This document shows, piece by piece, positions 1 to 64,000 of a stretch of DNA of 64,000 bases; within the stretch, counting starts at the first letter, position 1, and each line of letters begins with the position of its first letter. Made by a program: the position numbers and the translations under genes. The stretch is taken from NCBI RefSeq assembly GCF_002946835.1, contig NZ_CP026652.1, positions 7,812,001 to 7,876,000 of the forward strand. Reading direction: 5' to 3'. The DNA is from Streptomyces dengpaensis. Its GTDB lineage: Bacteria; Actinomycetota; Actinomycetes; Streptomycetales; Streptomycetaceae. Below the pieces are notes generated by a model. That model made no database searches and was not told the origin of the DNA. It was given only the letters and a program-made list of their open reading frames with translations.

Positions 1-2
1 TC

Positions 3-65
3 AAGCCCGAACTGATGAAGCGCACGGTAGTCCGTGCCCTGAGCGCCGCCGGAGGGCGCGCATGA
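3..65 (+). CDS. 3' end of an upstream gene, possibly another molybdenum-hydroxylase subunit (partial)
   Basis: An open frame from the window edge ends with a TGA at 63-65 that overlaps the ATG of the next gene (ATGA). Only about 20 residues are visible, ending in a small Ala/Gly-rich tail. The stop-start overlap implies translational coupling to the molybdopterin subunit, and in such operons the FAD or 2Fe-2S subunit normally comes first. That identity is inferred from context only; the tail itself is not diagnostic. Confidence 0.5.
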   Translation, partial: KPELMKRTVVRALSAAGGRA

Positions 66-2245
66 CGACGACAGTGACGCCCACCACGACCTACATCGGG
101 CAGGCGGTCAGCCGAGTGGATGGGCAGGCGAAGGTCACCGGGCAGGCCACCTACGCCGCCGAGTTCGATCCCGGCCCGAGAATGACGTACGGCGTTGTCG
201 TCGGTTCCACCATCGCGAACGGCCGTATCACCTCGATCGACACGGCAGCGGCCGAGTCCGCGCCCGGTGTCGTCGCGGTGATGACCCACGCCAACGCGCC
301 GAGACTCCCGTATCACCCGTGCCGATCCTTCATTGATGCCCAGGACGGTGAGCCGATCCACGTGCTGCAGGACGACCGCGTTCTGCACCATGGCCAGGCC
401 ATCGCACTCGTCGTGGCGGAGACCTTCGAGGAGGCGACGTATGCCGCGACGCTCGTACACGCTTCTTACGCCGAGGAGCCGGCCGCGACGTCCTTCGAAG
501 TCGCTGCCCTGCGGGCCGTCCCGCCAGGGCCGGGCAACCAGCAGGCGGGCATGCCTGGCGACACACAGCGCGGCGACCCCGACATCGCATTGCGCACGGC
601 CGAGGTGAAGGTCGACGCCACCTACGAGATCGCACGCGAGGACCACAACCCCATTGAGCTGTTCGCCACCACGGCGGCGTGGGACGCGGGAACGCTCACC
701 TTGTGGATCAAGACCCAGTGGGTCAGCCACACGCGCGCCTACATCGCCGCGACCTTCGGGATCCGCCCCGAGGACGTCGAAGTCATCTCGCCCTTCGTGG
801 GTGGCGCCTTCGGTTCGGCGCTGAGCGTCTGGCCGCACACCGTGATCGCGGCAATGGGGGCACGCCACGTCGACCGACCGGTGAAGGTGGTGCTCACGCG
901 GCGACAGGGATTCCCGCTCACGGGCTACCGGCCCTACACCGCACAGCGCGTTGCACTGGGCGCCGATCGCAGCGGCAACCTGGTCTCCATCCACCACGAG
1001 GGTACGGCGGTGACCTCGGCGTACGAGCGGTTCGCGGAGAACCTCCTCGGTGCGACCCGATTCCTCTACCGGTGTCCGAATGTCGCCACGCGCTATCGCC
1101 TGGCCGAGATGAACGTCGGCACGCCGACTTCCATGCGGGCGCCCGGCGAGATCAGCGGCCTCTTCGCCCTGGAGTCGGCGCTCGACGAACTCGCGGAAGC
1201 CCTGGACATCGATCCGGTGGAGCTGCGGCTGCGCAATGACGCCGATCGAGATCTGCACCGGGATCTTCCCTTCTCCAGCCGAAACCTGCGCGAATGCCTC
1301 ATCGCCGCGGCGGAGCGCTTCGGCTGGCAGGGGCGCGATCCGCGCGTCGGATCGATGCGTGACGAGCAAGGACGGCTGATCGGCTACGGATGCTCCTCCG
1401 CGACCTACCCCGTCTACAACTTCCCGGCCAGTGCGCGCGCGGTTCTCCACCCCGACGGTTCGGCCGACGTGTCCTCCGCGACGAGCGACATGGGCCCCGG
1501 AACCTATACGTCGATGACGCAGGTCGCGGCCGAGACACTGGGACTGCCCATCGAGCAGGTGCGCTTCGAGCTGGGAGACGCCAGCCTGCCGCAAGCGCCC
1601 CCGCACGGCGGATCGGCGACCATGGGCGGGGTCGGGTCAGCGGTGTACGAAGCGTGTACCAAGGCTAGGCGTCAAGCCCTCGAGCGGGCAGGGGAGACCA
1701 ACGGTGACGTCAATCTCGCCCAGGTCATGAGGCGGTTGGGGCAGTCGGTCGAGGCAACCGCGGACTACCGGCCCAGTGACGAATCCAACCAGTACTCGAT
1801 GCACTCGTACGGTGCCGTTTTCGCCGAAGTCAGGGTCGATCCGGACCTTGGCCTCGTTCGCGTGCCCCGGGTGGTCAGCGCGTTCGGGGGAGGCCGGATC
1901 GTCAATCCGAAGCTGGCCCACAGCCAGGCCATCGGAGGCATCGTGATGGGAATCGGGATGGCCCTGTTGGAGCACACGGCTGTCGATCCCCGGGACGGCC
2001 ACGTGGTCAACGGCAGCCTGGCGGACTACCTCGTGCCCGTGAACGCGGACATCGGTGAGCTGGACCCGTTCTTCGTCCAGGACGACGATCCGCATGTGAA
2101 CCCCCTGGGGGTGAAGGGAATCGCCGAGATCGCGGCGATCGGCGTGGCCCCAGCGATCACGAACGCCGTCTATCACGCCACCGGTGTGCGGGTGCGCACC
2201 CTTCCCGTCACTCCCGAGATGCTGCTGTCATCGCGGCAGGGATGA
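62..2245 (+). CDS. Xanthine dehydrogenase family, molybdopterin-binding subunit
   Basis: This 727-residue protein is a large (molybdenum cofactor) subunit of the xanthine oxidase/CO dehydrogenase/aldehyde oxidoreductase family. It would hydroxylate a heterocycle or aldehyde in the cytoplasm and pass electrons to separate FeS and FAD subunits. Visible hallmarks are the cofactor loop GGAFGS near residue 247, the SMRAPGE motif near 357 and the C-terminal GVKGIAE segment near 681 that contains the catalytic Glu. Length fits the three-subunit enzymes. Its ATG overlaps the stop of the preceding gene. The substrate cannot be told. No FeS or FAD subunit follows, so any partners lie upstream of the window. 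Confidence 0.9.
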   Translation: MTTTVTPTTTYIGQAVSRVDGQAKVTGQATYAAEFDPGPRMTYGVVVGSTIANGRITSIDTAAAESAPGVVAVMTHANAPRLPYHPCRSFIDAQDGEPIHVLQDDRVLHHGQAIALVVAETFEEATYAATLVHASYAEEPAATSFEVAALRAVPPGPGNQQAGMPGDTQRGDPDIALRTAEVKVDATYEIAREDHNPIELFATTAAWDAGTLTLWIKTQWVSHTRAYIAATFGIRPEDVEVISPFVGGAFGSALSVWPHTVIAAMGARHVDRPVKVVLTRRQGFPLTGYRPYTAQRVALGADRSGNLVSIHHEGTAVTSAYERFAENLLGATRFLYRCPNVATRYRLAEMNVGTPTSMRAPGEISGLFALESALDELAEALDIDPVELRLRNDADRDLHRDLPFSSRNLRECLIAAAERFGWQGRDPRVGSMRDEQGRLIGYGCSSATYPVYNFPASARAVLHPDGSADVSSATSDMGPGTYTSMTQVAAETLGLPIEQVRFELGDASLPQAPPHGGSATMGGVGSAVYEACTKARRQALERAGETNGDVNLAQVMRRLGQSVEATADYRPSDESNQYSMHSYGAVFAEVRVDPDLGLVRVPRVVSAFGGGRIVNPKLAHSQAIGGIVMGIGMALLEHTAVDPRDGHVVNGSLADYLVPVNADIGELDPFFVQDDDPHVNPLGVKGIAEIAAIGVAPAITNAVYHATGVRVRTLPVTPEMLLSSRQG

Positions 2246-2371
2246 CTCCCTGCCCCCGGCGGTCGTCACTCGGCAACCCCGGGGGTCGGCACTCGGCGCC
2301 GAACGCGACCCTCACGTACGGCGGGCTCCCGATGTCCTCAGCCACGCTGTGCACGGGCGGTTGAGGGACCG

Positions 2372-2641
2372 TCAGCTCGGGACGTAGTCCGAGACCAGCG
2401 CCGTCAGGCCGTAGTCCAGTTCCGAGCCGTCGACGAGGAGCGCCTCCACGGTGCGGGTCACGGGGTCGACGTCCGCGACGATTCCGTGGCCCAGGTAGCG
2501 CGGATAGCCGGATGCGCCCTGCTCGCCCGTGTACTCCACGACGGCCGAGCGGACGGCGCTGTCCTCGACCGCCGCGCCGAAGCGGTCCACGACGTGCTGG
2601 GGCACCAGCAGGATCACGAAGCGGCGCGGAACTGTCCTCAT
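2372..2641 (-). CDS. Small hypothetical protein (89 aa)
   Basis: An 89-residue open frame starting with a basic Met-Arg-Thr-Val-Pro-Arg-Arg segment and containing an alternating hydrophobic/charged body that looks like a compact alpha/beta domain (VILLVPQHVVDRF, then VEALLVDGSELDYGL). I do not recognise the family. It is convergent with the molybdenum hydroxylase and lies just beyond the 3' end of the decayed MmyB regulator. The amino-acid composition is protein-like, unlike the Arg-rich shadows around it, which is the main reason for calling it. Confidence 0.55.
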   Translation of the reverse strand: MRTVPRRFVILLVPQHVVDRFGAAVEDSAVRSAVVEYTGEQGASGYPRYLGHGIVADVDPVTRTVEALLVDGSELDYGLTALVSDYVPS

Positions 2642-2677
2642 ACCACGACGCTAGCCATGCGCCGCGCGCCCCGCACG

Positions 2678-3573
2678 TCAGCCTGCGGGCGGCAGGGGCC
2701 GACCGGTCAGGCTTGGTCGGCCGGGTGTGTCGGGGCTCGCCGGGTGTGTCCCGGGGCCCGCGGATTCGTTCGTGGCGACCCAGGAGGCGAGGAGGAGCAG
2801 ACCGTCGTGGGAGGGGGTGCCGGGTTCGGCGGTCCAGACGACGAGCTGCTTGTCGGGATCGGAGGAGGAGGTGAGGTTCTCCCAGTCGAGAGTGAGGTGG
2901 CCGGCCACGGGGTGACGGATCTCTTACCGGCCCACCACTGACGGAATTGCTGGTCCTGCACGGACAGTTCCCCACGAGTGCCGTGAGGCGTGGGTCGTCC
3001 GGGTTCCGCGCGGCGTCCATGCGCAGAAAAGAAACGCAATCGTGGGCGAGTGCGTCCCAGTTCACATACCGGTCCCTCATCGGGGAATCGGTGAAAGCAG
3101 CCGTACGTAATTCCGCTGGTGTTGCGGAATCTGGGAGAAATCCGTGATCAGGGCAGCGGCAAGGGGATTCCAGGCCAGAATATCCATGCGGCGGCCCAGA
3201 ACAAAAGCGGGGACGTCGGTGAGGGTGTCGAGGAGGCGCCGTATCTGCGGGCGGACCTTCTGCGCCTTCTGCCGGCGGGGCCGCGCGCTCTCCTTGCCGG
3301 CCAGTTCGAGCAGGTAGTCCCGCTGGTCGTCGTCCAGCCGCAGCACCCGCGCCAGGATGTTCAGAACCGGTGCGGAGGCATGCAGACGGCCTTGTTCGGT
3401 TAGTACTGAGTACTGATCGAGGCCAGCTGAGCGACTTCCTCGCGGCGCAGGCCAGGAACGCGCCGCAGTGTCCCACTCTCGGGCAGTCCCATGGCCCCGG
3501 GGGTCAGCTCGGCTCGGCGAGCCCTGAGGAACTGCCCCAGCTCGTTCCGGTGGACGTCCCTGATCATGCGCAT
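2678..3573 (-). pseudogene. MmyB-type XRE transcriptional regulator, broken by several frameshifts
   Basis: The minus strand encodes, in successive frames, the parts of an approximately 295-residue MmyB-like regulator. They are an N-terminal helix-turn-helix (LGQFLRARRAEL to REEVAQLASIST), a linker with HASAPVLNILARVLRLDDD, a ligand-domain start (DVPAFVLGRRMDILAWNPLA), YVNWDALAHDCVSFLRMDAA, and a C-terminus GHLTLDWENLTSSSDPDKQL. The reading frame changes near 3403, 3090, 2975 and 2915; the first change looks like a short deletion just after the SISTQY codons. Overall length and domain order are intact, so this is frame damage rather than truncation. Sequencing error cannot be excluded, but four independent frame changes favour a dead gene. 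Confidence 0.75.
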
Positions 3574-3783
3574 CAGCCTACTGCCGCCACCGCTCAGTAA
3601 CAGCTCGGCTGGGGGGTAAAGATTTCTACCCGGAACGTACCCTGCCGACGGGGAATTCCTCCGGCCCGAGAGACGTATCACGGTGTGACGCTCGAAAGCG
3701 TGGCCTGACGAATCCCGTAGCCGATTTGGGGTTCGTGTATGTCGAGGCCCCCAAATTCATCCGGAGAACGGAAACACACCTTT

Positions 3784-3930
3784 ATGAAGCACGTTTCTCT
3801 CGGCGGACTCGATGTCTCCCGCATCGGCCTGGGCGCCATGTCGATGTCCGCCTATTACACCGGCGCGGGCTGGCCGCACCGGCCGCCATGTCGTCGCGGC
3901 CGCCGCCGCACGTGGTCTCACCCCGGGTCG
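3784..3930 (+). pseudogene. Chimeric scrap: aldo/keto reductase N-terminus joined to an NmrA-like Rossmann segment
   Basis: The ATG at 3784 opens the first 28 or so residues of an aldo/keto reductase (SLGGLDVSRIGLGAMSMSAY). Homology stops near 3868 at a CACCGGCGC-like stretch. From there another frame encodes [15 protein letters not shown], the start of an NmrA-like NAD(P)-binding protein ([11 protein letters not shown]). Both source genes begin with TGA(T/G)G-type codons, so the join coincides with short shared sequence. No functional product is expected. A near-identical NmrA segment occurs in another chimera near 19.6 kb. Confidence 0.65.
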
Positions 3931-3974
3931 GCCCATTCGCCGACCGCCCGGCAGCCCGGCCTCCGGAGGCAGCT

Positions 3975-4440
3975 GTGCCCATCGGGTTCAAGACGCTGCT
4001 CAGCGAACGGTGGAGTTGCCGTGCCTATCTGCCGGACCAGGTTCCCGATGACGTGATCGCGGAGATGTTCGCGATCACGCAGCGCACCGCGTCCTGGTGC
4101 AACACCCAGCCGTGGCAGGCGTATCTGACGAAGGGCGAGGCGACCCGGCGGTTCGCCGAGAGCCTGACCGAGCACGCGAGGACCCATGAGCAGGTGTCGG
4201 ACCTCGGGATGCCCGCGGGGTACCAGCGTGTTTACAAGGAGCGCCGGCGCGGGGCCGGGTACGCGCTCTAGGCCAGGCTGGGGATCACGAGGGAGGACTG
4301 GGACTCCCGCGAGGCGCAGCGGCTGAGGAACTTCGAGTTCTTCGGCGCCCCGCACGTCGCCGTCATCACCACCGACCGCGACCAAGGTGTGTACGGCGCG
4401 ATCGACTGCGGCGGCTACGTCGCGAATCTCATCAACGCCG
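3975..4440 (+). pseudogene. Nitroreductase family gene with in-frame stop and lost C-terminus
   Basis: A GTG at 3975, six bases after GGAGG, begins a typical nitroreductase (FKTLLSERWSCRAYLPD, then RTASWCNTQPWQAYLT). The frame meets a TAG at 4269-4271. It resumes without shift as RLGITREDWDSREAQRLRNF and AIDCGGYVANLINAASSL, both standard for the family. Homology ends near 4440, about 60 residues before the expected C-terminus. A premature stop and a 3' truncation are therefore both present. The 98-residue peptide up to the stop lacks half of the FMN site. Confidence 0.75.
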
Positions 4441-4575
4441 CGTCGTCGCTGGTGCGCCGCTTCATCGTCAGGCAACATGGGCGGGAGTACGGCCCAAGAT
4501 CCAGTCTTTCCTGGGCGGTTGAGGATTCACCCGTCCAGGTTGTGGGGTGACATCACGCCAACTCTGGGAGCTTCC

Positions 4576-5370
4576 ATGCCCGTTGATCGTCCGATCATCA
4601 ACAGCAACGTGCCGCACTCCGCCCGCATATGGAACTACTGGCTGGGCGGGAAGGACTGCTACGAGATCGACCGGCAGGTCGGCGACCAGATCGTGGCGGC
4701 GAACCCGGCGATCCTCGACATCGCCCTGGCGCAGCGGGCGTTCCTTGTCCGTGCCGTGGAGTACCTCGTCGGCACGGCCGGCATCCGCCAGTTCCTGGAC
4801 GTGGGCACCGGCCTGCCCACCGCGGACAACACCCACGAGGTCGCCCAGCGGCTCGCCCCCGAGACGCGGATCGTCTACGTCGACCACGACCCGATCGTCC
4901 TGGCCCACGCCGAGGCGCTGCTCACCAGCACGCCCGAGGGCGCGACGGACTACATCGACGCCGACCTGCGTCATCCCGAGGCCATCCTGGAACAGGCCGC
5001 GAAGACACTGGACTTCACCCAGCCGGTCGCGCTGATCCTGTTGGGGATCACCGCCCATGTCACCGACGGCTCCGCCTACGAGATGGTCGGCCGCCTGGTG
5101 GACGCCCTGCCCTCTGGCAGCTATCTCGTGCTCTGCGACGACACCGAGGTGATCAACCCCGAGCAGATGCGCACGATGATCGAGCAATGGAACGAGTCGA
5201 GCGACAACCCCCGCATCAACCGCAGCCCGGAAGAACTCGCCCGGTTCTTCATGGGCTTGGAGCTGCTGGAGCCCGGCCTGGTCTCGGTCTCCCGGTGGTT
5301 CCCCGAGGGGTCCGGCGCGGAAGCACCCGCCGAGGTCGACGACTTCGGCGGTGTGGCCCGGAAGCCATAG
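4576..5370 (+). CDS. SAM-dependent methyltransferase, DUF574 (Methyltransf_19) family
   Basis: A 264-residue protein starting at the ATG 4576 (GGGAG nearby). It opens with the family signature of short polar residues then SARIWNYWLGGKD, followed by the SAM-binding strand FLDVGTGLPT near residue 76, a second acidic strand ending in VYVDHDP, and LILLGITAHV. The family is strongly expanded in Streptomyces; its substrates are mostly unknown. It follows the nitroreductase remnant and is closed by a short stem-loop at 5430-5444. Longer upstream in-frame starts run through the remnant and are not credible. Confidence 0.9.
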   Translation: MPVDRPIINSNVPHSARIWNYWLGGKDCYEIDRQVGDQIVAANPAILDIALAQRAFLVRAVEYLVGTAGIRQFLDVGTGLPTADNTHEVAQRLAPETRIVYVDHDPIVLAHAEALLTSTPEGATDYIDADLRHPEAILEQAAKTLDFTQPVALILLGITAHVTDGSAYEMVGRLVDALPSGSYLVLCDDTEVINPEQMRTMIEQWNESSDNPRINRSPEELARFFMGLELLEPGLVSVSRWFPEGSGAEAPAEVDDFGGVARKP

Positions 5371-5429
5371 GCCCTGTCGTCAATCAGTTGGCGAGTTGAG
5401 TGTTGTGGTTGGCGAGCGAGCTGATCTCG

Positions 5430-5444
5430 CCCCCGACACGGGGG
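5430..5444 (+). terminator. GC-rich stem-loop downstream of the DUF574 gene
   Basis: CCCCCG and CGGGGG arms separated by ACA form a perfect 6-bp hairpin about 60 bases after the methyltransferase stop. There is no U-tract, which is usual for actinomycete terminators. It could alternatively belong to the end of the neighbouring IS110 element. Confidence 0.4.
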
Positions 5445-5523
5445 CTCTCGCCGCCCGAATCGACCGAGACGCCACAGCCCAACCCACCCGGGGTCATGGC
5501 GCATGAGTTTCCTGAGTCAACCT

Positions 5524-6777
5524 CTATGCCGCCAGATGTTCGTCGGCGGGTGCGTTGATCTTGTCGTTGGCTTGGTGGATGGCGGGGTCGTAGCAGGTTC
5601 CGTCGCGCCAGCAGGCCCACATCACGCGCAGCCAGGCACGGGCCAGGATGCGGATGGCGTGGGGGTGTCGCTTCTTGCGGGCTCTGGCGTCGTTGTAGAT
5701 CTTGGCGGCCCAAGCGCTGCCGTGGCGGCTGTTGTCGACGAAGGTGGTCAGCGCGACGCGGGCCCTGCGGTTGGTCGCGAAGCGGAAGGCGACCGTGCGG
5801 GACTTGCCCGAGGCGCGGGTGACGGGGACGACGCCGGCCTCGGCGATGAGCTGTTCGCAGCTCTGGGCGCGTTCCAGGATCGGGCCGATCTCCCCGATGA
5901 CCTGGCCGAGGCTGACCTTGCCGATGCGCGGCATGGTGGCGAACAATGGCGCGTAGGGATGCGTCCCGGTGGCCTCGGTGATGGCCTTGTCCAGCGTGCG
6001 GATGGTTGCGCGTATGCCCTGCACGAGCTGGATTTGGACGCGGACGAGTTGTTCGGCGACGGCATCGCTCAGGCGGGACGCGGCCTTCGGGGCCGAGCGC
6101 AGGCGTTCGATGAGGACACTGCCGGGCTTCTTGCCGGAGTAGCCGCGGCGTTTGCACCACGCTTCGAGGCGTCCAGCGGTGAGCTTGGCCGCTTTGGTGG
6201 GGGTGGGGTAACGCTCCAGGAAAGCCATGGCGATGTCGCTGTCGAGGTCGGCGAAGACGGCCTTGCCGCCGGGCCAGTGCTCGTCCAGCAGCGAGGCGAG
6301 CTGGTTGACAGCGGCGACCTTGGCTTCGATGTGGTCGGCCCGCTGCCGGGTGAGTGCCTGCAGGTCCAAGGTAGCCTGCTCAGTGGGCTCCAGCCGGGGC
6401 AGGAGATGCCCGTCGGTGCGCAGGTAGTCGGCGAGTTTCATGCTGTCGCCGGCGTCCGTCTTGGCCTTGGAGGCACCCCAGCGTGCCCGCATCGCGTTGA
6501 AGGCGTTGGGGTGGACCGGCACGACGGGGTGGCCGGCGGCGAGCAGTCTGTCGACGGCCAGGCCGCGGCTGGTCTCGATGGCCACGGGCAGATCCGCCGG
6601 GGCTCCGTGCTTGCGCAGCCGGGCCAGGGTCTTGGTGAACCCTTCTTCGGTATGGGCGAGTTCCCACCGATCGATGCGCTTGCCGGTGGCGTCCATGACC
6701 GTCACGTCATGGGTCTCAGTCGCCCAGTCCCATCCGATGAACACGTGCGTCGCACTCCAAGGCGGTTCGAGGAGCAC
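5524..6777 (-). CDS. IS110-family transposase
   Basis: A 417-residue protein with both halves of an IS110 (DEDD/serine) recombinase. The N-terminal RuvC-like domain shows Asp in FIGWDWATETHDV, Glu in VAIETSRGL and the KTDAGD motif near residue 110. The C-terminal Tnp_20 domain shows MPRIGKVSLGQVIGEIGP and AEAGVVPVTRASGKSRTV, with the catalytic Ser within the latter. Length is typical and no frame damage is seen, so the element may be active. The start used is the ATG at 6777; a few internal Met codons are possible alternatives. Confidence 0.93.
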   Translation of the reverse strand: MLLEPPWSATHVFIGWDWATETHDVTVMDATGKRIDRWELAHTEEGFTKTLARLRKHGAPADLPVAIETSRGLAVDRLLAAGHPVVPVHPNAFNAMRARWGASKAKTDAGDSMKLADYLRTDGHLLPRLEPTEQATLDLQALTRQRADHIEAKVAAVNQLASLLDEHWPGGKAVFADLDSDIAMAFLERYPTPTKAAKLTAGRLEAWCKRRGYSGKKPGSVLIERLRSAPKAASRLSDAVAEQLVRVQIQLVQGIRATIRTLDKAITEATGTHPYAPLFATMPRIGKVSLGQVIGEIGPILERAQSCEQLIAEAGVVPVTRASGKSRTVAFRFATNRRARVALTTFVDNSRHGSAWAAKIYNDARARKKRHPHAIRILARAWLRVMWACWRDGTCYDPAIHQANDKINAPADEHLAA

Positions 6778-6985
6778 CTGCCCGGTGGTGAGGTCGTCTG
6801 CCGGGAGCTCATTAATCGGCCCTCAGCGGGGCGTGTCCCTGAAGCCGATCAGACGGCCTCGGCCCGGCAGGGCTGGCGGAACTCATGCTGGCCGTCGAAC
6901 GGCTCGCACACTTGGCCATGCACCCACCGGGACCGAGAGGTCACAACCCTACTCGTGAGGGCTGCAGAAGGGATGGTCCTCTAAT
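6778..6985 (-). ncRNA. Candidate IS110 bridge (seek) RNA region
   Basis: IS110-group elements encode a structured guide RNA in the noncoding stretch 5' of the transposase. Here about 200 bases on the minus strand, between the flanking VOC gene and the transposase start, contain no gene. They include GC-rich pairing segments around 6795-6870 and an AT-rich spot (ATTAAT) at 6811-6816. The call rests on family precedent and position, not on a folded structure. Confidence 0.35.
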
Positions 6986-7029
6986 GAGCACACAAGGCTC
7001 CCGTGTCGGGGTGTCGTTGAGGCTCCGCG

Positions 7030-7770
7030 TCAGGACGGGGCGAGGACGCAGAACTCGTGGCCCTCCGGGTCGGCCAGGCACGTCCACGGGACGTCGCCCT
7101 GGCCGAGGTCGAGGTCGGTGGCGCCAAGGGCCCGCAGCCGGGCCACCTCCGCTGCTTTGTCGTCACCGGGGTACGGCAGCAGGTCGAGATGGACGCGGTC
7201 TGGCACGATCTTCACGCCCGGCGTGCGGAGGAACTCGAGATACGGGCCGACACCCTTGGCGGAGCGCAACACCGCATGATCGTCAGTCACCTCATGCAGA
7301 GTCCAGTCCATCGCCTCACCCCAGAACCGGGCCATGGCCCGCGGACCCACACAGTCGACCACCACCGCGGCGATCGGCCCGGTGTCCCGGTAGATCTCCC
7401 GAGGCTCCAGCACGCAGAACTCGTTGCCCTCCGGGTCGGCGAGGACCGTCCACGGCACTTTGCCCTGCCCCACGTGGGCGGGCCTGGCACCGAAAGCCTT
7501 AAGGCGCGCGACCAACTCCGCCTGATGGGCCGCAGAGGTGGTGGCGAGATCGAGGTGCACACGGTTCTTTGTTGTTGTCTTGGGTTCCGGGACGGGAACG
7601 ACGTCGACACCGACGGCGACCGGGTCCGGCCAGACGAGGCCGCCGACGGGTCCGACGTAGGTGGTCACGCCGGGGCTGTAAGCACTCCAGCCGAGCGCCT
7701 CCGCCCAGAACCGGCCGACCGCCGAGGCATCAAGAGCCTTTATGTTCACCTGAACAGGTCGCAGTGCCAT
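7030..7770 (-). CDS. VOC (glyoxalase/bleomycin-resistance) superfamily protein, two domains
   Basis: The 246-residue protein is a tandem of two similar VOC domains. The first runs from VNIKALDASAVGRFWAEALG to WTVLADPEGNEFCVLEP, the second from VVVDCVGPRAMARFWGEAMDW to WTCLADPEGHEFCVLAP. The repeat of W-T-(V/C)-LADPEG-(N/H)-EFCVL marks the domain ends. Family members bind metals or sequester small molecules; specific function is unknown. The ATG at 7770 has AGGA about nine bases upstream. It ends next to the IS110 leader. Confidence 0.9.
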   Translation of the reverse strand: MALRPVQVNIKALDASAVGRFWAEALGWSAYSPGVTTYVGPVGGLVWPDPVAVGVDVVPVPEPKTTTKNRVHLDLATTSAAHQAELVARLKAFGARPAHVGQGKVPWTVLADPEGNEFCVLEPREIYRDTGPIAAVVVDCVGPRAMARFWGEAMDWTLHEVTDDHAVLRSAKGVGPYLEFLRTPGVKIVPDRVHLDLLPYPGDDKAAEVARLRALGATDLDLGQGDVPWTCLADPEGHEFCVLAPS

Positions 7771-7849
7771 GCCGGCGATCCTATGCGCCCGCTCTGCAAC
7801 GACATCCGCACCGTCGCCAAACAGAGATCAACTCTCTGACCGACGCAAG

Positions 7850-8229
7850 GTAAGAAGTCGGCGTTGCCGAAGGCCACGCGGACCGTGCCGGCCGTGGCGC
7901 ACACCTCCATGGCCTTCTCCACGCCCGCGGCCGTCTCGACGAGCGGAATCAGCAGCGAACATCCGCTGCCGCTGGGGGATGGGCGGCAGGAAGTGGCCGT
8001 GCCGAGGGTGCCCGTCGTCTCCCAGGTCCTGCTGCGCGGGCCACCGCAGGAAGTACAGCCAGGGCCACAGCGGTGGCAGGGGATCGCCGGCCGCCGCGAC
8101 CGGTTCCGGCTGGTCGAGCACTGCGGACAGGGCGGCGAGCGGGGCGGGGGACAGGACATCGTCTTCAGTGACTGCTCCGGGACTCCACGATTCCACGTAC
8201 TGGGCGAGCCCGCTCTGGGCGATGTGCAT
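7850..8229 (-). pseudogene. Chimera: FAS1-like/MaoC-type dehydratase N-terminus joined out of frame to a citrate-lyase-like (CitE) C-terminus
   Basis: From the ATG at 8229 (good GAGGAG site) the minus strand encodes about 90 residues of an HTD2/mesaconyl-CoA-hydratase-like dehydratase, ending DGHPRHGHFLPPIPQRQRMF. Near 7958 the frame changes into LIPLVETAAGVEKAMEV and TVRVAFGNADFL, the substrate and metal region of HpcH/CitE-type acyl-CoA lyases. Homology stops near 7850. Hydratase and lyase are consecutive enzymes in itaconate/citramalyl-CoA degradation, so a deletion has probably fused two neighbours. Promoter-proximal signals survive but no enzyme can be made. Confidence 0.7.
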
Positions 8230-8259
8230 GGCTTCTCCTCAACATCTGGCTCGGGGCGC

Positions 8260-8311
8260 GGGCCGAAACAACGGGCTCTGGACGTGGGCCGAAACAACGG
8301 GCCCTGGACGC
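8260..8311. repeat. Two tandem copies of a 26-bp repeat
   Basis: Two head-to-tail copies (8260-8285 and 8286-8311), each starting GGGCCGAAACAACGGGC, differ at two positions; a partial third copy follows. They lie in the 322-base gene-free stretch 8230-8551 between the dehydratase chimera and the LysR gene. An AT-rich patch at 8428-8446 in the same stretch could be a promoter for the chimera; I see nothing else there. Confidence 0.7.
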
Positions 8312-8551
8312 GGGCCGGGAGCTACCACCGGCTGACCCCTTCACCGGGCCTGTGCCACCGGGCGAGGGTGGGGCGGTCGGCCATGGGAGTCATGGCGAGG
8401 GCTCATCATCATGCGGGCTGATGGGTGGCCTTGAATAATAGAAATGCGTGATGCCGGCATGCCCCGGCGGTATGGCGGGGCCGCAGGCCCGCGCACCGCA
8501 CCAGGCGCCGTGCCGCGCACGGCAACCGGTACCGGACGGCGCCGGGAGTCG

Positions 8552-9502
8552 TCATACGTCCTTCGCGGGCCCCTCGTCGTACAACTGCGCCGAGGGCCAC
8601 TGCCCTTGACGTACGGCCGAGTGGATCTGGCGGGACAGTTCCTTGGCCACGACCTCGGCGGCGGGCGTGACCCGCCCTGCCCTGGAGGTGCCGAGCACGA
8701 TCGAGCGCCACACCTCGGGTTCGCACAGCGGCGCGGCGCTCAGCGAGCCGTTCGCGACGTCCTCGGCGATCCCGACGCCCGGCAGAATGGTCCAGCCGTG
8801 GCCGGCCAGCACGAGCTGCTTCTGCACGTGCATGGAGTTCGTCTGGACGATCAGGTTCATCTCCACTCTGGCCTGCGCGGCCGCCGCGTCGATCACCGTA
8901 CGCAGTCCGTGGCCGGCCGCGGGCACCACCAGCGGATGCGACACGGCCTCCTCGAACGGGACGGGGTGCTCGGCCCGGAGCCCGGCGGACGGCGGCGCGA
9001 CCGCCCACAGTTTCTCCCGTACCAGCGGTTCCGCGTTGAGCGACGGTGTACTGGCGAGGTTGTACAACAGGGTCAGGTCCAGGTCTCCGTCGTCGAGCCA
9101 CTGCTGCAAGTGGCCGGAGTACGCGGTGAGCAGGCGCAGCTCGATGCCGGGGTGGTCGCGGATGATGGCGGACGCGAGGGGTTCGGCCAGCAGGTTGCTC
9201 GCGCTGTCGAGCAGGCCGACGGTCACGATGCCGGTGACAACGCCCGGCGTCGGCCGGATCTCCGCGCGGGCCCGTTCCAGTTCGTTCAGGGCGCGCCGGG
9301 CGCGCTCGACCATCGTCATCCCGGCGGCCGTGGGCTGCATCCCCTGCCGGGTCCGCTCGAACAGCGCGACGCCCAGCTCCTGCTCCAGGGTGCGGATCTG
9401 CCGGGTGACGGCCGGCTGGACCAGATGCAGGAGTTCCGCCGCGCGCGTGACGCTGCCCGCCTCGGCCACCGTGATGAGCGCTCTGAGCTGCTTGACGTCC
9501 AT
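8552..9502 (-). CDS. LysR-type transcriptional regulator
   Basis: 316 residues from an ATG at 9502 with GAGGAG just upstream. The N-terminus is a classic LTTR winged helix (MDVKQLRALITVAEAGSVTR, then AVTRQIRTLEQELGVALFER). It is followed by a PBP2-type effector domain starting VTVGLLDSASNLL. The gene is divergent from the CoA-transferase, the usual arrangement for a regulator of its neighbour, and the effector is probably a CoA ester or dicarboxylate (inferred). A longer in-frame extension upstream to 9937 overlaps the divergent gene's leader and is rejected. Confidence 0.93.
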   Translation of the reverse strand: MDVKQLRALITVAEAGSVTRAAELLHLVQPAVTRQIRTLEQELGVALFERTRQGMQPTAAGMTMVERARRALNELERARAEIRPTPGVVTGIVTVGLLDSASNLLAEPLASAIIRDHPGIELRLLTAYSGHLQQWLDDGDLDLTLLYNLASTPSLNAEPLVREKLWAVAPPSAGLRAEHPVPFEEAVSHPLVVPAAGHGLRTVIDAAAAQARVEMNLIVQTNSMHVQKQLVLAGHGWTILPGVGIAEDVANGSLSAAPLCEPEVWRSIVLGTSRAGRVTPAAEVVAKELSRQIHSAVRQGQWPSAQLYDEGPAKDV

Positions 9503-9536
9503 CGCTCCTCGACACCATCTTCCATCTGCGCTGGGC

Positions 9537-9569
9537 ATGGGCCCATCAAAAAATGGTATTTCACCTACC
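9537..9569. promoter_or_regulatory. Palindromes in the LysR/CoA-transferase divergent region
   Basis: The 273-base divergent region contains a perfect palindrome ATGGGCCCAT at 9537-9546. Next to it is GGTA-N7-TACC at 9555-9569, inside the only AT-rich patch (AAAAAATGGTATTTC). The position just upstream of the LysR start suits an autoregulatory LTTR site. The exact T-N11-A spacing is not met, so the assignment is tentative. Confidence 0.35.
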
Positions 9570-9775
9570 GCGCCATGAGCATCCATGATGGCACTGCTGC
9601 CGGAACGAGGGAGGTTCCCGGAATACACCGCGTCACCCTGCGGTGCATCGGGCGGCTCGAGGGCGACCGCACTCGTCCTCGGCGCCGGCGGATCTCTGTG
9701 TGACCCCTGCGGGAGATCCGTCGGCGCGGCCCCCCTGGTCAGCACGTTCCTCGGACAACCCCTGGAGGTCAGACC

Positions 9776-10960
9776 ATGACCGGACTCCCGCTCACCGGCG
9801 TCACCGTCGTGAGTGTCGAGCAGGCGGTGGCGGCACCATATGCCACCCGCCAGCTCGCGGATCTCGGTGCCCGTGTCATCAAGGTGGAGCGGCCCGGGGG
9901 CGGCGACTTCGCCCGCCGGTACGACACCACCGTGCACGGTCAGTCCAGCTATTTCGTCTGGCTCAACCGGTCCAAGGAGTCCGTGACCCTCGACCTGAAG
10001 TCCCCGGCCGGCCGGGACGTACTGGAGGAACTGCTGGCCCGGGCCGACGTGTTCGTACAGAACCTGGCTCCGGGCGCTGCGGCCCGCCTGGGCCTGGACG
10101 CCGCATCACTTACCCAACGGCACGCATCGCTGATCCCGTGCACCATCTCCGGATACGGCACCTTCGGCCCGTGGGCGGACCGCAAGGCCTACGACCTGCT
10201 CGTGCAGTGCCAGACCGGCCTGGTTTCGCTGACCGGAACACCGGAGGAGACCGCTCGGGTCGGGGTGTCGATCGCCGACATCGCCGCCGGCATGTACGCC
10301 TACTCCGGCATCCTGACCGCGTTGTACACGCGGGCGACCTCGGGCGAGGCGCGGGCGGTGGAGGTCTCGCTCTTCGAGGCACTGGCGGAGTGGATGAGCC
10401 AGCCCGCGTACTACACGCGGCACGGCGGCACACAGCCCCCGCGGATCGGCACGCAACACGCCACCATCGCGCCCTACGGCGCCTACACGGCGGCCGACGG
10501 CAAGCAGGTGCTGTTCTCCATCCAGAACGAGCGGGAATGGGCGGCGCTGTGCGAACGCGTCCTCGCCCGCCCCGAGTTGGCGGACGATCCGCGGTTCGCC
10601 ACCGGATCGGACCGGGTCGCCCACCGGGACCAGCTCGACGCGGTCATCACCGAGCGGTTCCAACGATCTGGCAGCGCTGAGGTGATGAAGCTGCTGGACG
10701 CGGCGGGGATCGCGAACGCCGGAGTCAACGACGTGCGCGAGTTCATCGAACATCCGGTGCTCGCCGAGCGGAACCGCTGGCACGAAGTGGCCATCCCGGG
10801 CGCGGTGGTGCCGGCTCTCCGGCCGCCGGCGGACCTGGCGGGAATCGAGCCGCGCATGGACCCCGTACCCGCCGTGGGCGAACACACCGAGCGGGTCCTG
10901 GCCGAACTTGGGGTCACCGCAGCCCGGATCGAGGGACTGCGGGCCGACGGCGTCATCTGA
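9776..10960 (+). CDS. CaiB/BaiF family (class III) CoA-transferase
   Basis: 394 residues, normal length for family III enzymes, which move CoA between carboxylic acids through an aspartyl-CoA intermediate. It begins LPLTGVTVVSVEQAVAAPYATRQLADLGA, has RVIKVERPGGGDFARRYD and a TLDLKSPAG loop, and carries AYDLLVQCQTG near residue 140 with the catalytic Asp. A start ATG at 9776 follows GGAGG. With the LysR regulator, the hydratase/lyase chimera and the acyl-CoA dehydrogenase downstream it fits a dicarboxylate (itaconate or methylsuccinate-like) activation step, but the substrate is inferred only from neighbours. Confidence 0.9.
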   Translation: MTGLPLTGVTVVSVEQAVAAPYATRQLADLGARVIKVERPGGGDFARRYDTTVHGQSSYFVWLNRSKESVTLDLKSPAGRDVLEELLARADVFVQNLAPGAAARLGLDAASLTQRHASLIPCTISGYGTFGPWADRKAYDLLVQCQTGLVSLTGTPEETARVGVSIADIAAGMYAYSGILTALYTRATSGEARAVEVSLFEALAEWMSQPAYYTRHGGTQPPRIGTQHATIAPYGAYTAADGKQVLFSIQNEREWAALCERVLARPELADDPRFATGSDRVAHRDQLDAVITERFQRSGSAEVMKLLDAAGIANAGVNDVREFIEHPVLAERNRWHEVAIPGAVVPALRPPADLAGIEPRMDPVPAVGEHTERVLAELGVTAARIEGLRADGVI

Positions 10961-11052
10961 CAGCACGCTTCGGCACTGAAGAAGCGAACGCCTCTGCACC
11001 GAAAGACGCGAAACCTCGGCACTGAAAGTGCTGAAAAGAGGAGGAGTACACC

Positions 11053-12219
11053 GTGAGCACCCTGGACGCCCTCTCCGAGGACGAGCAGTTCGTCGTGAAG
11101 ACCGTGCACGAGTTCGTCAACAAGGAGGTCAAGCCCGTCGTCCAGGAACTCGAGCACTCCAACACCTACCCCGAGGCCTTGATCGAGCAGATGAAGCAGC
11201 TCGGGATCTACGGGCTCGCCATCCCCGGGGAGTACGGCGGCAACGCGGTCTCCATGCCCTGCTACGTGCTGGTCACCGAGGAACTCGCCCGCGGCTGGAT
11301 GAGCCTGGCGGGCGCCATGGGCGGCCACACCGTGGTCGCCAAGCTGCTGCGGCACTTCGGCACCGAGGAGCAGAAGCGCCGCTATCTGCCGAAGATGGCC
11401 ACCGGCGAGATCCGGGCCACCATGGCCCTGACCGAACCCGGCGGCGGCTCCGACCTGCAAGCCATGCGCACCATCGCCCGCAAGGACACCGACGGTTATG
11501 TGCTCAACGGCTCGAAGACCTGGATCAGCAACGCCCGGCGCTCCAAGCTGATCGCGCTGCTGTGCAAGACCGATCCCGAGGCGAGCCCCGCGCACAGGGG
11601 CATTTCGATCCTCCTCGTCGAGCACGGCCCGGGTCTCACGGTCTCCCGCGACCTGCCCAAGCTGGGCTACAAGGGCGTGGAGAGCTGCGAGTTGGCCTTC
11701 GACGACTACCACGCGCCGGCCGACGCGGTGCTCGGCGGCGTCGAGGGCAAGGGCTTCGCCCAGATGATGAAGGGCCTGGAGACCGGCCGCCTGCAGGTCG
11801 CCGCCCGCGCACTCGGCGTCGGCCGGGCGGCGCTCGAGGCCTCTCTCGACTACGCCCAGGAACGTGAGTCCTTCGGCAAGCCCATCTGGCAGCACCAGTC
11901 GATCGGCCACTACCTCGCCGACATGGCCACGTCCCTGACCGCGGCCCGCCAGCTCACCCTGTACGCCGCCCGCGAGGCCGAGGCGGGGCGACGGGTCGAC
12001 ATGGAGGCCGGCATGGCCAAGCTGTTCGCCTCCGAGACCGGCATGCACATCGCCCTCAACGCCGTCCGCATTCACGGCGGTTACGGCTACTCGACCGAGT
12101 TCGACGCCGAGCGGTACTTCCGTGACGCCCCGCTGATGATCGTCGGAGAGGGCACCAACGAAATCCAGAAGAACGTGATCGCGAGCCAGCTCATCAAGCG
12201 CGGCGGACTCGACGCGTAA
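11053..12219 (+). CDS. Acyl-CoA dehydrogenase
   Basis: A complete 388-residue FAD-dependent acyl-CoA dehydrogenase. Seen are the N-terminal helical domain, the FAD/substrate segment ATMALTEPGGGSDLQAMRT, the beta domain with LNGSKTWISNA, and the C-terminal motif RDAPLMIVGEGTNEIQ whose Glu before Gly-Thr is the usual catalytic base. It has a strong GAGGAG site and follows the CoA-transferase by 92 bases. Electrons would go to electron-transferring flavoprotein; the etfB copy directly downstream is broken, so ETF must come from elsewhere. Confidence 0.93.
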   Translation: MSTLDALSEDEQFVVKTVHEFVNKEVKPVVQELEHSNTYPEALIEQMKQLGIYGLAIPGEYGGNAVSMPCYVLVTEELARGWMSLAGAMGGHTVVAKLLRHFGTEEQKRRYLPKMATGEIRATMALTEPGGGSDLQAMRTIARKDTDGYVLNGSKTWISNARRSKLIALLCKTDPEASPAHRGISILLVEHGPGLTVSRDLPKLGYKGVESCELAFDDYHAPADAVLGGVEGKGFAQMMKGLETGRLQVAARALGVGRAALEASLDYAQERESFGKPIWQHQSIGHYLADMATSLTAARQLTLYAAREAEAGRRVDMEAGMAKLFASETGMHIALNAVRIHGGYGYSTEFDAERYFRDAPLMIVGEGTNEIQKNVIASQLIKRGGLDA

Positions 12220-12238
12220 CGGCACGGCACGCGGGGAG

Positions 12239-12270
12239 CAGCGCTCTACAACGTCCGTGGTGGAGCGCTG
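12239..12270 (+). terminator. Stem-loop after the acyl-CoA dehydrogenase gene
   Basis: CAGCGCTC at 12239-12246 pairs perfectly with GAGCGCTG at 12263-12270 across a 16-base loop, 20 bases after the stop codon. It could be a terminator or processing hairpin that separates the dehydrogenase from the etfB remnant. Confidence 0.45.
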
Positions 12271-12328
12271 AAGAACAGAAAGCGGCCCGGACGAGGGCTG
12301 TCATGGGGAACCACGAGACGCCCTCAAG

Positions 12329-12645
12329 ATGAACATCATTGTGTGTGTGAAGTACGTGCCCGACGCCACTGGCGACCGGCACTTCGCCGATGACCTGACC
12401 GTCGACCGTGACGACGTGGACGGTCTGCTCTCGGAGCTCGACGAGTACCCGTCGAGCAGGCGCTGCAGATCGCCGAGAACGCGGACGACGCCGAGGTCAC
12501 TGTGCTGACGGTGGGCCCGGAGGACGCGAAGGACGCGCTGCGCAAGGCGCTGTCCATGGGTGCGGACAAGGCGATCCACGTCGAGGACGACGACCTGCAC
12601 GGCACGGACGTCATCGGTACGTCGCTGGTGCTGGCGAAGGCGAAT
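12329..12645 (+). pseudogene. etfB: Electron transfer flavoprotein beta subunit, frameshifted and 3'-truncated
   Basis: An ATG at 12329 starts NIIVCVKYVPDATGDRHFAD, the actinobacterial EtfB N-terminus. After LLSELDEY (about 12449) the frame shifts to VEQALQIAENADDAEVTVLT, and continues through DALRKALSMGADKAI to GTSLVLAKA, where homology ends abruptly near 12643. Less than half of a normal (about 260 aa) EtfB remains. etfA is absent. The remnant directly follows an intact acyl-CoA dehydrogenase, its natural electron donor. Confidence 0.8.
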
Positions 12646-13134
12646 TGCCGGGCTCGGCGGCCGGCCGCTGGCCGCCTGCCTGGACTCGACTCGCTGACCA
12701 CGTCCTGCCGCGCATCACGCCGTCCATCGGCTTCGAAGCGACCTCATGACCCGATTCGCCGACCCCCGCCTGCTGCCCGCTCCCTTGCTGCTGGTGCGTT
12801 GTCCTCGCCGCTCGGTCGGTGCCGCTCAGCCCTGGGGGCTGCCCGCGACGTAGAGGACCTGTCCGGTCGCACGGACCCCTCGCCGACAGCACCCACACCC
12901 GCGTCGCCGAACTGCTCGCCCACCACGACGACCGGCTGTGCAAGACCCTCGCCGCGCTCGCGGACCGTACGTACGACGCCTTCCGGGGTTCGAAGCAGGC
13001 ATTCAGGGGCAATCGCGCAGAATCCGGGAATTCGGTTCTCCTCTTCATAAAAGAGGTAAAGGCGCAAAGGAGCGCATAGATCGCCAATGGACGTACTGTA
13101 TGGGGAGGTGGGGCCACACAGCCGGAGGAGCGAG
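12646..13134. other. Gene-free stretch with possible coding relic and a small hairpin
   Basis: No convincing gene. Around 12880-12990 the plus strand has protein-like codons (HTRVAELLAHHDDRLCKTLA) that I cannot place in a family; this may be another relic. At 13040-13056 CCTCTT and AAGAGG flank CATAA in the only AT-rich spot before the phosphatase gene, which may mark its promoter or an operator. Confidence 0.4.
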
Positions 13135-15537
13135 ATGCGCGGGTCCACCCCTGGCGCCGGAGAGCGGGTGCTCTCCTTCGCCGGTTTCGCGACGGCCGTG
13201 CTCGACGACGAGGGCACCGTGCTGTTCTGGTCTCAGGCGGCCACCGAGCTGGTGGGCTGGACGGCCGAGGAGGTCTGTGGCCGCCCGGTGAGGGTCCTGC
13301 TTGCCGACGCCTCGCCCTCCGAGTGGCCTGCCGCACGGGAGGCCGGCGTTCCCGCCGGTGGTCGCGTACTGCTCCGGCACCGTTCAGGCGGTTCGGTCGA
13401 AGTCACCTTCGAGGTGCTGCGGTCGGAACACTCCGCTGAATGCCTCGTGCTGATCGCGCCCACCGCGCAAGTGACCGACCGCGAGCAGGGCGCGAATCTC
13501 CTGTGCACGCTGCTTGCCCAGGACCGTATCGGAATCTCCGTCCACGACGTGGACCTGACCGTCGTGCGGACCAACATCGCGTCCGAGAAGTTCGGCGGCT
13601 CCGCTCTGCCCCCAGGCAGCCGTCTGGCGGACGTGATGTCCCCACAGGACGCCGAGACCGCCGAGACCACGCTGCGCCGGGTGCTCGAGACGGGTGTGCC
13701 ACTGACGGGGCGGGGCGTGTGCATGCCGGCACCCCATACCCCACCGGGGCACTGGACGTCGTTGTCCGCTTTCCGGCTGGACGACGCCGAAGGGGCTCCG
13801 ACGGGCGTCGTCGCGATGTTCACGGACACCCCGGCGCAGCAGCGGGCCCTGCGGGAGCTGGACCTGCTGCACGAGGCCGCCACCCGCATCGGAGGCTCCC
13901 TGGACGTCGTCGGTGCCGCGCAAGACCTGGCGGACGTCGTCGTGTCCGCTCTCGGCGACCTCGCCTGGGTCAATCTGGCCAATGCCGTGTTCGAAGGTGA
14001 CGAACCCCCCAGGTTCATCGGTGGGCGAAAGCCGTATCTGCGCCGGGCGGCCGTGGCCTCGCGCACCGGCCCCTGGCCCGCCGCCCTTCTCCAGGTCGGC
14101 GAGTCGGCCCCTCCGCTGCCGTACTCGGCCGCACTGCGGGACGTCCAACACGGCCGGACCGTCATCCTCGACCGGGCGAAGGCGGCCGCTGCGCTCAGCC
14201 ACCCTGGACAGTCGCGGCAGTTCATCCCCGAACGCGGGCACTCGGGTCTCTGGGCACCGCTGTTCGCCCGCGGTCTGGTGCTGGGCAGCGTTACCGTCTG
14301 GCGTACCGAGCAACCGGATCCGTTCGACGAGGAGGACGCGGAACTGGTCGCGGAGATCGCCTCACGAGCCGCGCTGAGCGTGGACAACGCGCGGCGCTAT
14401 ACCCGCGAGCACCGCTCGGTTCTCGCGCTGCAGCAGAGCCTGCTTCCCCCGCCCACGACCGACAGCCTGGCGGCGGAGACCGCCGGCTACTACCTGCCCG
14501 CCGGCGGCGGGGCCGACATCAGCGGCGACTGGTACGACGTCATTCCCCTGCCGTCCTTCCGGGTCGCCATGGTCGTCGGAGACGTGTTCGGCCACGGCCT
14601 GTACGCCACCGCCACCATGGGCCGCCTCCGCACCGCCGTCCGTACCCTTACCGACCTCGAACTCGACCCCACCGAACTGCTCACTCACCTCGACGACCTC
14701 GTGCAGCAACTCGTTGGAGAGGCGGAGACAGGAAGCACTGTCGGTGCCACCTGTCTATACGTCCTCTACAACCCGGTCTCTCGCAGATGCGGAGTGGCCA
14801 GCGCCGGTCACCCGCCGCCCGTCGTGGTCCGGCCCGACGGAACCGTGGAAGTGATCGACGTTTCCCCGGGTCCGCCACTGGGAGTGGGCGGCATGCCGTT
14901 CGAGACCACCGTCATCGACCTGGAACCCGGCAGCGTTCTCGCTCTGTACACCGACGGCCTGATCGAACGAGATGATGTCGACGGCGGCCTGATGTGGCTG
15001 AAAGAAAGCCTCGCGGTCCTGTGCCGTCCTGACCGCGCGCTGTCCGACACCGGCCGCGCACTGCTCCCCGGCCTCGGGGACCCCCCGCCTCGCGACGACA
15101 TCGCCCTGCTCCTGGCCCGCACCCGGGCCGTACCGGCGGACAACGTCGCGAGCTGGGAGTTCGCCGCTGAGCCTGAGGTCGTGGCCACCGCCCGCCAGGC
15201 CGCCGCCGAGCAGCTGGCCGCCTGGGGGCTGGAGGAGGTGGCCTTCACCACCGAGCTGGTCGTCAGCGAGCTGGTCACCAACGCGGTCCGTTACGCCGGG
15301 GGCCCGATCGGGCTGCGGCTGATCCGCGAGAACGTGCTCGTCTGCGAGGTCACCGATCCCAGCAACACCCAGCCCCGCCTGCGCCGGGCCCGCTGGACGG
15401 ACGAGGGAGGACGCGGCCTGTTCCTCGTCGCCCAGCTCACGAACCGCTGGGGGAGCCGCTACGGCCCGCACGGAAAGACCATCTGGGCCGAGCAGTCCCT
15501 CGTACCGGACGCCATCGACTTCGCGGCGCTCATGTGA
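13135..15537 (+). CDS. PAS/GAF-domain SpoIIE-type PP2C phosphatase with C-terminal HATPase domain
   Basis: About 800 residues. In order: a PAS domain (~14-115; [21 protein letters not shown]), a second PAS-like region (~125-240; [14 protein letters not shown]), a GAF domain (~255-425), a SpoIIE PP2C phosphatase (~450-650; [42 protein letters not shown]) and an RsbW-like ATPase (~670-795; [30 protein letters not shown]). This architecture controls sigma factors by partner switching in Streptomyces, the sensor domains reading an unknown cue. The start at 13135 is chosen because GGAGGAG precedes it; the in-frame ATG at 13087 has none. It is monocistronic. Confidence 0.92.
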
Positions 15538-15596
15538 ACCGCGCCCGGCGGTCTGCCGGTTGCGGTCCGCCGGGCGCTTCGGCACAGGTGTCGGGT

Positions 15597-16739
15597 GTCC
15601 GGGTCGGTGACGACTGCGCGGTGGAAGGGGATGGCGGTGGCCATGCCGTCGATGTGGAATTCGGCGAGGGCGCGGGCGGCGCGCTGCAGGGCCTGTTCGC
15701 GGGTGGCGCCGGTGACGATGAGTTTGGCGAGCAGGGAGTCCCAGGCGGGGCCGATGACGGCGCCGGACTCGACGCCGGCGTCCAGGCGGACGCCGGGGCC
15801 CGAGGGCGGGGTGAAGGTGGTGACGGTGCCGGGGGCGGGCAGGAAGCCTCGGCCGGGGTCTTCGCCGTTGATGCGGAACTCGAGGGAGTGGCCGCGCAGT
15901 TCGGGGTCGGTGTAGCCGAGGGGCTCGCCGTCGGCGATGCGGAACATCTCGCGGACCAGGTCGATGCCGGCGACTTCCTCGGTGACGGGGTGTTCGACCT
16001 GCAGGCGAGTGTTGACTTCCAGGAAGGAGATGGTGCCGTCGGCGTCGACGAGGAATTCCACGGTGCCGGCGCCGACGTAGCCGGCTTCCTTGAGGATCGC
16101 CTTGGAGGAGGAGTACAGCTCGGCGACCTGGGCGTCGGACAGGAAGGGGGCGGGGGCTTCCTCGACGAGTTTTTGGTGGCGGCGCTGCAGGGAGCAGTCG
16201 CGGGTGGAGACGACGACCACGTTGCCGTGGGTGTCGGCCAGGCACTGGGTCTCGACGTGGCGGGGTTTGTCGAGGTAGCGCTCGACGAAGCACTCGCCGC
16301 GGCCGAAGGCGGCGACGGCCTCGCGCACGGCGGACTCGTACAGTTCGGGGACCTCGTCCAGGGTGCGGGCCACCTTCAGGCCGCGTCCGTCGCCGCCGAA
16401 GGCGGCCTTGATGGCGATGGGCAGGCCGTGCTCCTTGGCGAACGCGACGACCTCCTCGGCGCCGGAGACCGGGTCGGGGGTGCCGGCGACCAGGGGGGCG
16501 CCGGCGCGCTGGGTAGGGTTTCTCCAGACCGAAGTCGGTCGACCGGTGCCGCGCGAACTCGTCGAACTCGACGAAGGACCCGTCGTCCATCAGCAGCTCG
16601 ATCCGCTCACGGGCCGTCAACTTGCCCTTGGCGTACTGCTTTTCGACCGCGCGCTCCGAGCCGCGTGCGTCGCCTCCTGGATACGGCGCCGCAAGTCAGC
16701 GAGCTTGCCCGCGGTGGTGCGGATGTCGATGTCGTTCAC
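15597..16739 (-). pseudogene. Acyl-CoA carboxylase chimera: beta-subunit N-terminus fused out of frame to an alpha (biotin carboxylase) fragment
   Basis: From a GTG at 16739 the minus strand starts like propionyl-CoA carboxylase beta ([17 protein letters not shown]). A one-base loss near 16690 shifts it to [20 protein letters not shown] and [12 protein letters not shown]. Near 16520 it switches, again out of frame, to the biotin-carboxylase half of an alpha subunit ([70 protein letters not shown]). It ends at [11 protein letters not shown] without the biotinyl domain. It sits immediately downstream of the mutase gene, so a carboxylase-mutase operon has collapsed here. Confidence 0.8.
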
Positions 16740-16766
16740 TGATTGCTCCACCCGAGTGCTCACTGA

Positions 16767-18353
16767 TCAGAAGGTGTCGTGGGGGACGTGCACGCCCCAG
16801 ACGTCGCGTAGTGCGTGTGAGACCTCGCCGACCGTGGCGCGCTGCCGCAGGGCCTCGCGCATCGGGGGCAGCACGTTGTCGGAGCCCCGCGCCGCGGTGC
16901 GCAGGGTGTCGAGGGCACGCTCTACGGCGTCGTTGTCGCGCTCGCTGCGCAGGGCGGCGAGGCGTTCGCACTGGTCGAGCTCGATCTGAGGGTCGACGCG
17001 CAGGGGCTCGTAGGGCTCTTCCTCGTCGAGGGCGTATTTGTTGACCCCGACCACGGTCCGTTCCTGGTTGTCGATCTCCAGGGCGATCCGGTATGCGGAC
17101 CTCTCGATCTCCGACTTCTGGAAACCCTGTTCGATCGCCGCCACCGCACCGCCGCGGTCCTCGACGGCCTGGATCAGCTCCAGGGCCGCCGCCTCGAGGT
17201 CGTCGGTCAGCGACTCCATGACGTAGGACCCGGCGAAGGGGTCCACGGTCTTGGCCACGTCGGTCTCGTAGGCGATGACCTGCTGGGTGCGCAGGGCGAG
17301 CCGTGCCGCCTTCTGGGTGGGCAGGGCGATGGCCTCGTCGTAGGAGTTGGTGTGCAGGGACTGCGTACCGCCGAGGACCGCGCCCAGGCCCTGCAGGGCG
17401 ACCCGGACGAGGTTGACCTCGGGCTGCTGCGCGGTCAGTTGAACCCCTGCGGTCTGCGTGTGGAAGCGCAGCATCTGCGACTTGGGGTTTCTGGCCTTGA
17501 ACTCGTCGCGCATGATGCGGGCCCAAATGCGGCGCGCGGCACGGAACTTCGCGATCTCCTCCAGCAGCGTGGTCCGGGCGACGAAGAAGAACGACAGGCG
17601 CGGTGCGAAGTCGTCGACGTCCAGGCCGGCGGCGATCGCCGCGCGCACGTACTCCTTCGCGTTGGCGAGGGTGAACGCGATCTCCTGCGCGGGCGTGGCT
17701 CCCGCCTCGGCCATGTGGTAGCCGGAGATGGAGATCGTGTTCCAGCGGGGCAGTTCCTTGTGGCAGTAGGCGAAGATGTCGCTGATCAGCCGCAGGGACT
17801 GCTTCGGCGGGAAGATGTAGGTCCCGCGGGCGATGTACTCCTTGAGTACGTCGTTCTGGATCGTGCCGGTCAGCTGGTCACCGGCGACGCCCTGCTCGGC
17901 CGCGACCAGCTGGTACAGCAGGAGCAGCGTCGACGCGGGGGCGTTGATCGTCATCGATGTGGACACCTTGTCCAGCGGCAGCCCCTGGAACAGCGTGCGC
18001 ATGTCCTCGATCGAGTCGATCGCCACGCCGACCTTGCCCACCTCGCCGCGGGCGATGGCCTCGTCGGAGTCGTAGCCCATCTGTGTCGGCAGGTCGAAGG
18101 CCACACTGAGGCCGCCCGTGCCCGCGCCGACGAGCTCGTGGTAGCGCTCGTTCGACTCCTTCGCCGTGCCGAACCCGGCGTACTGCCGCATCGTCCATGG
18201 CCGGCCTGTGTACATCGACGGATACACGCCCCGCGTGAACGGGAACTTCCCCGGGGCGCCCAGCTTGGCGTCCGCGTCGAAGCCCGTCAGCGCCCAGCCG
18301 TCGTAGAGCGGATGGATCGGCAGGCCGGACTCGCTGTGTGCGACGGAATCCAC
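16767..18353 (-). CDS. Acyl-CoA mutase large subunit (methylmalonyl-CoA mutase family)
   Basis: 528 residues covering the substrate-binding TIM barrel of a B12-dependent acyl-CoA mutase, without the cobalamin-binding domain, which is a separate small subunit in this subgroup. Motifs: [79 protein letters not shown] and [14 protein letters not shown]. The GTG at 18353 has AGGAGG upstream. Tyr in MRQYAGF and Arg in SLRLISDIF are retained, as in methylmalonyl-CoA mutases, but this does not fix the substrate. No small subunit or MeaB-like G protein is in the window. It is divergent from a TetR gene that probably controls it. Confidence 0.9.
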
Positions 18354-18386
18354 ACGGACCTCCTCTTGGTACTCAATCTCTCCTTG

Positions 18387-18403
18387 ACGGTACTCAGTAC
18401 CGT
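18387..18403. promoter_or_regulatory. Probable TetR operator between the mutase and tetR genes
   Basis: ACGGTACTCAGTACCGT is a perfect inverted repeat with 8-bp arms around a single C, sitting 34 bases upstream of the mutase start and about 50 bases before tetR. A half-site copy, GGTACTCA, occurs at 18368-18375 in direct orientation. Shape and position are those of an autoregulated TetR operator. Confidence 0.7.
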
Positions 18404-18454
18404 AGCTTCGGGCAAGTGGCCTTCGGGGACTGAGACACGGAAGGATGAGTGGTC

Positions 18455-19141
18455 ATGAGCAAGCCACCCGCGCGGATCCGACTCGCGGACGCCGCCTTCG
18501 CCCTCTTCGACGAGTGCGGATACGAGCAGACCACCGTCGACGACATCGCCGAACGGGCCGGAGTGGGGCGTACGACGTTCTTCCGGCATTACCGGTCCAA
18601 GGAAGCGGTGATCTTCCCCGACCACGACCGGCTGCTCGCGCTGATCAAGGACCGGCTGGCCACCTCCAGCCACAGCACCGCCCTGGTCGCCGTGTCCGAC
18701 GCGGTCCGCCTGGTGCTGCTGCACTACATCGACGAAGGCGACCTCGCGCGGCGACGGTACGCGCTCACCAGCAAAGTGACCGCCCTGCGCGACCGGGAGA
18801 TCGCCAGCGTCGCCCGGTATCAGCGGCTGTTCCGTGAGTTCATCGCGGACTGGATGGGGGACCCCACGGAGTCGGCGTCGCTGCGGGCCGAGCTCATGGC
18901 GGCGTCCGTCGTCGCGGCCCACAACCATGTTCTGCGACGGTGGCTCCGGGGCGAGTCGTCCGACCCGGTCGCCGAAGTGGACGAGGCGATGCGCGAGGTG
19001 CTCGCGCTCTTCCCGGCGCCCTCCGGCCACGCGGGCACCGGCAACGAAGGCACCACCGTCGTCGCCTTCCGCACCGGGCAGGACCTCGACGCACTGCTCC
19101 CCTCGCTCAGACGTCTCGTCGAGGACGGCCCGGCGCACTGA
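18455..19141 (+). CDS. TetR family transcriptional regulator
   Basis: A 228-residue TetR repressor. The N-terminal helix-turn-helix is clear (FDECGYEQTTVDDIAERAGV, GRTTFFRHYRSKEAVIF), followed by a helical ligand domain. The ATG at 18455 is preceded by GGAAGG at 18439-18444; a GTG two codons upstream is possible. Divergent placement next to the acyl-CoA mutase and the palindrome at 18387-18403 suggest it represses the mutase-carboxylase operon in response to an acyl-CoA (inferred). Confidence 0.92.
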   Translation: MSKPPARIRLADAAFALFDECGYEQTTVDDIAERAGVGRTTFFRHYRSKEAVIFPDHDRLLALIKDRLATSSHSTALVAVSDAVRLVLLHYIDEGDLARRRYALTSKVTALRDREIASVARYQRLFREFIADWMGDPTESASLRAELMAASVVAAHNHVLRRWLRGESSDPVAEVDEAMREVLALFPAPSGHAGTGNEGTTVVAFRTGQDLDALLPSLRRLVEDGPAH

Positions 19142-19177
19142 GCCCCCCAACCGGGGCAGTCCGGTCGCGTCCGCCGC

Positions 19178-19610
19178 TCACAGCCCGGGAGGGTCGAAAG
19201 CGATGGTGGCCGGGTCCACCGCGGCGCCGCCGCCGTCGACGACCAGGGCGTGACCCGTCACCGTCGAGGCGTCACCCGAGGCGAGGAACGCGCACACCGA
19301 GGCGATCTCCTCCGGCTCCGCGACGCGCCGCAACGGCACATGACGAGTCGTCAGGCGATAGGCCTCCTCCGCGGAGACGCCCTGGCGCTCCGCCAGGCAG
19401 GCCATCGCGGCGTCGCCGAGGGGGGCGCACCCAGCCCGGGCAGACGGCGTTGACGCGGACACCGCGCGGGCCGACATCCCGGGCGAGCCACCGGACGAGG
19501 CCGATGACTCCGTGCTTGGCGGCCGTGCGGTTGACGCCGTGGCCGCGGGCGGTCGCCGCCGCGACGACGTGCCGGCCGGTGCGGCCGGTGGCGCCGGTGA
19601 CGGGTACTCG
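19178..19610 (-). pseudogene. Chimera: NmrA-like N-terminal segment fused to the C-terminal half of a short-chain dehydrogenase
   Basis: Reading the minus strand from about 19610, [20 protein letters not shown] is the nucleotide-binding start of an NmrA-like protein. It runs directly into [20 protein letters not shown] and [11 protein letters not shown] of a classical SDR, skipping the SDR's own first half. A frameshift near 19440 follows, and the SDR tail continues as [20 protein letters not shown], ending with VTGHALVVDGGGA. The active-site Tyr-x-x-x-Lys is largely lost (only the Lys-like AAKHG side remains). The same NmrA segment is fused to an aldo/keto reductase near 3.9 kb. Confidence 0.7.
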
Positions 19611-19638
19611 GTCGGTGGCGGGCGGGGCCCAACTCTTT

Positions 19639-20664
19639 CTACGGATTCCGGCGTCGGGCCGGTCTCCGCGGCATGGGCTCGGCTTCCCGGGGACCGGCGG
19701 CCACCGCTTCGGAGTCGAGGATCTGATCCCCGTACACATCCTTTATCCAGGTGGTCTGGTAGACGGTGTCGAGGTAGCGCTCTCCCAGGTCCGGGGCGAT
19801 GGCCACAGCGGTGAGGCCAGGCGTCTCATGCTGGGCCAGCCACTCCATCGCGCCGCTGACCACCGTGCCGGTGGAGCCGCCGAACAGGAACCCGTGTCCG
19901 GCCAGACGGTGGCAGGCGCGGATGGTGTCGGCCTCCTCGACCTGTATCACCTCATCCACATAGGACTCGTCCAGCAGCGGCGGGCGCATGCTCATGCCCA
20001 GGCCGGGAATCAGCCGGCGGCCCGGCTCACCGCCGAAGGCCACCGAGCCGACGGTGTCCACCGCGACGATCCGCACGGGCCGGTGCCACTTTCGGAAGTA
20101 GCGCGCGCAGCCCATCAGGGTCCCGGTGGTCCCCGCTCCGACGAACAGCACGTCCAGCTGCGGGAACTGGCGGGCGATCTCCTGCGCCGTCGTGCGGTAG
20201 TGCGCCCGCCAGTTGCCCGGATTGGTGTACTGGCTCAGCCACACGTACCGGTCGTCGGAGGAACACAGCGCGCGTACGTAGTTGATCCGGGCGCCGAGGA
20301 AACCGCCGTTGGCGTCCAGGTCGGCGATCACGTGCACCTCGCCGCCCAACGCCTCCATCAGCAATCTGGTCGACAGATTGCAGCGGGAGTCGGTCACACA
20401 CAGGAACCGGTATCCCTTGCTCGCGGCGATCATGCTGAGCGCTACGCCCAGGTTTCCGGACGAGGACTCGACCAGTACCGAATCCGGCGTCAGGAGTCCG
20501 TCCTTCTCGGCGGCCTCCACCATCTCTACCGCGGCCTTCAGTTTGATCGAGCCGGCGAAGTTGAAGCCCTCGCACTTCAGGTAGAGGGAGTGCCCGAAAA
20601 TCGGCTCGAGGTCGACGTAGAGCTGACGTTCGTTAAAGGCATGTGGAGCGGAGATGATGGGCAC
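19639..20664 (-). CDS. sbnA: SbnA-like PLP-dependent synthase (2,3-diaminopropionate pathway)
   Basis: 341 residues of a fold-type II PLP enzyme closest to SbnA, which joins O-phosphoserine and glutamate to N-(1-amino-1-carboxy-2-ethyl)-glutamate. The PLP Lys lies in [12 protein letters not shown] near residue 42, the phosphate loop is [10 protein letters not shown], and the cofactor loop is [11 protein letters not shown]. The GTG at 20664 has AGGAGG seven bases upstream. It is the last gene of a five-gene minus-strand operon, 37 bases after sbnB. The pairing with SbnB makes this assignment much safer than a generic cysteine synthase call. Confidence 0.88.
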
Positions 20665-20701
20665 GCTGGCCTCCTGATGCCAGGGCTGACGGACAGGGTG
20701 A

Positions 20702-21772
20702 TCAGCCGTGTCGGCGCAGTTCGTGGAAGAAGTCGTCGATGAGGCGGAGGTGCCCGGCCCGGGCCACTTCGTCGTAGACGTACTTGCCGACGGCGAGGTC
20801 GAGGACGCCGAGTCCGAACGGCGAGAAGATCACCGGTCGGTCGGTCGGAAGGGTGATCCTTCCTGTCATGACATCGTTGAGGGTGCCGTCCAGGAAGCCG
20901 CGGCTGCCGGTGAGCTGCTCGGCCAGGTGGGGAGAGGTGTCGGCTTTCAGACAGTGCTCGACGTCGTCGACGATGTTGGCCGAGCCGAGCAGGATCTCGG
21001 GGGCGAGATCGCGCAGGGACACGTGCAGGACCACGGGGTTGTGGGTGAACCAGGCCGGGTCGGTGACGTGGGGTTTGCCCGCGATGGTGGCGAAGACCAC
21101 CAGGTCGCTGGAGCGGATCAGCTCTTCGGCGCTGTCGTGGACGACGACCTGGCCGGCGCCGCCGGCCTCCCGCAGGTAACCGCAGAATCCGGCGGCGCTG
21201 TCGGTGGACACATCGTGCGCACCGATGGTGTCGAACGTCCAGCCGGTGCCGGCCAGGAAGGTGTGGATGTAGCGGGCGATCAGACCCGTGCCGAAGAATC
21301 CGATACGGGTGGGGCGGCGCCCGGTGCGGGTGAGCCAGTCCGCTGCCAGCGCCGCGGACGCGGCCGTTCTGGTGGCGCTGATGATGGAGCTTTCCAGACA
21401 GGCGAACGGATAGCCGGTGTCGTGGTCGTTGAGGATGAGGACCGCGGAGGCTCGGGGCAGGCCCGCTGTGACGTTCGCGGGAAAGCTGGAAATCCACTTC
21501 AGGCCGTCCACGCGTACCGGCCCGCCGAGGGAGGACGGCAGCGCGATGATCCGGTCCTTGGGACGGTCGGCGAAGCGCAGGAAGTACGACGGGGGATTGA
21601 CCGAGTCCCCGGCGCCGTGCAGCCGGTAGGTGGCCTCGACCAGGTCCACGATCTGTTTCTCACGCCCGTCGAGTGCCTGCTGTACCTGGGCACCTGGGAT
21701 CACCGCGAAGGTCGGCGCCGGGGCCGGCTGCGAGGCGGTGCTCTGGGTGGCGGTGGATGTCACAGAGGTCAT
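20702..21772 (-). CDS. sbnB: SbnB-like N-(1-amino-1-carboxy-2-ethyl)-glutamate dehydrogenase
   Basis: 356 residues of the ornithine cyclodeaminase/mu-crystallin fold. The Rossmann motif GFFGTGLIARYIHTFL is near residue 154, and VDGLKWISSFPANV contains the substrate-region Lys. SbnB oxidatively splits the SbnA product to L-2,3-diaminopropionate and 2-oxoglutarate using NAD. The ATG overlaps the stop of the dioxygenase gene (ATGA at 21769-21772), so the two are translationally coupled. The 2-oxoglutarate released is the co-substrate of that dioxygenase. Confidence 0.88.
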   Translation of the reverse strand: MTSVTSTATQSTASQPAPAPTFAVIPGAQVQQALDGREKQIVDLVEATYRLHGAGDSVNPPSYFLRFADRPKDRIIALPSSLGGPVRVDGLKWISSFPANVTAGLPRASAVLILNDHDTGYPFACLESSIISATRTAASAALAADWLTRTGRRPTRIGFFGTGLIARYIHTFLAGTGWTFDTIGAHDVSTDSAAGFCGYLREAGGAGQVVVHDSAEELIRSSDLVVFATIAGKPHVTDPAWFTHNPVVLHVSLRDLAPEILLGSANIVDDVEHCLKADTSPHLAEQLTGSRGFLDGTLNDVMTGRITLPTDRPVIFSPFGLGVLDLAVGKYVYDEVARAGHLRLIDDFFHELRRHG

Positions 21773-22773
21773 CGCTGACTTGCCTCCGGGGTCGGGCGGC
21801 CGTCGGGCAGGCGCTGAGGCTCTGCCATGGCGACCAGTACCTGACGGTCCCCCGTGAAGGCCTCTCTGCTGTGTGCGGTGCGAATGTTGTCGACCAGCAT
21901 CACGTCACCGGCCTGCCAGGGCTCGCGTCGGGTGTGTTCCTCGTAGGTGGTGTTGAGCGTCTCGACGACGTCCTCGTCGATCGGAGTGCCGTCTCCGAAG
22001 CGGGTGTTGAACGGCAGCCCGTCCTCGCCGTAGACGTCCACCAGGTACTCGCGCACCTCCGGGGCGAGCGTCCACTCGTTGAGGAAGGCGATCTGGTTGA
22101 ACCAGCAGCGCCGGCCGGTGACCGGGTGCCGTACCACCGCGCTGCGGCGCTGCCGCGTGCGCAGGGATCCGTCGGGCTGCCAGTCGAAGTCGATGGCGTG
22201 GGCGCGGCAGTAGCTCTCGATGGCCGCGGGGTCGTCGGTGCCGAACGACTCCTCCAGGGACGCCCCGATCTCGTCGTTGTAGGAGCGGGTGAGCAGCCAG
22301 CCCTCACGCTCGAACCGCTCACTCAGTGCGGTGGGCAGCGCCTGAAGCACGGCTTCCGCGTCGGCCACCGCGGTCGCCCCGCCTTGGCCGGGTGCGGTGA
22401 GACACGCGAAGAGCATCAGGCCGGGAACGTCCAGCGTGTAGCTCAGTTCATGGTGCATGCACATCGGCTGGTTGGCCGGCCAGGTGGTGGAGGAGTACAG
22501 ACCGGAGCCGTGGCTCTGCCGGGGGGCGAAAGCCTCCCTCTCCGTCATCAACGTTCCGGCCAGCTTCGCGAAGACCGCACCGGCCTCGTCCGGCTCCCGC
22601 AGCCCCAGACCACGGACGAGAATCGCTCCGTGCTCGGTGACCTGCGCCCGCAGCGCACGGCGGTGCTCCGTCGCCCAGCCGGACGCCTCAACAGGGGCCT
22701 CGACATGCAGGATCGGTGGCTTTCCGGCGGACAGTTCCACCTCGAGCAGTGATGCCGGGGATGAGAACGACAT
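21769..22773 (-). CDS. TauD/TfdA-type Fe(II)/2-oxoglutarate-dependent dioxygenase
   Basis: About 334 residues from the ATG at 22773, preceded by AAAGGA. The fold is that of TauD/SyrP/clavaminate-synthase oxygenases. The iron ligands are in MCMHHELSYTLD (His-x-Glu type), and the distal His with the 2-oxoglutarate Arg in VDNIRTAHSREAF near the C-terminus. Such enzymes hydroxylate amino acids free or on carrier proteins in NRPS pathways. Lying between the NRPS and the diaminopropionate genes, it most likely hydroxylates diaminopropionate or the assembled product; this is inference from position. Confidence 0.85.
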   Translation of the reverse strand: MSFSSPASLLEVELSAGKPPILHVEAPVEASGWATEHRRALRAQVTEHGAILVRGLGLREPDEAGAVFAKLAGTLMTEREAFAPRQSHGSGLYSSTTWPANQPMCMHHELSYTLDVPGLMLFACLTAPGQGGATAVADAEAVLQALPTALSERFEREGWLLTRSYNDEIGASLEESFGTDDPAAIESYCRAHAIDFDWQPDGSLRTRQRRSAVVRHPVTGRRCWFNQIAFLNEWTLAPEVREYLVDVYGEDGLPFNTRFGDGTPIDEDVVETLNTTYEEHTRREPWQAGDVMLVDNIRTAHSREAFTGDRQVLVAMAEPQRLPDGRPTPEASQR

Positions 22774-22816
22774 CTCGTTTTCCTTTCGTTGATCACCCAA
22801 GGAGACTCAAGGGTGT

Positions 22817-25800
22817 TCAGGAGGGGGCCGGCGATTCGACGGCGCTCAGTACGGCCTGCGCGGCTTCCAGTACGGCCTGCGCGGCCTCGGCCGGACGGGT
22901 GCGCAGGAAGTAGTGGCCACCGTCGGCGAGTTCGCGCAGGTTCACCTGCTCGGCCAGGAGCTGCCAGTCCCGATGGCGTTCGGGGAAATCCCGCGTGCTC
23001 GGGTCGTCGGCGGCGACGACCACGGTGACCGGCGCGGAGAGCTTGACCGCCGGCGGGGATTCCAGCGCATCGGCGAAGTAGTGGTGCGCGGACACGCAGT
23101 CGTGTCGGTAGGCGGCCCCGACATGCTCGGCGTGCTGTGCGTTGAGCTCGCCGAGCTCCGTGTGGCCGCTGTCGGCGCGCAGCCTCGCGGCGATCTCGGC
23201 GCTGCTCCGCCTGGTCAGTTCGGTGATGGCGGCGCGCCGGTCGGCAGCGGTGCCGAGCAGCTGCGCGGCGAGGAACACCCGCGGCACATCCACCCCGTGC
23301 TCCAGCAGCCTCCTCGCCGTCTCCACGGCGAACCCGGCTCCCGAGGAGTGGCCCCATAGCATGACCCTGGTCAGGCCACGCCCGGTGATCTCGGCGACGG
23401 TCTGCTCCACCACCTGCGTCATCGGCGCGAACGGCTCGCTGTGGGCGGCGAGATCGTGACCGGGCAGGTCGACGGCGTAGACCGCCGGCCCGCTGCCCGC
23501 CAGGGCGCTCGCCATCGGCTGGAAGTTGACCGCGTTGCCGCCTGCGTAAGGGAAGCACACCAGGGCGCAATCCGGCGCACCCGCCGATTCCGACAGCGGC
23601 TGAAGCAGCTCCGGGCGCTGCGGGGTTGTCCCGTCGAGGAGCGCGGCGAGGTCGGCGAGTTTCGGGTGGCGGGTGATGTCCTTGAGGGACACCGCACGGT
23701 CCAGGGCGATGGTGAGCTTCACCGCCGACAGGGAGGTGCCGCCGCGGTCGAAGAAGTGGTCCTGCCGGCCGATCTGGTGCTCGGACATGCCCAGCAGCTC
23801 GGCCCAGGCGGCGACCAGTTTGCGCTCGGTCGGGGTGCGCGGGGCGTGCTGGTCATCGCCAGTGACATCGACTTCCGTGCTGGGCGCGGTCTGTTCGGCC
23901 AGCGCGGTCAGGGCCTTTCTGTCGATCTTGCCGTTGGCGGTCAGCGGCAGGCTCTGCTGCCAGTGCAGGCCGGACGGGACCATGTAGGCGGGGAGGGTGG
24001 CGCCCAGTGCATCACGCAGCGCCGCCGGCTCCTGGGACCGGCCGGTGTAGAAGGCGATCAGGTGCGTGCTCCGGCCGGCCAGCTCGGCGACGACCACCGC
24101 GGCGTCCCGTACTCCGGGAACCCGCAGCAGGGTGTTCTCGATCTCGCCGATCTCGATACGGAATCCGCGGATCTTGACCTGGTTGTCCCGGCGGCCGAGG
24201 AACTCCAGCTTGCCGTCGGGATGCCAGCGCCCCCAGTCGCCTCCCAGGTAGAGCCGCTCGCCCGGCCGGTACGGATCGTCCAGGTACGCGGCACGGGTTC
24301 GTTCGGGATCGTTCACGTATCCCCGGCCCACGCAGACCCCGGAGAAGGCGATCAGCCCGGGGGCGCCCAGCGGCACCAGCGACAGATGCTCATCGACGAC
24401 GTACACCCGCACGTTGTTGACCGGACGCCCCAGCAGCACGCGTTCCGGCACCGCGTCCATGACCTCGTGGTTGGTGTCGTCCGAAGTCTCGGTCAGCCCA
24501 TAGGCGTTGACCAGCTTGATCCCCGGCTGAAGGGTGAACCAGCGCTGGACCAGCTCCCGCTTCAGCGCCTCGCCGGTCACCGACACACAGGCCAGGTCCG
24601 GCAGTTCGCGGGGATGCTGCTCCAGATAGGAAACCACCACCTCCAGATAGGAGGGCACGACCTGTACCACCGCGACCCGGCCGCGGACCAGCGTGTCGAC
24701 GAACCGCTCCACGTCCACGATCACGTCCTGCTCGACCAGCAGGGTCCGGCCGTCCACGAGCAACGCGGCCAGCAGCTGCCACAGGGAGATGTCGAAGCAC
24801 TGCGGGGCCGTCTGCGCCACCACCTGCCCCGGGCCGATCTCCAAGTCGTCGATCTTGGCGTACAGATGATTGAGCATGCCCGCGTGCTCGCACATCGCGC
24901 CCTTCGGCTCCCCGGTGGAGCCGGAGGTGAAGTACATGTACGCCAGCTGATCGGGCGTGACCTTCACTCCGACATCGCCGTCGGCGTGCCGTTCCGCATA
25001 CGCCGTCTCGACCAGCAGCCTCTCGACCTCCGGCAGCGTGTCCAGGGCCCGGTCGAGGGCCTCAGTGCTGCCGGACTCGGTCAGCACCATCCGGCAGCCG
25101 GCTCGCGACAGCGTCGCGGCGATACGTCCCGCCGGAAAATGCGGCTCGATCGGCAGGTACACGCCTCCGGCCTTGAACACCGCCAACACCGCGGCCAGCC
25201 AGTCGAGATTGCGCTCGGTGACCACGCCGACCACTTGTTCGCGGCCCAGTCCGCGCGCCAGCAGCGCCCTCGCCAGCCGGTTCGCGCGTGCGTTGAGTTC
25301 GCCGTACGTCCATGAGTGATCGCCGTGCACAGCGGCCACCGTCTCCGGATGCGCCCGCACGCGCTGCTCGAACAGTTCGTGCGCCCGCCCCTCCGGCAGC
25401 TTCCGGTGCGGCCCGGCGAGCCCTTCGAGCTGATGGCGCACTTCATCGGGCGACAGCAGACTCTGCCCCGCATGCCCGGCGTCCACGTCCGCCGCCATCG
25501 CACCCAGCGCGGCCAGGTGGTAGCCGCCGATCCGAGCTGCGCCCTCGGCATCGAGCACGTCCGTGCGATACCGCGACAGCACCACCGGTCGCCCGTCCCG
25601 ATCACACCAGCCCACCCGCAACGCCGTGCCTCCGGCCGGCTCACCCTGGGTTCCCTCAGGATCGAACACGAACTCGTACGACGACTCCGTCGCCCCCAGC
25701 TCCCGGCGCAGTTCCTCCACCGGGAAGTCCCGATGGGCCAGCAGTTCCGCCTCGACGCGACCAGCGCTCAGCACCAACTGGCGCCACGATGTGGGTGCGA

Positions 25801-26101
25801 CGGTCAGCCGGCACGGCAGAGGAACGTCTCCCGGCGCGGCGACGTAGCCCGTCACCACCTCCTGCTCACCCGACAGCGCGGCCAGCACCTTGGCATGCGC
25901 GGCGAGCAGCACCGCACTCACCGGCACACCCAACTCCACGGCCAGCCCGCGCACCGCCACGAGCACATCGCCCGGCACTGCCGTCTCGTGTGCGGCCACC
26001 CCCGCCACCGGCTCCCTAACCCACTGTGGAACGGGGGTGGAACCACCGGCGGCCAGCACACCGCTCCAGAAATCTCGGTCCGCCTGCACGTGCGCTCCCA
26101 T
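22817..26101 (-). CDS. NRPS: half-condensation domain, adenylation, thiolation, thioesterase
   Basis: 1,094 residues from an ATG at 26101 with GAGAGG upstream. Residues ~5-215 resemble only the C-terminal half of a condensation domain (starts RDFWSGVLAAGG; no HHxxxDG). Adenylation spans ~235-735: WTYGELNARANRLARAL, YFTSGSTGEPKGAM near 390, NAYGLTETSDDTNHE, GRRDNQVKIRGFRIEIGE, TANGKIDRKAL. Thiolation is ~755-822 with Ser790 in DRGGTSLSAV. The thioesterase is ~845-1085, with GHSSG (Ser919), Asp1032/1033 and His1063. By alignment to GrsA the pocket reads D-I-W-Q-S-T-A-D-D-K. The adjacent SbnA/SbnB pair makes 2,3-diaminopropionate the likely substrate. It lacks a full condensation domain, so bond formation must be done elsewhere, probably by the upstream membrane protein. 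Confidence 0.93.
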   Translation of the reverse strand: MGAHVQADRDFWSGVLAAGGSTPVPQWVREPVAGVAAHETAVPGDVLVAVRGLAVELGVPVSAVLLAAHAKVLAALSGEQEVVTGYVAAPGDVPLPCRLTVAPTSWRQLVLSAGRVEAELLAHRDFPVEELRRELGATESSYEFVFDPEGTQGEPAGGTALRVGWCDRDGRPVVLSRYRTDVLDAEGAARIGGYHLAALGAMAADVDAGHAGQSLLSPDEVRHQLEGLAGPHRKLPEGRAHELFEQRVRAHPETVAAVHGDHSWTYGELNARANRLARALLARGLGREQVVGVVTERNLDWLAAVLAVFKAGGVYLPIEPHFPAGRIAATLSRAGCRMVLTESGSTEALDRALDTLPEVERLLVETAYAERHADGDVGVKVTPDQLAYMYFTSGSTGEPKGAMCEHAGMLNHLYAKIDDLEIGPGQVVAQTAPQCFDISLWQLLAALLVDGRTLLVEQDVIVDVERFVDTLVRGRVAVVQVVPSYLEVVVSYLEQHPRELPDLACVSVTGEALKRELVQRWFTLQPGIKLVNAYGLTETSDDTNHEVMDAVPERVLLGRPVNNVRVYVVDEHLSLVPLGAPGLIAFSGVCVGRGYVNDPERTRAAYLDDPYRPGERLYLGGDWGRWHPDGKLEFLGRRDNQVKIRGFRIEIGEIENTLLRVPGVRDAAVVVAELAGRSTHLIAFYTGRSQEPAALRDALGATLPAYMVPSGLHWQQSLPLTANGKIDRKALTALAEQTAPSTEVDVTGDDQHAPRTPTERKLVAAWAELLGMSEHQIGRQDHFFDRGGTSLSAVKLTIALDRAVSLKDITRHPKLADLAALLDGTTPQRPELLQPLSESAGAPDCALVCFPYAGGNAVNFQPMASALAGSGPAVYAVDLPGHDLAAHSEPFAPMTQVVEQTVAEITGRGLTRVMLWGHSSGAGFAVETARRLLEHGVDVPRVFLAAQLLGTAADRRAAITELTRRSSAEIAARLRADSGHTELGELNAQHAEHVGAAYRHDCVSAHHYFADALESPPAVKLSAPVTVVVAADDPSTRDFPERHRDWQLLAEQVNLRELADGGHYFLRTRPAEAAQAVLEAAQAVLSAVESPAPS

Positions 26102-26114
26102 CGAATGGCCTCTC

Positions 26115-28718
26115 TCAATCCGCCGACGCCGAGGCGTCGTTCGTCGCGGACGTGCCCACTGCCGCTGCCGAGCCCATACCGAGAGGCTGAGCCCGGGCAT
26201 CCGGAATCTCCGCGGCGGGGTTCCCGCCCCACCGTGCGTCAGGGGGGACTTCCTCGCCTTTCATGAGGAAGGAATCGGGTGCCAACTCGGCTCTGTCACC
26301 CATCGTCACGCCGTAATGCACGTGTGCGTCCACCCCGAGGGTGCAGCCGGCGCCGAGAACGGTGTAATCCGACTTGAAGGTGCCGTCCTCCTGCGAATGG
26401 CACTGGATTTTGGTCCCGGAATTGAGCGTGCAGTCATCACCGATGGTGGTGAGCGTCCGCTCGGTCACATAGCAGCCGTCGTCGAATACCCGGCTGCCGA
26501 TGCGCACGCCCAGCATTCGCCAGATCAAGCTCTTGAAGGGGGTTCCGTTGAACAGGTTGAGGTATTCGTCCGGCACCTTCCAGAGGCGCTCGTGCCACCA
26601 GAAATACGGGTCGTAGATGGAGCACAACTGGGGGCGCAATGCCCGGAAGGAAGCGATGCAGCGCTCCACCAGGAGGTAGTAGACGGCGCTGAATCCGAGG
26701 GTGAGTGCCAGGAACGCGGCGATCGCCACATGCTCGAGCGCACCGTACAGGGTGAGGGTCGCGAGGCCGAACGCCGTGAGAGCGAAGCTGAGCAGCCACC
26801 GCAGGAACAGGAACATGGTCATCGAGCGGAGGTTGTAGCGGTTTTTCGCGGAGAGATGGCGGTGCAGTTCGTCGCCGGTCCTGAGATGGTCGAACCGGGA
26901 GTCGCGCTCCACCGACCGGGGAATCTCGAAGGGCGGTGAGCCGAGCAGTCCGATCCCTTCGCGCATCTCACCGTCGAGGGGAACCAGTACCTTCGTCGCG
27001 AGCAGGCAGTTGTCACCTGTCCTGGCTCCCGCGGGATAGGCGATGTTGTTGCCCAGGAAGTTGTGCGGACCGATGGATGCCCGGGTCACCAGGAAGGATG
27101 TGCTCGAGTAGTCCGCGTTGATGATGGAGAGCCCGTCGGCCACCATCGTTCCCGTGCCGACCGAGGCCAGATACGGAGTCTCGTGCTGCATTTCCGTGCC
27201 GAAGTTGGACCCGGTCTGCTCGACCCGGGACAGGTCGTATCCGAGGCGGCGAAGGTAATGGACGATGTAGGAGCTGTCGCCGAGGAGCCAGGCGAAGAAC
27301 TTCGGGTTCGTCATCCTGGATATCGCCCGGTGCACCGAGTAGTGGAAGCCGTAGAGCGGATAGACCTTGTCGGGTTCGATGACCAGATTCAGCAGGCGTG
27401 GAACGGCGAACACGACGACGATGCCCACGACGATGGAGCCGAAGAACAGCAGGGCGGACAGGGCCATCGCGTCGAGGAGGAACGCCCACGACATGAGGCC
27501 GGCCGTCTCGCCGCCGAACCACCTGTCGAACGCCGGAACCTCGGTGACGACCATGTACACACCGCCGACCGCCAACGGCATGTACAGGAAGAACAGTTGA
27601 AGCAGGGTGACCAGGCCGAACCCGAACCGGCGCGGCGTGCCGCACGGAGCCGGTGCGACCCGCACGTAGTCGGTCTCCGTGGCTTGTGCCGGGGATCCGT
27701 GCCGGCGCTCGCCGTCCGGGACCGACTGGCCTCGGTACAAGGCGGACGCGTGGCCCAGCTGAGCTCCGTCGCCCATCGACGTGTCGATGTCGAGGACGGT
27801 CTTCTCGCCCACGTACACGTCACGGCCGAGCGTGACCCGTCCGGTCTGGATGCGCCCGGCTTGCGCTCGGTAGCAGAGGAAGAGCGAGTCCTTGCGGATC
27901 ACCGTACCGGCGCCGATCGTGAGCAGGTCGGTGCAGACGGGGACGGACGGGGAGAGGATCGTGACTCCCTTGCCGATGTGCGCGCCGAGCGCCCTGAGGT
28001 ACAGCACATACAGCGGATTGCCGACGAAGAAGATCATGGGGTTGGCGTGGATCAGCACCTTGACGAGCCAGAAGCGCAGATAGGCCGGACCCCAGATCGG
28101 GAACTCACTGGGTTTCCAGCGTCCGACGAGGATCCACTTGGCCGCGATCGGGAAAACGCAGAGGGCGACGAAGCCGGTGGCGGCGAACAGGACCGATCGC
28201 AGATAGATGCCGGCGAGACCTGAGCCCGCGGCGACCCACTCATAACCCTGAGCGGCGACAAGTCCGTTGACGAGGGAATATCCCAGGAAGATCAGCAATT
28301 GGGCTGTTCCGCACAGGACATACGTCAGGGTGCTCGCCGTGGTGACCGGTGCCGGCGCCGTCTTGGGCGCGGGTGCCGAGCCGGGAAGCGATGAATCGGC
28401 GGGGGCCGGAGAGGCGTCGGCGAGAGCCGCGGCCAGGCTTCGGATCGTGGGGTTCCGGTAGATGTCCTTCATGGACACGGACGGCAGATCCGGCTGCTTC
28501 CGTATTCGTGCACAGAATTGAGCCATGACCAGGGAGTTGGCGCCGAGGTCTTCGAAGAAGTTGCTTTCGGCTGCGATGTGTTCGACGGAGACAACGCCGG
28601 CGAGTATGTCGGCAAGTCTCCGCTCGGTGTCCGTCGTTGCCGGGCCGGCGCTGTCACGCCCGGCCACCCAGGGTTCGTCCGGCCCGGGTATCAAGATGTC
28701 GGCCGACACCTCTTCCAT
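26115..28718 (-). CDS. Membrane protein with thiolation domain and Pls-type NRPS terminal domains
   Basis: 867 residues from an ATG at 28718 with GAGGAG upstream. Residues ~30-102 are a carrier domain with Ser62 in FEDLGANSLVMAQF. The rest matches the C-terminal part of epsilon-poly-lysine synthetases ('NRPS terminal domain of unknown function'). There are transmembrane helices around 131-155, 165-195, 366-392, 408-440, 632-660 and 662-690, and three left-handed-beta-helix regions at ~243-335 (LGAHIGKGVTILSPSV), ~515-595 and ~735-830 (LGVRIGSRVFDDGC). In Pls these tandem domains catalyse iterative amide formation at the membrane. Here they are detached from the adenylation domain, which is the next gene 13 bases downstream. 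First gene of the operon. Confidence 0.88.
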   Translation of the reverse strand: MEEVSADILIPGPDEPWVAGRDSAGPATTDTERRLADILAGVVSVEHIAAESNFFEDLGANSLVMAQFCARIRKQPDLPSVSMKDIYRNPTIRSLAAALADASPAPADSSLPGSAPAPKTAPAPVTTASTLTYVLCGTAQLLIFLGYSLVNGLVAAQGYEWVAAGSGLAGIYLRSVLFAATGFVALCVFPIAAKWILVGRWKPSEFPIWGPAYLRFWLVKVLIHANPMIFFVGNPLYVLYLRALGAHIGKGVTILSPSVPVCTDLLTIGAGTVIRKDSLFLCYRAQAGRIQTGRVTLGRDVYVGEKTVLDIDTSMGDGAQLGHASALYRGQSVPDGERRHGSPAQATETDYVRVAPAPCGTPRRFGFGLVTLLQLFFLYMPLAVGGVYMVVTEVPAFDRWFGGETAGLMSWAFLLDAMALSALLFFGSIVVGIVVVFAVPRLLNLVIEPDKVYPLYGFHYSVHRAISRMTNPKFFAWLLGDSSYIVHYLRRLGYDLSRVEQTGSNFGTEMQHETPYLASVGTGTMVADGLSIINADYSSTSFLVTRASIGPHNFLGNNIAYPAGARTGDNCLLATKVLVPLDGEMREGIGLLGSPPFEIPRSVERDSRFDHLRTGDELHRHLSAKNRYNLRSMTMFLFLRWLLSFALTAFGLATLTLYGALEHVAIAAFLALTLGFSAVYYLLVERCIASFRALRPQLCSIYDPYFWWHERLWKVPDEYLNLFNGTPFKSLIWRMLGVRIGSRVFDDGCYVTERTLTTIGDDCTLNSGTKIQCHSQEDGTFKSDYTVLGAGCTLGVDAHVHYGVTMGDRAELAPDSFLMKGEEVPPDARWGGNPAAEIPDARAQPLGMGSAAAVGTSATNDASASAD

Positions 28719-29091
28719 GCGAGCTCCTCGAGCAAAGGTCGAAACCATCGGCCGGCGGTGACCGGTCCGGGGTTCTGGGCAATGGCCGAACCGCCCCATC
28801 CGGAGGCCGCGTGACCTTGCGCTTCTGCCTGATCACGAAGCCGTGAGCCTCAGTCTGTGTCCGCCATCGGCGGGTTGCCACTCGAAGACGATCGCGACGA
28901 CACGCCAGGAGTGCCGAACAGGCCGCCACCTCTGGATTCTCCGCACCACTGGGGGGAGCGGGCAGGTCACTCGAATGGCTGTCGGCTCCCGTACACCAGG
29001 CGTCGAGTCGGTTCCGTGCAGGGGGCGTCGACTCGGTTCCGAGCACGACACGTCGCCCCGGTTCAGCAGAACGCCGGCTCGGGCTGTGCCC
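28719..29091. other. Gene-free region upstream of the diaminopropionate operon, with a 17-bp direct repeat
   Basis: No gene seen in 373 bases. The operon promoter should lie here, on the minus strand. A near-perfect repeat (GCGTCGASTCGGTTCCG, one mismatch) occurs at 29000-29016 and 29025-29041, 25 bases apart. No regulator gene adjoins it. Confidence 0.45.
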
Positions 29092-29898
29092 TCAGTTGTT
29101 CCAGCTCTCGTCGTACGGGTCGTGCGGCGCGGGGACCGGCCTGGCCAGGCTGACGTCAAGGAACGGGATGATGCCGCCGTTGACGGGGTCCTTGGTCCGT
29201 TCGCTGGTGTAGGTACCGGTGACTTCGAGCCAGGTGTCGGGCTGGAGGACGGGCGGGATCCGCCCGGTCAGGCCGACCTTGACGGGTTGGGCGTCGGCGG
29301 CGCAGCAGTTGAGGGCCATGCGCACGAGGTACGGCGTGCCGCTGCGGTCGAGGGCGACGAAACCGGTGATCCTGATCCGCCGGTCGCCGAGGGAGCGGCC
29401 CTGGTCGTAGGCCGCACGGCCCGCGTAGTCGACCAGGCTGAGCGGGAGCGGGTCACCGGCCGGGAGGGCGGGGTAGCCGAAGGGCGCCTGCAGAGCGGTA
29501 CCCGTGCGCATGGCGCTGTACGAACCCAGGGCGGGCGGGGCGACCAGGATCAGGGCGAGGAGGGGGAGGACGAGGAGCCAGGAGACACGCGGTTCACGGT
29601 GAGCGTGGCCGTGGCCGTGGCCGTGCTCGTGCCCGCCCCCGCTTCCGTGCTCGTGCCCGGTCCCGTGCTCCCGCGTATCGCTGTGGTCGTCCTCCGGCCC
29701 GCTCCCCGGCGTCACCCGTCGCCCCCGCACCTCGTACCACACCGTGGCGACGGCAGTCACGATCAGCACAACACCCGCCCCGAGCAGCAAAGGCCGCAAC
29801 CCGGCCTTGACGTACCGGAGGTAGACGTCGGTGGCGCCCGCGTGCAGCACCGACGCACCGACCAGGAACAGTACGGCCGCTTGCGCCTGCCGGTTCAC
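29092..29898 (-). CDS. TIGR03943-type putative permease partner with His-rich linker
   Basis: 268 residues. Two N-terminal hydrophobic segments (VLFLVGASVLHAG; LLLGAGVVLIVTAVATVWY) precede a cytosolic linker of repeated His-Gly/His-Glu pairs. A third hydrophobic segment (VSWLLVLPLLALILVAPPAL) and an extracytoplasmic domain containing LNCCAADAQPVKV follow. This family is always found with a DUF318/YraQ permease, here directly upstream. The GTG start at 29898 overlaps the permease stop (GTGA). A metal-related function is suggested by the His repeats and the Cys pair, but no substrate is known. Confidence 0.8.
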   Translation of the reverse strand: MNRQAQAAVLFLVGASVLHAGATDVYLRYVKAGLRPLLLGAGVVLIVTAVATVWYEVRGRRVTPGSGPEDDHSDTREHGTGHEHGSGGGHEHGHGHGHAHREPRVSWLLVLPLLALILVAPPALGSYSAMRTGTALQAPFGYPALPAGDPLPLSLVDYAGRAAYDQGRSLGDRRIRITGFVALDRSGTPYLVRMALNCCAADAQPVKVGLTGRIPPVLQPDTWLEVTGTYTSERTKDPVNGGIIPFLDVSLARPVPAPHDPYDESWNN

Positions 29899-30914
29899 AG
29901 CAGCACCGCCCCGACCAGGACCGACATGAGGACCGCCAGGGCGAAGGTGGCGGGGGCGAAGCGCAGCGCGAACCCGCGGCCGAACGTGCCGACCTGCATG
30001 GCGAACAGCTTCAGGTCGATCACCGGTCCCACGACGAGGAATGTCAGCCGTGCCGTCAGCGAGAACTGGGACAGCGACGCGGCCACGAACCCGTCGGCCT
30101 CGGAGCAGATCGACAGCACCACGGCGAGGATCGCCAGGGCGAGGACCGACACCACGGGATGGCCGGCTGCGGCCTGCAGCCAGCTCGCCGGTACGACGGC
30201 CTTGAGCGTGGCCGCGGCCATCGCGCCGACCACGAGGAAGCCCCCGGCGTGCATCACGTCGTGGCGTACGGAACCCCAGAACGCCGCCCCCTTGCCGAGG
30301 CCTTGGTGCCCCGGGCGGGCCGGCGGGCGCAGCCAGTCGGTGCGGCCTAGGCGTTGCCACAGCCACCCCATCGCACAGGCCACGAGCAGACTCGCCACGA
30401 ACCGGGCGAGGACCATCTCCGGATCGCCCGGGAACGCCACGGCCGTGGCGGTCAGCACGATCGGGTTGATCGCGGGGGCCGACAGCAGGAACGCCAGCGC
30501 CGCCGCGGGGGTGACACCCCGGCGCACCAGCGCCCCGGCCACCGGCACGGAGGCGCACTCGCAGCCGGGCAGGACCGCCCCGGCCATCCCGGCGACCGGC
30601 ACCGCCAGCGCGGGCCGGTCCGGCAGCGCCCGGGCGAAGAGCGACGGCGGCACGAACACCGCGATGACCGCCGACAGCAGCACGCCGAGGACCAGGAAGG
30701 GCAACGCCTGGATCACCACCGCCACGAACACGGTCATCCAGCTCTGCATCACCGGCGCGGACAGCGCCCGGCGGGCCGGCCCCTGCGCCGCGATCACCAG
30801 GAGCAGCAGCATGGTCAGGACGAGAGGGGAGTTGAACTGCCAGCCCCGCCATCCCCGCCGGTCGTCCGCGTCGCGGTGGTCCACCGGGGGCGGGGCTGCC
30901 TTGGTGATGGTCAC
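29895..30914 (-). CDS. DUF318/YraQ-family permease
   Basis: 339 residues, about eight or more membrane helices. The diagnostic segment AVLPGCECASVPVAGALVRR near residue 110 is the family's Cys-x-Cys permease loop, followed by FLLSAPAINPIVLTATAVAF. Later LSICSEADGFVAASL matches the second conserved motif. The GTG at 30914 has GGAGGA upstream. With the overlapping His-rich partner gene it forms a two-gene transport or metal-handling operon whose cargo cannot be told from sequence. Confidence 0.85.
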   Translation of the reverse strand: MTITKAAPPPVDHRDADDRRGWRGWQFNSPLVLTMLLLLVIAAQGPARRALSAPVMQSWMTVFVAVVIQALPFLVLGVLLSAVIAVFVPPSLFARALPDRPALAVPVAGMAGAVLPGCECASVPVAGALVRRGVTPAAALAFLLSAPAINPIVLTATAVAFPGDPEMVLARFVASLLVACAMGWLWQRLGRTDWLRPPARPGHQGLGKGAAFWGSVRHDVMHAGGFLVVGAMAAATLKAVVPASWLQAAAGHPVVSVLALAILAVVLSICSEADGFVAASLSQFSLTARLTFLVVGPVIDLKLFAMQVGTFGRGFALRFAPATFALAVLMSVLVGAVLL

Positions 30915-31059
30915 GGGTGAGGTTCCTCCGGTCGGGAAGGGCTCGGCGACGTGCGGCCCTCTGCCATGAGTACGCCGCTTGAGGCACAGCTTCTCACCGC
31001 GCGCCCCAACCTCTGCGGGCCGGTGGCCACTTCGTCCGCGTCCCGTGCCGGGACGTCCC

Positions 31060-31094
31060 GCCTGCCTCGCCTGAACACGTCTCGACAGGCAGGC
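31060..31094. promoter_or_regulatory. Inverted repeat upstream of the YraQ-type operon
   Basis: GCCTGCCT at 31060-31067 pairs perfectly with AGGCAGGC at 31087-31094 (19-base loop). It lies in the divergent region between the permease and the monooxygenase remnant and could be an operator for either direction or a leader hairpin. Confidence 0.35.
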
Positions 31095-31190
31095 CGACGA
31101 CGGCGGATGCTCGGGATTCCGTGGACAGCGGATCCACGGCCCCACTTGCATGGCCACGTGTACGGACGGCCCCACCCGTCAGGAGGCACC

Positions 31191-32050
31191 GTGATCGCCG
31201 TTCCCGAACCCGGACTCACTCCACGCGAACTGATCGAGCGGGCCGTCGCGTTGCGACCCGCGCTCCTCGAACGGCAGCCGGAGACCGGGCGGTTGACGCA
31301 CTATCCGAAGGACACCCACGACGACTTCGTGCGCGCCGGGTTCTACCGGACGCTGCAACCGCGACGGTACGGCGGATACGAGTTCGGCCTGCCGACCTTC
31401 TACCGCGTCGTCACCGAGATCGCCCGCGGCTGCCCCTCCACCGGCTGGGCCCTGTCCCCACCGCCGCCCACGTCCTGCAGGTCGCGACCCTCTTCGGCGA
31501 GCGGGCGCAGGACGAGATCTTCGGAGACGACGGCGACTTCCGGGCAGCCTCCACCGTCGTACCGATCGGTGTCGCCCGGCCCGACGGCGACGGCCATGTC
31601 GTCCTCGACGGGACCTGGCCGTACTCGTCGGGCGCCCCCTTCTCCACGCACTACCTCGGCCAGACACTGCGCGCCCCCGAGAAGCCAGGCGACCCGCCCG
31701 GACCCTTCGTGCTGTTCGTCGCGCCGCGCGCGATCTGGACGGTGGTCGACGACTGGCACGGTGTCCTGGGCCTGCGCGGCAGCGGATCCAACAGCATCCG
31801 TATCGACCAGGGGCGCATCCCGGCGCACTTCACCCAGGAGGTGAGCCTGCTCGACCTGCCCGTCGAAGGCGGCACACCGGACTCGAAGCTGCACGGCAAC
31901 GCCCTGTACGCGGGGCGCGCCCCCAGCTTCTTCCACGGGGAGCAGCGCTATTTCCGGGACGCGGCCACGAACTGGACCCATGTCGGCCCGACCATGGCCG
32001 AACCGCTGTACCGGCGCGTCGGCCGCGACCGGCTCGGCCTGCCGTCGTGA
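31191..32050 (+). pseudogene. Acyl-CoA-dehydrogenase-type flavin monooxygenase, frameshifted and internally deleted
   Basis: A GTG at 31191 after AGGAGG starts a group-D flavin monooxygenase of the HsaA/HpaB type (LTPRELIERAVALRPALLER, then FYRTLQPRRYGGYEF). Near 31460 the frame shifts after CPSTGWAL and continues with HVLQVATLFGERAQDEIFG, WHGVLGLRGSGSNSI and NALYAGRAPSFFHGE. It then jumps to QRYFRDAATNWTHVG, a motif near the family's C-terminus, so a segment of roughly 100 residues is missing. Neither defect is compatible with a working enzyme. Confidence 0.75.
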
Positions 32051-32105
32051 CGACATCCCGCTGCTGCCCTGAGCAGGACGTTCTCCTGCGCGGGACGCGC
32101 TGCCG

Positions 32106-32151
32106 GAGCGGGAAACGCTGCCCTGAATCGTTCTCCCGAGCGGGAAACGCT
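32106..32151. repeat. Direct repeat of 14 bp upstream of the SseB-domain gene
   Basis: GAGCGGGAAACGCT occurs identically at 32106-32119 and 32138-32151, 32 bases apart (about three helical turns), with a weaker third copy just upstream. Spacing is compatible with a pair of regulator sites for the gene starting at 32266, but may be chance duplication. Confidence 0.5.
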
Positions 32152-32265
32152 CTTCCTGGCGAGACACCATGAATGCCGCGGCGCGTGGTGGGTACGCGAC
32201 GGGGGTTGCGCCCGGGACCGACTGCGGCCCGGGTGGCCCGTCCGCCACTACCCAGGAAATTCGCC

Positions 32266-32697
32266 ATGGACACACCCTCGAACGACCGCGACGCGCCCAC
32301 GACACCGGCCCAGGAGGCCCTGAACACCCTCGCCGCGCACCCCGGCCACATCAAGCAGGCCGAGGACGGGGCGGCGCTGGCCACGCTGGCCGGCAGCGAT
32401 GTGCTGGTCCCTGTGCCGAACGACGCCGACGAGGCGGAAGCCACCGACCCCACGGCCGTCGCGCTGCCCGTCCTGGAGCAGCCGGGCGGCGAACAGGTGG
32501 TGCCGGTGTTCACCTCGGAACGAGAGCTGGCCGATCTGCTCCCCTCCGTCTCCCGCTACCGCCTGGTGCCTCTCGGCGATCTCGCCACGCAGTGGCCGAC
32601 CGGCGATCTTTCCCTCACGATCGACGCCGCCTCACCGCACGGCCTGACCCTCAGCTCCGAGGGCGTACGGACGCTGCTCGCCCGGCCGCGGGGCTGA
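32266..32697 (+). CDS. SseB-domain protein
   Basis: A 143-residue protein with the SseB N-terminal domain seen in many actinobacterial proteins: NTLAAHPGHIKQAEDGAALA, LVPVPND, a central VPVFTSERELADLLPSVSRY and a closing segment LTIDAASPHGLTLSSEGVR. Function in Streptomyces is unknown; the type III secretion name is historical. The ATG at 32266 has AGGAA upstream. It precedes the PqqB-like gene but is separated by 272 bases. Confidence 0.8.
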   Translation: MDTPSNDRDAPTTPAQEALNTLAAHPGHIKQAEDGAALATLAGSDVLVPVPNDADEAEATDPTAVALPVLEQPGGEQVVPVFTSERELADLLPSVSRYRLVPLGDLATQWPTGDLSLTIDAASPHGLTLSSEGVRTLLARPRG

Positions 32698-32849
32698 TGG
32701 CCCCGCTCGGCACGGGGTGACGTACCCGCCCTGCGTGAGCATGGCCGTCTGGATCGGAAACCTCCGGGTGTGACGCGGGGCGCACGTCGCTGCGCTCCGT
32801 GTCGCGCCCGCTCCGGGCAGCCGCCCCGGCGGCCGGTGCCCGGCGCCCG

Positions 32850-32889
32850 GGCGAAGGTCGTCCGGAACCCGGCGAAGGTCGTCCGGAAC
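32850..32889. repeat. Tandem 19-bp repeat upstream of the PqqB-like gene
   Basis: GGCGAAGGTCGTCCGGAAC occurs identically at 32850-32868 and 32871-32889, a period of 21 bases (two helical turns). The pair lies about 80 bases before the PqqB-like start, in a suitable place for tandem regulator binding. Confidence 0.6.
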
Positions 32890-32969
32890 TGTCCCCTGCC
32901 ACCGGGCAGTTCGGCGCGTCCTGGCGGGAAGATCCCCGGGAGGGTCCGATACGGAGGGGTGGGGTTCCC

Positions 32970-33854
32970 TTGAAAGTCGTCCTGCTGGGCACGGCCGCCG
33001 GTGGCGGCTTCCCTCAGTGGAACTGCGCCTGCGCGCTGTGCGCGGCCGCCCGTGACGGCAAACTGCCGGCGCGGACGCAGGAATGCGTCGCCGTCAGCGG
33101 CAACTCCCGCGACTGGTGGCTGCTCAACGCCTCACCCGACATCCGTACGCAGCTGACCGCCACGCCCGAGCTCGCACCAGGGCCGGGGCCCAGGGACACC
33201 CCGGTACGCGGTGTGCTCCTGACCGACGCCGAGGCCGACCACGTCATGGGGCTGACCATCCTGCGCGGCGGCGCCGCACTCAAGGTCTACGCCGCGCCTC
33301 CCGTCCTCGCCACGCTGGCCCCGCTGCGCGCGATGCTCGACCGCTACGCCCCGTGGGAGTGGGCGGACAGCCTGACCGAGGGCGGCTTCGTCCTGGCCGG
33401 CGGGCTGGTCGTCAGCGCGCACCCCGTCGGCTCCAAGGCCCCGAAGTACGCCGACGGAGCCGCCGCGGACGCCCCCTGGGTGACGGCGTACCGGATCGAG
33501 GACCTGGCCACCGGGGGAGTGCTCGTCTACGCGCCCTGTCTGGGCCGTTGGACACCCGAGCTGGACGCCCTGCTCGCCACGGCGACCTGCGCGCTGCTCG
33601 ACGGCACGTTCTACGCGGCCGACGAGATGGGTACGGCGGTACGGTCGCCCAACGGCCAGGCCGCCATGGGGCACCTCCCCGTCTCAGGCGCGCGCGGCAG
33701 CCTGACCGCCCTGGCCCGCCATCTCGGACCGCGCCGGATCTACACCCACCTCAACAACACGAACCCGCTCCTCGACCCGGCCTCGGACGCCCGCGCGCGG
33801 GTGACCGCGACGGGGGTCGAAGTCCTGCCGGACGGCTCCCAGTTCGTGGTCTAG
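32970..33854 (+). CDS. pqqB: PqqB-like metallo-beta-lactamase-fold protein
   Basis: 294 residues starting at a TTG (32970) after GGAGGGG. It opens with KVVLLGTAAGGGFPQWNCAC, where the Cys-x-Cys-x2-Cys cluster of PqqB is complete, followed by SRDWWLLNASPDIRTQL, the metal-site LTDAEADHVMGLTILRGG, and a C-terminal YTHLNNTNPLLD. PqqB acts as a hydroxylase on the PqqA-derived intermediate of pyrroloquinoline quinone synthesis. No pqqA, C, D or E gene is nearby, so it is an orphan here; an alternative hydrolase or oxygenase role is possible. Confidence 0.85.
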   Translation: MKVVLLGTAAGGGFPQWNCACALCAAARDGKLPARTQECVAVSGNSRDWWLLNASPDIRTQLTATPELAPGPGPRDTPVRGVLLTDAEADHVMGLTILRGGAALKVYAAPPVLATLAPLRAMLDRYAPWEWADSLTEGGFVLAGGLVVSAHPVGSKAPKYADGAAADAPWVTAYRIEDLATGGVLVYAPCLGRWTPELDALLATATCALLDGTFYAADEMGTAVRSPNGQAAMGHLPVSGARGSLTALARHLGPRRIYTHLNNTNPLLDPASDARARVTATGVEVLPDGSQFVV

Positions 33855-33863
33855 CGCGTCGGA

Positions 33864-34262
33864 CTAGCGGCTCAGCATGCGCGCCAGGACGGCGCGCTGC
33901 AGGGGAAGCACCTCGGAGTGCAGGTCGCGGCCCTTCTTGGTGAGCGCGACCCATACTCCGCGTCGGTCCTCCTGGCAGACGGTGCGCTCAACCAGGCCGT
34001 CCTTCTCCAGCCGGGCGATGAGACGGGACAGGGCGCTCTGGCTGAGATGGACCTGGCTCGCGATGTTCTGCACCCGGCACTGCTCGCCGGGGGCTGTGCC
34101 CGTTCCCGTGACCGAGGCGAGGACGTCCAGGACCTCGAAGTCACTCGCTCCCAGGCCATGCGGATGCAGCGCGCGGTCGATCTCGCACATGGTGCGCGCG
34201 TGCACCGTGAGGATCTCCCGCCACCGGTCTTCGAGGGGGGATCCGGGCGTCTTCGCTGCCAT
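33864..34262 (-). CDS. MarR family transcriptional regulator
   Basis: 132 residues with a MarR winged helix: HPHGLGASDFEVLDVLASV, VQNIASQVHLSQSALSRLIA, then RLEKDGLVERTVCQEDRRGV and WVALTKKGRDL. The ATG at 34262 lies in an AT-rich patch. It is convergent with the PqqB-like gene (9-base gap) and divergent from a small HTH gene. A near-palindromic TGCAACTAGTGCA lies 39-51 bases upstream of its start, and a perfect version of that site lies at the promoter of the OYE gene at 63.2 kb. Confidence 0.92.
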   Translation of the reverse strand: MAAKTPGSPLEDRWREILTVHARTMCEIDRALHPHGLGASDFEVLDVLASVTGTGTAPGEQCRVQNIASQVHLSQSALSRLIARLEKDGLVERTVCQEDRRGVWVALTKKGRDLHSEVLPLQRAVLARMLSR

Positions 34263-34300
34263 AAATGAAAGGTAACAGAAATCTGGCCAGTCGTTGAGTG

Positions 34301-34313
34301 TGCAACTAGTGCA
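34301..34313. promoter_or_regulatory. Candidate MarR operator
   Basis: TGCAACTAGTGCA is one base short of the perfect palindrome TGCAACTAGTTGCA seen at 63181-63194. It lies between the marR gene and the divergent HTH gene, close to where the marR promoter should be. Confidence 0.55.
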
Positions 34314-34502
34314 GACGCATTCAGTCGCCCGATCACGCTCGAGGGGGCGCGGCTTGCCGAGACGGCCGGGGCATGTCGGCGCGCGGAGCCGTTCGGCCCC
34401 CGAGTCCGGGGCGGTCGACCTCGGCCAGGGGCGCGGAAGCCCGTGCGTGCCGCCCCTGGCTGCGGGACAGTAGCGGAGACCGCCAGGACGGAGGGGGACG
34501 AG

Positions 34503-34790
34503 ATGCTGAAGGTTCCCGTCAGTGGGGAACGCCTGGACATACTGGAGTGGTTGCGAGACCCCGCCGCGCACTTTCCGTCACAGCGCCACGGCGATCTCGT
34601 CAAGGACGGCGTCAGCTCGGCGACCCTCGCCGCCAAGCTCGGCGTGAGCCGCGCCGTGGCGCGCACACACCTCGACATCCTCACCAGGGTCGGGCTGCTG
34701 CGGGCCAAGAAGATCAGATACCGGACCTTCTACCGTCGCGACGAGTACCGCATCGCCGAGGTGAGCCGCTACTTCGAGAAGGGCTGGTAG
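34503..34790 (+). CDS. Small ArsR-like winged-helix regulator
   Basis: 95 residues with SGERLDILEWLRDPAAHFPS, a clear DNA-binding helix pair (SSATLAAKLGVSRAVARTHL), and a wing LTRVGLLRAKKIRYRTFYRR. The ATG at 34503 follows GGAGGGGG. It resembles stand-alone ArsR/HTH_20 proteins of actinobacteria. It is divergent from marR; its target is unknown. No metal-binding Cys cluster is present. Confidence 0.85.
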   Translation: MLKVPVSGERLDILEWLRDPAAHFPSQRHGDLVKDGVSSATLAAKLGVSRAVARTHLDILTRVGLLRAKKIRYRTFYRRDEYRIAEVSRYFEKGW

Positions 34791-35183
34791 GGGTACGTGG
34801 CTGCCTTGCGGAACACCGCTGCGCTCGTACGGCTCGAACTCCTGGCGGGCGACGGCTTGTTGGCCTGCGGCACCTGCCGCGCTCCTGCGCGGCCGGCGGC
34901 CGGCTGAGCCTGGGGAGCCTGTGGGAGCGGGGCCCGACCAACCTCGTCGTCAACATGACGGGCTGACTCGTCCTGGATCGGCTGACCGGCGCGGCTTCGG
35001 CGGGCCGCGCCTCCTCGGTGGGCGGCACCTCCTCCCACCTGCACCTCCTGCTCGGCACCGGCCTCCGCGACGCGTTGACGACGTACGCGACGTTCTCGTA
35101 CGCGACGCTGCGGCCGACCGCGACCGGCGCGAGGTTCTACGCTGCCGCCAACGTTGTCGGCCCACTCCCCGGAACTGGATCAC
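34791..35183. other. Gene-free stretch upstream of uppP
   Basis: 393 bases without a credible gene on either strand. Around 35080-35115 there is a run of repeated TACGCGACG-like words, in which a TTGACG at 35083 could be a -35 element for uppP. Nothing else is recognised. Confidence 0.4.
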
Positions 35184-36020
35184 ATGAGCGTCATCAGCGT
35201 CGGACAGGCCGTCGTCCTCGGAGCCGTCGAGGGGGTGACCGAATTCCTCCCCGTCTCCTCCACCGGCCATCTCAAGATCACCGAAGGGCTGATGGGCATC
35301 CCCGTCGACGACGACGCCGTCGTCGGCTTCTCCGCGGTCATCCAGGTCGGCGCGATCGCCGCCGTGCTCGTGTACTTCTTCAAGGACATCGTGCGGATCG
35401 TCTCCGCCTGGGGGCGCGGGCTGCGCGACAAGGAGGAGCGCTACCACCACGACTACAAGTTCGCCTGGTGGGTCATCTACGCGACCATTCCGATCGTGCT
35501 CGTGGGCCTGGCGGCGAAGCCGCTCATCGAGGGCCCGCTCGCCTCGCTGTGGGTGGTCGCCGGCTCGCTCATCGTCGGCAGCGGGGTGATGTGGGCGGCG
35601 GACCGGATGGGCCGGCACAAGCGCGGTGAGGACGACACCTCGTTCAAGGACGCGATGCTGGTCGGCAGCTCCCAGATTCTCGCCCTGCTCTTCCCGGGCT
35701 TTTCGCGCTCCGGCGCCACCATGTCCACGGCGCTCATGCTCGACCTGGACCGCGTCGCCGCCACCCGGCTCTCGTTCTTCCTCGGCATCCCCGCCCTGAC
35801 CGGTGCCGGTCTGTACGAGCTGAAGGACGCCCTGGGCACGGGAGTGGGCGCCGCCCCGCTGGCGGTCGGCACGATCGCCTCGTTCGTGGTCGCGTACGGC
35901 TCCATCGCCTGGCTGCTGAAGTTCGTCGCCAAGCACTCCTTCAACGCCTTCGTGATCTACCGGATCGTCATCGGAGTGGCGCTGTTCGGACTGCTGTCCA
36001 CGGGCGTACTGAACAGCTGA
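35184..36020 (+). CDS. uppP: Undecaprenyl-diphosphatase
   Basis: 278 residues of the UppP/BacA family, which dephosphorylates undecaprenyl pyrophosphate at the membrane to recycle the lipid carrier for cell-wall synthesis; overexpression gives bacitracin resistance. Both catalytic motifs are intact: EGVTEFLPVSSTGHL near residue 15 and LFPGFSRSGATMSTAL near residue 171. About eight membrane helices are visible, and length is standard. The ATG at 35184 has GGA upstream. It appears monocistronic. Confidence 0.96.
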   Translation: MSVISVGQAVVLGAVEGVTEFLPVSSTGHLKITEGLMGIPVDDDAVVGFSAVIQVGAIAAVLVYFFKDIVRIVSAWGRGLRDKEERYHHDYKFAWWVIYATIPIVLVGLAAKPLIEGPLASLWVVAGSLIVGSGVMWAADRMGRHKRGEDDTSFKDAMLVGSSQILALLFPGFSRSGATMSTALMLDLDRVAATRLSFFLGIPALTGAGLYELKDALGTGVGAAPLAVGTIASFVVAYGSIAWLLKFVAKHSFNAFVIYRIVIGVALFGLLSTGVLNS

Positions 36021-36095
36021 TCGCGGCAACTCACGGGCAGCTCGGATGTGAATTCGGTTTTCAGGCTCCACGCCCTGTGAACTCTTCTCGCCCAC

Positions 36096-36149
36096 TTGAC
36101 ACTGCCCGCCCGTCACCCGCACCATCACCTCCGTGAACCTGTCAGACAG
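36096..36149 (+). promoter_or_regulatory. Promoter and intragenic palindrome of the FadR-type regulator
   Basis: TTGACA at 36096-36101 and CACCAT at 36120-36125 (18-base spacer) would place transcription start at or next to the GTG at 36133, giving a leaderless mRNA; no ribosome site is visible there. Codons 3-6 contain the perfect palindrome CTGTCAGACAG (36139-36149), the size and symmetry of FadR-subfamily operators, suggesting autorepression. Confidence 0.5.
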
Positions 36150-36864
36150 CCAGACAGGTGGCTCGGTGCCGCGGCGTGTAAGCGCCATGGAAGCGGTGCT
36201 CACCCACCTCCGCGGCGCCATAGAGCGCGGCGAGTACGCCATCGGCGACAAACTCCCCTCCGAGGCGGAGCTCTGCCGTCGCCTCGAAGTCAGCCGCCCC
36301 GTGCTCCGCGAGGCCCTGCGGGCCCTGCAGGTGATGGGCCTGACCGTGTCCCGTACCGGCAAGGGCACCTTCGTGGTCGCCAACACGGTCGAGGACCCCA
36401 CTTTCGGTGACTACGCGGCGAGCGACCTGCTCGAAGTGCGCCGCCATGTCGAGATCCCCGTCGCCGGGTACGCGGCCCTGCGCCGCACCCCCGAGAACCT
36501 CGACCGCCTCGCCCATCTGCTCGACCGTATGGAGCGGGAGACGGACACCACGGCCTGGGTCGCGATGGACACGATCTTCCACATCGCCGTCGCCGAGGCC
36601 TCCCAGAACCCCGTCTTCCGCCGGGTCATCGAGGAGATCCGGGATGCCCTGGCCCGCCAGTCGGCCTTCCTGAACGAACTCGGCGGCCGTCGCGAGCAGT
36701 CCAACCGCGAGCACCGCGCGATCGTCGAGGCGCTGATCGACGGTTCCGAGCACGACGCGGTGGAGGCCATGTCCCACCACCTCGACCGCGTCGAAACCAC
36801 CCTCACCTCCATCGTGCGCCCCGAGCGCACGGTCTCACCCGCGGAAGGCGGACCCCAGGCGTGA
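36133..36864 (+). CDS. GntR/FadR-family transcriptional regulator
   Basis: 243 residues. The N-terminal winged helix is typical (AIERGEYAIGDKLPSEAELC, RRLEVSRPVLREALRALQVM). It is followed by an all-helical FCD effector domain with DTIFHIAVAEASQNP and the metal-site histidines in NREHRAIVEALIDG and SHHLDRVE. The regulator precedes asparaginase and aspartase genes, so an amino- or dicarboxylic-acid effector such as aspartate is likely (inferred). The GTG at 36133 is taken because the upstream promoter suggests a leaderless start; a GTG at 36166 is the alternative. Confidence 0.92.
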   Translation: MNLSDSQTGGSVPRRVSAMEAVLTHLRGAIERGEYAIGDKLPSEAELCRRLEVSRPVLREALRALQVMGLTVSRTGKGTFVVANTVEDPTFGDYAASDLLEVRRHVEIPVAGYAALRRTPENLDRLAHLLDRMERETDTTAWVAMDTIFHIAVAEASQNPVFRRVIEEIRDALARQSAFLNELGGRREQSNREHRAIVEALIDGSEHDAVEAMSHHLDRVETTLTSIVRPERTVSPAEGGPQA

Positions 36865-36964
36865 GCGAGCCATCCCTTCAGGAATCTGCGGTCCCGACCC
36901 CGCGTGTCGCGGGCCGGTACGGCGTATGCCGCCGCGTCGCAGAGACACGCGACGGGGCTGACGC

Positions 36965-37996
36965 ATGAACCAGGCTCTGGCATACGGCAGTTCGCTCGCT
37001 GCGGCCCCGGTGATCCGCGAACCCCTGCACGCCCCCGTCGCCCATCTCGTACGCGGCGGAGTCGTCGAAGGCATCCACTACGGGTCGGTCGTCGTGCTGG
37101 CCGCCGACGGCGGTGTGGAGCTGCAGATCGGCGACATCGAGGCCGCCTTCTACCCGCGCTCCGCGCTCAAGCCCGTCCAGGCCGTGGCCATGCTGCGGGC
37201 CGGGCTGCCGCTGGACGGCGAACTGCTCTCCCTCGCCGCGGCCAGCCACTCCGGCGAGGAACGGCACCTCGCCGGGACCCGGCGGATCCTGGAGCTGGCC
37301 GGACTCCCCGAGGGCCGGCTGCGCAATGTCCCGGACCTGCCGTTCGACCCGGTCGTACGCGAGGCCTGGGTGCGCGAGGGCCGGCAGCCCTCCCAGCTCG
37401 CCCAGAACTGCTCGGGCAAGCACGCGGCCATGCTCTACACGGCCCGCCTCAACGGCTGGTCGCTCGACGACTACCTCGACCCGGCCCATCCGCTCCAGCA
37501 GGCCATCGCGGAGATCGTCGAAGACCTCACCGGACAAGCCATCGCCCAGGTGACCGTCGACGGCTGCGGAGCACCCCTGTTCTCCGTCTCACTGCACGGA
37601 CTCGCCCGCGCCGCCGCGCGGATCACCACCGCCGCGCCGGGCACACCCGAGGCGCGCGTGGCCGACGCCATGCGCCAGCACGCTGAGATGGCCTCCGGGT
37701 CCGGGCGCGACGTCGCCGCGCTGATGCGGGCCGTGCCGGGGCTGCTCGCCAAGGACGGCTTCGAAGGCGTGCAGGTCGCGGCGCTGCCGGACGGCCGGGC
37801 CGTCGCCGTGAAGATCTCCGACGGCGCCGACCGGGCGCGCGTCCCGGTGGCCGCGGCCGCCCTCGCACGCTGCGGGATCGACCCGGCGGCGCTCGCCGCG
37901 TTCGCGGGCGCGCCGCTCCTCGGAGGCGGTGCGGTGGTCGGGAACATCCGGCCCGCCCGCGCGCTCGACCCGCTCACGCCGTCCACGTACGCCTGA
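36965..37996 (+). CDS. Asparaginase (AnsA/Rhizobium-type, PF06089)
   Basis: 343 residues of the Rhizobium etli type II asparaginase family, unrelated to the E. coli enzymes. Conserved blocks are FYPRSALKPVQAVAMLRAG near residue 66, AAASHSGEERHLAGTRRIL, QLAQNCSGKHAAMLYTARL near residue 142 and TVDGCGAPLFSVSL near 196. It would release ammonia and aspartate, which the aspartase encoded next converts to fumarate. The ATG at 36965 has only a weak ribosome site. Its stop lies inside the first unit of the repeat array that follows. Confidence 0.9.
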   Translation: MNQALAYGSSLAAAPVIREPLHAPVAHLVRGGVVEGIHYGSVVVLAADGGVELQIGDIEAAFYPRSALKPVQAVAMLRAGLPLDGELLSLAAASHSGEERHLAGTRRILELAGLPEGRLRNVPDLPFDPVVREAWVREGRQPSQLAQNCSGKHAAMLYTARLNGWSLDDYLDPAHPLQQAIAEIVEDLTGQAIAQVTVDGCGAPLFSVSLHGLARAAARITTAAPGTPEARVADAMRQHAEMASGSGRDVAALMRAVPGLLAKDGFEGVQVAALPDGRAVAVKISDGADRARVPVAAAALARCGIDPAALAAFAGAPLLGGGAVVGNIRPARALDPLTPSTYA

Positions 37997-38171
37997 ACCA
38001 CGGCGCCGTACGCCTGAACCACGGCGCCGTACGCCTGAACCACGGCGCCCGGTCCGGCGCCGTACGCCCGAACTATGGCGCCGAGGCCCGAACTATGGCG
38101 CCGACGCCCGAACCATGGCGCCGTACGCCCGAACCATGGCGCCCCGTCCGGCACCGTACGCCTGAATCACC
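37988..38171. repeat. Array of about eight 20-21 bp repeats between asparaginase and aspartase genes
   Basis: Units starting TACGCCTGAACCACGGCG begin at 37988, 38009, 38030, 38063, 38084, 38104, 38124 and 38157 (the last partial), with two GGTCCGGC-like interruptions. Early units read CCTGAACCAC, later ones CCCGAACTAT or CCCGAACCAT. Each unit carries a GGCGCC core, and some form ACGGCGCCGT, a perfect 10-bp palindrome. The array starts inside the last codons of the asparaginase gene and ends 31 bases before aspA. Confidence 0.85.
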
Positions 38172-38201
38172 CATGTCCTGCTGAAAGTTGGCCCGCACGC
38201 C

Positions 38202-39614
38202 ATGACCGCCGCAGCGCACCGCAGCGAACACGACCTGCTCGGAGACCGTCACGTCCCCGCCGACGCGTACTGGGGCGTCCACACCCTGCGCGCCACGGAG
38301 AACTTCCCCATCACGGGCACCCCGATCTCCGCCTACCCGCACCTGATCGACGCCCTCGCCGCGGTCAAGGAGGCCGCCGCCCTCGCCAACGAGGAACTCG
38401 GCCTGCTCGAATCCCGCAAGGCGGCCGCCATCGTCGAGGCCTGCCGGGAGATCCGCGACGGCAAGCTGCACGACCAGTTCGTCGTCGACGTCATCCAGGG
38501 CGGCGCCGGAACCTCGACGAACATGAACGCCAACGAGGTCGTCGCCAACCGGGCGTTGGAGCTCCTGGGCCACGCCAAGGGCGACTACCAGCACCTGCAC
38601 CCCAACGAGGACGTCAACCTCGGCCAGTCGACCAACGACGTCTATCCGACCGCCGTCAAGGTCGCCACGGTCTTCGCCGTGCGCGGGCTGCTCAAGGCCA
38701 TGGCCGTGCTCCAGGACGCCTTCGCGCGCAAGGCCGTCGAGTTCCGCGACGTACTGAAGATGGGACGTACCCAGCTCCAGGACGCGGTGCCGATGACGCT
38801 GGGGCAGGAGTTCTCGGCGTACGCGGTGATGCTGGACGAGGACCGCAGCCGGCTCGCCGAGGCCGCCGAGCTGATCCACGAGATCAACCTCGGCGCCACC
38901 GCCATCGGCACCGGGCTCAACGCCCCCGCCGGATACGCCGAGTCGGTGCGCCGCCATCTCGCCGGCATCACCGGGCTGCCGCTGGTCACCGCCGCCAACC
39001 TGGTCGAGGCGACCCAGGACTGCGGCGCCTTCGTCCAGATGTCGGGCGTACTCAAGCGGATCGCCGTCAAGCTCTCCAAGAGCTGCAACGACCTGCGGCT
39101 GCTGTCCTCCGGGCCGCGCGCGGGCCTCAACGAGATCAACCTGCCGCCGGTGCAGGCGGGTTCGAGCATCATGCCCGGCAAGGTCAACCCGGTGATCCCC
39201 GAGGTCGTCAACCAGGTCGCCTTCGAGGTGATCGGCAACGACGTCACCATCACCATGGCCGCGGAAGCCGGTCAGCTCCAGCTCAACGCCTTCGAGCCGA
39301 TCATCCTGCACTCCCTGTCCGAGAGCATCACCCACCTGCGGACCGCCTGCCTGACCCTCGCCGAGCGGTGCGTCGCCGGGATCACGGCGAACACCGAGGA
39401 GCTGCGTGCCGCCGTGGAGAACTCCATCGGGCTGGTGACCGCGCTCAACCCGCACATCGGGTACACGGCGGCCACCGACATCGCGAAGGAGGCGCTCGCC
39501 ACCGGCCGTGGCGTCGCCGAACTCGTCCTGGAGAAGGGTCTGTTGCCGGCCGAACGACTCGGCGAACTGCTGCGGCCCGAGGTGCTCGCGGGCGGCGGCC
39601 CCGCGCGGGGCTGA
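38202..39614 (+). CDS. aspA: Aspartate ammonia-lyase (aspartase)
   Basis: 470 residues of the fumarase/aspartase superfamily. Recognised are the N-terminal EHDLLGDRHVPADAYWGVHT, GGAGTSTNMNANEVVANRAL, QSTNDVYPTAVK, LGATAIGTGLNAP and the catalytic loop signature AGSSIMPGKVNPVIPE near residue 325. It converts aspartate to fumarate and ammonia. With the FadR-type regulator and asparaginase upstream it forms an asparagine/aspartate utilisation locus. Fumarase class II is the main alternative, but the context and the N-terminus favour aspartase. Confidence 0.93.
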   Translation: MTAAAHRSEHDLLGDRHVPADAYWGVHTLRATENFPITGTPISAYPHLIDALAAVKEAAALANEELGLLESRKAAAIVEACREIRDGKLHDQFVVDVIQGGAGTSTNMNANEVVANRALELLGHAKGDYQHLHPNEDVNLGQSTNDVYPTAVKVATVFAVRGLLKAMAVLQDAFARKAVEFRDVLKMGRTQLQDAVPMTLGQEFSAYAVMLDEDRSRLAEAAELIHEINLGATAIGTGLNAPAGYAESVRRHLAGITGLPLVTAANLVEATQDCGAFVQMSGVLKRIAVKLSKSCNDLRLLSSGPRAGLNEINLPPVQAGSSIMPGKVNPVIPEVVNQVAFEVIGNDVTITMAAEAGQLQLNAFEPIILHSLSESITHLRTACLTLAERCVAGITANTEELRAAVENSIGLVTALNPHIGYTAATDIAKEALATGRGVAELVLEKGLLPAERLGELLRPEVLAGGGPARG

Positions 39615-40227
39615 CGGGTGGACGAGCACGAGGGCCGAATGGGCGGCGAACGGTGATGGTGCTGCCGTTCCTGTCCCTCCAGCCGACCCTCGACCGCATC
39701 AGAGCCCCGATCGCGAGCCCTCCGGCAACCGTTCCTTGGCGGTGAGCGGGAGCGAGCCCGAGCACCGGCACGCCCCGAACGGTCTTGAGCGCACTGGTCG
39801 TCCGCTTTCACCACCGGGTGGCTACACGGATCCTGTCCGTGGTCCGGCGCCGGAAGGGCGGAGTCCCTCACGACCTGGCCATATGGACACGGCCAGAGGC
39901 GACGGGGAGGCCCTGAACCATCACTCCGGTGGAGCAGGGGCCCGCACGCTGGCGCCGTACCCGGCGTCCCGGATCGCGCGATCACGTTAACCCGGTGGGC
40001 CCAAGGCGCCGCAAGCCCGCGAGCGGACGATCACACGATCGAGCTAACGGCCACGTTTGGAGGCGTCACTTCACGCCTCCGTCGCGTGGCAGTGACCGGC
40101 CCTCATGGGCCCGCCCCCCACGAAAGACCCGCACCGATCACACACCGGTAACATGTCGGCCCCCGCCCGGTGGGCCCCGCGTCGCCTTCCGGCCACCCCG
40201 CGTTGACACGCTTCCCGAGTGTTGGCC
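39615..40227. other. Gene-free stretch between aspA and the glycosyltransferase pair
   Basis: About 600 bases. Open frames here are Arg/Pro-rich and not protein-like. A TTGACA at 40203-40208 lies just before the next gene but has no matching -10 before its start. Nothing else recognised. Confidence 0.4.
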
Positions 40228-41616
40228 ATGGCTTTTCCCGTCGATCTCCGCCGCTGTCAGGCTCTGGGCCTGGCCGGTACCGCCTTCCTCGCGCTGGGCG
40301 GTGAGACGGCCGGCGCGCTGCCGGTGCGGGAGCTGGTCGCCCCCGAGTCCGGTCGTGGCGTACTCGGCCTGGTCGGCGTGTTCTTCGGGGTCGTGCTGCT
40401 GATAGCCGCCTGGGCGCTGCTGGGCACCGTCGTACGGGGCCCCGAAGCGCCGACTCCGCGTTCCCTGCTGCTCGTTCTCGCCGTCTGGGCGGCGCCGCTG
40501 CTGCTGGCGCCTCCGCTGTTCAGCCGCGACGTATACAGCTATCTCGCACAGGGAGCCATGGTCGACGCGCGCATGGACGTGTACGCGCACGGCCCCGCGC
40601 AGCTCGGCGGCCCGCTCGCCGACGAGGTCGCGCCGGTGTGGCAGCACACCACGACGCCGTACGGCCCGGTCTTCCTCGTCGTCGCCTCCGCGCTGTCCGG
40701 ACTCACGCAGGGGGAGATTCCGGCCGGTCTGCTCGGTATGCGCCTGGTCGCGCTGCTCGGCGTCGCCCTCATGGCGGCGGCACTGCCCCGGCTGGCCCGG
40801 CACAGCGGCGCCGATCCGGCCGCCGCGCTGTGGCTCGGGGCGCTCAACCCCCTCGTCCTGCTCCACCTGGTGGCCGGTGCGCACAACGACGCCATCATGC
40901 TCGGCCTGCTCGGCCTCGGTCTGGTGGCCGCGTGCGGCCGGTGGCACGTGCTGGGCGTCGTCCTCGTCACCCTCGCCGCGCTGGTGAAGGCGCCTGCTGC
41001 GCTCGGCCTCCTTGCGGTGATCGCGCTGCGCGGGCGCCGCGGGATGGTGCGGTCCACGCTGGTCACCGCCGGGGTCGCCCTCGCCACGACGGCCGCGGCA
41101 ACCGCCGCGGCCGGCACGGGATACGGCTGGATCGCGGCCCTGAAGACCCCTGTCTCTCCGCACAACTGGTCGCCCACCAGCGTCCTCGGCCGCGCCACCG
41201 GATCCCTGCTCGAGAAACTCGGCAGCGGTCTCGCGCCCCTGGCCCTGCCCCTCTGGCACGCGACCGGGCTCGCGGTGACCGTGATCGTGGTGCTGTTCAT
41301 ATGGCTGCGCCTGCGGCCCGGCCCGATCTACGCCCTGGGCCTGAGTCTGGCCGCGGTCGCCGCGTTCGGCCCGGCGATCCGGCCCTGGTACGCGCTGTGG
41401 GGCCTGTTCCTCATCGCCGCGGCGGCGCCCAGCGGTTCGGTGCGGCACCGGGTCGCGGCCGTCAGCGCGGTACTCGCGCTCACCTTGCTGCCGAGCGGGG
41501 GACCGCCCGACGCCGCGCAGGTGGTCCTGGCCGTCTCCGGCGGGGTACTCGCCCTCGTCGTGCTCTGGCAGGCCCATCAAGCGGCACAGGCACCGACGCT
41601 GGAACGGACGGCATGA
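40228..41616 (+). CDS. MptB-like polyprenol-phosphomannose-dependent mannosyltransferase (GT-C)
   Basis: About 462 residues with ten or more membrane helices. The first extracytoplasmic loop carries the acidic catalytic signature LFSRDVYSYLAQGAMVDARM near residue 95, followed by DVYAHGPAQL and TTPYGPVFL, as in MptB/alpha-1,6-mannosyltransferases. NPLVLLHLVAGAHNDAIMLG and APAALGLLAVIAL are further conserved blocks. The ATG at 40228 is used; a GTG three codons upstream is possible and neither has a clear ribosome site. The stop overlaps the next ATG (ATGA), coupling it to the GT87-like gene. Confidence 0.85.
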   Translation: MAFPVDLRRCQALGLAGTAFLALGGETAGALPVRELVAPESGRGVLGLVGVFFGVVLLIAAWALLGTVVRGPEAPTPRSLLLVLAVWAAPLLLAPPLFSRDVYSYLAQGAMVDARMDVYAHGPAQLGGPLADEVAPVWQHTTTPYGPVFLVVASALSGLTQGEIPAGLLGMRLVALLGVALMAAALPRLARHSGADPAAALWLGALNPLVLLHLVAGAHNDAIMLGLLGLGLVAACGRWHVLGVVLVTLAALVKAPAALGLLAVIALRGRRGMVRSTLVTAGVALATTAAATAAAGTGYGWIAALKTPVSPHNWSPTSVLGRATGSLLEKLGSGLAPLALPLWHATGLAVTVIVVLFIWLRLRPGPIYALGLSLAAVAAFGPAIRPWYALWGLFLIAAAAPSGSVRHRVAAVSAVLALTLLPSGGPPDAAQVVLAVSGGVLALVVLWQAHQAAQAPTLERTA

Positions 41617-43292
41617 GAGGGCTGAGCGCAATGAGAGGACCGAACGGCTCGAAAGAGCCCAGCGGTCTGAGGGTTCCCAGCGGACTGAGAGGACTGAGCG
41701 GCTTGCGAGGGGCGGGCGGCGGGAGACCACCGAGCGGCGCGAGCGAGCCGAGTCGCGGGGGAGAGCTGGGCGGCATGGGCGAGCCGGGCGGCACGAACGG
41801 TCCGAAGGGGACGAACGGTTCGAGCAGGATGAGCGGTTCGAGCGGAACCAACGTTTCGAGCGGAACCAACGTTTCGAGCGGAACCAACGTTTCGAGCGGA
41901 ACGAGCGGTTCGAACGGAACGAGCGGCTTGCGAGAGCTGCTGCGTACCGATCGTCGGCGGTTGCTCTGCGTGCTCGGACTCGCCGTCGTCGTCGGCGTGT
42001 TCACCGCCACCGTGCCGCTGCTGCGCGACTGGTTCGACCTGCGCGTCTACTACGGGACGGTCGACACCTGGGTCCACCACGGCGGCCGGATCTACGACTA
42101 CCGGGTGCCGGGGACGACGTACGGATTCACGTATCCGCCGTTCGCGGCCCTCGGCATGCTGCCGATGGCGCTGGTCGCGCTGGACACGGCGATCGCCGTC
42201 GGGCTGCTGCTCAACATCGCCGCGCTCGCCGCGGTGGTGTGGTTCCTGGTGGGGCCCGCGCTGCGCCGGTACGGCTGGTTCGGCTTCGCCATGGCGGCCT
42301 GTCTGCTGGCCCTGTTCGAACCGGTCCGCGACACCTTCAGCTTCGGCCAGGTGAACCTCCTGCTCCTCGCTCTCGTGCTGAGCGACGCGTGGCTGCTGTC
42401 GACCGGCCGGGGGCGCCGGGCGGGCGTCGGCATCGGCCTGGCCGCGGCGATCAAGCTCACCCCCGCGCTCTTCATCGGCCTGCTGCTGCTCGCCCGCCGC
42501 TGGCGCGCCGCCGGGGTCGCGACGGCCGTCGCCGCAGCGGCCACCGGGCTTGCCGCGTGGGCGGTGCCGGACGCCTCGCGCTTCTACTGGACCGAGGCGC
42601 TGTGGGACACGGGCCGCATCGGACGTCTCGCCTATGTCTCCAACCAGTCCTTGCAGGGCGTGCTGGCCCGGCTCGCGGCACCGGACGAACCGAGCAAGGC
42701 CGCCTGGGCGACGGTCGCCCTGCTGGTCCTGTGCCTGTGGGCGTGGCGGACCACCCGCGCGCTGGCCGACGAGGACTGGACGGCCGCGTTCGCCCTCACC
42801 GGGCTCGCCGCCTGCCTCGTCAGCCCGATCACCTGGGTGCACCATCTCGTCTGGCTGCTGCCGGCCTTCGCCGTCCTGCTGCACCGGCGCCGGCTGCGGG
42901 TCGCGGCGGCCCTGTACGCGGTGCTGTGCAGCAGCGTGGTGTGGCTCTGGTTCCACGACGCGTCCGGCCTCGACGGATTCCTCGGCAGCAACACGTACAC
43001 CTGGATCACCCTCGGGCTGCTGTTGTGGCTGCCCGTCGGTCAGCCGCGCGTGAGCCGCCCGTTCCTGAGCCGCAGGGCCAGGAACACGCCTCCGGCGCCC
43101 AGCCCTGCCGCGCCCGCGATCCCGGCGACCTCCGGCCAGCCGGGCCCGTCGCCCGCCGGGTGCGCCGGGGCTCCGGTCGTCGCGCCGGGTCCCGCGGCCG
43201 GGACGCCCCGCGTGTCGACGAGCGTTCCGACGGGGTCGACGCGTCCGGCTGCCCTGAAGCCCCAGTCGAGCAGCGAGCGCGCCTCCTCGTAG
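41613..43292 (+). CDS. GT87-family (DUF2029) glycosyltransferase with repetitive N-terminal extension
   Basis: 559 codons. Residues 1-105 are low-complexity Gly/Ser/Asn/Thr/Leu-Arg repeats. A GT-C body then starts RTDRRRLLCVLGLAVVVG, with DWFDLRVYYGTVDTWVHHGG, YGFTYPPFAALGMLP, FSFGQVNLLLLALVLSDAWL and CLVSPITWVHHLVWLLPAF, all typical of polyprenol-dependent GT87 enzymes. The frame does not close until 43292, so the last ~84 codons are antisense to the carboxypeptidase gene. The repeat-rich N-terminus may be untranslated; a TTG near 41928 would give a family-length protein. Confidence 0.8.
   Translation: MRGLSAMRGPNGSKEPSGLRVPSGLRGLSGLRGAGGGRPPSGASEPSRGGELGGMGEPGGTNGPKGTNGSSRMSGSSGTNVSSGTNVSSGTNVSSGTSGSNGTSGLRELLRTDRRRLLCVLGLAVVVGVFTATVPLLRDWFDLRVYYGTVDTWVHHGGRIYDYRVPGTTYGFTYPPFAALGMLPMALVALDTAIAVGLLLNIAALAAVVWFLVGPALRRYGWFGFAMAACLLALFEPVRDTFSFGQVNLLLLALVLSDAWLLSTGRGRRAGVGIGLAAAIKLTPALFIGLLLLARRWRAAGVATAVAAAATGLAAWAVPDASRFYWTEALWDTGRIGRLAYVSNQSLQGVLARLAAPDEPSKAAWATVALLVLCLWAWRTTRALADEDWTAAFALTGLAACLVSPITWVHHLVWLLPAFAVLLHRRRLRVAAALYAVLCSSVVWLWFHDASGLDGFLGSNTYTWITLGLLLWLPVGQPRVSRPFLSRRARNTPPAPSPAAPAIPATSGQPGPSPAGCAGAPVVAPGPAAGTPRVSTSVPTGSTRPAALKPQSSSERASS
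41838..41891. repeat. Three perfect 18-bp tandem repeats in the GT87-like gene
   Basis: TCGAGCGGAACCAACGTT is repeated without change at 41838-41855, 41856-41873 and 41874-41891, encoding Ser-Ser-Gly-Thr-Asn-Val units. Degenerate copies extend on both sides from about 41640 to 41930. Confidence 0.9.
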
Positions 43293-44242
43293 ACGGCGTA
43301 CCCGCCGCCCTCCTGAGGATTCATCACGGTGACGACGAGGGTGCGCCCGCCCCGCCGGGCGGCGGCGACGAGCGTGTTGCCCGCTTCGCTCGTGTAGCCG
43401 TTCTTGACGCCGATCAGGCCCGGGTACGGCTCCACCCCGTCGGCACCGGTCAGCAGCCGGTTGGTGTTGGCGATCTCGTACGACCAGCCGCCGGCGGGGA
43501 ACTTGGCCTGGGCGGTGGAGCAGTAGCGCGCGAACTCCGGGTTGCGCAGCCCGGCCCGGCCGAAGACCGCCAGGTCGTACGCGGACGAGACCTGACCGGG
43601 TGTGTCGTACCCGTCGGGCGACAGGACGTGCGTGTCGAGGGCGCCCAGCGAACGGGCCTTGGCCTGCATGCGGGCGGCCGTGGTTTTCCAGCCGCCGTTC
43701 ATCGCGGCCAGCACGTGCACCGCGTCGTTGCCGGAGCTGAGGAACACACCGCGCCACAGGTCGGCCACACGGTAGGTACGCCCCTGGGCGACCCCCACCA
43801 GGCTGCTGCCGTCACCGATGCCCTCCAGCTCCTCCTCCCGGACGGTGTGCCGGATGCCGCCGGGCAGCGACGGGAGCACGGTGAGGGCGAACAGGGTCTT
43901 CAGGGTGCTGGCGGGCGGCAGCTTGAGGTGGGCGTTGTGGGCGGCGAGTACGTCACCGGTGCGGGCGTCGGCCACCAGCCACGACAGCGCGGAGATGTCC
44001 TCCTCGGGGATCTCGGGCGCCCCGGCCCTCGGCCGGACCTGTGTCCCGGACCGGTACAGCAACGGCGGCTGTGACGCCGTGGGTCTCCGACCGCCCGGGT
44101 CGTCCGTGCCGACCCGGGCGGTGGCGGGACTGGGCGCGAGGGCCAGTGCGCCGACCACACACAGGGCGGAACAGCAGAGGGCGGCGCGGCAGACACGCGT
44201 GCGGGCGCCGGTGCGGGCGCGGAATGAGAATCCGATAGTCAT
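43040..44242 (-). CDS. D-alanyl-D-alanine carboxypeptidase (S11 family)
   Basis: 400 residues. An N-terminal signal peptide ends around PATARVG, and the C-terminus has a single anchor helix (VAGIAGAAGLGAGGVFLALR) followed by basic residues, so the catalytic domain faces the wall. Active-site motifs are SxxK in PPASTLKTLFAL (Ser112-Lys115), SGN at 170-172 (LSSGNDAVHV), and KNG in GVKNGYTSEAGNT in place of KTG, a common actinobacterial variant. It trims the terminal D-Ala of peptidoglycan stems. The ATG at 44242 has no strong ribosome site. Its 3' end overlaps the convergent GT87-like frame by 253 bases. Confidence 0.93.
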   Translation of the reverse strand: MTIGFSFRARTGARTRVCRAALCCSALCVVGALALAPSPATARVGTDDPGGRRPTASQPPLLYRSGTQVRPRAGAPEIPEEDISALSWLVADARTGDVLAAHNAHLKLPPASTLKTLFALTVLPSLPGGIRHTVREEELEGIGDGSSLVGVAQGRTYRVADLWRGVFLSSGNDAVHVLAAMNGGWKTTAARMQAKARSLGALDTHVLSPDGYDTPGQVSSAYDLAVFGRAGLRNPEFARYCSTAQAKFPAGGWSYEIANTNRLLTGADGVEPYPGLIGVKNGYTSEAGNTLVAAARRGGRTLVVTVMNPQEGGGYAVYEEARSLLDWGFRAAGRVDPVGTLVDTRGVPAAGPGATTGAPAHPAGDGPGWPEVAGIAGAAGLGAGGVFLALRLRNGRLTRG

Positions 44243-44335
44243 ATGGACAACGTAGAAACGGGTACGCCGTACGCCGGGGCGCCAGGCCCGAGCGAGAGGG
44301 GTCGTGCACCCGGATGCCGCACTCTGGTGCACGCG

Positions 44336-45478
44336 TTACGCGGTGGGCAAGGTTGGCTGGACCTGGCGGAGGAAGGCCGCGTTGTCAGGCGTGGCGCGCA
44401 GCCGCTCCAGGAGGGTTTCGAGGGTGGCCTGGCCGTCCCGCGTCCTCAGGGCGCGCCCCAGCCCACGTACGGCCGTCAACTCGGGTGCGGGCAGCAGGAG
44501 TTCCTCACGGCGAGTGCCGGACGGCGTGATGTCGACGGCGGGGAAGACGCGCCGGGCGGCCAGGGCCCGGTCGAGGCGGAGCTCCATGTTGCCGGTGCTC
44601 TTGAGTTCCTCGAAGTAGTAGTCGTCGGCTCGGGAGCCGGTCTCCACCAGGGCGGTGGCCAGGATGGTGAGCGAGCCGCCCTCCTCGGCGAGGCGCGCGG
44701 CGCCGAAGAACCGCTTGGGGCCGTGCAGAGCGGCCGCGTCGACGCCGCCGCTGAGGGTACGGCCACCGGAAGCGGCCGCGTTGTTGTGCGCCCGGCACAG
44801 CCGGGTCAGCGAGTCCATCAGGATGACGACGTCCTCGCCCTGCTCCACGAGCCGCTTGGCGCGCTCGATGACGAGTTCGGCGAGCGCGATGTGCTGCTTC
44901 GGCGTCTTGTCGAAGGTCGAGGCGAAGACCTCGCCCCGGACGGAGCGGCGCATATCGGTGACTTCTTCGGGCCGCTCGTCGAGCAGCACCACCATCAGAT
45001 GGCATGCGGGATGGTTGCCCGCGACGGCGGCGGCGATCTGCTGGAGCAGCACGGTCTTGCCGGTCTTGGGCGGGGCGACGATCAGACCGCGCTGGCCCTT
45101 GCCGACCGGCGCGACCAGATCGACGACGCGTCCGGCCAGACCGCTCGCCGGGTGTTCCAGGCGGATCCGCTCGCGGGGGTGCAGGGGGGTGAGGTCACTA
45201 AAGTGCGGGCGGTGGCGCAGCTCTTGGGGCGTACGGCCGTTGATGCGCTCGACCTCGGCGAGCGCGCGGGGTCCGCCGCGTACGCCTTCGACGGTGTCGC
45301 CCTTGCGCAGGCCGTGACGGCGGATCAGCGTGGGGGAGACCTGGACGTCGTTCGGCGTGGGCAGGCAGCTCGCGGAGCGCAGGTGCCCCTTCCCGTTGCC
45401 GTCGATGTCTAGGACACCGGTGGCGACCTGGGCCTGGGGGTGCGGCTGTACGGGAGGGCGTTCGAGTGTGGTGGTCAT
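44336..45478 (-). CDS. rho: Transcription termination factor Rho, compact paralogue
   Basis: 380 residues, shorter than the E. coli protein (419) and without the long Arg-rich N-terminal insert of the main actinobacterial Rho. The RNA-binding cold-shock-like domain (~20-95) starts [17 protein letters not shown]. Walker A is APPKTGKT (135-142), Walker B region [17 protein letters not shown] (~216), and the Q/R-loop and arginine-finger regions include [20 protein letters not shown] and [17 protein letters not shown]. The ATG at 45478 has AAAGGA upstream. It is probably a second Rho because the usual housekeeping rho is longer; the main copy is not in this window. Confidence 0.9.
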
Positions 45479-45952
45479 GGGAGGTCCTTTCACGGACGGA
45501 CGTGCACGGGACATGCGGAAGGAAGGGGGAGAGAAGCCGCGATGGGAGGGCGACGGGCGCACCTCGACGCGGCGGGAACATCACCTCGGATACGCCGGAC
45601 GGGAACAGCCCGTGGCCGCTGCGGAGGTGGTGCCGAGAAGCTGGACCGCCGGTCGGGAGTCGACGGGCGTGACAGCGAGAGGAAGAAGAACTGGCACCGG
45701 CGCCATTGAGTTGGCGTACACAAGTGCTGACTGGAGACTACCACCTGTTGGCCGGTTCGGCTGTGATGTGGCTCTCAGGGGCGTGTCGCCGACGGTGGCG
45801 GCGCGGTCCTCGTCCAGGCCCGACCCCTGGGCGTGGTGCGCTGAGCGGGCCTGAACCGGGGTCCGAGCCTGTTCGGCTGACCTGCCACCCGGGCCGGGCG
45901 TCGAGGAGTACCGGCTGGACGGCTGTGCCAGTCCAGCGGATTGCAGGGCGGG
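45479..45952 (-). promoter_or_regulatory. Long pyrimidine-rich 5' region of the rho paralogue
   Basis: A 474-base gene-free stretch precedes the rho paralogue. Read on the minus strand, the 230 or so bases before the start are rich in C and T and poor in G, with runs such as CTTCTCTCCCCCTTCCTTCC about 50 bases upstream. That is the composition of a rut site. Rho genes are known to be autogenously attenuated in E. coli. Only the composition is seen directly; attenuation is inferred. Confidence 0.4.
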
Positions 45953-46699
45953 CTACTCCGCGTCGTCCTGTCCCGCCGTGGCGAGTTCGATGCCGCGGAT
46001 ACGGCGGAGCCAGCGGGCGAGGATGCAGAGGGCGCCGCCCACGATTCCGCAGGGCTCCCAGACCTCCGTGACGAGGGCGGGGAGGCCGCCGTGGCCGACG
46101 ATGTAGATCGCCTGGGTTCCTACGACGGCCGCGATGAAGCCGTTCGTGCGGGACTCCACGGACAGCAGCCAGTCCACGGGGACCCACAGGGGGCCGACGA
46201 GGTCATGGATGCGCAGCCGGATCGCCGCCCACAGGAAGCCGAGCGCGTACCGCATCCGTGCGCGAGAGGACAGCACGATGCCCTGCTCGGGATCACCGGC
46301 GAGGATGGCTGCCCACTCCTCACGGAGGTGGGTGCGGCGTCGTCCGGCGATGAACGAGGCGAAGCCCAGGGTGCCGTTGCCCGTGCTGCTCGGGCGGTGC
46401 CGGGGGGCGGACGGGGGCGCGGCGTCCGTCTCCTCCACCGCGGAGCCGCCGTTGCGGAAAGCCGTGATCAGCAGGCCGGCCACGGCGAGCAGGAGGGCGA
46501 CCGCCGTGAGGGCCCCGAAGACCCAGGCCCCCGTGAGGAGGGGCTCGGCGAGCGTGGGGCTCAGCAACTTCAGCACGTAACCGCTGACAAGGAAGAGCGC
46601 CGCCGCTGATCCGGCCAGTACCGGTGCCAACACCCCGACAACTGCTGTGATGCTGACGCCGTCAGCGCCGGGCTCCTCGTGCCGCTCGTCCACACTCAT
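45953..46699 (-). CDS. Membrane protein coupled to a PadR regulator
   Basis: 248 residues with four clear hydrophobic segments: VGVLAPVLAGSAAALFLVSG, VFGALTAVALLLAVAGLLI, and two C-terminal ones around ALGFLWAAIRLRIHDLVGPL and GFIAAVVGTQAIYIVGHGGL. A central soluble part (REEWAAILAGDPEQGIVLSS) and WLLSVESRTNGFI match a conserved actinobacterial family of unknown function. The ATG overlaps the PadR stop (ATGA), so it is co-translated with its likely regulator; such pairs often respond to membrane stress, but that is inference. Confidence 0.75.
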   Translation of the reverse strand: MSVDERHEEPGADGVSITAVVGVLAPVLAGSAAALFLVSGYVLKLLSPTLAEPLLTGAWVFGALTAVALLLAVAGLLITAFRNGGSAVEETDAAPPSAPRHRPSSTGNGTLGFASFIAGRRRTHLREEWAAILAGDPEQGIVLSSRARMRYALGFLWAAIRLRIHDLVGPLWVPVDWLLSVESRTNGFIAAVVGTQAIYIVGHGGLPALVTEVWEPCGIVGGALCILARWLRRIRGIELATAGQDDAE

Positions 46700-47013
46700 G
46701 CCGCACCCCCGTCACCGGCAGGGCGCAGCCCGAACAGCCTGGGCTTTTGCTCGCTCGCCCGGTGGGTGGCCAGCCGACCCGCGGCGGTGAGCTCGTAGTA
46801 GTACCGCTTCGGCCGCCCCGGATGCTCTTCCGTCTCGGCTCTGCGGACCGCCCATCCCGCGTCGACGAGCCGCTCGAGAATGGGATAGACCGTGCCGGAG
46901 CCGAGATCGGCCTCCTCGCAGATCCGCAGCCCCCACGCCGGATGGTCCGGCGTGGCGGCCAGCAGCACCTTGAGGACCTCAAGTGTCGGGCGAGTCAGGC
47001 GAATTGATGCCAT
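46696..47013 (-). CDS. PadR-family transcriptional regulator
   Basis: 105 residues, the short PadR type without a large C-terminal domain. The winged helix is plain: RPTLEVLKVLLAATPDHPAW, GLRICEEADLGSGTVYPILE, RLVDAGWAVRRAETEEHPGR, RYYYELTAAGR. Translation appears coupled to the membrane-protein gene that follows. The start at 47013 is the Met of the conserved N-terminus, with a poor ribosome site. Confidence 0.9.
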   Translation of the reverse strand: MASIRLTRPTLEVLKVLLAATPDHPAWGLRICEEADLGSGTVYPILERLVDAGWAVRRAETEEHPGRPKRYYYELTAAGRLATHRASEQKPRLFGLRPAGDGGAA

Positions 47014-47062
47014 ACCACGAGTGAAGCACACGCCCGAGCGTATGTCGAGAACGACAGTTGGC

Positions 47063-48679
47063 TCACTGCCCGCCCCCTCGGCGGAGGTCGAAGATGCCGT
47101 ACGCGAAACCGTGCGCGGTGATCGTGCCGTCGCCGTCGACACGGATGCCCGAAGCCGCCAGCACCCGGGCGTCCCGGGCGCCGTCGTAGCCGTAACTCAC
47201 CGCATCGCGCCGCGGATTGACGACCACGAGATACCGCCCGCCCCGCACGTACACGAATGGATACCCGGCGTGCAGCACTTCCACCGAGCCGCCAGGCCCC
47301 AGCTCCGGCGAGCTAGTGCGGAGCGCGAGGAGGCGGCGTACGAGGTGGAGGAGGGAGGTGTCGTCGGCGAGTTGGGCGGCGACCGTCGGGCGGTTCGGGG
47401 ACGGGGCGAGGGGGAGGTAGAGGCGGTCGGGCGGGGCGGTGGAGAAACCGGCGTTCGCGCTGTCGTCCCACTGCATGGGAGTGCGGGAGCCCGCGCGGTT
47501 GTAGCGGGGGCCGAGGACGCTGCCCTCCTTCTCGGGCAGGTCCGGGACGTAGCGCATACCGATCTCGTCGCCGTAGTAGATCGCCGGAAGGGTCGGCCAG
47601 GTGAGCTGGAAGGCGAAGGCGGCGGGGAGCTGATCGGCCGTGCGTGGGCCGCAGTTGAGGCGGGAGAAGTCGTGGTTGGCGCTGGGCAAGGAGATGAAGC
47701 CGCTGTGGCCGAGGGCGGTGGACGCCCGGTGCCATGCCTCGACGAAGGGGCGGGGCGAGCCCTTTCCGCTGGGGTCGAAGAAGCAGTCGAGCTGGTCCCA
47801 GTTCTCGTCGACCGTGCCCTCGCCGTTGCTCCACAGCGAGCGCAGGGCGAGGCCGTCGGTGGGGCCGCCGAACTGGAGGAAGAAGTCGGCGTGGAAGCCC
47901 GCGGGGACGGACACCTCGGGTTCGCCCCACTCCGAGAGCAGCACCGCGTCCGGATGCGCGCCGTCCATCCAATGGCGCAGCTCTGTCCAGATCTTGGCGG
48001 TCTCCGTCGTGCCGGCGTCGTCCTTGACGAGCGACGCGGCCATGTCGACGCGGAAGCCGGAAAGGCCGAGGCCCAGCCAGTGGTCCATGATCTCGCGCAG
48101 GGCGGCCCGGTTGGCGCGGGGACCCTCGGCGTCGACCGGCCGACGCCAGGGCTCGGCCGGATTCTCGCGCGCATAACCGAAGTTGAGGGCGGGCTGGAAG
48201 GCGAAGAAGTTCGGGAGGTACGCGCCCGGACGGGTCCCGGGGGACGGGACGAAGCCGTCGGGATGGCCCTCGGGCGCCCAGACGTACCGGTCGTCGGCCG
48301 GGTCGTTCGCTGCGGCCTTGAACCACGGATGCTCGTCCGAGGTGTGACCCGCCACGAGGTCCAGCAGTACGCGGATGCCCCGGCGGCCCGCTTCGTCGAC
48401 GAGCTTGGCGAGGTCATCGTTCGAGCCGTAGCGGGGCGCCACGTTGAGGTAGTCGGAGACGTCGTATCCGGCGTCGCGGAACGGTGAGACGAAGCACGGG
48501 TTGAGCCACACGGTGTTGATGCCCAGCCACGCGAGGTGGTCGAGGCGTTCGGTGATCCCGTTGAAGTCGCCGATGCCGTCGCCGTCGGAGTCGGCGAACG
48601 ACTGCGGGTAGATCTGGTAGAAGACGGCGTCGGCCAGCCAGGCGGGGGCGGGGCGGAACGAAGTCATGCCGGCGACCAT
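47063..48679 (-). CDS. GH13 alpha-amylase-family glycoside hydrolase
   Basis: 538 residues of a GH13 (alpha/beta)8 barrel. It begins LADAVFYQIYPQSFADSDGD, with the four amylase regions as DLVAGHTSDEHPW, GFRVDMAASLV (nucleophile Asp ~210), LLSEWGEP (acid/base Glu ~248) and SANHDFSR (Asp ~336). RTPMQWDDSANAGFS is typical of alpha-glucosidase/trehalose-synthase-like enzymes. No signal peptide is present, so it acts in the cytoplasm, probably on small glucosides or glycogen fragments. An ATG four codons downstream (48667) is an equal start candidate. Divergent from the methyltransferase with only 42 bases between. Confidence 0.92.
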   Translation of the reverse strand: MVAGMTSFRPAPAWLADAVFYQIYPQSFADSDGDGIGDFNGITERLDHLAWLGINTVWLNPCFVSPFRDAGYDVSDYLNVAPRYGSNDDLAKLVDEAGRRGIRVLLDLVAGHTSDEHPWFKAAANDPADDRYVWAPEGHPDGFVPSPGTRPGAYLPNFFAFQPALNFGYARENPAEPWRRPVDAEGPRANRAALREIMDHWLGLGLSGFRVDMAASLVKDDAGTTETAKIWTELRHWMDGAHPDAVLLSEWGEPEVSVPAGFHADFFLQFGGPTDGLALRSLWSNGEGTVDENWDQLDCFFDPSGKGSPRPFVEAWHRASTALGHSGFISLPSANHDFSRLNCGPRTADQLPAAFAFQLTWPTLPAIYYGDEIGMRYVPDLPEKEGSVLGPRYNRAGSRTPMQWDDSANAGFSTAPPDRLYLPLAPSPNRPTVAAQLADDTSLLHLVRRLLALRTSSPELGPGGSVEVLHAGYPFVYVRGGRYLVVVNPRRDAVSYGYDGARDARVLAASGIRVDGDGTITAHGFAYGIFDLRRGGGQ

Positions 48680-48721
48680 AGATCAGCCCACACGTCGGCC
48701 GCTGCCCCTAAGCTAAAAGCG

Positions 48722-49630
48722 ATGTTCACCCCGCAAGGTCCGACCCTCCGCGAACTGGCCGTCCAGGCCCTCTCGTCCGTCGAACACGGCTACGACCTGC
48801 TCGCGCCGAAGTTCGACCACACGCCGTTCCGGACACCGGACTCGATCCTCGACGCGGTGGGCCGGGCGCTGCGCCCCATGGGGCCGTTCGGGACCGGGCT
48901 CGATCTGTGCTGCGGCACCGGGGCGGGCATGGGTGTCCTGGCGGGGCTGTGCGCGGAGAGTGTCACCGGGGTCGACATCAGTGCGGGGATGCTGGCCGTT
49001 GGGCGGGAGCGGTTGCGCGACGGTCTGGCGGTCGGGCGCGAGCGGTGGGGTGATGACCTGGGGGTCGGGCGTGAGCGGCTGGGCGATGACCTGGGGGTCG
49101 GGCGCGAGCAGGTGCGTGACGATCTGGGGGTCGGGCGCGAGCCGTTGACTCACGACCCGGCGAGCGTGCGCGCGAGGACGCGTGACGACGGGCCGCCGGC
49201 CGTCGCGTGGGTGCGTGGGGACGCCCGTGCCCTCCCCTTCGGTCCGGTTTTCGACCTGGTCGTGAGCTTCGGAGCCTTCGGGCACTTTCTTCCGCGTGAG
49301 CGGCCGGGCCTGTTCTCCCAGGTCCACTCCGTGCTTCGCCCCGGCGGGCGCTTCGCGTTCCCGATCGTGGCTCCGCCCCGGCCGAGCTCGCCCTGGTACT
49401 GGGCCCTGCTGGGCTTCGACGCGGTGATGCGGGTACGCAACGCCGTCTGGCGTCCTGCGTTCGTCATGTACTACCGGGCGTTCCGGCTCGGTGACGTTCA
49501 GCGGGAGCTGGCGTCGGCCGGGTTCGAGGTGGAGCTGCACGCGCTGCCCGACTTCGGGTACCGGCGGGACGGCAGCCCGCGATGCCGGATGGTCGTGGCC
49601 AGGCGGGGCACCGCCCCGGCGCCCTTGTAG
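48722..49630 (+). CDS. Class I SAM-dependent methyltransferase with internal repeat expansion
   Basis: 302 residues. SAM motif I is GLDLCCGTGAGMGVLAGLC near residue 60, followed by VTGVDISAGMLAVGRERL. Then five 11-residue units (LGVGRExxxDD) interrupt the fold at ~91-145 before it resumes with VAWVRGDARALPFGPVFDLV and SFGAFGHFLPRERPGLF. The core resembles ubiquinone/menaquinone-type methyltransferases; the substrate is unknown. The repeats extend the helix after strand 2 and are in frame, so the gene may still work. The ATG at 48722 is close to the start of the divergent GH13 gene. Confidence 0.85.
   Translation: MFTPQGPTLRELAVQALSSVEHGYDLLAPKFDHTPFRTPDSILDAVGRALRPMGPFGTGLDLCCGTGAGMGVLAGLCAESVTGVDISAGMLAVGRERLRDGLAVGRERWGDDLGVGRERLGDDLGVGREQVRDDLGVGREPLTHDPASVRARTRDDGPPAVAWVRGDARALPFGPVFDLVVSFGAFGHFLPRERPGLFSQVHSVLRPGGRFAFPIVAPPRPSSPWYWALLGFDAVMRVRNAVWRPAFVMYYRAFRLGDVQRELASAGFEVELHALPDFGYRRDGSPRCRMVVARRGTAPAPL
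48992..49156. repeat. Five in-frame 33-bp tandem repeats within the methyltransferase gene
   Basis: Units begin at 48992, 49025, 49058, 49091 and 49124, each encoding Leu-(Ala/Gly)-Val-Gly-Arg-Glu-x-x-x-(Asp/His)-Asp-like 11-mers; units 2-4 are most alike. The period keeps the reading frame, the mark of slippage or unequal exchange inside a coding sequence. Confidence 0.92.
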
Positions 49631-49680
49631 ACGCCCAGGTCCCGCTTGTCGGGTAGACCCCCAGGTCCACCTGTCGGGCA
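49630..49680. repeat. Two imperfect 25-26 bp tandem repeats after the methyltransferase gene
   Basis: Copies at 49630-49655 and 49656-49680 share GAC, CCCAGGTCC and TGTCGGG blocks with a few differences. They start at the methyltransferase stop codon. Confidence 0.7.
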
Positions 49681-49701
49681 TATGCACGCCCGGGATAGCA
49701 T

Positions 49702-49747
49702 TTGTTTTTCAAACTCGCTCCGATATGGTGAGTCTGCTTTTCAAACT
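49702..49747 (+). promoter_or_regulatory. AT-rich promoter region with repeated TTTTCAAACT
   Basis: TTTTCAAACT occurs at 49706-49715 and 49738-49747, 32 bases apart. A plausible promoter, TTGTTT (49702-49707) and TATGGT (49724-49729) with a 16-base spacer, lies between and across them, about 50 bases upstream of the thioesterase start. Such flanking repeats could be sites for a repressor encoded elsewhere, since no regulator gene adjoins this operon. Confidence 0.5.
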
Positions 49748-49793
49748 AATGGGCTCGTGCCCCCTTCAGAACCGATCGTGTGAGGAAAACGCG

Positions 49794-50762
49794 ATGAGGG
49801 CCTCACCCCCTGACAGCAGCCATAACGACAGCGACGCCGTGGCCCGGATCGACCCCCGGTGGAGGTCATGGGCGGGCGCCCACGGTGGACACGTCGCGGC
49901 AGCGACACTCGGCGCCGTACGGGACTGGGGCGGTGCACAGGAGCCGGGGCCCGTACGCGCGCTGACCACCCACTTCCTGGCCCCGGCCGACGCGACCCCC
50001 CTCGCCCTCTCCGTGACCGTGCCGTCGGCCGGGCGCCGCGCCTCGACCCGCACGTTCACCGGCCACCAGGACGGGAGGCCCGTACTCGTCGGCTCGGCGG
50101 TGTTCGGCCCGCCCCGCCCAGGACCCTCGTACGACGGGAAGGGCGCCCCCGACGTCCCGGGTCCGCTGGACTGCCCCCTCCTCGACCTGCCCGTCGCGCT
50201 GTCGCCCTTCGCCCGGCAGCTGGAGATACGCCCCGCCACCGAGTCCCTGCCGCTGGCCGGGGGGGACAGGGCGGAACTCGTCGCTTGGGTGCGGTTCGCC
50301 GACGACCGGCCCCTGGACGCGGGTGCGGTCGTCACCCTCGCCGACGTCCTGCCGCCCGGCCTCTACGCGAGCTGGCGCACCCCGCGCCCCGTACCGACCG
50401 CCGAGCTGACCGTTCACTTCTCCAACGCGCTGGACGACGGCGCCGCCCACGGCTGGGCCCTGGTCCGTATCCGCACCGAGCAGGCCGGCAGCGGCTGGGC
50501 CGTCGACGACAGCACGGTATGGGCAGCGGACGGGCGACTCCTGGCCGTCGCGCGACAGGCCCGGGTCGTCCAGGAGGCGCGGGCCGGGGAGGGCGACGTC
50601 GACGGGCGTGCCCACGAAACCGGCGCCGCGGTGAGCGAGGCCGGCGTCGTCGCGATCAGGTCCGGCGACGGGACTGCCGCCCGCGACACCGCCAACCACA
50701 CCCCAGCTCCCATGGCCCGGAACGCCCAGGACGCCCCTTCCCTCCTGGAGGAGACCGTATGA
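49794..50762 (+). CDS. Acyl-CoA thioesterase-like (double hotdog) protein
   Basis: 322 residues. The N-terminal hotdog starts DPRWRSWAGAHGGHVAAATL (the GG(H/Y)xAA element of TesB-like thioesterases) with RALTTHFLAPADATPLALSV and RRASTRTFTGHQDGRPVLVG. The second hotdog contains PTAELTVHFSNALDDG and ADGRLLAVARQARVVQE. A disordered Ala/Gly-rich tail follows. It probably hydrolyses an acyl-CoA. The ATG at 49794 has GAGGA upstream; its stop overlaps the SDR start (ATGA). First gene of a thioesterase-SDR-MFS operon. Confidence 0.85.
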   Translation: MRASPPDSSHNDSDAVARIDPRWRSWAGAHGGHVAAATLGAVRDWGGAQEPGPVRALTTHFLAPADATPLALSVTVPSAGRRASTRTFTGHQDGRPVLVGSAVFGPPRPGPSYDGKGAPDVPGPLDCPLLDLPVALSPFARQLEIRPATESLPLAGGDRAELVAWVRFADDRPLDAGAVVTLADVLPPGLYASWRTPRPVPTAELTVHFSNALDDGAAHGWALVRIRTEQAGSGWAVDDSTVWAADGRLLAVARQARVVQEARAGEGDVDGRAHETGAAVSEAGVVAIRSGDGTAARDTANHTPAPMARNAQDAPSLLEETV

Positions 50763-51451
50763 GCATCACCGGAGCCACCGCGCTCGTCACCGGCGCCAAC
50801 CGTGGGCTGGGCCGGGCCTTCGCGCTCTCGCTGCTGGAGCGGGGCGCGCGTACTGTGTACGCGGCAGCCCGCGATCCGCGGGCCGTGACCGATCCCGGAC
50901 TCACGCCCGTCGCACTCGACATCACCGACCCGGACGCCGTGGCCGCGGTCGCGGAGCGGTGCGCGGACACCGATCTCCTCATCAACAACGCCGGTATCCT
51001 GCATGGCAGTTCGCTCCTCACCGCCGAGTCCCTCGACGCAGCGCGGGCCGAGCTGGAGACGAACCTCTTCGGCACGCTCGCCATGAGCCGTGCCTTCGCG
51101 CCGGTGCTCGCCAAGAACGGCGGAGGGGCCCTGGTCAACATGCTCTCGGTACTGTCCTGGCACACGCTCCCGAGCATCGGCTCGTACGGCGTGTCCAAGG
51201 CGGCCGCGTGGTCGATGACGAACGCGATCCGTGAAGAGCTGCGTGAGCAGGGCACGTTGACGGTCGGCGTGCACGCCGCGTTCATCGACACCGACATGGC
51301 GGCCACGGTCGACGGACCGAAGACCAGCCCCGCCGACGTCGTACAGCAGGTTCTCGACGCGGTCGAGGCAGGCCGGGAGGAAGTGCTCGCCGACGACATC
51401 ACCCGCCAGGTCAAGGCCGTGCTGTCCGGCGGGGTGCCCGATGGCGTCTGA
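50759..51451 (+). CDS. Short-chain dehydrogenase/reductase
   Basis: 230 residues of a classical SDR. Cofactor loop ALVTGANRGLGRAFALSLLE, NNAG in DLLINNAGILHGSS, catalytic Ser in VNMLSVLSWHTLP and YxxxK in GSYGVSKAAAWSMT are all present. It is likely an NADP-dependent ketone/alcohol oxidoreductase (Arg after the glycine loop strand, AAARDPRAV). It is translationally coupled to the thioesterase and overlaps the MFS gene by 11 bases, so substrate conversion and export probably belong together. Confidence 0.93.
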   Translation: MSITGATALVTGANRGLGRAFALSLLERGARTVYAAARDPRAVTDPGLTPVALDITDPDAVAAVAERCADTDLLINNAGILHGSSLLTAESLDAARAELETNLFGTLAMSRAFAPVLAKNGGGALVNMLSVLSWHTLPSIGSYGVSKAAAWSMTNAIREELREQGTLTVGVHAAFIDTDMAATVDGPKTSPADVVQQVLDAVEAGREEVLADDITRQVKAVLSGGVPDGV

Positions 51452-52904
51452 CCTGCGTGCCACGGCGACCGGGCCCCAACTCGCCCGGCGGGAACGCCCG
51501 TTGCCGGTCCTGATCGCCGCCTGCCTGGGCCTGTTCACCGTCTTCCTGCAGACCACCCAGACGATCGGCACCCTCGGCGCGGTGCAGGACGACCTGCGCG
51601 TCGCTTCGGCCGACCTGGTGTGGGTGCCCAGCATGTACACGTTGGTGGTCGCGTCCTGCGTACTCGGTGCGGGCGCGCTCGCCGACCGGTGGGGACGACG
51701 GCGCGTCTTCCTCCTCGGCGCCGCCGCGATGGCCGCGGGCGGCGTGGTGCTGGTCCTCGCCGGGAACCTGGCAGCCGTCCTCGCCGGACAGGCGCTCGCG
51801 GGCCTCGGCGGCGCGCTCATCACGCCCAGCTCGCTCGCGCTCGTCACCCATGCCGTCCCCGACCCCCGCCGCCGGGCGGGCGCGATCGCCGCCTGGGCGG
51901 CCACCTCGGGACTGGGCCTCGCCATCGGTCCCCTCACTGCGGGCCTCGCCCTGCGCTGGTGGACCTGGCACACCGCGTTCTGGCTCAACCTCGTCGTCGC
52001 CGCGCTCGCCGCGGCCGTCGCCCTCCGGTATGTGGAGGAGTCGCGGAATCCTGCCCAACGCCTCGACTGGGCAGGCCAGTTGACGGCCATCGGCGGCCTC
52101 GCCCTGATGGTCTTCTGGCTGATCGACGGCGGCCACCACGGCTACGGCTCCGGACGCGCCCTCGCGGCCGTCGCCGCGGCGGTCGCGCTCCTCGCCGCCT
52201 TCGTCGTGATCGAACTGCGCCGTGCGGCCCCCATGGTCGACCTGCGCCTGATGCGCGACCCGTCCTACGGCGCCTCACTGGTGCTCGCCGCGATCGTTCT
52301 GTTCGGCTTTGTCGGCCTGGCTCTCCTTGAGGTGCTGTGGCTGCAGCGGGTGCGAGGGCTGAGCGCGTTGGAGGTGGGCGCTCAACTCCTCGCGGAATTC
52401 GGTACGTTCATCGCCGCCTCGGTGCTCGCGGGCGTGCTCGTACGGCGTCTGGGGCCGCGTTTCCTGATCACCGTGGGTCTGCTGCTCGCGGGCGTCGGAG
52501 CTGCGCTTTTCGCGCGCGTCGATCCCGGCACGACGTTCGGCGGATACGCCGTCGCCTTCGCCGTCTTCGGACTCGGCTGCGGTCTCGCCAACGCGCCGTC
52601 CACCGCGCTGGCCGTCGGCCATGTGCCGCACGGCCGCGAGGGCGAGGCGGGTGGCACGGTCAACGCGGCCCGCCAGATCGGCGCCGTCCTCGGCACCAGC
52701 GTCCTCGGCACGCTGATGACCTCGCGTTTCGACGACCGCGTCGGCCAAGTCCGCGACCCACGGGTGGCCTTCACCGACGCGGTCGGCTACGCGACCTGGG
52801 TCGTGGTGGCCGTGCTGTTGCTCGGCGGGGCGCTCTCGCTGGCGTCCACGGCGTGGTCCCGACGCGCCGCTCCCGTCGCCCCCGGACGGGCCGAGGAGAG
52901 CTGA
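51441..52904 (+). CDS. MFS transporter, DHA2 (14-helix) drug:proton antiporter type
   Basis: 487 residues with about fourteen membrane helices. Motif A-like LADRWGRRRVFLLGA follows helix 2, and the QacA/EmrB-type motif C region is GLAIGPLTAGLALRWW. Start DLRVASADLVWVPSMYTLVV is typical of the DHA2 subgroup. It would export a hydrophobic compound or drug in exchange for protons. The ATG at 51441 lies inside the SDR gene. The operon ends at the strong hairpin at 52910-52938. Confidence 0.93.
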   Translation: MASDLRATATGPQLARRERPLPVLIAACLGLFTVFLQTTQTIGTLGAVQDDLRVASADLVWVPSMYTLVVASCVLGAGALADRWGRRRVFLLGAAAMAAGGVVLVLAGNLAAVLAGQALAGLGGALITPSSLALVTHAVPDPRRRAGAIAAWAATSGLGLAIGPLTAGLALRWWTWHTAFWLNLVVAALAAAVALRYVEESRNPAQRLDWAGQLTAIGGLALMVFWLIDGGHHGYGSGRALAAVAAAVALLAAFVVIELRRAAPMVDLRLMRDPSYGASLVLAAIVLFGFVGLALLEVLWLQRVRGLSALEVGAQLLAEFGTFIAASVLAGVLVRRLGPRFLITVGLLLAGVGAALFARVDPGTTFGGYAVAFAVFGLGCGLANAPSTALAVGHVPHGREGEAGGTVNAARQIGAVLGTSVLGTLMTSRFDDRVGQVRDPRVAFTDAVGYATWVVVAVLLLGGALSLASTAWSRRAAPVAPGRAEES

Positions 52905-52909
52905 GTCGG

Positions 52910-52938
52910 GTGTGCCCCCGCCCCAGGCGGGGGCACAC
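52910..52938. terminator. Strong terminator hairpin between convergent operons
   Basis: GTGTGCCCCCGCC (52910-52922) pairs perfectly with GGCGGGGGCACAC (52926-52938) over a 3-base loop: a 13-bp stem. It sits six bases after the MFS stop and about 40 bases past the end of the convergent esterase gene, so it can serve both. Confidence 0.9.
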
Positions 52939-52977
52939 TCTTCGGCGGGCAGACCCCGCACGGTACCGCCGAACGGC

Positions 52978-54144
52978 TCAGAGTGCGCTGTACAGGGCGT
53001 CGACGAGGGCCATCTTCCTCGGGTCGTCGGCGATGTGCGGGCCCATGCGGTTCATGACGTACCCCAGGGAGACGCCCGCCTCCGGGTCGGCGAGACCGCA
53101 GGATCCACCGAAGCCGTCGTGCCCGAAAGCCCTCGCGTTGGGCCCGTACGACCCGTTGGGCCCACTCAGCCACAGTCCGAGCCCGATCTCCGTCTCGCTC
53201 TGGAACCCGGCGCCCAGCACCAGGTCACGACAGCTGCCCTGCCCCTCGCGCACCCGCTCCGCGGCCTCCGGCGAGAGCACCTGCCGGGAGCCGTACGCGC
53301 CCCGCCCGGCGTAGATTCCGTACAGCGCGGCGACCGCTCGGGCCGTGCCGTGGCCGTTGGCGGCCGGGATCTCGGCGGCCCGCCACTGAGGCGTGTTGGC
53401 CTCGGCGGCGCCGACGATCGGGTTGGTGAGGGCGGCCAGCGCCGCGGGTGTCAACTGGGCGAAGACCGCGGCCTGTTCACTGTTCGATGCGGCCGGAGGA
53501 TGCACCAGTTCGGCCGCCCGGTCGGCCTCCTTGCCGGGCAGTCCGATGGTGAAGTCGATCCCGAGCGGCCCGGTCACCTCCCGCTCCAGGAACGCGCCCG
53601 GCAGCAGCCCCGAAACCCGCCGCACCACCTCGCCGACCAGGTGGCCGAACGTCAGCGCGTGATAGCCGGACCGTGTCCCCGGCTCCCACCAAGGCTCCTG
53701 CGCCGCGAGTCGCTCGACGGTCAGGTCCCAGTCGCAGAGCTGCGCCAGCGTGTGCGGCTCGCGCAGACCGGCCAGCCCCGCGCGGTGCGACAGCAGATGC
53801 CGTACGAGGACGGACTCCTTGCCCGCCGCCGCGAACTCCGGCCAGTACGTGGCCACCGGGGCGTCGAAGTCGAGCAGCCCTCGGTCCGCCAGGATGTGCG
53901 CGCACAGCGAGGCCGGCCCCTTCGACGTCGACCACACGTTGACCAGCGTCTCCCGCTCCCAGGGGCGGGTGCGTGCCGCGTCGGCCCAGCCGCCCCACAG
54001 GTCCACCACGGTCTCGCCGTCGAGCATGACCGTCACGGCCGCGCCCAGTTCGCCGCGGTCGCGGAAGTTGTCCTCGAAAGCGGCGCGCACCGCCGAGAAA
54101 CGCGCGTCACAGTGGCCTTGAACATCAGGCGCGTGCGGGGACAT
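52978..54144 (-). CDS. Class C beta-lactamase-like serine hydrolase (family VIII esterase)
   Basis: 388 residues. SxxK is in VNVWSTSKGPASL (Ser72-Lys75), the Tyr motif in GTRSGYHALTFGHLVGEVV near residue 161, and a C-terminal GHDGFGGSCGLADPEAGVSL takes the place of KTG. No signal peptide is seen, which favours an intracellular esterase or peptidase rather than a secreted beta-lactamase. The start Met at 54144 has GGAGGT-like sequence upstream. It stands alone, convergent with the MFS operon. Confidence 0.9.
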   Translation of the reverse strand: MSPHAPDVQGHCDARFSAVRAAFEDNFRDRGELGAAVTVMLDGETVVDLWGGWADAARTRPWERETLVNVWSTSKGPASLCAHILADRGLLDFDAPVATYWPEFAAAGKESVLVRHLLSHRAGLAGLREPHTLAQLCDWDLTVERLAAQEPWWEPGTRSGYHALTFGHLVGEVVRRVSGLLPGAFLEREVTGPLGIDFTIGLPGKEADRAAELVHPPAASNSEQAAVFAQLTPAALAALTNPIVGAAEANTPQWRAAEIPAANGHGTARAVAALYGIYAGRGAYGSRQVLSPEAAERVREGQGSCRDLVLGAGFQSETEIGLGLWLSGPNGSYGPNARAFGHDGFGGSCGLADPEAGVSLGYVMNRMGPHIADDPRKMALVDALYSAL

Positions 54145-54317
54145 GGGACCTCCGTCATGCGTTCACGGGTGACCTGGAAGGGGCCGGGCCCGTTGAACGT
54201 ACCGACTGGTCGGACAGGAGGGAAGCCACGGGACGCCATCTGCTGGGTGAGGAACAGTGAACCGATGGGCTGGCTCGTGCCACCGCTTCCGAAGGGAGAC
54301 CTTGTCGCCCTCTGGGA

Positions 54318-55436
54318 TCACAGCACCTCGTCGGCGCTGCGGGGCTCTGTGCGCGGCTGCTGGTTGAGCTTGTGGCGCTCGATGGAGGCGTGCCGGTAGA
54401 CCTCTTTGCGGGTCCGCATGATGTTGCCCAGGGGCGCGTGCTCGGCGGTGACCCGCCAGGGCGTGAAGGACAGCGCGTCCATCTTCTCCAGGTTTTCCGG
54501 GCCGGAGATGTCCTGCTGCGGCAACTGCAGCCTGGCTACGGTGACGGACGGCGAGAGCTGCTCGGGCCACTCCACGGTGGTGTCCTCCACCGGCATGCGC
54601 TCCAGGTCGGTGCAGAGCTGGACCTGGATGTCGAAAGCGTAGGGCCGCGCCTGCAACTCGGCTTGCAGGGCCGGCCGGAAGACCTCCGGCGCCGAGGCGG
54701 GGCTGAGGTTACGCCGGACCACCGCGGCGGCGAAGTCCGGGTCGGGGGTGATGCGCACCTTGGCGATGTAGTCCCCGTGCCTGACCGCGCCCATCGTCCA
54801 ATAGCTCGAAAGCAATAGGTTGACCGGGGGGATTTTTGACAGGCGAAGGAAGGCCAGGAACTCGTCCCACGCCCAGTCGTCCTGGTCCAGCGTTCCCTTT
54901 CCCGTGACGAAGTCGGCGAAGAAACGATGCGCGCCGGGTCGGCCCTGGGAGAAATAGGCTGGCGCGTTCAAGAACAATTCCTGGATGAACAGGTAGTGCT
55001 CGACCGTATTGCAGAAGAAGATCGGCGCGTTGATGTTGGCGTAGTCGAATGTGCCTGTGTCCGGTTCGTCTTCCAGCAGGGTCGGGCCGTCGATGCCGAA
55101 GATCTTCAGCGCCAATCCGGTGGCGCTGCCCAGTTGCGCGTCGGCTCCGGCGCGAGGCGAGCCGTTCGAAAAGCGGATGAGCGCATCGTGGGTTCCCGGA
55201 GTGGCGTAGATGCCCTGGGCGTACTCAGGGGGCAGCCCGTCCAGGATCTCCACTTCCCCCCGGACCAGCCCGTAGCCCTTGGCGTGGGCGTCGCGGAGGG
55301 CCCGTCCGGTGCCGCCGGCCTTGACCGACTCGGCGATGTAGCGCTCGGTCTTTTCGATCACCGTCTGCAAGTTCTGCTCGAAGTGCGGGTCATCGACTTC
55401 GACGTCCGGTGTGTAGGGGACGAACTGCGCTGCCAT
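54318..55436 (-). CDS. Catalase-like heme protein
   Basis: 372 residues of a small catalase-fold family distinct from true monofunctional catalases. Recognisable blocks are ALRDAHAKGYGLVRGEVEIL, GTHDALIRFSNGSPRAGADA, TGLALKIFGIDGP, FVTGKGTLDQDDW and RPYAFDIQVQLCTDLERMPV. Members are often found fused or adjacent to lipoxygenase or other peroxidase genes. The ATG at 55436 has GAGGAGAGG upstream. It is the last gene of an operon with a DyP peroxidase and a small associated protein, suggesting a joint peroxide or lipid-peroxide function (inferred). Confidence 0.85.
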   Translation of the reverse strand: MAAQFVPYTPDVEVDDPHFEQNLQTVIEKTERYIAESVKAGGTGRALRDAHAKGYGLVRGEVEILDGLPPEYAQGIYATPGTHDALIRFSNGSPRAGADAQLGSATGLALKIFGIDGPTLLEDEPDTGTFDYANINAPIFFCNTVEHYLFIQELFLNAPAYFSQGRPGAHRFFADFVTGKGTLDQDDWAWDEFLAFLRLSKIPPVNLLLSSYWTMGAVRHGDYIAKVRITPDPDFAAAVVRRNLSPASAPEVFRPALQAELQARPYAFDIQVQLCTDLERMPVEDTTVEWPEQLSPSVTVARLQLPQQDISGPENLEKMDALSFTPWRVTAEHAPLGNIMRTRKEVYRHASIERHKLNQQPRTEPRSADEVL

Positions 55437-55491
55437 GACTTCGACCTCTCCTCGCAGAGCGGGGTGCGACCCGAGGGGGTAACAACTCCCC

Positions 55492-56844
55492 TCAGTCCTC
55501 CAGTTCGGCGAGCCAACGCAGGGCGCGCAGACCCGGCAGGAAGCAGTACTCGCCACCGCGGGTCACCACGAAGCTGGGCAGATTCCGCAGGCGGCGCCGG
55601 ACCGGCTTCTCCGGGATGGTGACGCTGCCGGTTCCGTCGTGATGCCCGGCCACCGGGTCCTTCTCGCCGGGGTAGCCGATGAAGTTGCCGTCGTTGACCC
55701 ACTCGGCCTTGATGAATTCGAACTGTCGTTCCAGGTGGGCTCCGATGAAGACACCGACGAGACCCCGGTCGGCGCCGTCGTCCTCCAGCACGCCCTCGGG
55801 CAGCGGCGGGCCGTAGGTGGTGCCGCGGCGGATGAGGCGGTGCATCCGTGCGTCGCCGATGATGGTGGCATCGCGGGGGTTGGTGCGCCGGATGTGAGAA
55901 CCGGCGGGGCACCGGAAGCCGCGATCGTCGTTCTCCCGGTACAGGAAGCTGTTGATCCGGTGCGGGTCGGCCGCCAGCTCGGGATCATCGTGCTCCGGCG
56001 ACAGCTCCAGCGGCGCCCCGCTGGGCCAGCGCCCGACCATCTTCGCCGCCAGGAGTGCCTCCTCCTCGGCGCTGGAGCTGTTCGCGCGCAGGTACCGTCG
56101 CCAGGCCGCCACGTTGGTGTGGATTTTGCGTACGGCGACATAGGTCCCGTTGCGCCCCAGCACCTCGGGGCTGGGCATGGGCGGCAGATTGCCGGTTTCG
56201 TCGGGGTAGCCGAGGATGAACTCGCCGGTCTTGATGGGGACTTCCTGCGGGTTGGAGCCGGGCAGTCCGACGCCCTCGATGTTCGGATGGCTGATGCCGT
56301 CGCGGAAGCCGAAGGTGGTGCGCCCGGTCGGGAGCTGGCGGACATCCTGCTGCCAGATCACCTGGACACCGGGCGTGTCCTCGAGGGCGACGCGGGCCCG
56401 CTCCAGCTCCTTGTCCAACTGCGCCGCATCGGAAGACAGGGCGCTCAACGCGATATGGACCTCGCCCGTTCCGAACGGTGCCTCCCAGTGGGCCGGGGCG
56501 TTCTCGCCCACGTCTCCGATCAGCTCCGCCCGAGCGGCCATGCCCTCACGAAACGCCCGCGGAAAACTGTCCAGTGACTCCTGGGGCACCCCCAGGGCCC
56601 TCAGCCCCTCATAGGTGAACGCCACAGCCACCCAGGCATCCTGGCTCCGGTCCACGCTGGGCAGACCACCTGAGGTCACCGGGAGCAGCCGCCGCAGCAG
56701 GGCGCGCCCGGCGTGGCGGTCATCGACGCGCAGGAAGACGAATTTCCCTTCGTACGGCACCGGCCGTGGACGCAGTGCCCCGCTCTGGACGTCGTCGATC
56801 TCGACGCTCACGCCGGCCGCGCTGCAGCTGTCCGCGGTGCTCAT
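55492..56844 (-). CDS. DyP-type heme peroxidase
   Basis: 450 residues, in the range of the larger DyP classes. The distal motif is GFRDGISHPNIEG (Asp near residue 181), and the proximal heme His is likely in AGSHIRRTNPRDA near 318, followed by LIRRGTTYGPPLPEGV and VGVFIGAHLERQFEF. No twin-arginine or other signal is visible, so it should be cytoplasmic or encapsulated. The ATG at 56844 is preferred because GGAGG precedes it; an in-frame ATG at 56862 lacks one. The gene lies between two other peroxide-related genes in the same orientation. Confidence 0.94.
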   Translation of the reverse strand: MSTADSCSAAGVSVEIDDVQSGALRPRPVPYEGKFVFLRVDDRHAGRALLRRLLPVTSGGLPSVDRSQDAWVAVAFTYEGLRALGVPQESLDSFPRAFREGMAARAELIGDVGENAPAHWEAPFGTGEVHIALSALSSDAAQLDKELERARVALEDTPGVQVIWQQDVRQLPTGRTTFGFRDGISHPNIEGVGLPGSNPQEVPIKTGEFILGYPDETGNLPPMPSPEVLGRNGTYVAVRKIHTNVAAWRRYLRANSSSAEEEALLAAKMVGRWPSGAPLELSPEHDDPELAADPHRINSFLYRENDDRGFRCPAGSHIRRTNPRDATIIGDARMHRLIRRGTTYGPPLPEGVLEDDGADRGLVGVFIGAHLERQFEFIKAEWVNDGNFIGYPGEKDPVAGHHDGTGSVTIPEKPVRRRLRNLPSFVVTRGGEYCFLPGLRALRWLAELED

Positions 56845-56957
56845 GATCGTTTGTGCCTCCATATCGGTCTCTGCCTGGACAGCCCCGCAACGGCAGGCCC
56901 GCGCCCGCCGACGCGGTCCGACGTCGGGTCGGATCCGAGGGTTGCTGTGCCCGGGTT

Positions 56958-57548
56958 CTAGGCCGCGGCTTCCCCCAGCAGCTTCTGGAAGGCGGGCGTG
57001 GCCACCAACTCCGCGTTGGCCGGGTTGTCCAGCGCCGCCCGGAACTCGGCCGTGTCCAGCACCTCCTGGAACGCTTTGTCCACGCGCTGGTCCTTGAAGA
57101 TCTGCTGAACGGTCAGGTCGGGATAGGCGCTGACGAAGACCCCCGCGGGCTCCTGGTGGGCGAGGAACCAGTCCTTCACCCCTGGATCGCTGACGCCGGG
57201 GAACCCTTCGCTGTGCGAGAAGACCTGGTCGAAGCGCGCCCCGACCACCGTCTTGGCGAAGTCGTCGATGTAGGTGTCCCAGGAGCCGTCGAAGACGCTG
57301 GCGAACATGAACCGGGTGTCGTTGTCGAAAATCACATGCCGTGCGTCATGCAGCGTGCCGATCTGGCGCACCGCCGCATGGACCCTCTCGTCATCCGCCG
57401 CGTCGGCGAGCGCGGCGAGATCCTCACGCAACGCATCGGCCTCGCCCGGCTTGATCTTGGTGAAAACCGTGAACTCGTTACACACCCCATCCGTCCTGCC
57501 CGGGTGCTCGGGGTAAGCCGGCTGGGTTGCGCCTGGCGTCGCAGTCAT
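56958..57548 (-). CDS. Conserved hypothetical protein of the DyP/catalase-like operon
   Basis: 196 residues from the ATG at 57548 (GGAGA upstream). It starts with a Pro-rich leader and a ferredoxin-like domain: CNEFTVFTKIKPGEADALRE, HAAVRQIGTLHDARHVIFDN, TRFMFASVFDGSWDTYIDDF. The rest is helical (VKDWFLAHQEPAGVFVSAYP). The first domain resembles the dimeric alpha/beta barrel building block of DyP and chlorite-dismutase folds, but no heme-ligand motif is obvious to me. Being first in the operon it may be a partner of the peroxidases. I do not know the family name. Confidence 0.75.
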   Translation of the reverse strand: MTATPGATQPAYPEHPGRTDGVCNEFTVFTKIKPGEADALREDLAALADAADDERVHAAVRQIGTLHDARHVIFDNDTRFMFASVFDGSWDTYIDDFAKTVVGARFDQVFSHSEGFPGVSDPGVKDWFLAHQEPAGVFVSAYPDLTVQQIFKDQRVDKAFQEVLDTAEFRAALDNPANAELVATPAFQKLLGEAAA

Positions 57549-57720
57549 CGCGAGGTTCTCCTGCCACAGATCGGTGCGAGGGTCGCCCAGCGCCCCGACA
57601 TGAGGCGCCATCGCCCTCACAATTTCAATCCTCACCGCCGATGCGCTGCCTCGCATCTCGGCCCCTGGGCGTTGTGGTCTCCTGGGGCGGATTTTTGAGA
57701 AGCTCCGGCAACTGCGGGGT

Positions 57721-57840
57721 CCGGCATGCCCGGTGCGGCAGGCCAATGCCGGGGTCCTCGGGTCCCGAGAAGCTCCTGAGGACAGATCCGGCCAGGCGCA
57801 GGAAGATGGATCTGGGTGGGACGTGCCGAGTACGTCGGCA
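57721..57840. other. Hairpin-rich noncoding segment upstream of the GAP gene
   Basis: Within the 438-base divergent region there are four consecutive perfect inverted repeats: CCGGCAT/ATGCCGG (57721-57752), CTCGGG/CCCGAG (57757-57769), CAGATCC/GGATCTG (57783-57814) and TGCCGA/TCGGCA (57824-57840). GTCCTC/GAGGAC (57754-57783) is an alternative to the second. This is suggestive of a structured leader RNA about 150 bases before the GAP start, or a cluster of operators. No known riboswitch class was recognised. Confidence 0.4.
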
Positions 57841-57986
57841 TCACCATTCTCGGGCAGCCACTTCCGCGCGGCCGTGAAGACGGTGTCGCAGCCGACCGCA
57901 CAGCAACCCGTTGCGCCGCCCAGGCGGTTGGGTCACCCGCTTCCGCCGAGCCCCCTGCTCCACTGGATCGCCACCCGGAGGCAACC

Positions 57987-58664
57987 ATGGGCAAAGTTCT
58001 CGGTGACGTGCTGGGCTTTGCGGCCGGCGTCGCGATCAGCCCGCTCCCGATCATCGCCATCATCCTCATACTCGCCACACCTCGGGGACGTCTCAACGGA
58101 CTGCTGTTCGCCGGCGGCTGGATCCTGGGGCTCTCGGCACTGGGTGCCGTGATGCTGGCGATCGCTTCCCCCGCAGGTGCCTCGGCCCACAATCAACCGG
58201 CCACCTGGGTGGGAGCTCTCAAGCTCGCTCTGGGTGTGTTCCTCGTTCTCTTCGGCGCCCGGCAGTGGCACCGGCGCCCGAAGGATCCCTCGCAAGCCCA
58301 ACTGCCGAAGTGGATGGGCGCGATCGACCGCCTCACGCCGGTCAAGGTCTTCGGACTCGGAACGGGCCTGGCCGCGCTCAACGCCAAGAACGCCCCGCTG
58401 ACCATCGCCGCTGGCGCTGCGATCGGCTCAGCCGGACTGCCGGTCGGGCAGCAGATCGCATCGCTGGCGATCTTCGTCGTGATCGCCACCCTCGGCCTTC
58501 TGGCCCCACTGGGAGTCTTCCTACTAGGCGGAGAGCGAGCCAGAACCACGCTCGGCACCTGGAAAGACTGGGCAGCTCAGCACAATGTCGCCGTGATGGC
58601 CGTCCTGTTCTTCGTTCTCGGGCTGAAACTGCTCGGAGACGGCATCTCCATCCTCACTTCCTGA
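57987..58664 (+). CDS. GAP/Sap-family (sulfolipid-1-addressing-like) membrane protein
   Basis: 225 residues with about six membrane helices: VLGDVLGFAAGVAISPLPII, LLFAGGWILGLSALGAVMLA, WVGALKLALGVFLVLFGARQ, and three more. The conserved polar pair is PVKVFGLGTGLAALNAKNAP after a short cytosolic loop with a Trp-His-Arg-Arg-Pro segment. The family, named for its role in mycobacterial lipid export, has LysE-like topology; cargo here is unknown. The ATG at 57987 has GGAGG upstream. The long hairpin-rich leader suggests post-transcriptional control. Confidence 0.85.
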   Translation: MGKVLGDVLGFAAGVAISPLPIIAIILILATPRGRLNGLLFAGGWILGLSALGAVMLAIASPAGASAHNQPATWVGALKLALGVFLVLFGARQWHRRPKDPSQAQLPKWMGAIDRLTPVKVFGLGTGLAALNAKNAPLTIAAGAAIGSAGLPVGQQIASLAIFVVIATLGLLAPLGVFLLGGERARTTLGTWKDWAAQHNVAVMAVLFFVLGLKLLGDGISILTS

Positions 58665-58724
58665 CGGGCTTACCCATGCGCGTGGCCGCCTTGAGTGTGC
58701 GGCGAGTCGATGATCGCGGGTGCC

Positions 58725-59690
58725 TCAGAGGTACGAGGGCAGCCAGCGCAACTGGGCCGCCTCCTGGTAGGGGCCGCCGCCCTCGTGGTCGTTGAAGTCG
58801 TACACCTCGATCTTCTTGTCGTCGTGCGCCCACGCGTTGTACGCCGCGAAGACCGTCGACGGCGGGCAGGTCAGGTCCTCCAGGGCGACCGAGAACAGGG
58901 CGGGGGCCCGGCCGCGCGCGGCGAAGTGCACTCCGTCGAAGTAGGAGAGCGTCCGCATGACTTGGCCGGTGCGGCCGCGGTGGGTCTTGAGGTAGTTGCC
59001 GACCTCTCGGTAGGGGGTGCGGTCCGTGATCGCCGTGGCGCGCGGGAAGTCGCACATGAAGGGCACATCGGGGGCGACCGCGGCCAGGTCGGGGACCAGA
59101 CCGCCCACCGCGATGGTCATGGCGCCGCCCTGGCTCCCGCCGAGGGCCGCCGTGCGCGCCGGGTCGACCAGCGGATGCGCGCGGGCCGCCTCCACGGCGC
59201 GTACCGCGTCCGTGAACAGCCGCCGGTAGTAGTAGTCCTCGGGGTTCTCGACCCCGCGCGTCATGAAGCCGGGGAACGCGGGTGCGCTGCCCACCGGGTC
59301 CGGGGTGTCGCCGCCGCCCCAGGCACTGGCCTGGCCACGCGTGTCCATCACGAAGTGCGCGAAGCCCGCCGAGGCCCACAGCAGATGCGTGTGCGCGAGG
59401 CCGCGTCCGCCGCCGTATCCGACGAACTCGACGACCGCGGGCAGCGGCGAGTTGGCCCACGCCGGCACGGTCAGCCATCCCTTGATCGGGTGCCCGCCGA
59501 ATCCGGCGAACGTGACGTCGTAGACCTTGACGGTCTTGAGGGGCGTCTCGACCGGCTCGAAGCGGGCCTCGAGGTCGTACTCACGGGCCTCCTGGAGCGT
59601 CTTGGCCCAGAAGGCGTCGAAGTCCTCGGGCTCGGCGGACGCGCTGCGGTACTCGCGGAGCTCGTCGAGGGGCAGGTCGAACACGGCCAT
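58725..59690 (-). CDS. Acetylxylan esterase/cephalosporin-C deacetylase (CE7)
   Basis: 321 residues, standard for carbohydrate esterase family 7. It starts FDLPLDELREYRSASAEPED, contains VMDTRGQASAWGGGDTPDPV, the nucleophile in AALGGSQGGAMTIAVGG (Ser ~183), the acid in VALEDLTCPPSTVFAAYNAW (Asp ~270) and the base in NDHEGGG (His ~298). It removes acetyl groups from xylo-oligosaccharides or cephalosporin-like compounds. No signal peptide, so a cytoplasmic enzyme acting on imported oligosaccharides. Confidence 0.95.
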   Translation of the reverse strand: MAVFDLPLDELREYRSASAEPEDFDAFWAKTLQEAREYDLEARFEPVETPLKTVKVYDVTFAGFGGHPIKGWLTVPAWANSPLPAVVEFVGYGGGRGLAHTHLLWASAGFAHFVMDTRGQASAWGGGDTPDPVGSAPAFPGFMTRGVENPEDYYYRRLFTDAVRAVEAARAHPLVDPARTAALGGSQGGAMTIAVGGLVPDLAAVAPDVPFMCDFPRATAITDRTPYREVGNYLKTHRGRTGQVMRTLSYFDGVHFAARGRAPALFSVALEDLTCPPSTVFAAYNAWAHDDKKIEVYDFNDHEGGGPYQEAAQLRWLPSYL

Positions 59691-59784
59691 GAAGGACCAC
59701 CTTTGACATCAAGGGTGCGGGTGATCACACCGTATGTGCACGGTGAAAAGGCCGCCAGGCCATGCTTTTCAGCCGTTCGCCGCC

Positions 59785-60080
59785 TCAGCCGAAGCGCTCG
59801 ATGCGAATCCGGTCCACGGGCTGACCGGCCTCCACCAGCAACCGCGAGGCGTGCTCCGCGAATCCGTTGGAGCCGCACACATAGGCCTCCCACCCACCGG
59901 GAGGCTGCTCGGCCAGGAGCGGCGCCACATGTGCGGCCGTCATGGAGTAGTGGCGCTGCGCCACATACCCGTCGTCGGCGGTGAGCCGCACCATCAGATG
60001 CTGCCCGGGCAGATGCCCTCTCCCGAGGGCCGGGAATAGCCGCGCCCTGATCTTCCTTGCCGCTAGTGCCGACGGCCGGT
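59785..60080 (-). pseudogene. Ferredoxin-reductase-type oxidoreductase with internal deletion
   Basis: The minus strand has the FAD-domain segment PGQHLMVRLTADDGYVAQRH followed by YSMTA. It then jumps to LLAEQPPGGWEAYVCGSNGF and AEHASRLLVEAGQPVDRI, the very end of the NAD-binding domain. About 140 residues, including most of the flavin and nucleotide sites, are missing in between. The N-terminal start also seems damaged. Remnant only. Confidence 0.7.
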
Positions 60081-60142
60081 GGCCTCCGCAACCGGTGACG
60101 TGGGCCGGCGACCGGTGACAGCGAAGGAGAGTGAGGCAGCAG

Positions 60143-61063
60143 ATGCCCAAGGCGTACGTCTTCACGCGGTACGGCGGCCCGGAGACCGAGGCCCTGGTGG
60201 AGCGCGACCGGCCGAGCCCGGGTCCCGGACAGCTCCTCGTCGCGGTGCGCGCGGCGGGCGTGAACCCCGTCGACTGGAAGCAGCGGACGGGCTACCGCCG
60301 CCCGGGCGGCCCCGCGCGCGAGCTGCCCGCCGTGTTCGGCAACGAGGTCGCCGGGGTCGTCGAGGAGGTTGGTGCCGGCGTGACCGGCTTCACCGCGGGG
60401 GACGAGGTCTTCGGCAACCCGGTGGCCGGCGGATACGCCGAGTACGCGCTGCTGCCCGTCGCCGTTACCGCGCACAAGCCCGCCGACCTGTCCTTCGCGG
60501 ACGCCGCGACCCTGCCCGTCGCGGCGGCGACCGCGTACGACGGAATCCGCCAGCTCGGCCTGTCCGCCGGCGCGACCGTGCTGATCACCGGCGCGGGCGG
60601 TGGGGTCGGCGTCGCCGCCACGCAGATCGCGCGTGCCTTCGGGCTGCGCGTCGTCGCCGTCGCGAGCGACGGCAAGAAGGACTTCGTCGAGTCGCTCGGG
60701 GCCGTGCACGTCCCGTCGGGGCCCGACCTCGCGGAGCGGGTGCGTACGGTGGCGCCGGACGGTGTGGACGCCGTGTTCGACCTCGTCGGCGGTGAGGTTC
60801 TTGAAGCGGCGGCGACGCTGCTGACCGACCGTACGAAGCTGATCACCGGCGCCGACCGGGAGACGGCCGCACGGCTCGGGGGCGTTCCTGTCGCGCGGGC
60901 CCACACCGCCGCCGTACTCGACGAGGTGGCGAAGCTCGCGGTCGGGGGAGAGCTGCGGCCGTTCGTGACGCGGACCTTCCCGCTCGACCGGGCCGGCGAG
61001 GCACTGCGCACCGTCGAGGACGGTCACGCGCGCGGCAAGACCGTGATCGAGGTGTCCGCATGA
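60143..61063 (+). CDS. NADP-dependent quinone oxidoreductase-like protein (MDR family)
   Basis: 306 residues of the zinc-free medium-chain reductase group. Recognised: AVRAAGVNPVDWKQRTGYRR, VFGNEVAGVVEEVGAGVTGF, the Rossmann loop VLITGAGGGVGVAATQIARA, and the C-terminal FPLDRAGEALRTVEDGHARG-type element. The ATG at 60143 is preferred (GAGG eight bases upstream) over a GTG at 60131. Its stop overlaps the GNAT gene start (ATGA), so both are co-translated. Confidence 0.93.
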   Translation: MPKAYVFTRYGGPETEALVERDRPSPGPGQLLVAVRAAGVNPVDWKQRTGYRRPGGPARELPAVFGNEVAGVVEEVGAGVTGFTAGDEVFGNPVAGGYAEYALLPVAVTAHKPADLSFADAATLPVAAATAYDGIRQLGLSAGATVLITGAGGGVGVAATQIARAFGLRVVAVASDGKKDFVESLGAVHVPSGPDLAERVRTVAPDGVDAVFDLVGGEVLEAAATLLTDRTKLITGADRETAARLGGVPVARAHTAAVLDEVAKLAVGGELRPFVTRTFPLDRAGEALRTVEDGHARGKTVIEVSA

Positions 61064-61812
61064 GCCCGACGTCGCCGCGCACACCACCGCCGCTTCGGCC
61101 GCGCGCGCACCCGCTGGACAACCCCGCCCTCGGTTCGCTGAGCGGCCCGCACGCCCACTTCGCCGAACGCCGCGGCCGCGTCCTGCGCTACCCCGTGGAC
61201 GTGTCGCCGTGGCTGGCGCTGCCGGACGAGCCGGACGCCGCCGACTGGGCGGACCTTGCGGCCCTGGCCGGCCCCGGCGCCGAGGCGCCGCTGGCCGGCT
61301 TCACCGGACCGGTCCCGGACGGCTGGGAGGTGACCTTCAGCTTGGAGGGCGTCCAGCTCGTCGACGACGGGATCGCCGCGGCACCGGACGCCGAGGCCGT
61401 ACGGCTCGGCCCGGCCGATGTGCCCGAGATGCTCGACCTGGTCGAACGGACCAGACCCGGCCCGTTCCTGCCGCGCACCGTCGATCTGGGCACCTACCTG
61501 GGGATACGCCGGAACGGCGCCCTCATCGCCATGGCGGGGGAGCGGCTGCACCCGCCGGGCTGGACCGAGATCAGCGCGGTCTGCACCGACCCCGGCTTCC
61601 GCGGCGAGGGCCTGGCCACCCGGCTGATCCTTGCCGTCGCCCACGGCATCCGCGAGCGCGGCGAGACCCCGTTCCTGCACACCGCGGCCGACAACACCAA
61701 CGCCATCCGGCTCTACGAGTCCCTCGGCTTCCGGCTGCGCCGCACCACGCGCTTCATGGCGGCGCGGGTGCCCGAGCACCTGGAGGACGTGCGCGTCGTA
61801 GGGGTCCGCTGA
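61060..61812 (+). CDS. GNAT family N-acetyltransferase
   Basis: 250 residues. The C-terminal half is a GNAT domain with the acetyl-CoA loop ISAVCTDPGFRGEGLATRL and the closing helix NTNAIRLYESLGFRLRRTTR. The N-terminal half (PLDNPALGSLSGPHAHFAER) is a degenerate acyltransferase-like domain common in this group. Substrate unknown. Translationally coupled to the quinone oxidoreductase. Confidence 0.92.
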   Translation: MSPTSPRTPPPLRPRAHPLDNPALGSLSGPHAHFAERRGRVLRYPVDVSPWLALPDEPDAADWADLAALAGPGAEAPLAGFTGPVPDGWEVTFSLEGVQLVDDGIAAAPDAEAVRLGPADVPEMLDLVERTRPGPFLPRTVDLGTYLGIRRNGALIAMAGERLHPPGWTEISAVCTDPGFRGEGLATRLILAVAHGIRERGETPFLHTAADNTNAIRLYESLGFRLRRTTRFMAARVPEHLEDVRVVGVR

Positions 61813-61825
61813 CCGGTCGCTCCTC

Positions 61826-61867
61826 TTCGACGGCACCCTCGGGGATTTCGACGACACCCTCGGGGAA
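61826..61867. repeat. Two tandem 21-bp repeats after the GNAT gene
   Basis: Copies at 61826-61846 and 61847-61867 both contain CACCCTCGGGGA and differ at two positions. They lie in the 363-base gene-free stretch 61813-62175, where nothing else is recognised. Confidence 0.75.
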
Positions 61868-62175
61868 CTGCCGGAGGACAGGGCGCAGTTGACCGACTTC
61901 GTCTTGGAAGCACCAGAGCTCCGCCCCTGAACGGGGCCTGGACCCACGGATCACCGTCGGCGCAGCACAACGCCGATCCCGGGACCCTCGGCGTCCGACC
62001 GCTCCTGCTAGGGTGACCGTCCCGACCGCGGATCGTCCCGGCCGGGTCGTGACCGAGGAGGTGAGACCCATTTCTGCTGTGTCGGCTCGGGTGCTCTCAT
62101 CTCGAAGCAGCGCGGATCACCGCCCTTAGGCGACCGCGAGAGCGCCCTTCGGTCTCCGAAAGGCTTCTCGGCTCC

Positions 62176-64000
<1,825 letters not shown>

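Follow-up and report, generated by a model that had tools for sequence, protein, structure and literature searches.

Which product is made by an operon that combines a membrane-anchored carrier protein of the Pls type with a nonribosomal peptide synthetase (NRPS) and genes for 2,3-diaminopropionate (Dap) synthesis? Such an operon lies in Streptomyces dengpaensis, in the 64,000-nt stretch of contig NZ_CP026652.1 analyzed here (the window). Its five genes encode a carrier–terminal domain protein (T-TD), the NRPS, an oxygenase, SbnB and SbnA, in that order. All are on the minus strand, as are the features described below, and all lie inside 19639–28718. Their coordinates give spacings of 13 bp, 43 bp, a 4-bp overlap and 37 bp. 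We lean slightly toward the view that the operon makes an oxidised Dap oligomer or polymer by means of a split, membrane-anchored synthetase.

The five genes form a conserved unit

We compared the operon with 80 named Streptomyces loci, the best 80 of 434 relatives ranked by oxygenase similarity. The five genes occur on one strand and in the same order in 79 of them; the sole exception (L122) is a 4.5-kb contig, and at a few loci genes are disrupted or truncated (L077, L090, L103). With a crude gene caller, the most widely shared flanking gene family was found at only 13 of 100 loci, a gene named by eye as MFS-like lay near 12, and no transporter or resistance gene was common to many of the 100. 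Constant order with variable flanks rules out a chance neighbourhood and indicates that the five genes form a real unit. The operon of the preliminary description was thus borne out, with its coordinates exact. Here and below, absence of a gene refers to the stretch fetched around a locus, 20 kb or less.

Separate T-TD and NRPS searches gave match lists, thresholded at E 1e-150 and 1e-200, which were then compared. An NRPS gene lies directly downstream of the T-TD gene at 116 of 134 T-TD places, and 34 of 150 NRPS places have no adjacent T-TD. At least one such pair was seen in 103 of the 295 Streptomyces genomes sampled, yet no product of the operon was found in the open-licence literature searched. 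Hence the gene set, first presented as unlike any described system, is not confined to one genome, while the lack of a described product stands within that literature. The S. dengpaensis genome itself also contains a second operon copy (L036), without a thioesterase (TE) domain, and a lone T-TD gene.

The terminal domain is of the homopolymer-synthetase type

The T-TD protein (867 aa; 26115–28718) consists of a lone carrier, T2, followed by a Pls/PosA-type membrane terminal domain (TD). T2 (aa ∼20–105; 28404–28661) matches PF00550 with 38.3 bits, and the protein contains the carrier motif GANSLVM. Ser62 of T2 is invariant in 29/29 aligned rows, Pls-type L037 among them. The TD (aa ∼135–836; 26211–28316) has hydrophobic stretches and hexapeptide repeats (PF00132). 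A crude hydropathy scan shows three regions that together hold about five hydrophobic blocks; Pls and PosA have six transmembrane helices arranged as three pairs. TIGR02353 aligned to the 894-aa ORF over its full length (model positions 1–695 of 695) with 837.3 bits, against a cutoff of 423.1, confirming that the TD is of the Pls/PosA type.

The preliminary description had proposed a comparison with Pls and poly-Dap-type enzymes. The TD proved ∼50% identical (49.7–50.9% over 721–737 aa) to those of five A-T-TD enzymes whose adenylation (A) domain has the code DFECLSVVTK (L205–L209), versus ∼28% (27.6–28.3%) to that of the same genome's own poly-lysine-type A-T-TD enzyme, with code DAESIGTVVK. 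In sequence, the TD is clearly nearer to poly-Dab/poly-Dap-type synthetases than to the poly-lysine type, the former class being assigned from a Phe as second letter of the code (PMC10522769) and from the neighbor genes of L205, which sits behind aspartokinase and diaminobutyrate transaminase genes. One relative, L157, speaks against a clean split, as its TD is 57% identical to that of the window yet lies behind an A domain coded DAESIGTVVK. In a TD tree, which was not used for rooting, the Pls branch is very long. The number of carriers ahead of the TD varies among relatives from one to four. Some T-TD genes are solitary or lie beside genes for an acyl-CoA ligase and an oxygenase (L038, L051, L215).

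The NRPS protein carries a half condensation domain and a likely Dap-specific A domain

The NRPS protein (1094 aa; 22817–26101) is organized as half-C/A/T/TE, based on Pfam matches (AMP-binding, PP-binding, Thioesterase) and an alignment of 24 sequences. Its first 215 residues (25487–26101) align only with positions 189–278 of 456 in PF00668, with 22.3 bits (under the 30.6 cutoff), where a canonical elongation module would have a complete C domain with HHxxxDG, the catalytic motif of condensation domains. The same residues match the C-terminal lobe of the McyA (208–346, E 3.6e-10) and AmbE (202–340, E 1.7e-9) chains. Since only the C-terminal half of the profile and this lobe are matched, the 'half-C' label given earlier is correct; the earlier anatomy as a whole is largely right. 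By profile position, the domain is predicted to be without the half bearing the catalytic motif.

The A domain (23897–25393; AMP-binding Pfam) has the code DIWQSTADDK. Eight aligned code positions are identical in 90/90 rows, which include loci fetched twice (e.g. L040, L056), the other two positions being unaligned. The full ten-letter code recurs at 12 loci besides the window, in an alignment that also contains comparator A domains with other codes, and a second code alignment has it in 18 of its 22 rows. It also occurs beside a different supply set, confirmed by HMM in L182 and L188, that pairs an SbnA-like PLP enzyme with an ArgH-like lyase. For pacidamycin and friulimicin, 2,3-diamino acids are supplied by sets of the kinase/PLP/lyase kind. 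Because the code is nearly invariant and stays unchanged next to this other set, the substrate is most likely L-Dap. Comparative evidence thus supports Dap, as first proposed, and makes it unlikely that SbnA and SbnB serve some other pathway, since the code is retained where both are replaced.

In the open-licence literature DIWQSTADDK itself was not found. The nearest code there is DVWQMIGDDK, which shares D.WQ...DDK with it and is linked to β-hydroxylated Dab (PMC12283262). Position 3 of the window code is Trp rather than the Glu conserved across all cationic homopolymer synthetases (PMC10522769). With this Glu missing, the A domain does not resemble one that was split off from Pls. Of the earlier picture of a polymerase split in two, the two-protein line survives, whereas a Pls origin of the A domain appears doubtful.

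Carrier T1 (23612–23839; PF00550, 35.6 bits) has Ser790 in GGTSLSA. The TE (22817–23584; PF00975, 49.6 bits) has Ser919 in GHSSG, along with Asp and His motifs. A monobactam-type TE was considered; the GHSSG found here differs from SulM, whose thioesterase is a Cys TE. The TE is missing throughout a clade that includes L036, L044, L052, L055 and others. As the second copy in the genome and other relatives do without it, the TE is dispensable; the 'gained' releasing thioesterase is present in the window, but it is not a constant part of the line.

Dap supply and a probable carrier-acting oxygenase

SbnA, a PLP enzyme (19639–20664), and SbnB, a dehydrogenase (20702–21772), are encoded side by side, and both exceed their NCBIfam equivalog cutoffs (TIGR03945, 392 versus 349.95 bits; TIGR03944, 415.8 versus 326.9 bits), in agreement with the first assignment. 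By family membership, the pair would make L-Dap. In S. aureus, SbnA/SbnB release one 2-oxoglutarate (2OG) per Dap (quoted in PMC4668381), which here could feed the oxygenase. This link may fail in Streptomyces, since the SbnA/SbnB-like NjxA/NjxB of S. albulus make Dap from serine and ornithine, not phosphoserine and glutamate (PMC4668381). An SbnB gene also lies near sbnA and an NRPS gene in S. scabies (PMC11479980).

The oxygenase (334 aa; 21769–22773) belongs to the TauD family of Fe(II)/2OG enzymes (PF02668, 152.5 bits with the longer ORF). We place its start at the ATG at 22773, which has a ribosome-site-like stretch, and the ORF list places it at 22800. TauD/TfdA oxygenases have an H-x-D/E...H iron triad and a 2OG-binding Arg. 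The corresponding H107-x-E109, H301 and R310 are intact in 131/131 oxygenase matches (some loci fetched twice), so the 2OG dioxygenase call holds. A halogenase is ruled out, as the triad keeps the Glu that distinguishes it from the halogenase variant.

Natural fusions join these proteins. In L172, one ORF of 2,323 residues reads T2-TD-half-C-A-T1-oxygenase and is followed by SbnB and SbnA; five more ORFs (L055, L175, L190, L192, L193) carry A-T1 and the oxygenase in one chain. T1 precedes the oxygenase in each of the six, with no internal stop. These fusions indicate a single functional line, in which the oxygenase most likely works on a carrier-bound substrate. Together with the TD kinship, L172 lends support to the Pls-type line originally proposed, split and equipped with a second carrier, a TE and its own Dap supply. 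The 'hydroxylated' Dap of that proposal is less secure. Hydroxylation of free carrier-bound Dap at C3 yields a carbinolamine, expected to lose ammonia, so simple hydroxy-Dap is a doubtful product. At least as likely are desaturation, conversion to an aldehyde, N-oxidation, or oxidation at a late stage, on a β-N-acylated unit.

The A-T-oxygenase-SbnB-SbnA cassette is also present in clusters without T-TD, which leaves room for a T-TD product other than a polymer. The NRPS neighbors of L170–L174 gave no identification of a product. Among the A-T-TE relatives that share the code, five (L187, L188, L189, L195, L201) lack an oxygenase within the stretch fetched. The cassette offers a means of finding further clusters whose products contain oxidised Dap.

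Comparison with known systems

Pls (ε-poly-L-lysine) and PosA (δ-poly-ornithine) resemble the window in having a TIGR02353-type TD fed by a carrier (PMC10522769). They differ in uniting A, T and TD in a single polypeptide, with Asp and Glu at code positions 1 and 3 and no C or TE domain. In the window and the named loci (both parts in order in 79/80) these functions are on separate genes, and the single fused relative, L172, has a domain order other than A-T-TD; the code DIWQSTADDK lacks the Glu; and a half-C and, except in TE-less relatives, a TE are present. The window TD is also only ∼28% identical to that of the genome's own DAESIGTVVK enzyme. Code and split architecture together rule out plain Pls. 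The DFECLSVVTK enzymes (L205–L209; L205 of the poly-Dab type) have a TD ∼50% identical to the window's, but their A domain is fused and has the position-3 Glu, and their fetched stretches contain no match to the oxygenase, SbnA or SbnB. With the staphyloferrin B system the window shares an SbnA/SbnB pair above equivalog cutoffs, accompanied here by a carrier-based line in place of a siderophore synthetase. The capreomycin system is not known to include a T-TD. Its A domain CmnA-A1 is specific for Dap and also loads a second carrier in trans, as proposed here; it belongs to a multi-module NRPS whose C domains are complete (that of CmnI has been solved), versus the half-C of the window (PMC12400406).

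A further related system, the poly(L-diaminopropionic acid) synthetase PDAPs of S. albulus PD-1 with NjxA/NjxB, shares the Dap monomer, an SbnA/SbnB-like supply and a T followed by a three-part membrane terminal domain (PMC4668381). Compared by description, PDAPs is an A-T-TD polypeptide without C or TE and with its Dap genes elsewhere, whereas the window has a separate A-T NRPS, another code and an oxygenase. In the portions of the literature compared, cationic homopolymer synthetases are single polypeptides that make unmodified chains. The split and the oxygenase would set the present line apart from these, within the known Pls-type class.

Proposed route and alternatives

In the route we slightly favor, the A domain would load Dap on its own T1 and, in trans, on T2, as has been shown for CmnA-A1 (PMC12400406). 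The oxygenase would oxidise carrier-bound Dap, most likely on T1, as the six fusions and co-occurrence suggest. The TD would couple the units via the β-amine, and its membrane part may serve to extrude the chain, roles suggested by kinship with poly-Dab/poly-Dap-type synthetases. The TE would edit or release, dispensably, and the half-C may be a docking piece or a non-catalytic remnant. A bolder and less likely version is a new class of natural homopolymer, an isopeptide-linked poly-Dap. Its units would be oxidised (e.g. to β-N-acyl-dehydro-Dap) while still bound to a two-protein polymerase, with A-T, oxygenase and diamino-acid supply as an interchangeable cartridge, also used in other NRPS and fatty-acid-like clusters, and the TD fed by several tandem carriers. 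A split synthetase and carrier-acting oxygenase would widen the class of cationic homopolymer synthetases, and loading, modification and polymerisation would become separate steps, each testable alone.

The cassette's occurrence without T-TD also fits a small antimetabolite line, in which Dap would be loaded and oxidised on T1 and freed by the TE as an oxidised amino acid or dipeptide, T-TD contributing one amide bond or export. Lines from which modified amino acids are released have a similar make-up of A-T-TE and a carrier-acting oxygenase; examples are NikP1 and AMB, the latter with two 2OG oxygenases (PMC4357302). The half-C is nearest to the McyA and AmbE chains. Yet otherwise complete operons, the genome's second copy included, have no TE, the TD has its full length and belongs to the homopolymer-synthetase type, and its one to four preceding carriers fit iterative use. 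We consider this reading rather unlikely. Still less probable is the comb-like poly[β-(L-Dap-L-Dap)] reportedly obtained by Takehara in 2021 from poly-lysine-producing Streptomyces. Two carriers and a poly-Dap-type TD fit such a polymer, with one carrier serving the backbone and the other the side-chain Dap, but the oxygenase, retained in 79/80 loci, would become an accessory without a role, and the polymer is made by an unsplit A-carrier-TD protein (PMC10522769). It is equally improbable that T-TD modifies the envelope in a manner comparable to D-alanylation, handing a Dap-derived group from its carrier over to an acceptor in the membrane or wall. The membrane domain with its hexapeptide acyltransferase-like repeats, and the lack of a widely shared transporter or resistance gene at 100 loci, would suit it; the TD's kinship with free-polymer synthetases, and the fact that no acceptor-specific gene is conserved at those loci, argue against it.

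A conserved upstream element

A promoter-like element, AGTGGC-N22-ACTRA, is located 131 bp upstream of the T-TD start (28850–28882). It occurs exactly in 52 of 78 named upstream regions, and in 3 of 4900 mononucleotide shuffles, which preserve base composition only. The genome has three copies, not above the five of a reversed control pattern. One of the three precedes the lone T-TD gene.

Organization and conservation of the operon

Five minus-strand genes occupy positions 19639–28718 of the window, as the preliminary description had claimed. In order, they encode T-TD, which joins a carrier (T2) to a Pls/PosA-type membrane terminal domain (TD) (26115–28718; end-to-end match to TIGR02353, 837 bits); an NRPS of half-C/A/T/TE architecture, containing carrier T1 (22817–26101); a TauD oxygenase (21769–22773); SbnB (20702–21772); and SbnA (19639–20664). 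The NRPS and oxygenase were assigned by family profile searches, and SbnB and SbnA score above their NCBIfam equivalog cutoffs. Successive intergenic gaps are 13, 43, –4 and 37 bp. Motifs for both carriers and the TE were found. Residues 1–215 of the NRPS match a condensation profile in the second half only, and also align with the C-terminal lobes of McyA and AmbE chains. Oxygenase ligands H107, E109, H301 and R310 are conserved in 131/131 hits, a number in which some loci, fetched twice, count twice. Two membrane-protein genes (permease-like by eye) lie upstream on the same strand (29092–31175), outside the conserved set.

The five genes form a real and widespread biosynthetic unit, apparently uncharacterized. 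A scan with the oxygenase as query, using one genome per species, gave 434 relatives, and the best 80, all from Streptomyces, were fetched. All five genes occur in the same order and strand in 79 of these best 80 loci, including a few with broken or cut genes (L077, L090, L103); the sole exception is a contig of 4.5 kb. The TE is present in 78 of the 79. The most widely shared family beyond the operon reaches only 13 of 100 loci, so no further gene is counted in the set; an MFS-like gene, named by eye, is common to 12 of 100. Among 295 Streptomyces genomes, T-TD was found in 108 (cutoff E 1e-200), the NRPS in 125 (E 1e-150) and an adjacent pair in 103, with two pairs in 13. In a class-wide sample of 296 genomes, 13 have T-TD relatives (E 1e-100), 4 of these being non-Streptomyces.

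Natural fusions

Six fusions at other loci (coordinates local to each) give the strongest evidence that the window's separate proteins cooperate and that the oxygenase meets its substrate on a carrier. In L172 (genome G105; 9661–16632), T2, TD, half-C, A, T1 and oxygenase form one ORF of 2,323 residues with no internal stop; SbnB and SbnA lie next downstream. Single A-T1-oxygenase ORFs of 1,062–1,180 residues are found in L055 (7025–10567), L175 (7155–10343), L190 (7635–10985), L192 (3341–6562) and L193 (7545–11075). L055 is a TE-less relative, in which T-TD, SbnB and SbnA are separate genes. In all six fusions, the oxygenase directly follows T1.

A-domain specificity and diamino-acid supply

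The A-domain code, DIWQSTADDK, is near-invariant, with eight aligned positions identical in 90 of 90 rows. In one comparison set, all ten letters recur in 12 loci besides the window, and in a second they are found in 18 of 22 rows (the others being three DIWQATCDDK and one DIWQSTTDDK). L182 and L188 keep the code and have, in place of SbnA/SbnB, an SbnA-like PLP enzyme and an ArgH-like lyase. The PLP enzyme scores 212 bits in L182 and 208 in L188, short of the 350-bit SbnA cutoff; the lyase, at 299 and 289 bits, exceeds the cutoff of TIGR00838. A kinase gene of L188 weakly matches a shikimate-kinase model (28 bits). L179, whose code is DIWQATCDDK, combines an ArgH-like lyase with a GHMP kinase and a PLP/ATP-grasp fusion. 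Such kinase, PLP and lyase sets make 2,3-diamino acids. The factor common to SbnA/SbnB and the replacement sets is a vicinal diamino acid. By tblastn (29–32%), SbnA-like genes are also found in L183, L187, L189 and L195; like L182 and L188, these share the code and have the SbnA-like enzyme instead of SbnA/SbnB, some without an oxygenase.

PMC12283262 links DVWQMIGDDK to β-hydroxylated diaminobutyrate (Dab), and D.WQ...DDK is common to that code and the window's. By contrast, Glu at position 3, conserved in all cationic homopolymer synthetases according to PMC10522769, is absent from DIWQSTADDK.

Kinship of the terminal domain

From sequence, the window system looks to be a split variant of a synthetase of the type making poly-2,3-diaminopropionate (poly-Dap) or poly-Dab, differing in its A-domain code and in having an oxygenase that would act on a carrier. 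The split Pls-like assembly line of the preliminary description is supported, but the A domain, lacking the position-3 Glu, does not resemble one detached from a Pls enzyme. In a midpoint-rooted tree of 37 TDs, which left out the genome's own poly-lysine-type A-T-TD (code DAESIGTVVK), Streptomyces T-TD proteins group with A-T-TD enzymes of code DFECLSVVTK (L205–L209), apart from five distant TDs. Identity between the window TD and the omitted A-T-TD is 27.6–28.3%, against 49.7–50.9% over 721–737 aa for the five enzymes of code DFECLSVVTK. HMM-checked aspartokinase and diaminobutyrate transaminase genes precede the L205 A-T-TD; at L206 an HMM identifies the transaminase, and a kinase-like gene was named by eye; neither was seen among neighbors judged by eye in L208 and L209. 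With transaminase, aspartokinase and A-T-TD of code DFECLSVVTK, L205 and L206 are probable poly-Dab operons. L157 (7113–11189) encodes an A-T-TD with code DAESIGTVVK, yet its TD is 57% identical to the window TD. Code and TD type are therefore not always coupled, and the combination suggests that A and TD parts were exchanged. Carriers ahead of the TD vary in number: the window protein has a single one, L160, L212, L214 and L216 have two each, L181 has three and L051 has four.

Other gene settings

Eleven fetched stretches (L170, L171, L173, L174, L184–L186, L190, L191, L193, L194) contain A-T, oxygenase, SbnB and SbnA without T-TD, and at 34 of 150 NRPS places no T-TD lies alongside. L174 includes a tryptophan halogenase; a phosphoglycerate dehydrogenase in L193 (529.5 bits to TIGR01327) perhaps supplies phosphoserine. 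Reductase and fatty-acid-like genes (by eye) adjoin the Dap cassette in L173 and L193. The opposite pattern, T-TD and oxygenase with no SbnB, is seen in L051, L215 and the Pseudonocardia plasmids L177 and L181. In L215 (8160–11144), a T-TD having at least two carriers stands beside the oxygenase and an enzyme resembling acyl-CoA ligases, which scores above the TIGR03098 cutoff (759.7 bits); in L051 (11225–14623), a four-carrier T-TD lies beside the oxygenase and, by sequence, a similar ligase. Neither SbnA nor SbnB was matched at these two loci. Inspection by eye further indicates a small carrier-like protein in L051. The oxygenase would therefore partner either an A-T pair or T-TD, consistent with a carrier-bound substrate. 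A-T-TE relatives without the oxygenase also occur (L187, L188, L189, L195, L201). L217 (5611–10878), with T-TD, an A-domain remnant, SbnB and SbnA, looks like the operon minus the oxygenase and most of the NRPS. In two Streptomyces genomes, T-TD genes standing alone (L213 and L214) have matching neighbors upstream, a membrane protein and a nucleotidyltransferase-like protein (named from sequence only).

Proposed mechanism

Gene content, conservation, fusions, motifs and TD kinship, all observed, form the basis of a proposed mechanism. Dap would be loaded on T1 and T2 and oxidized while on the carrier; the TD would polymerize units via the β-amine and extrude the chain through its membrane part, with the TE as editor. 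A stable oxidized Dap unit requires that the β-nitrogen be acylated, lost or itself oxidized, so general chemistry argues against a simple C3-hydroxy-Dap with a free β-amine. The SbnB reaction in S. aureus yields 2-oxoglutarate, a cosubstrate of the oxygenase, and its supply to that enzyme would be an attractive coupling. According to PMC4668381, the S. albulus pair uses serine and ornithine rather than phosphoserine and glutamate; from serine and ornithine, no 2-oxoglutarate would arise.

Related copies and a promoter-like element

The same genome has a second operon copy (L036, G000:C1:4945000–4964900; 6646–15420). Its NRPS is half-C/A/T and lacks the TE, and its SbnA is encoded on the strand opposite to T-TD, the NRPS, the oxygenase and SbnB. 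The genome further contains a T-TD gene standing alone, 58% identical (L038, G000:C1:8017000–8036900; 8907–11444). Of 78 named regions upstream of T-TD, 52 contain a promoter-like element, AGTGGC-N22-ACTRA. In other genomes, seven T-TD genes that stand alone (L168, L210–L214, L216) do not show the exact element. Genome-wide it has three sites, at the window operon, L038 and one other place, versus five for a reversed control pattern; the count is therefore what chance would give, and the information lies only in where the sites fall. Since the element lies upstream of both, the window and L038 T-TD genes are possibly co-regulated.
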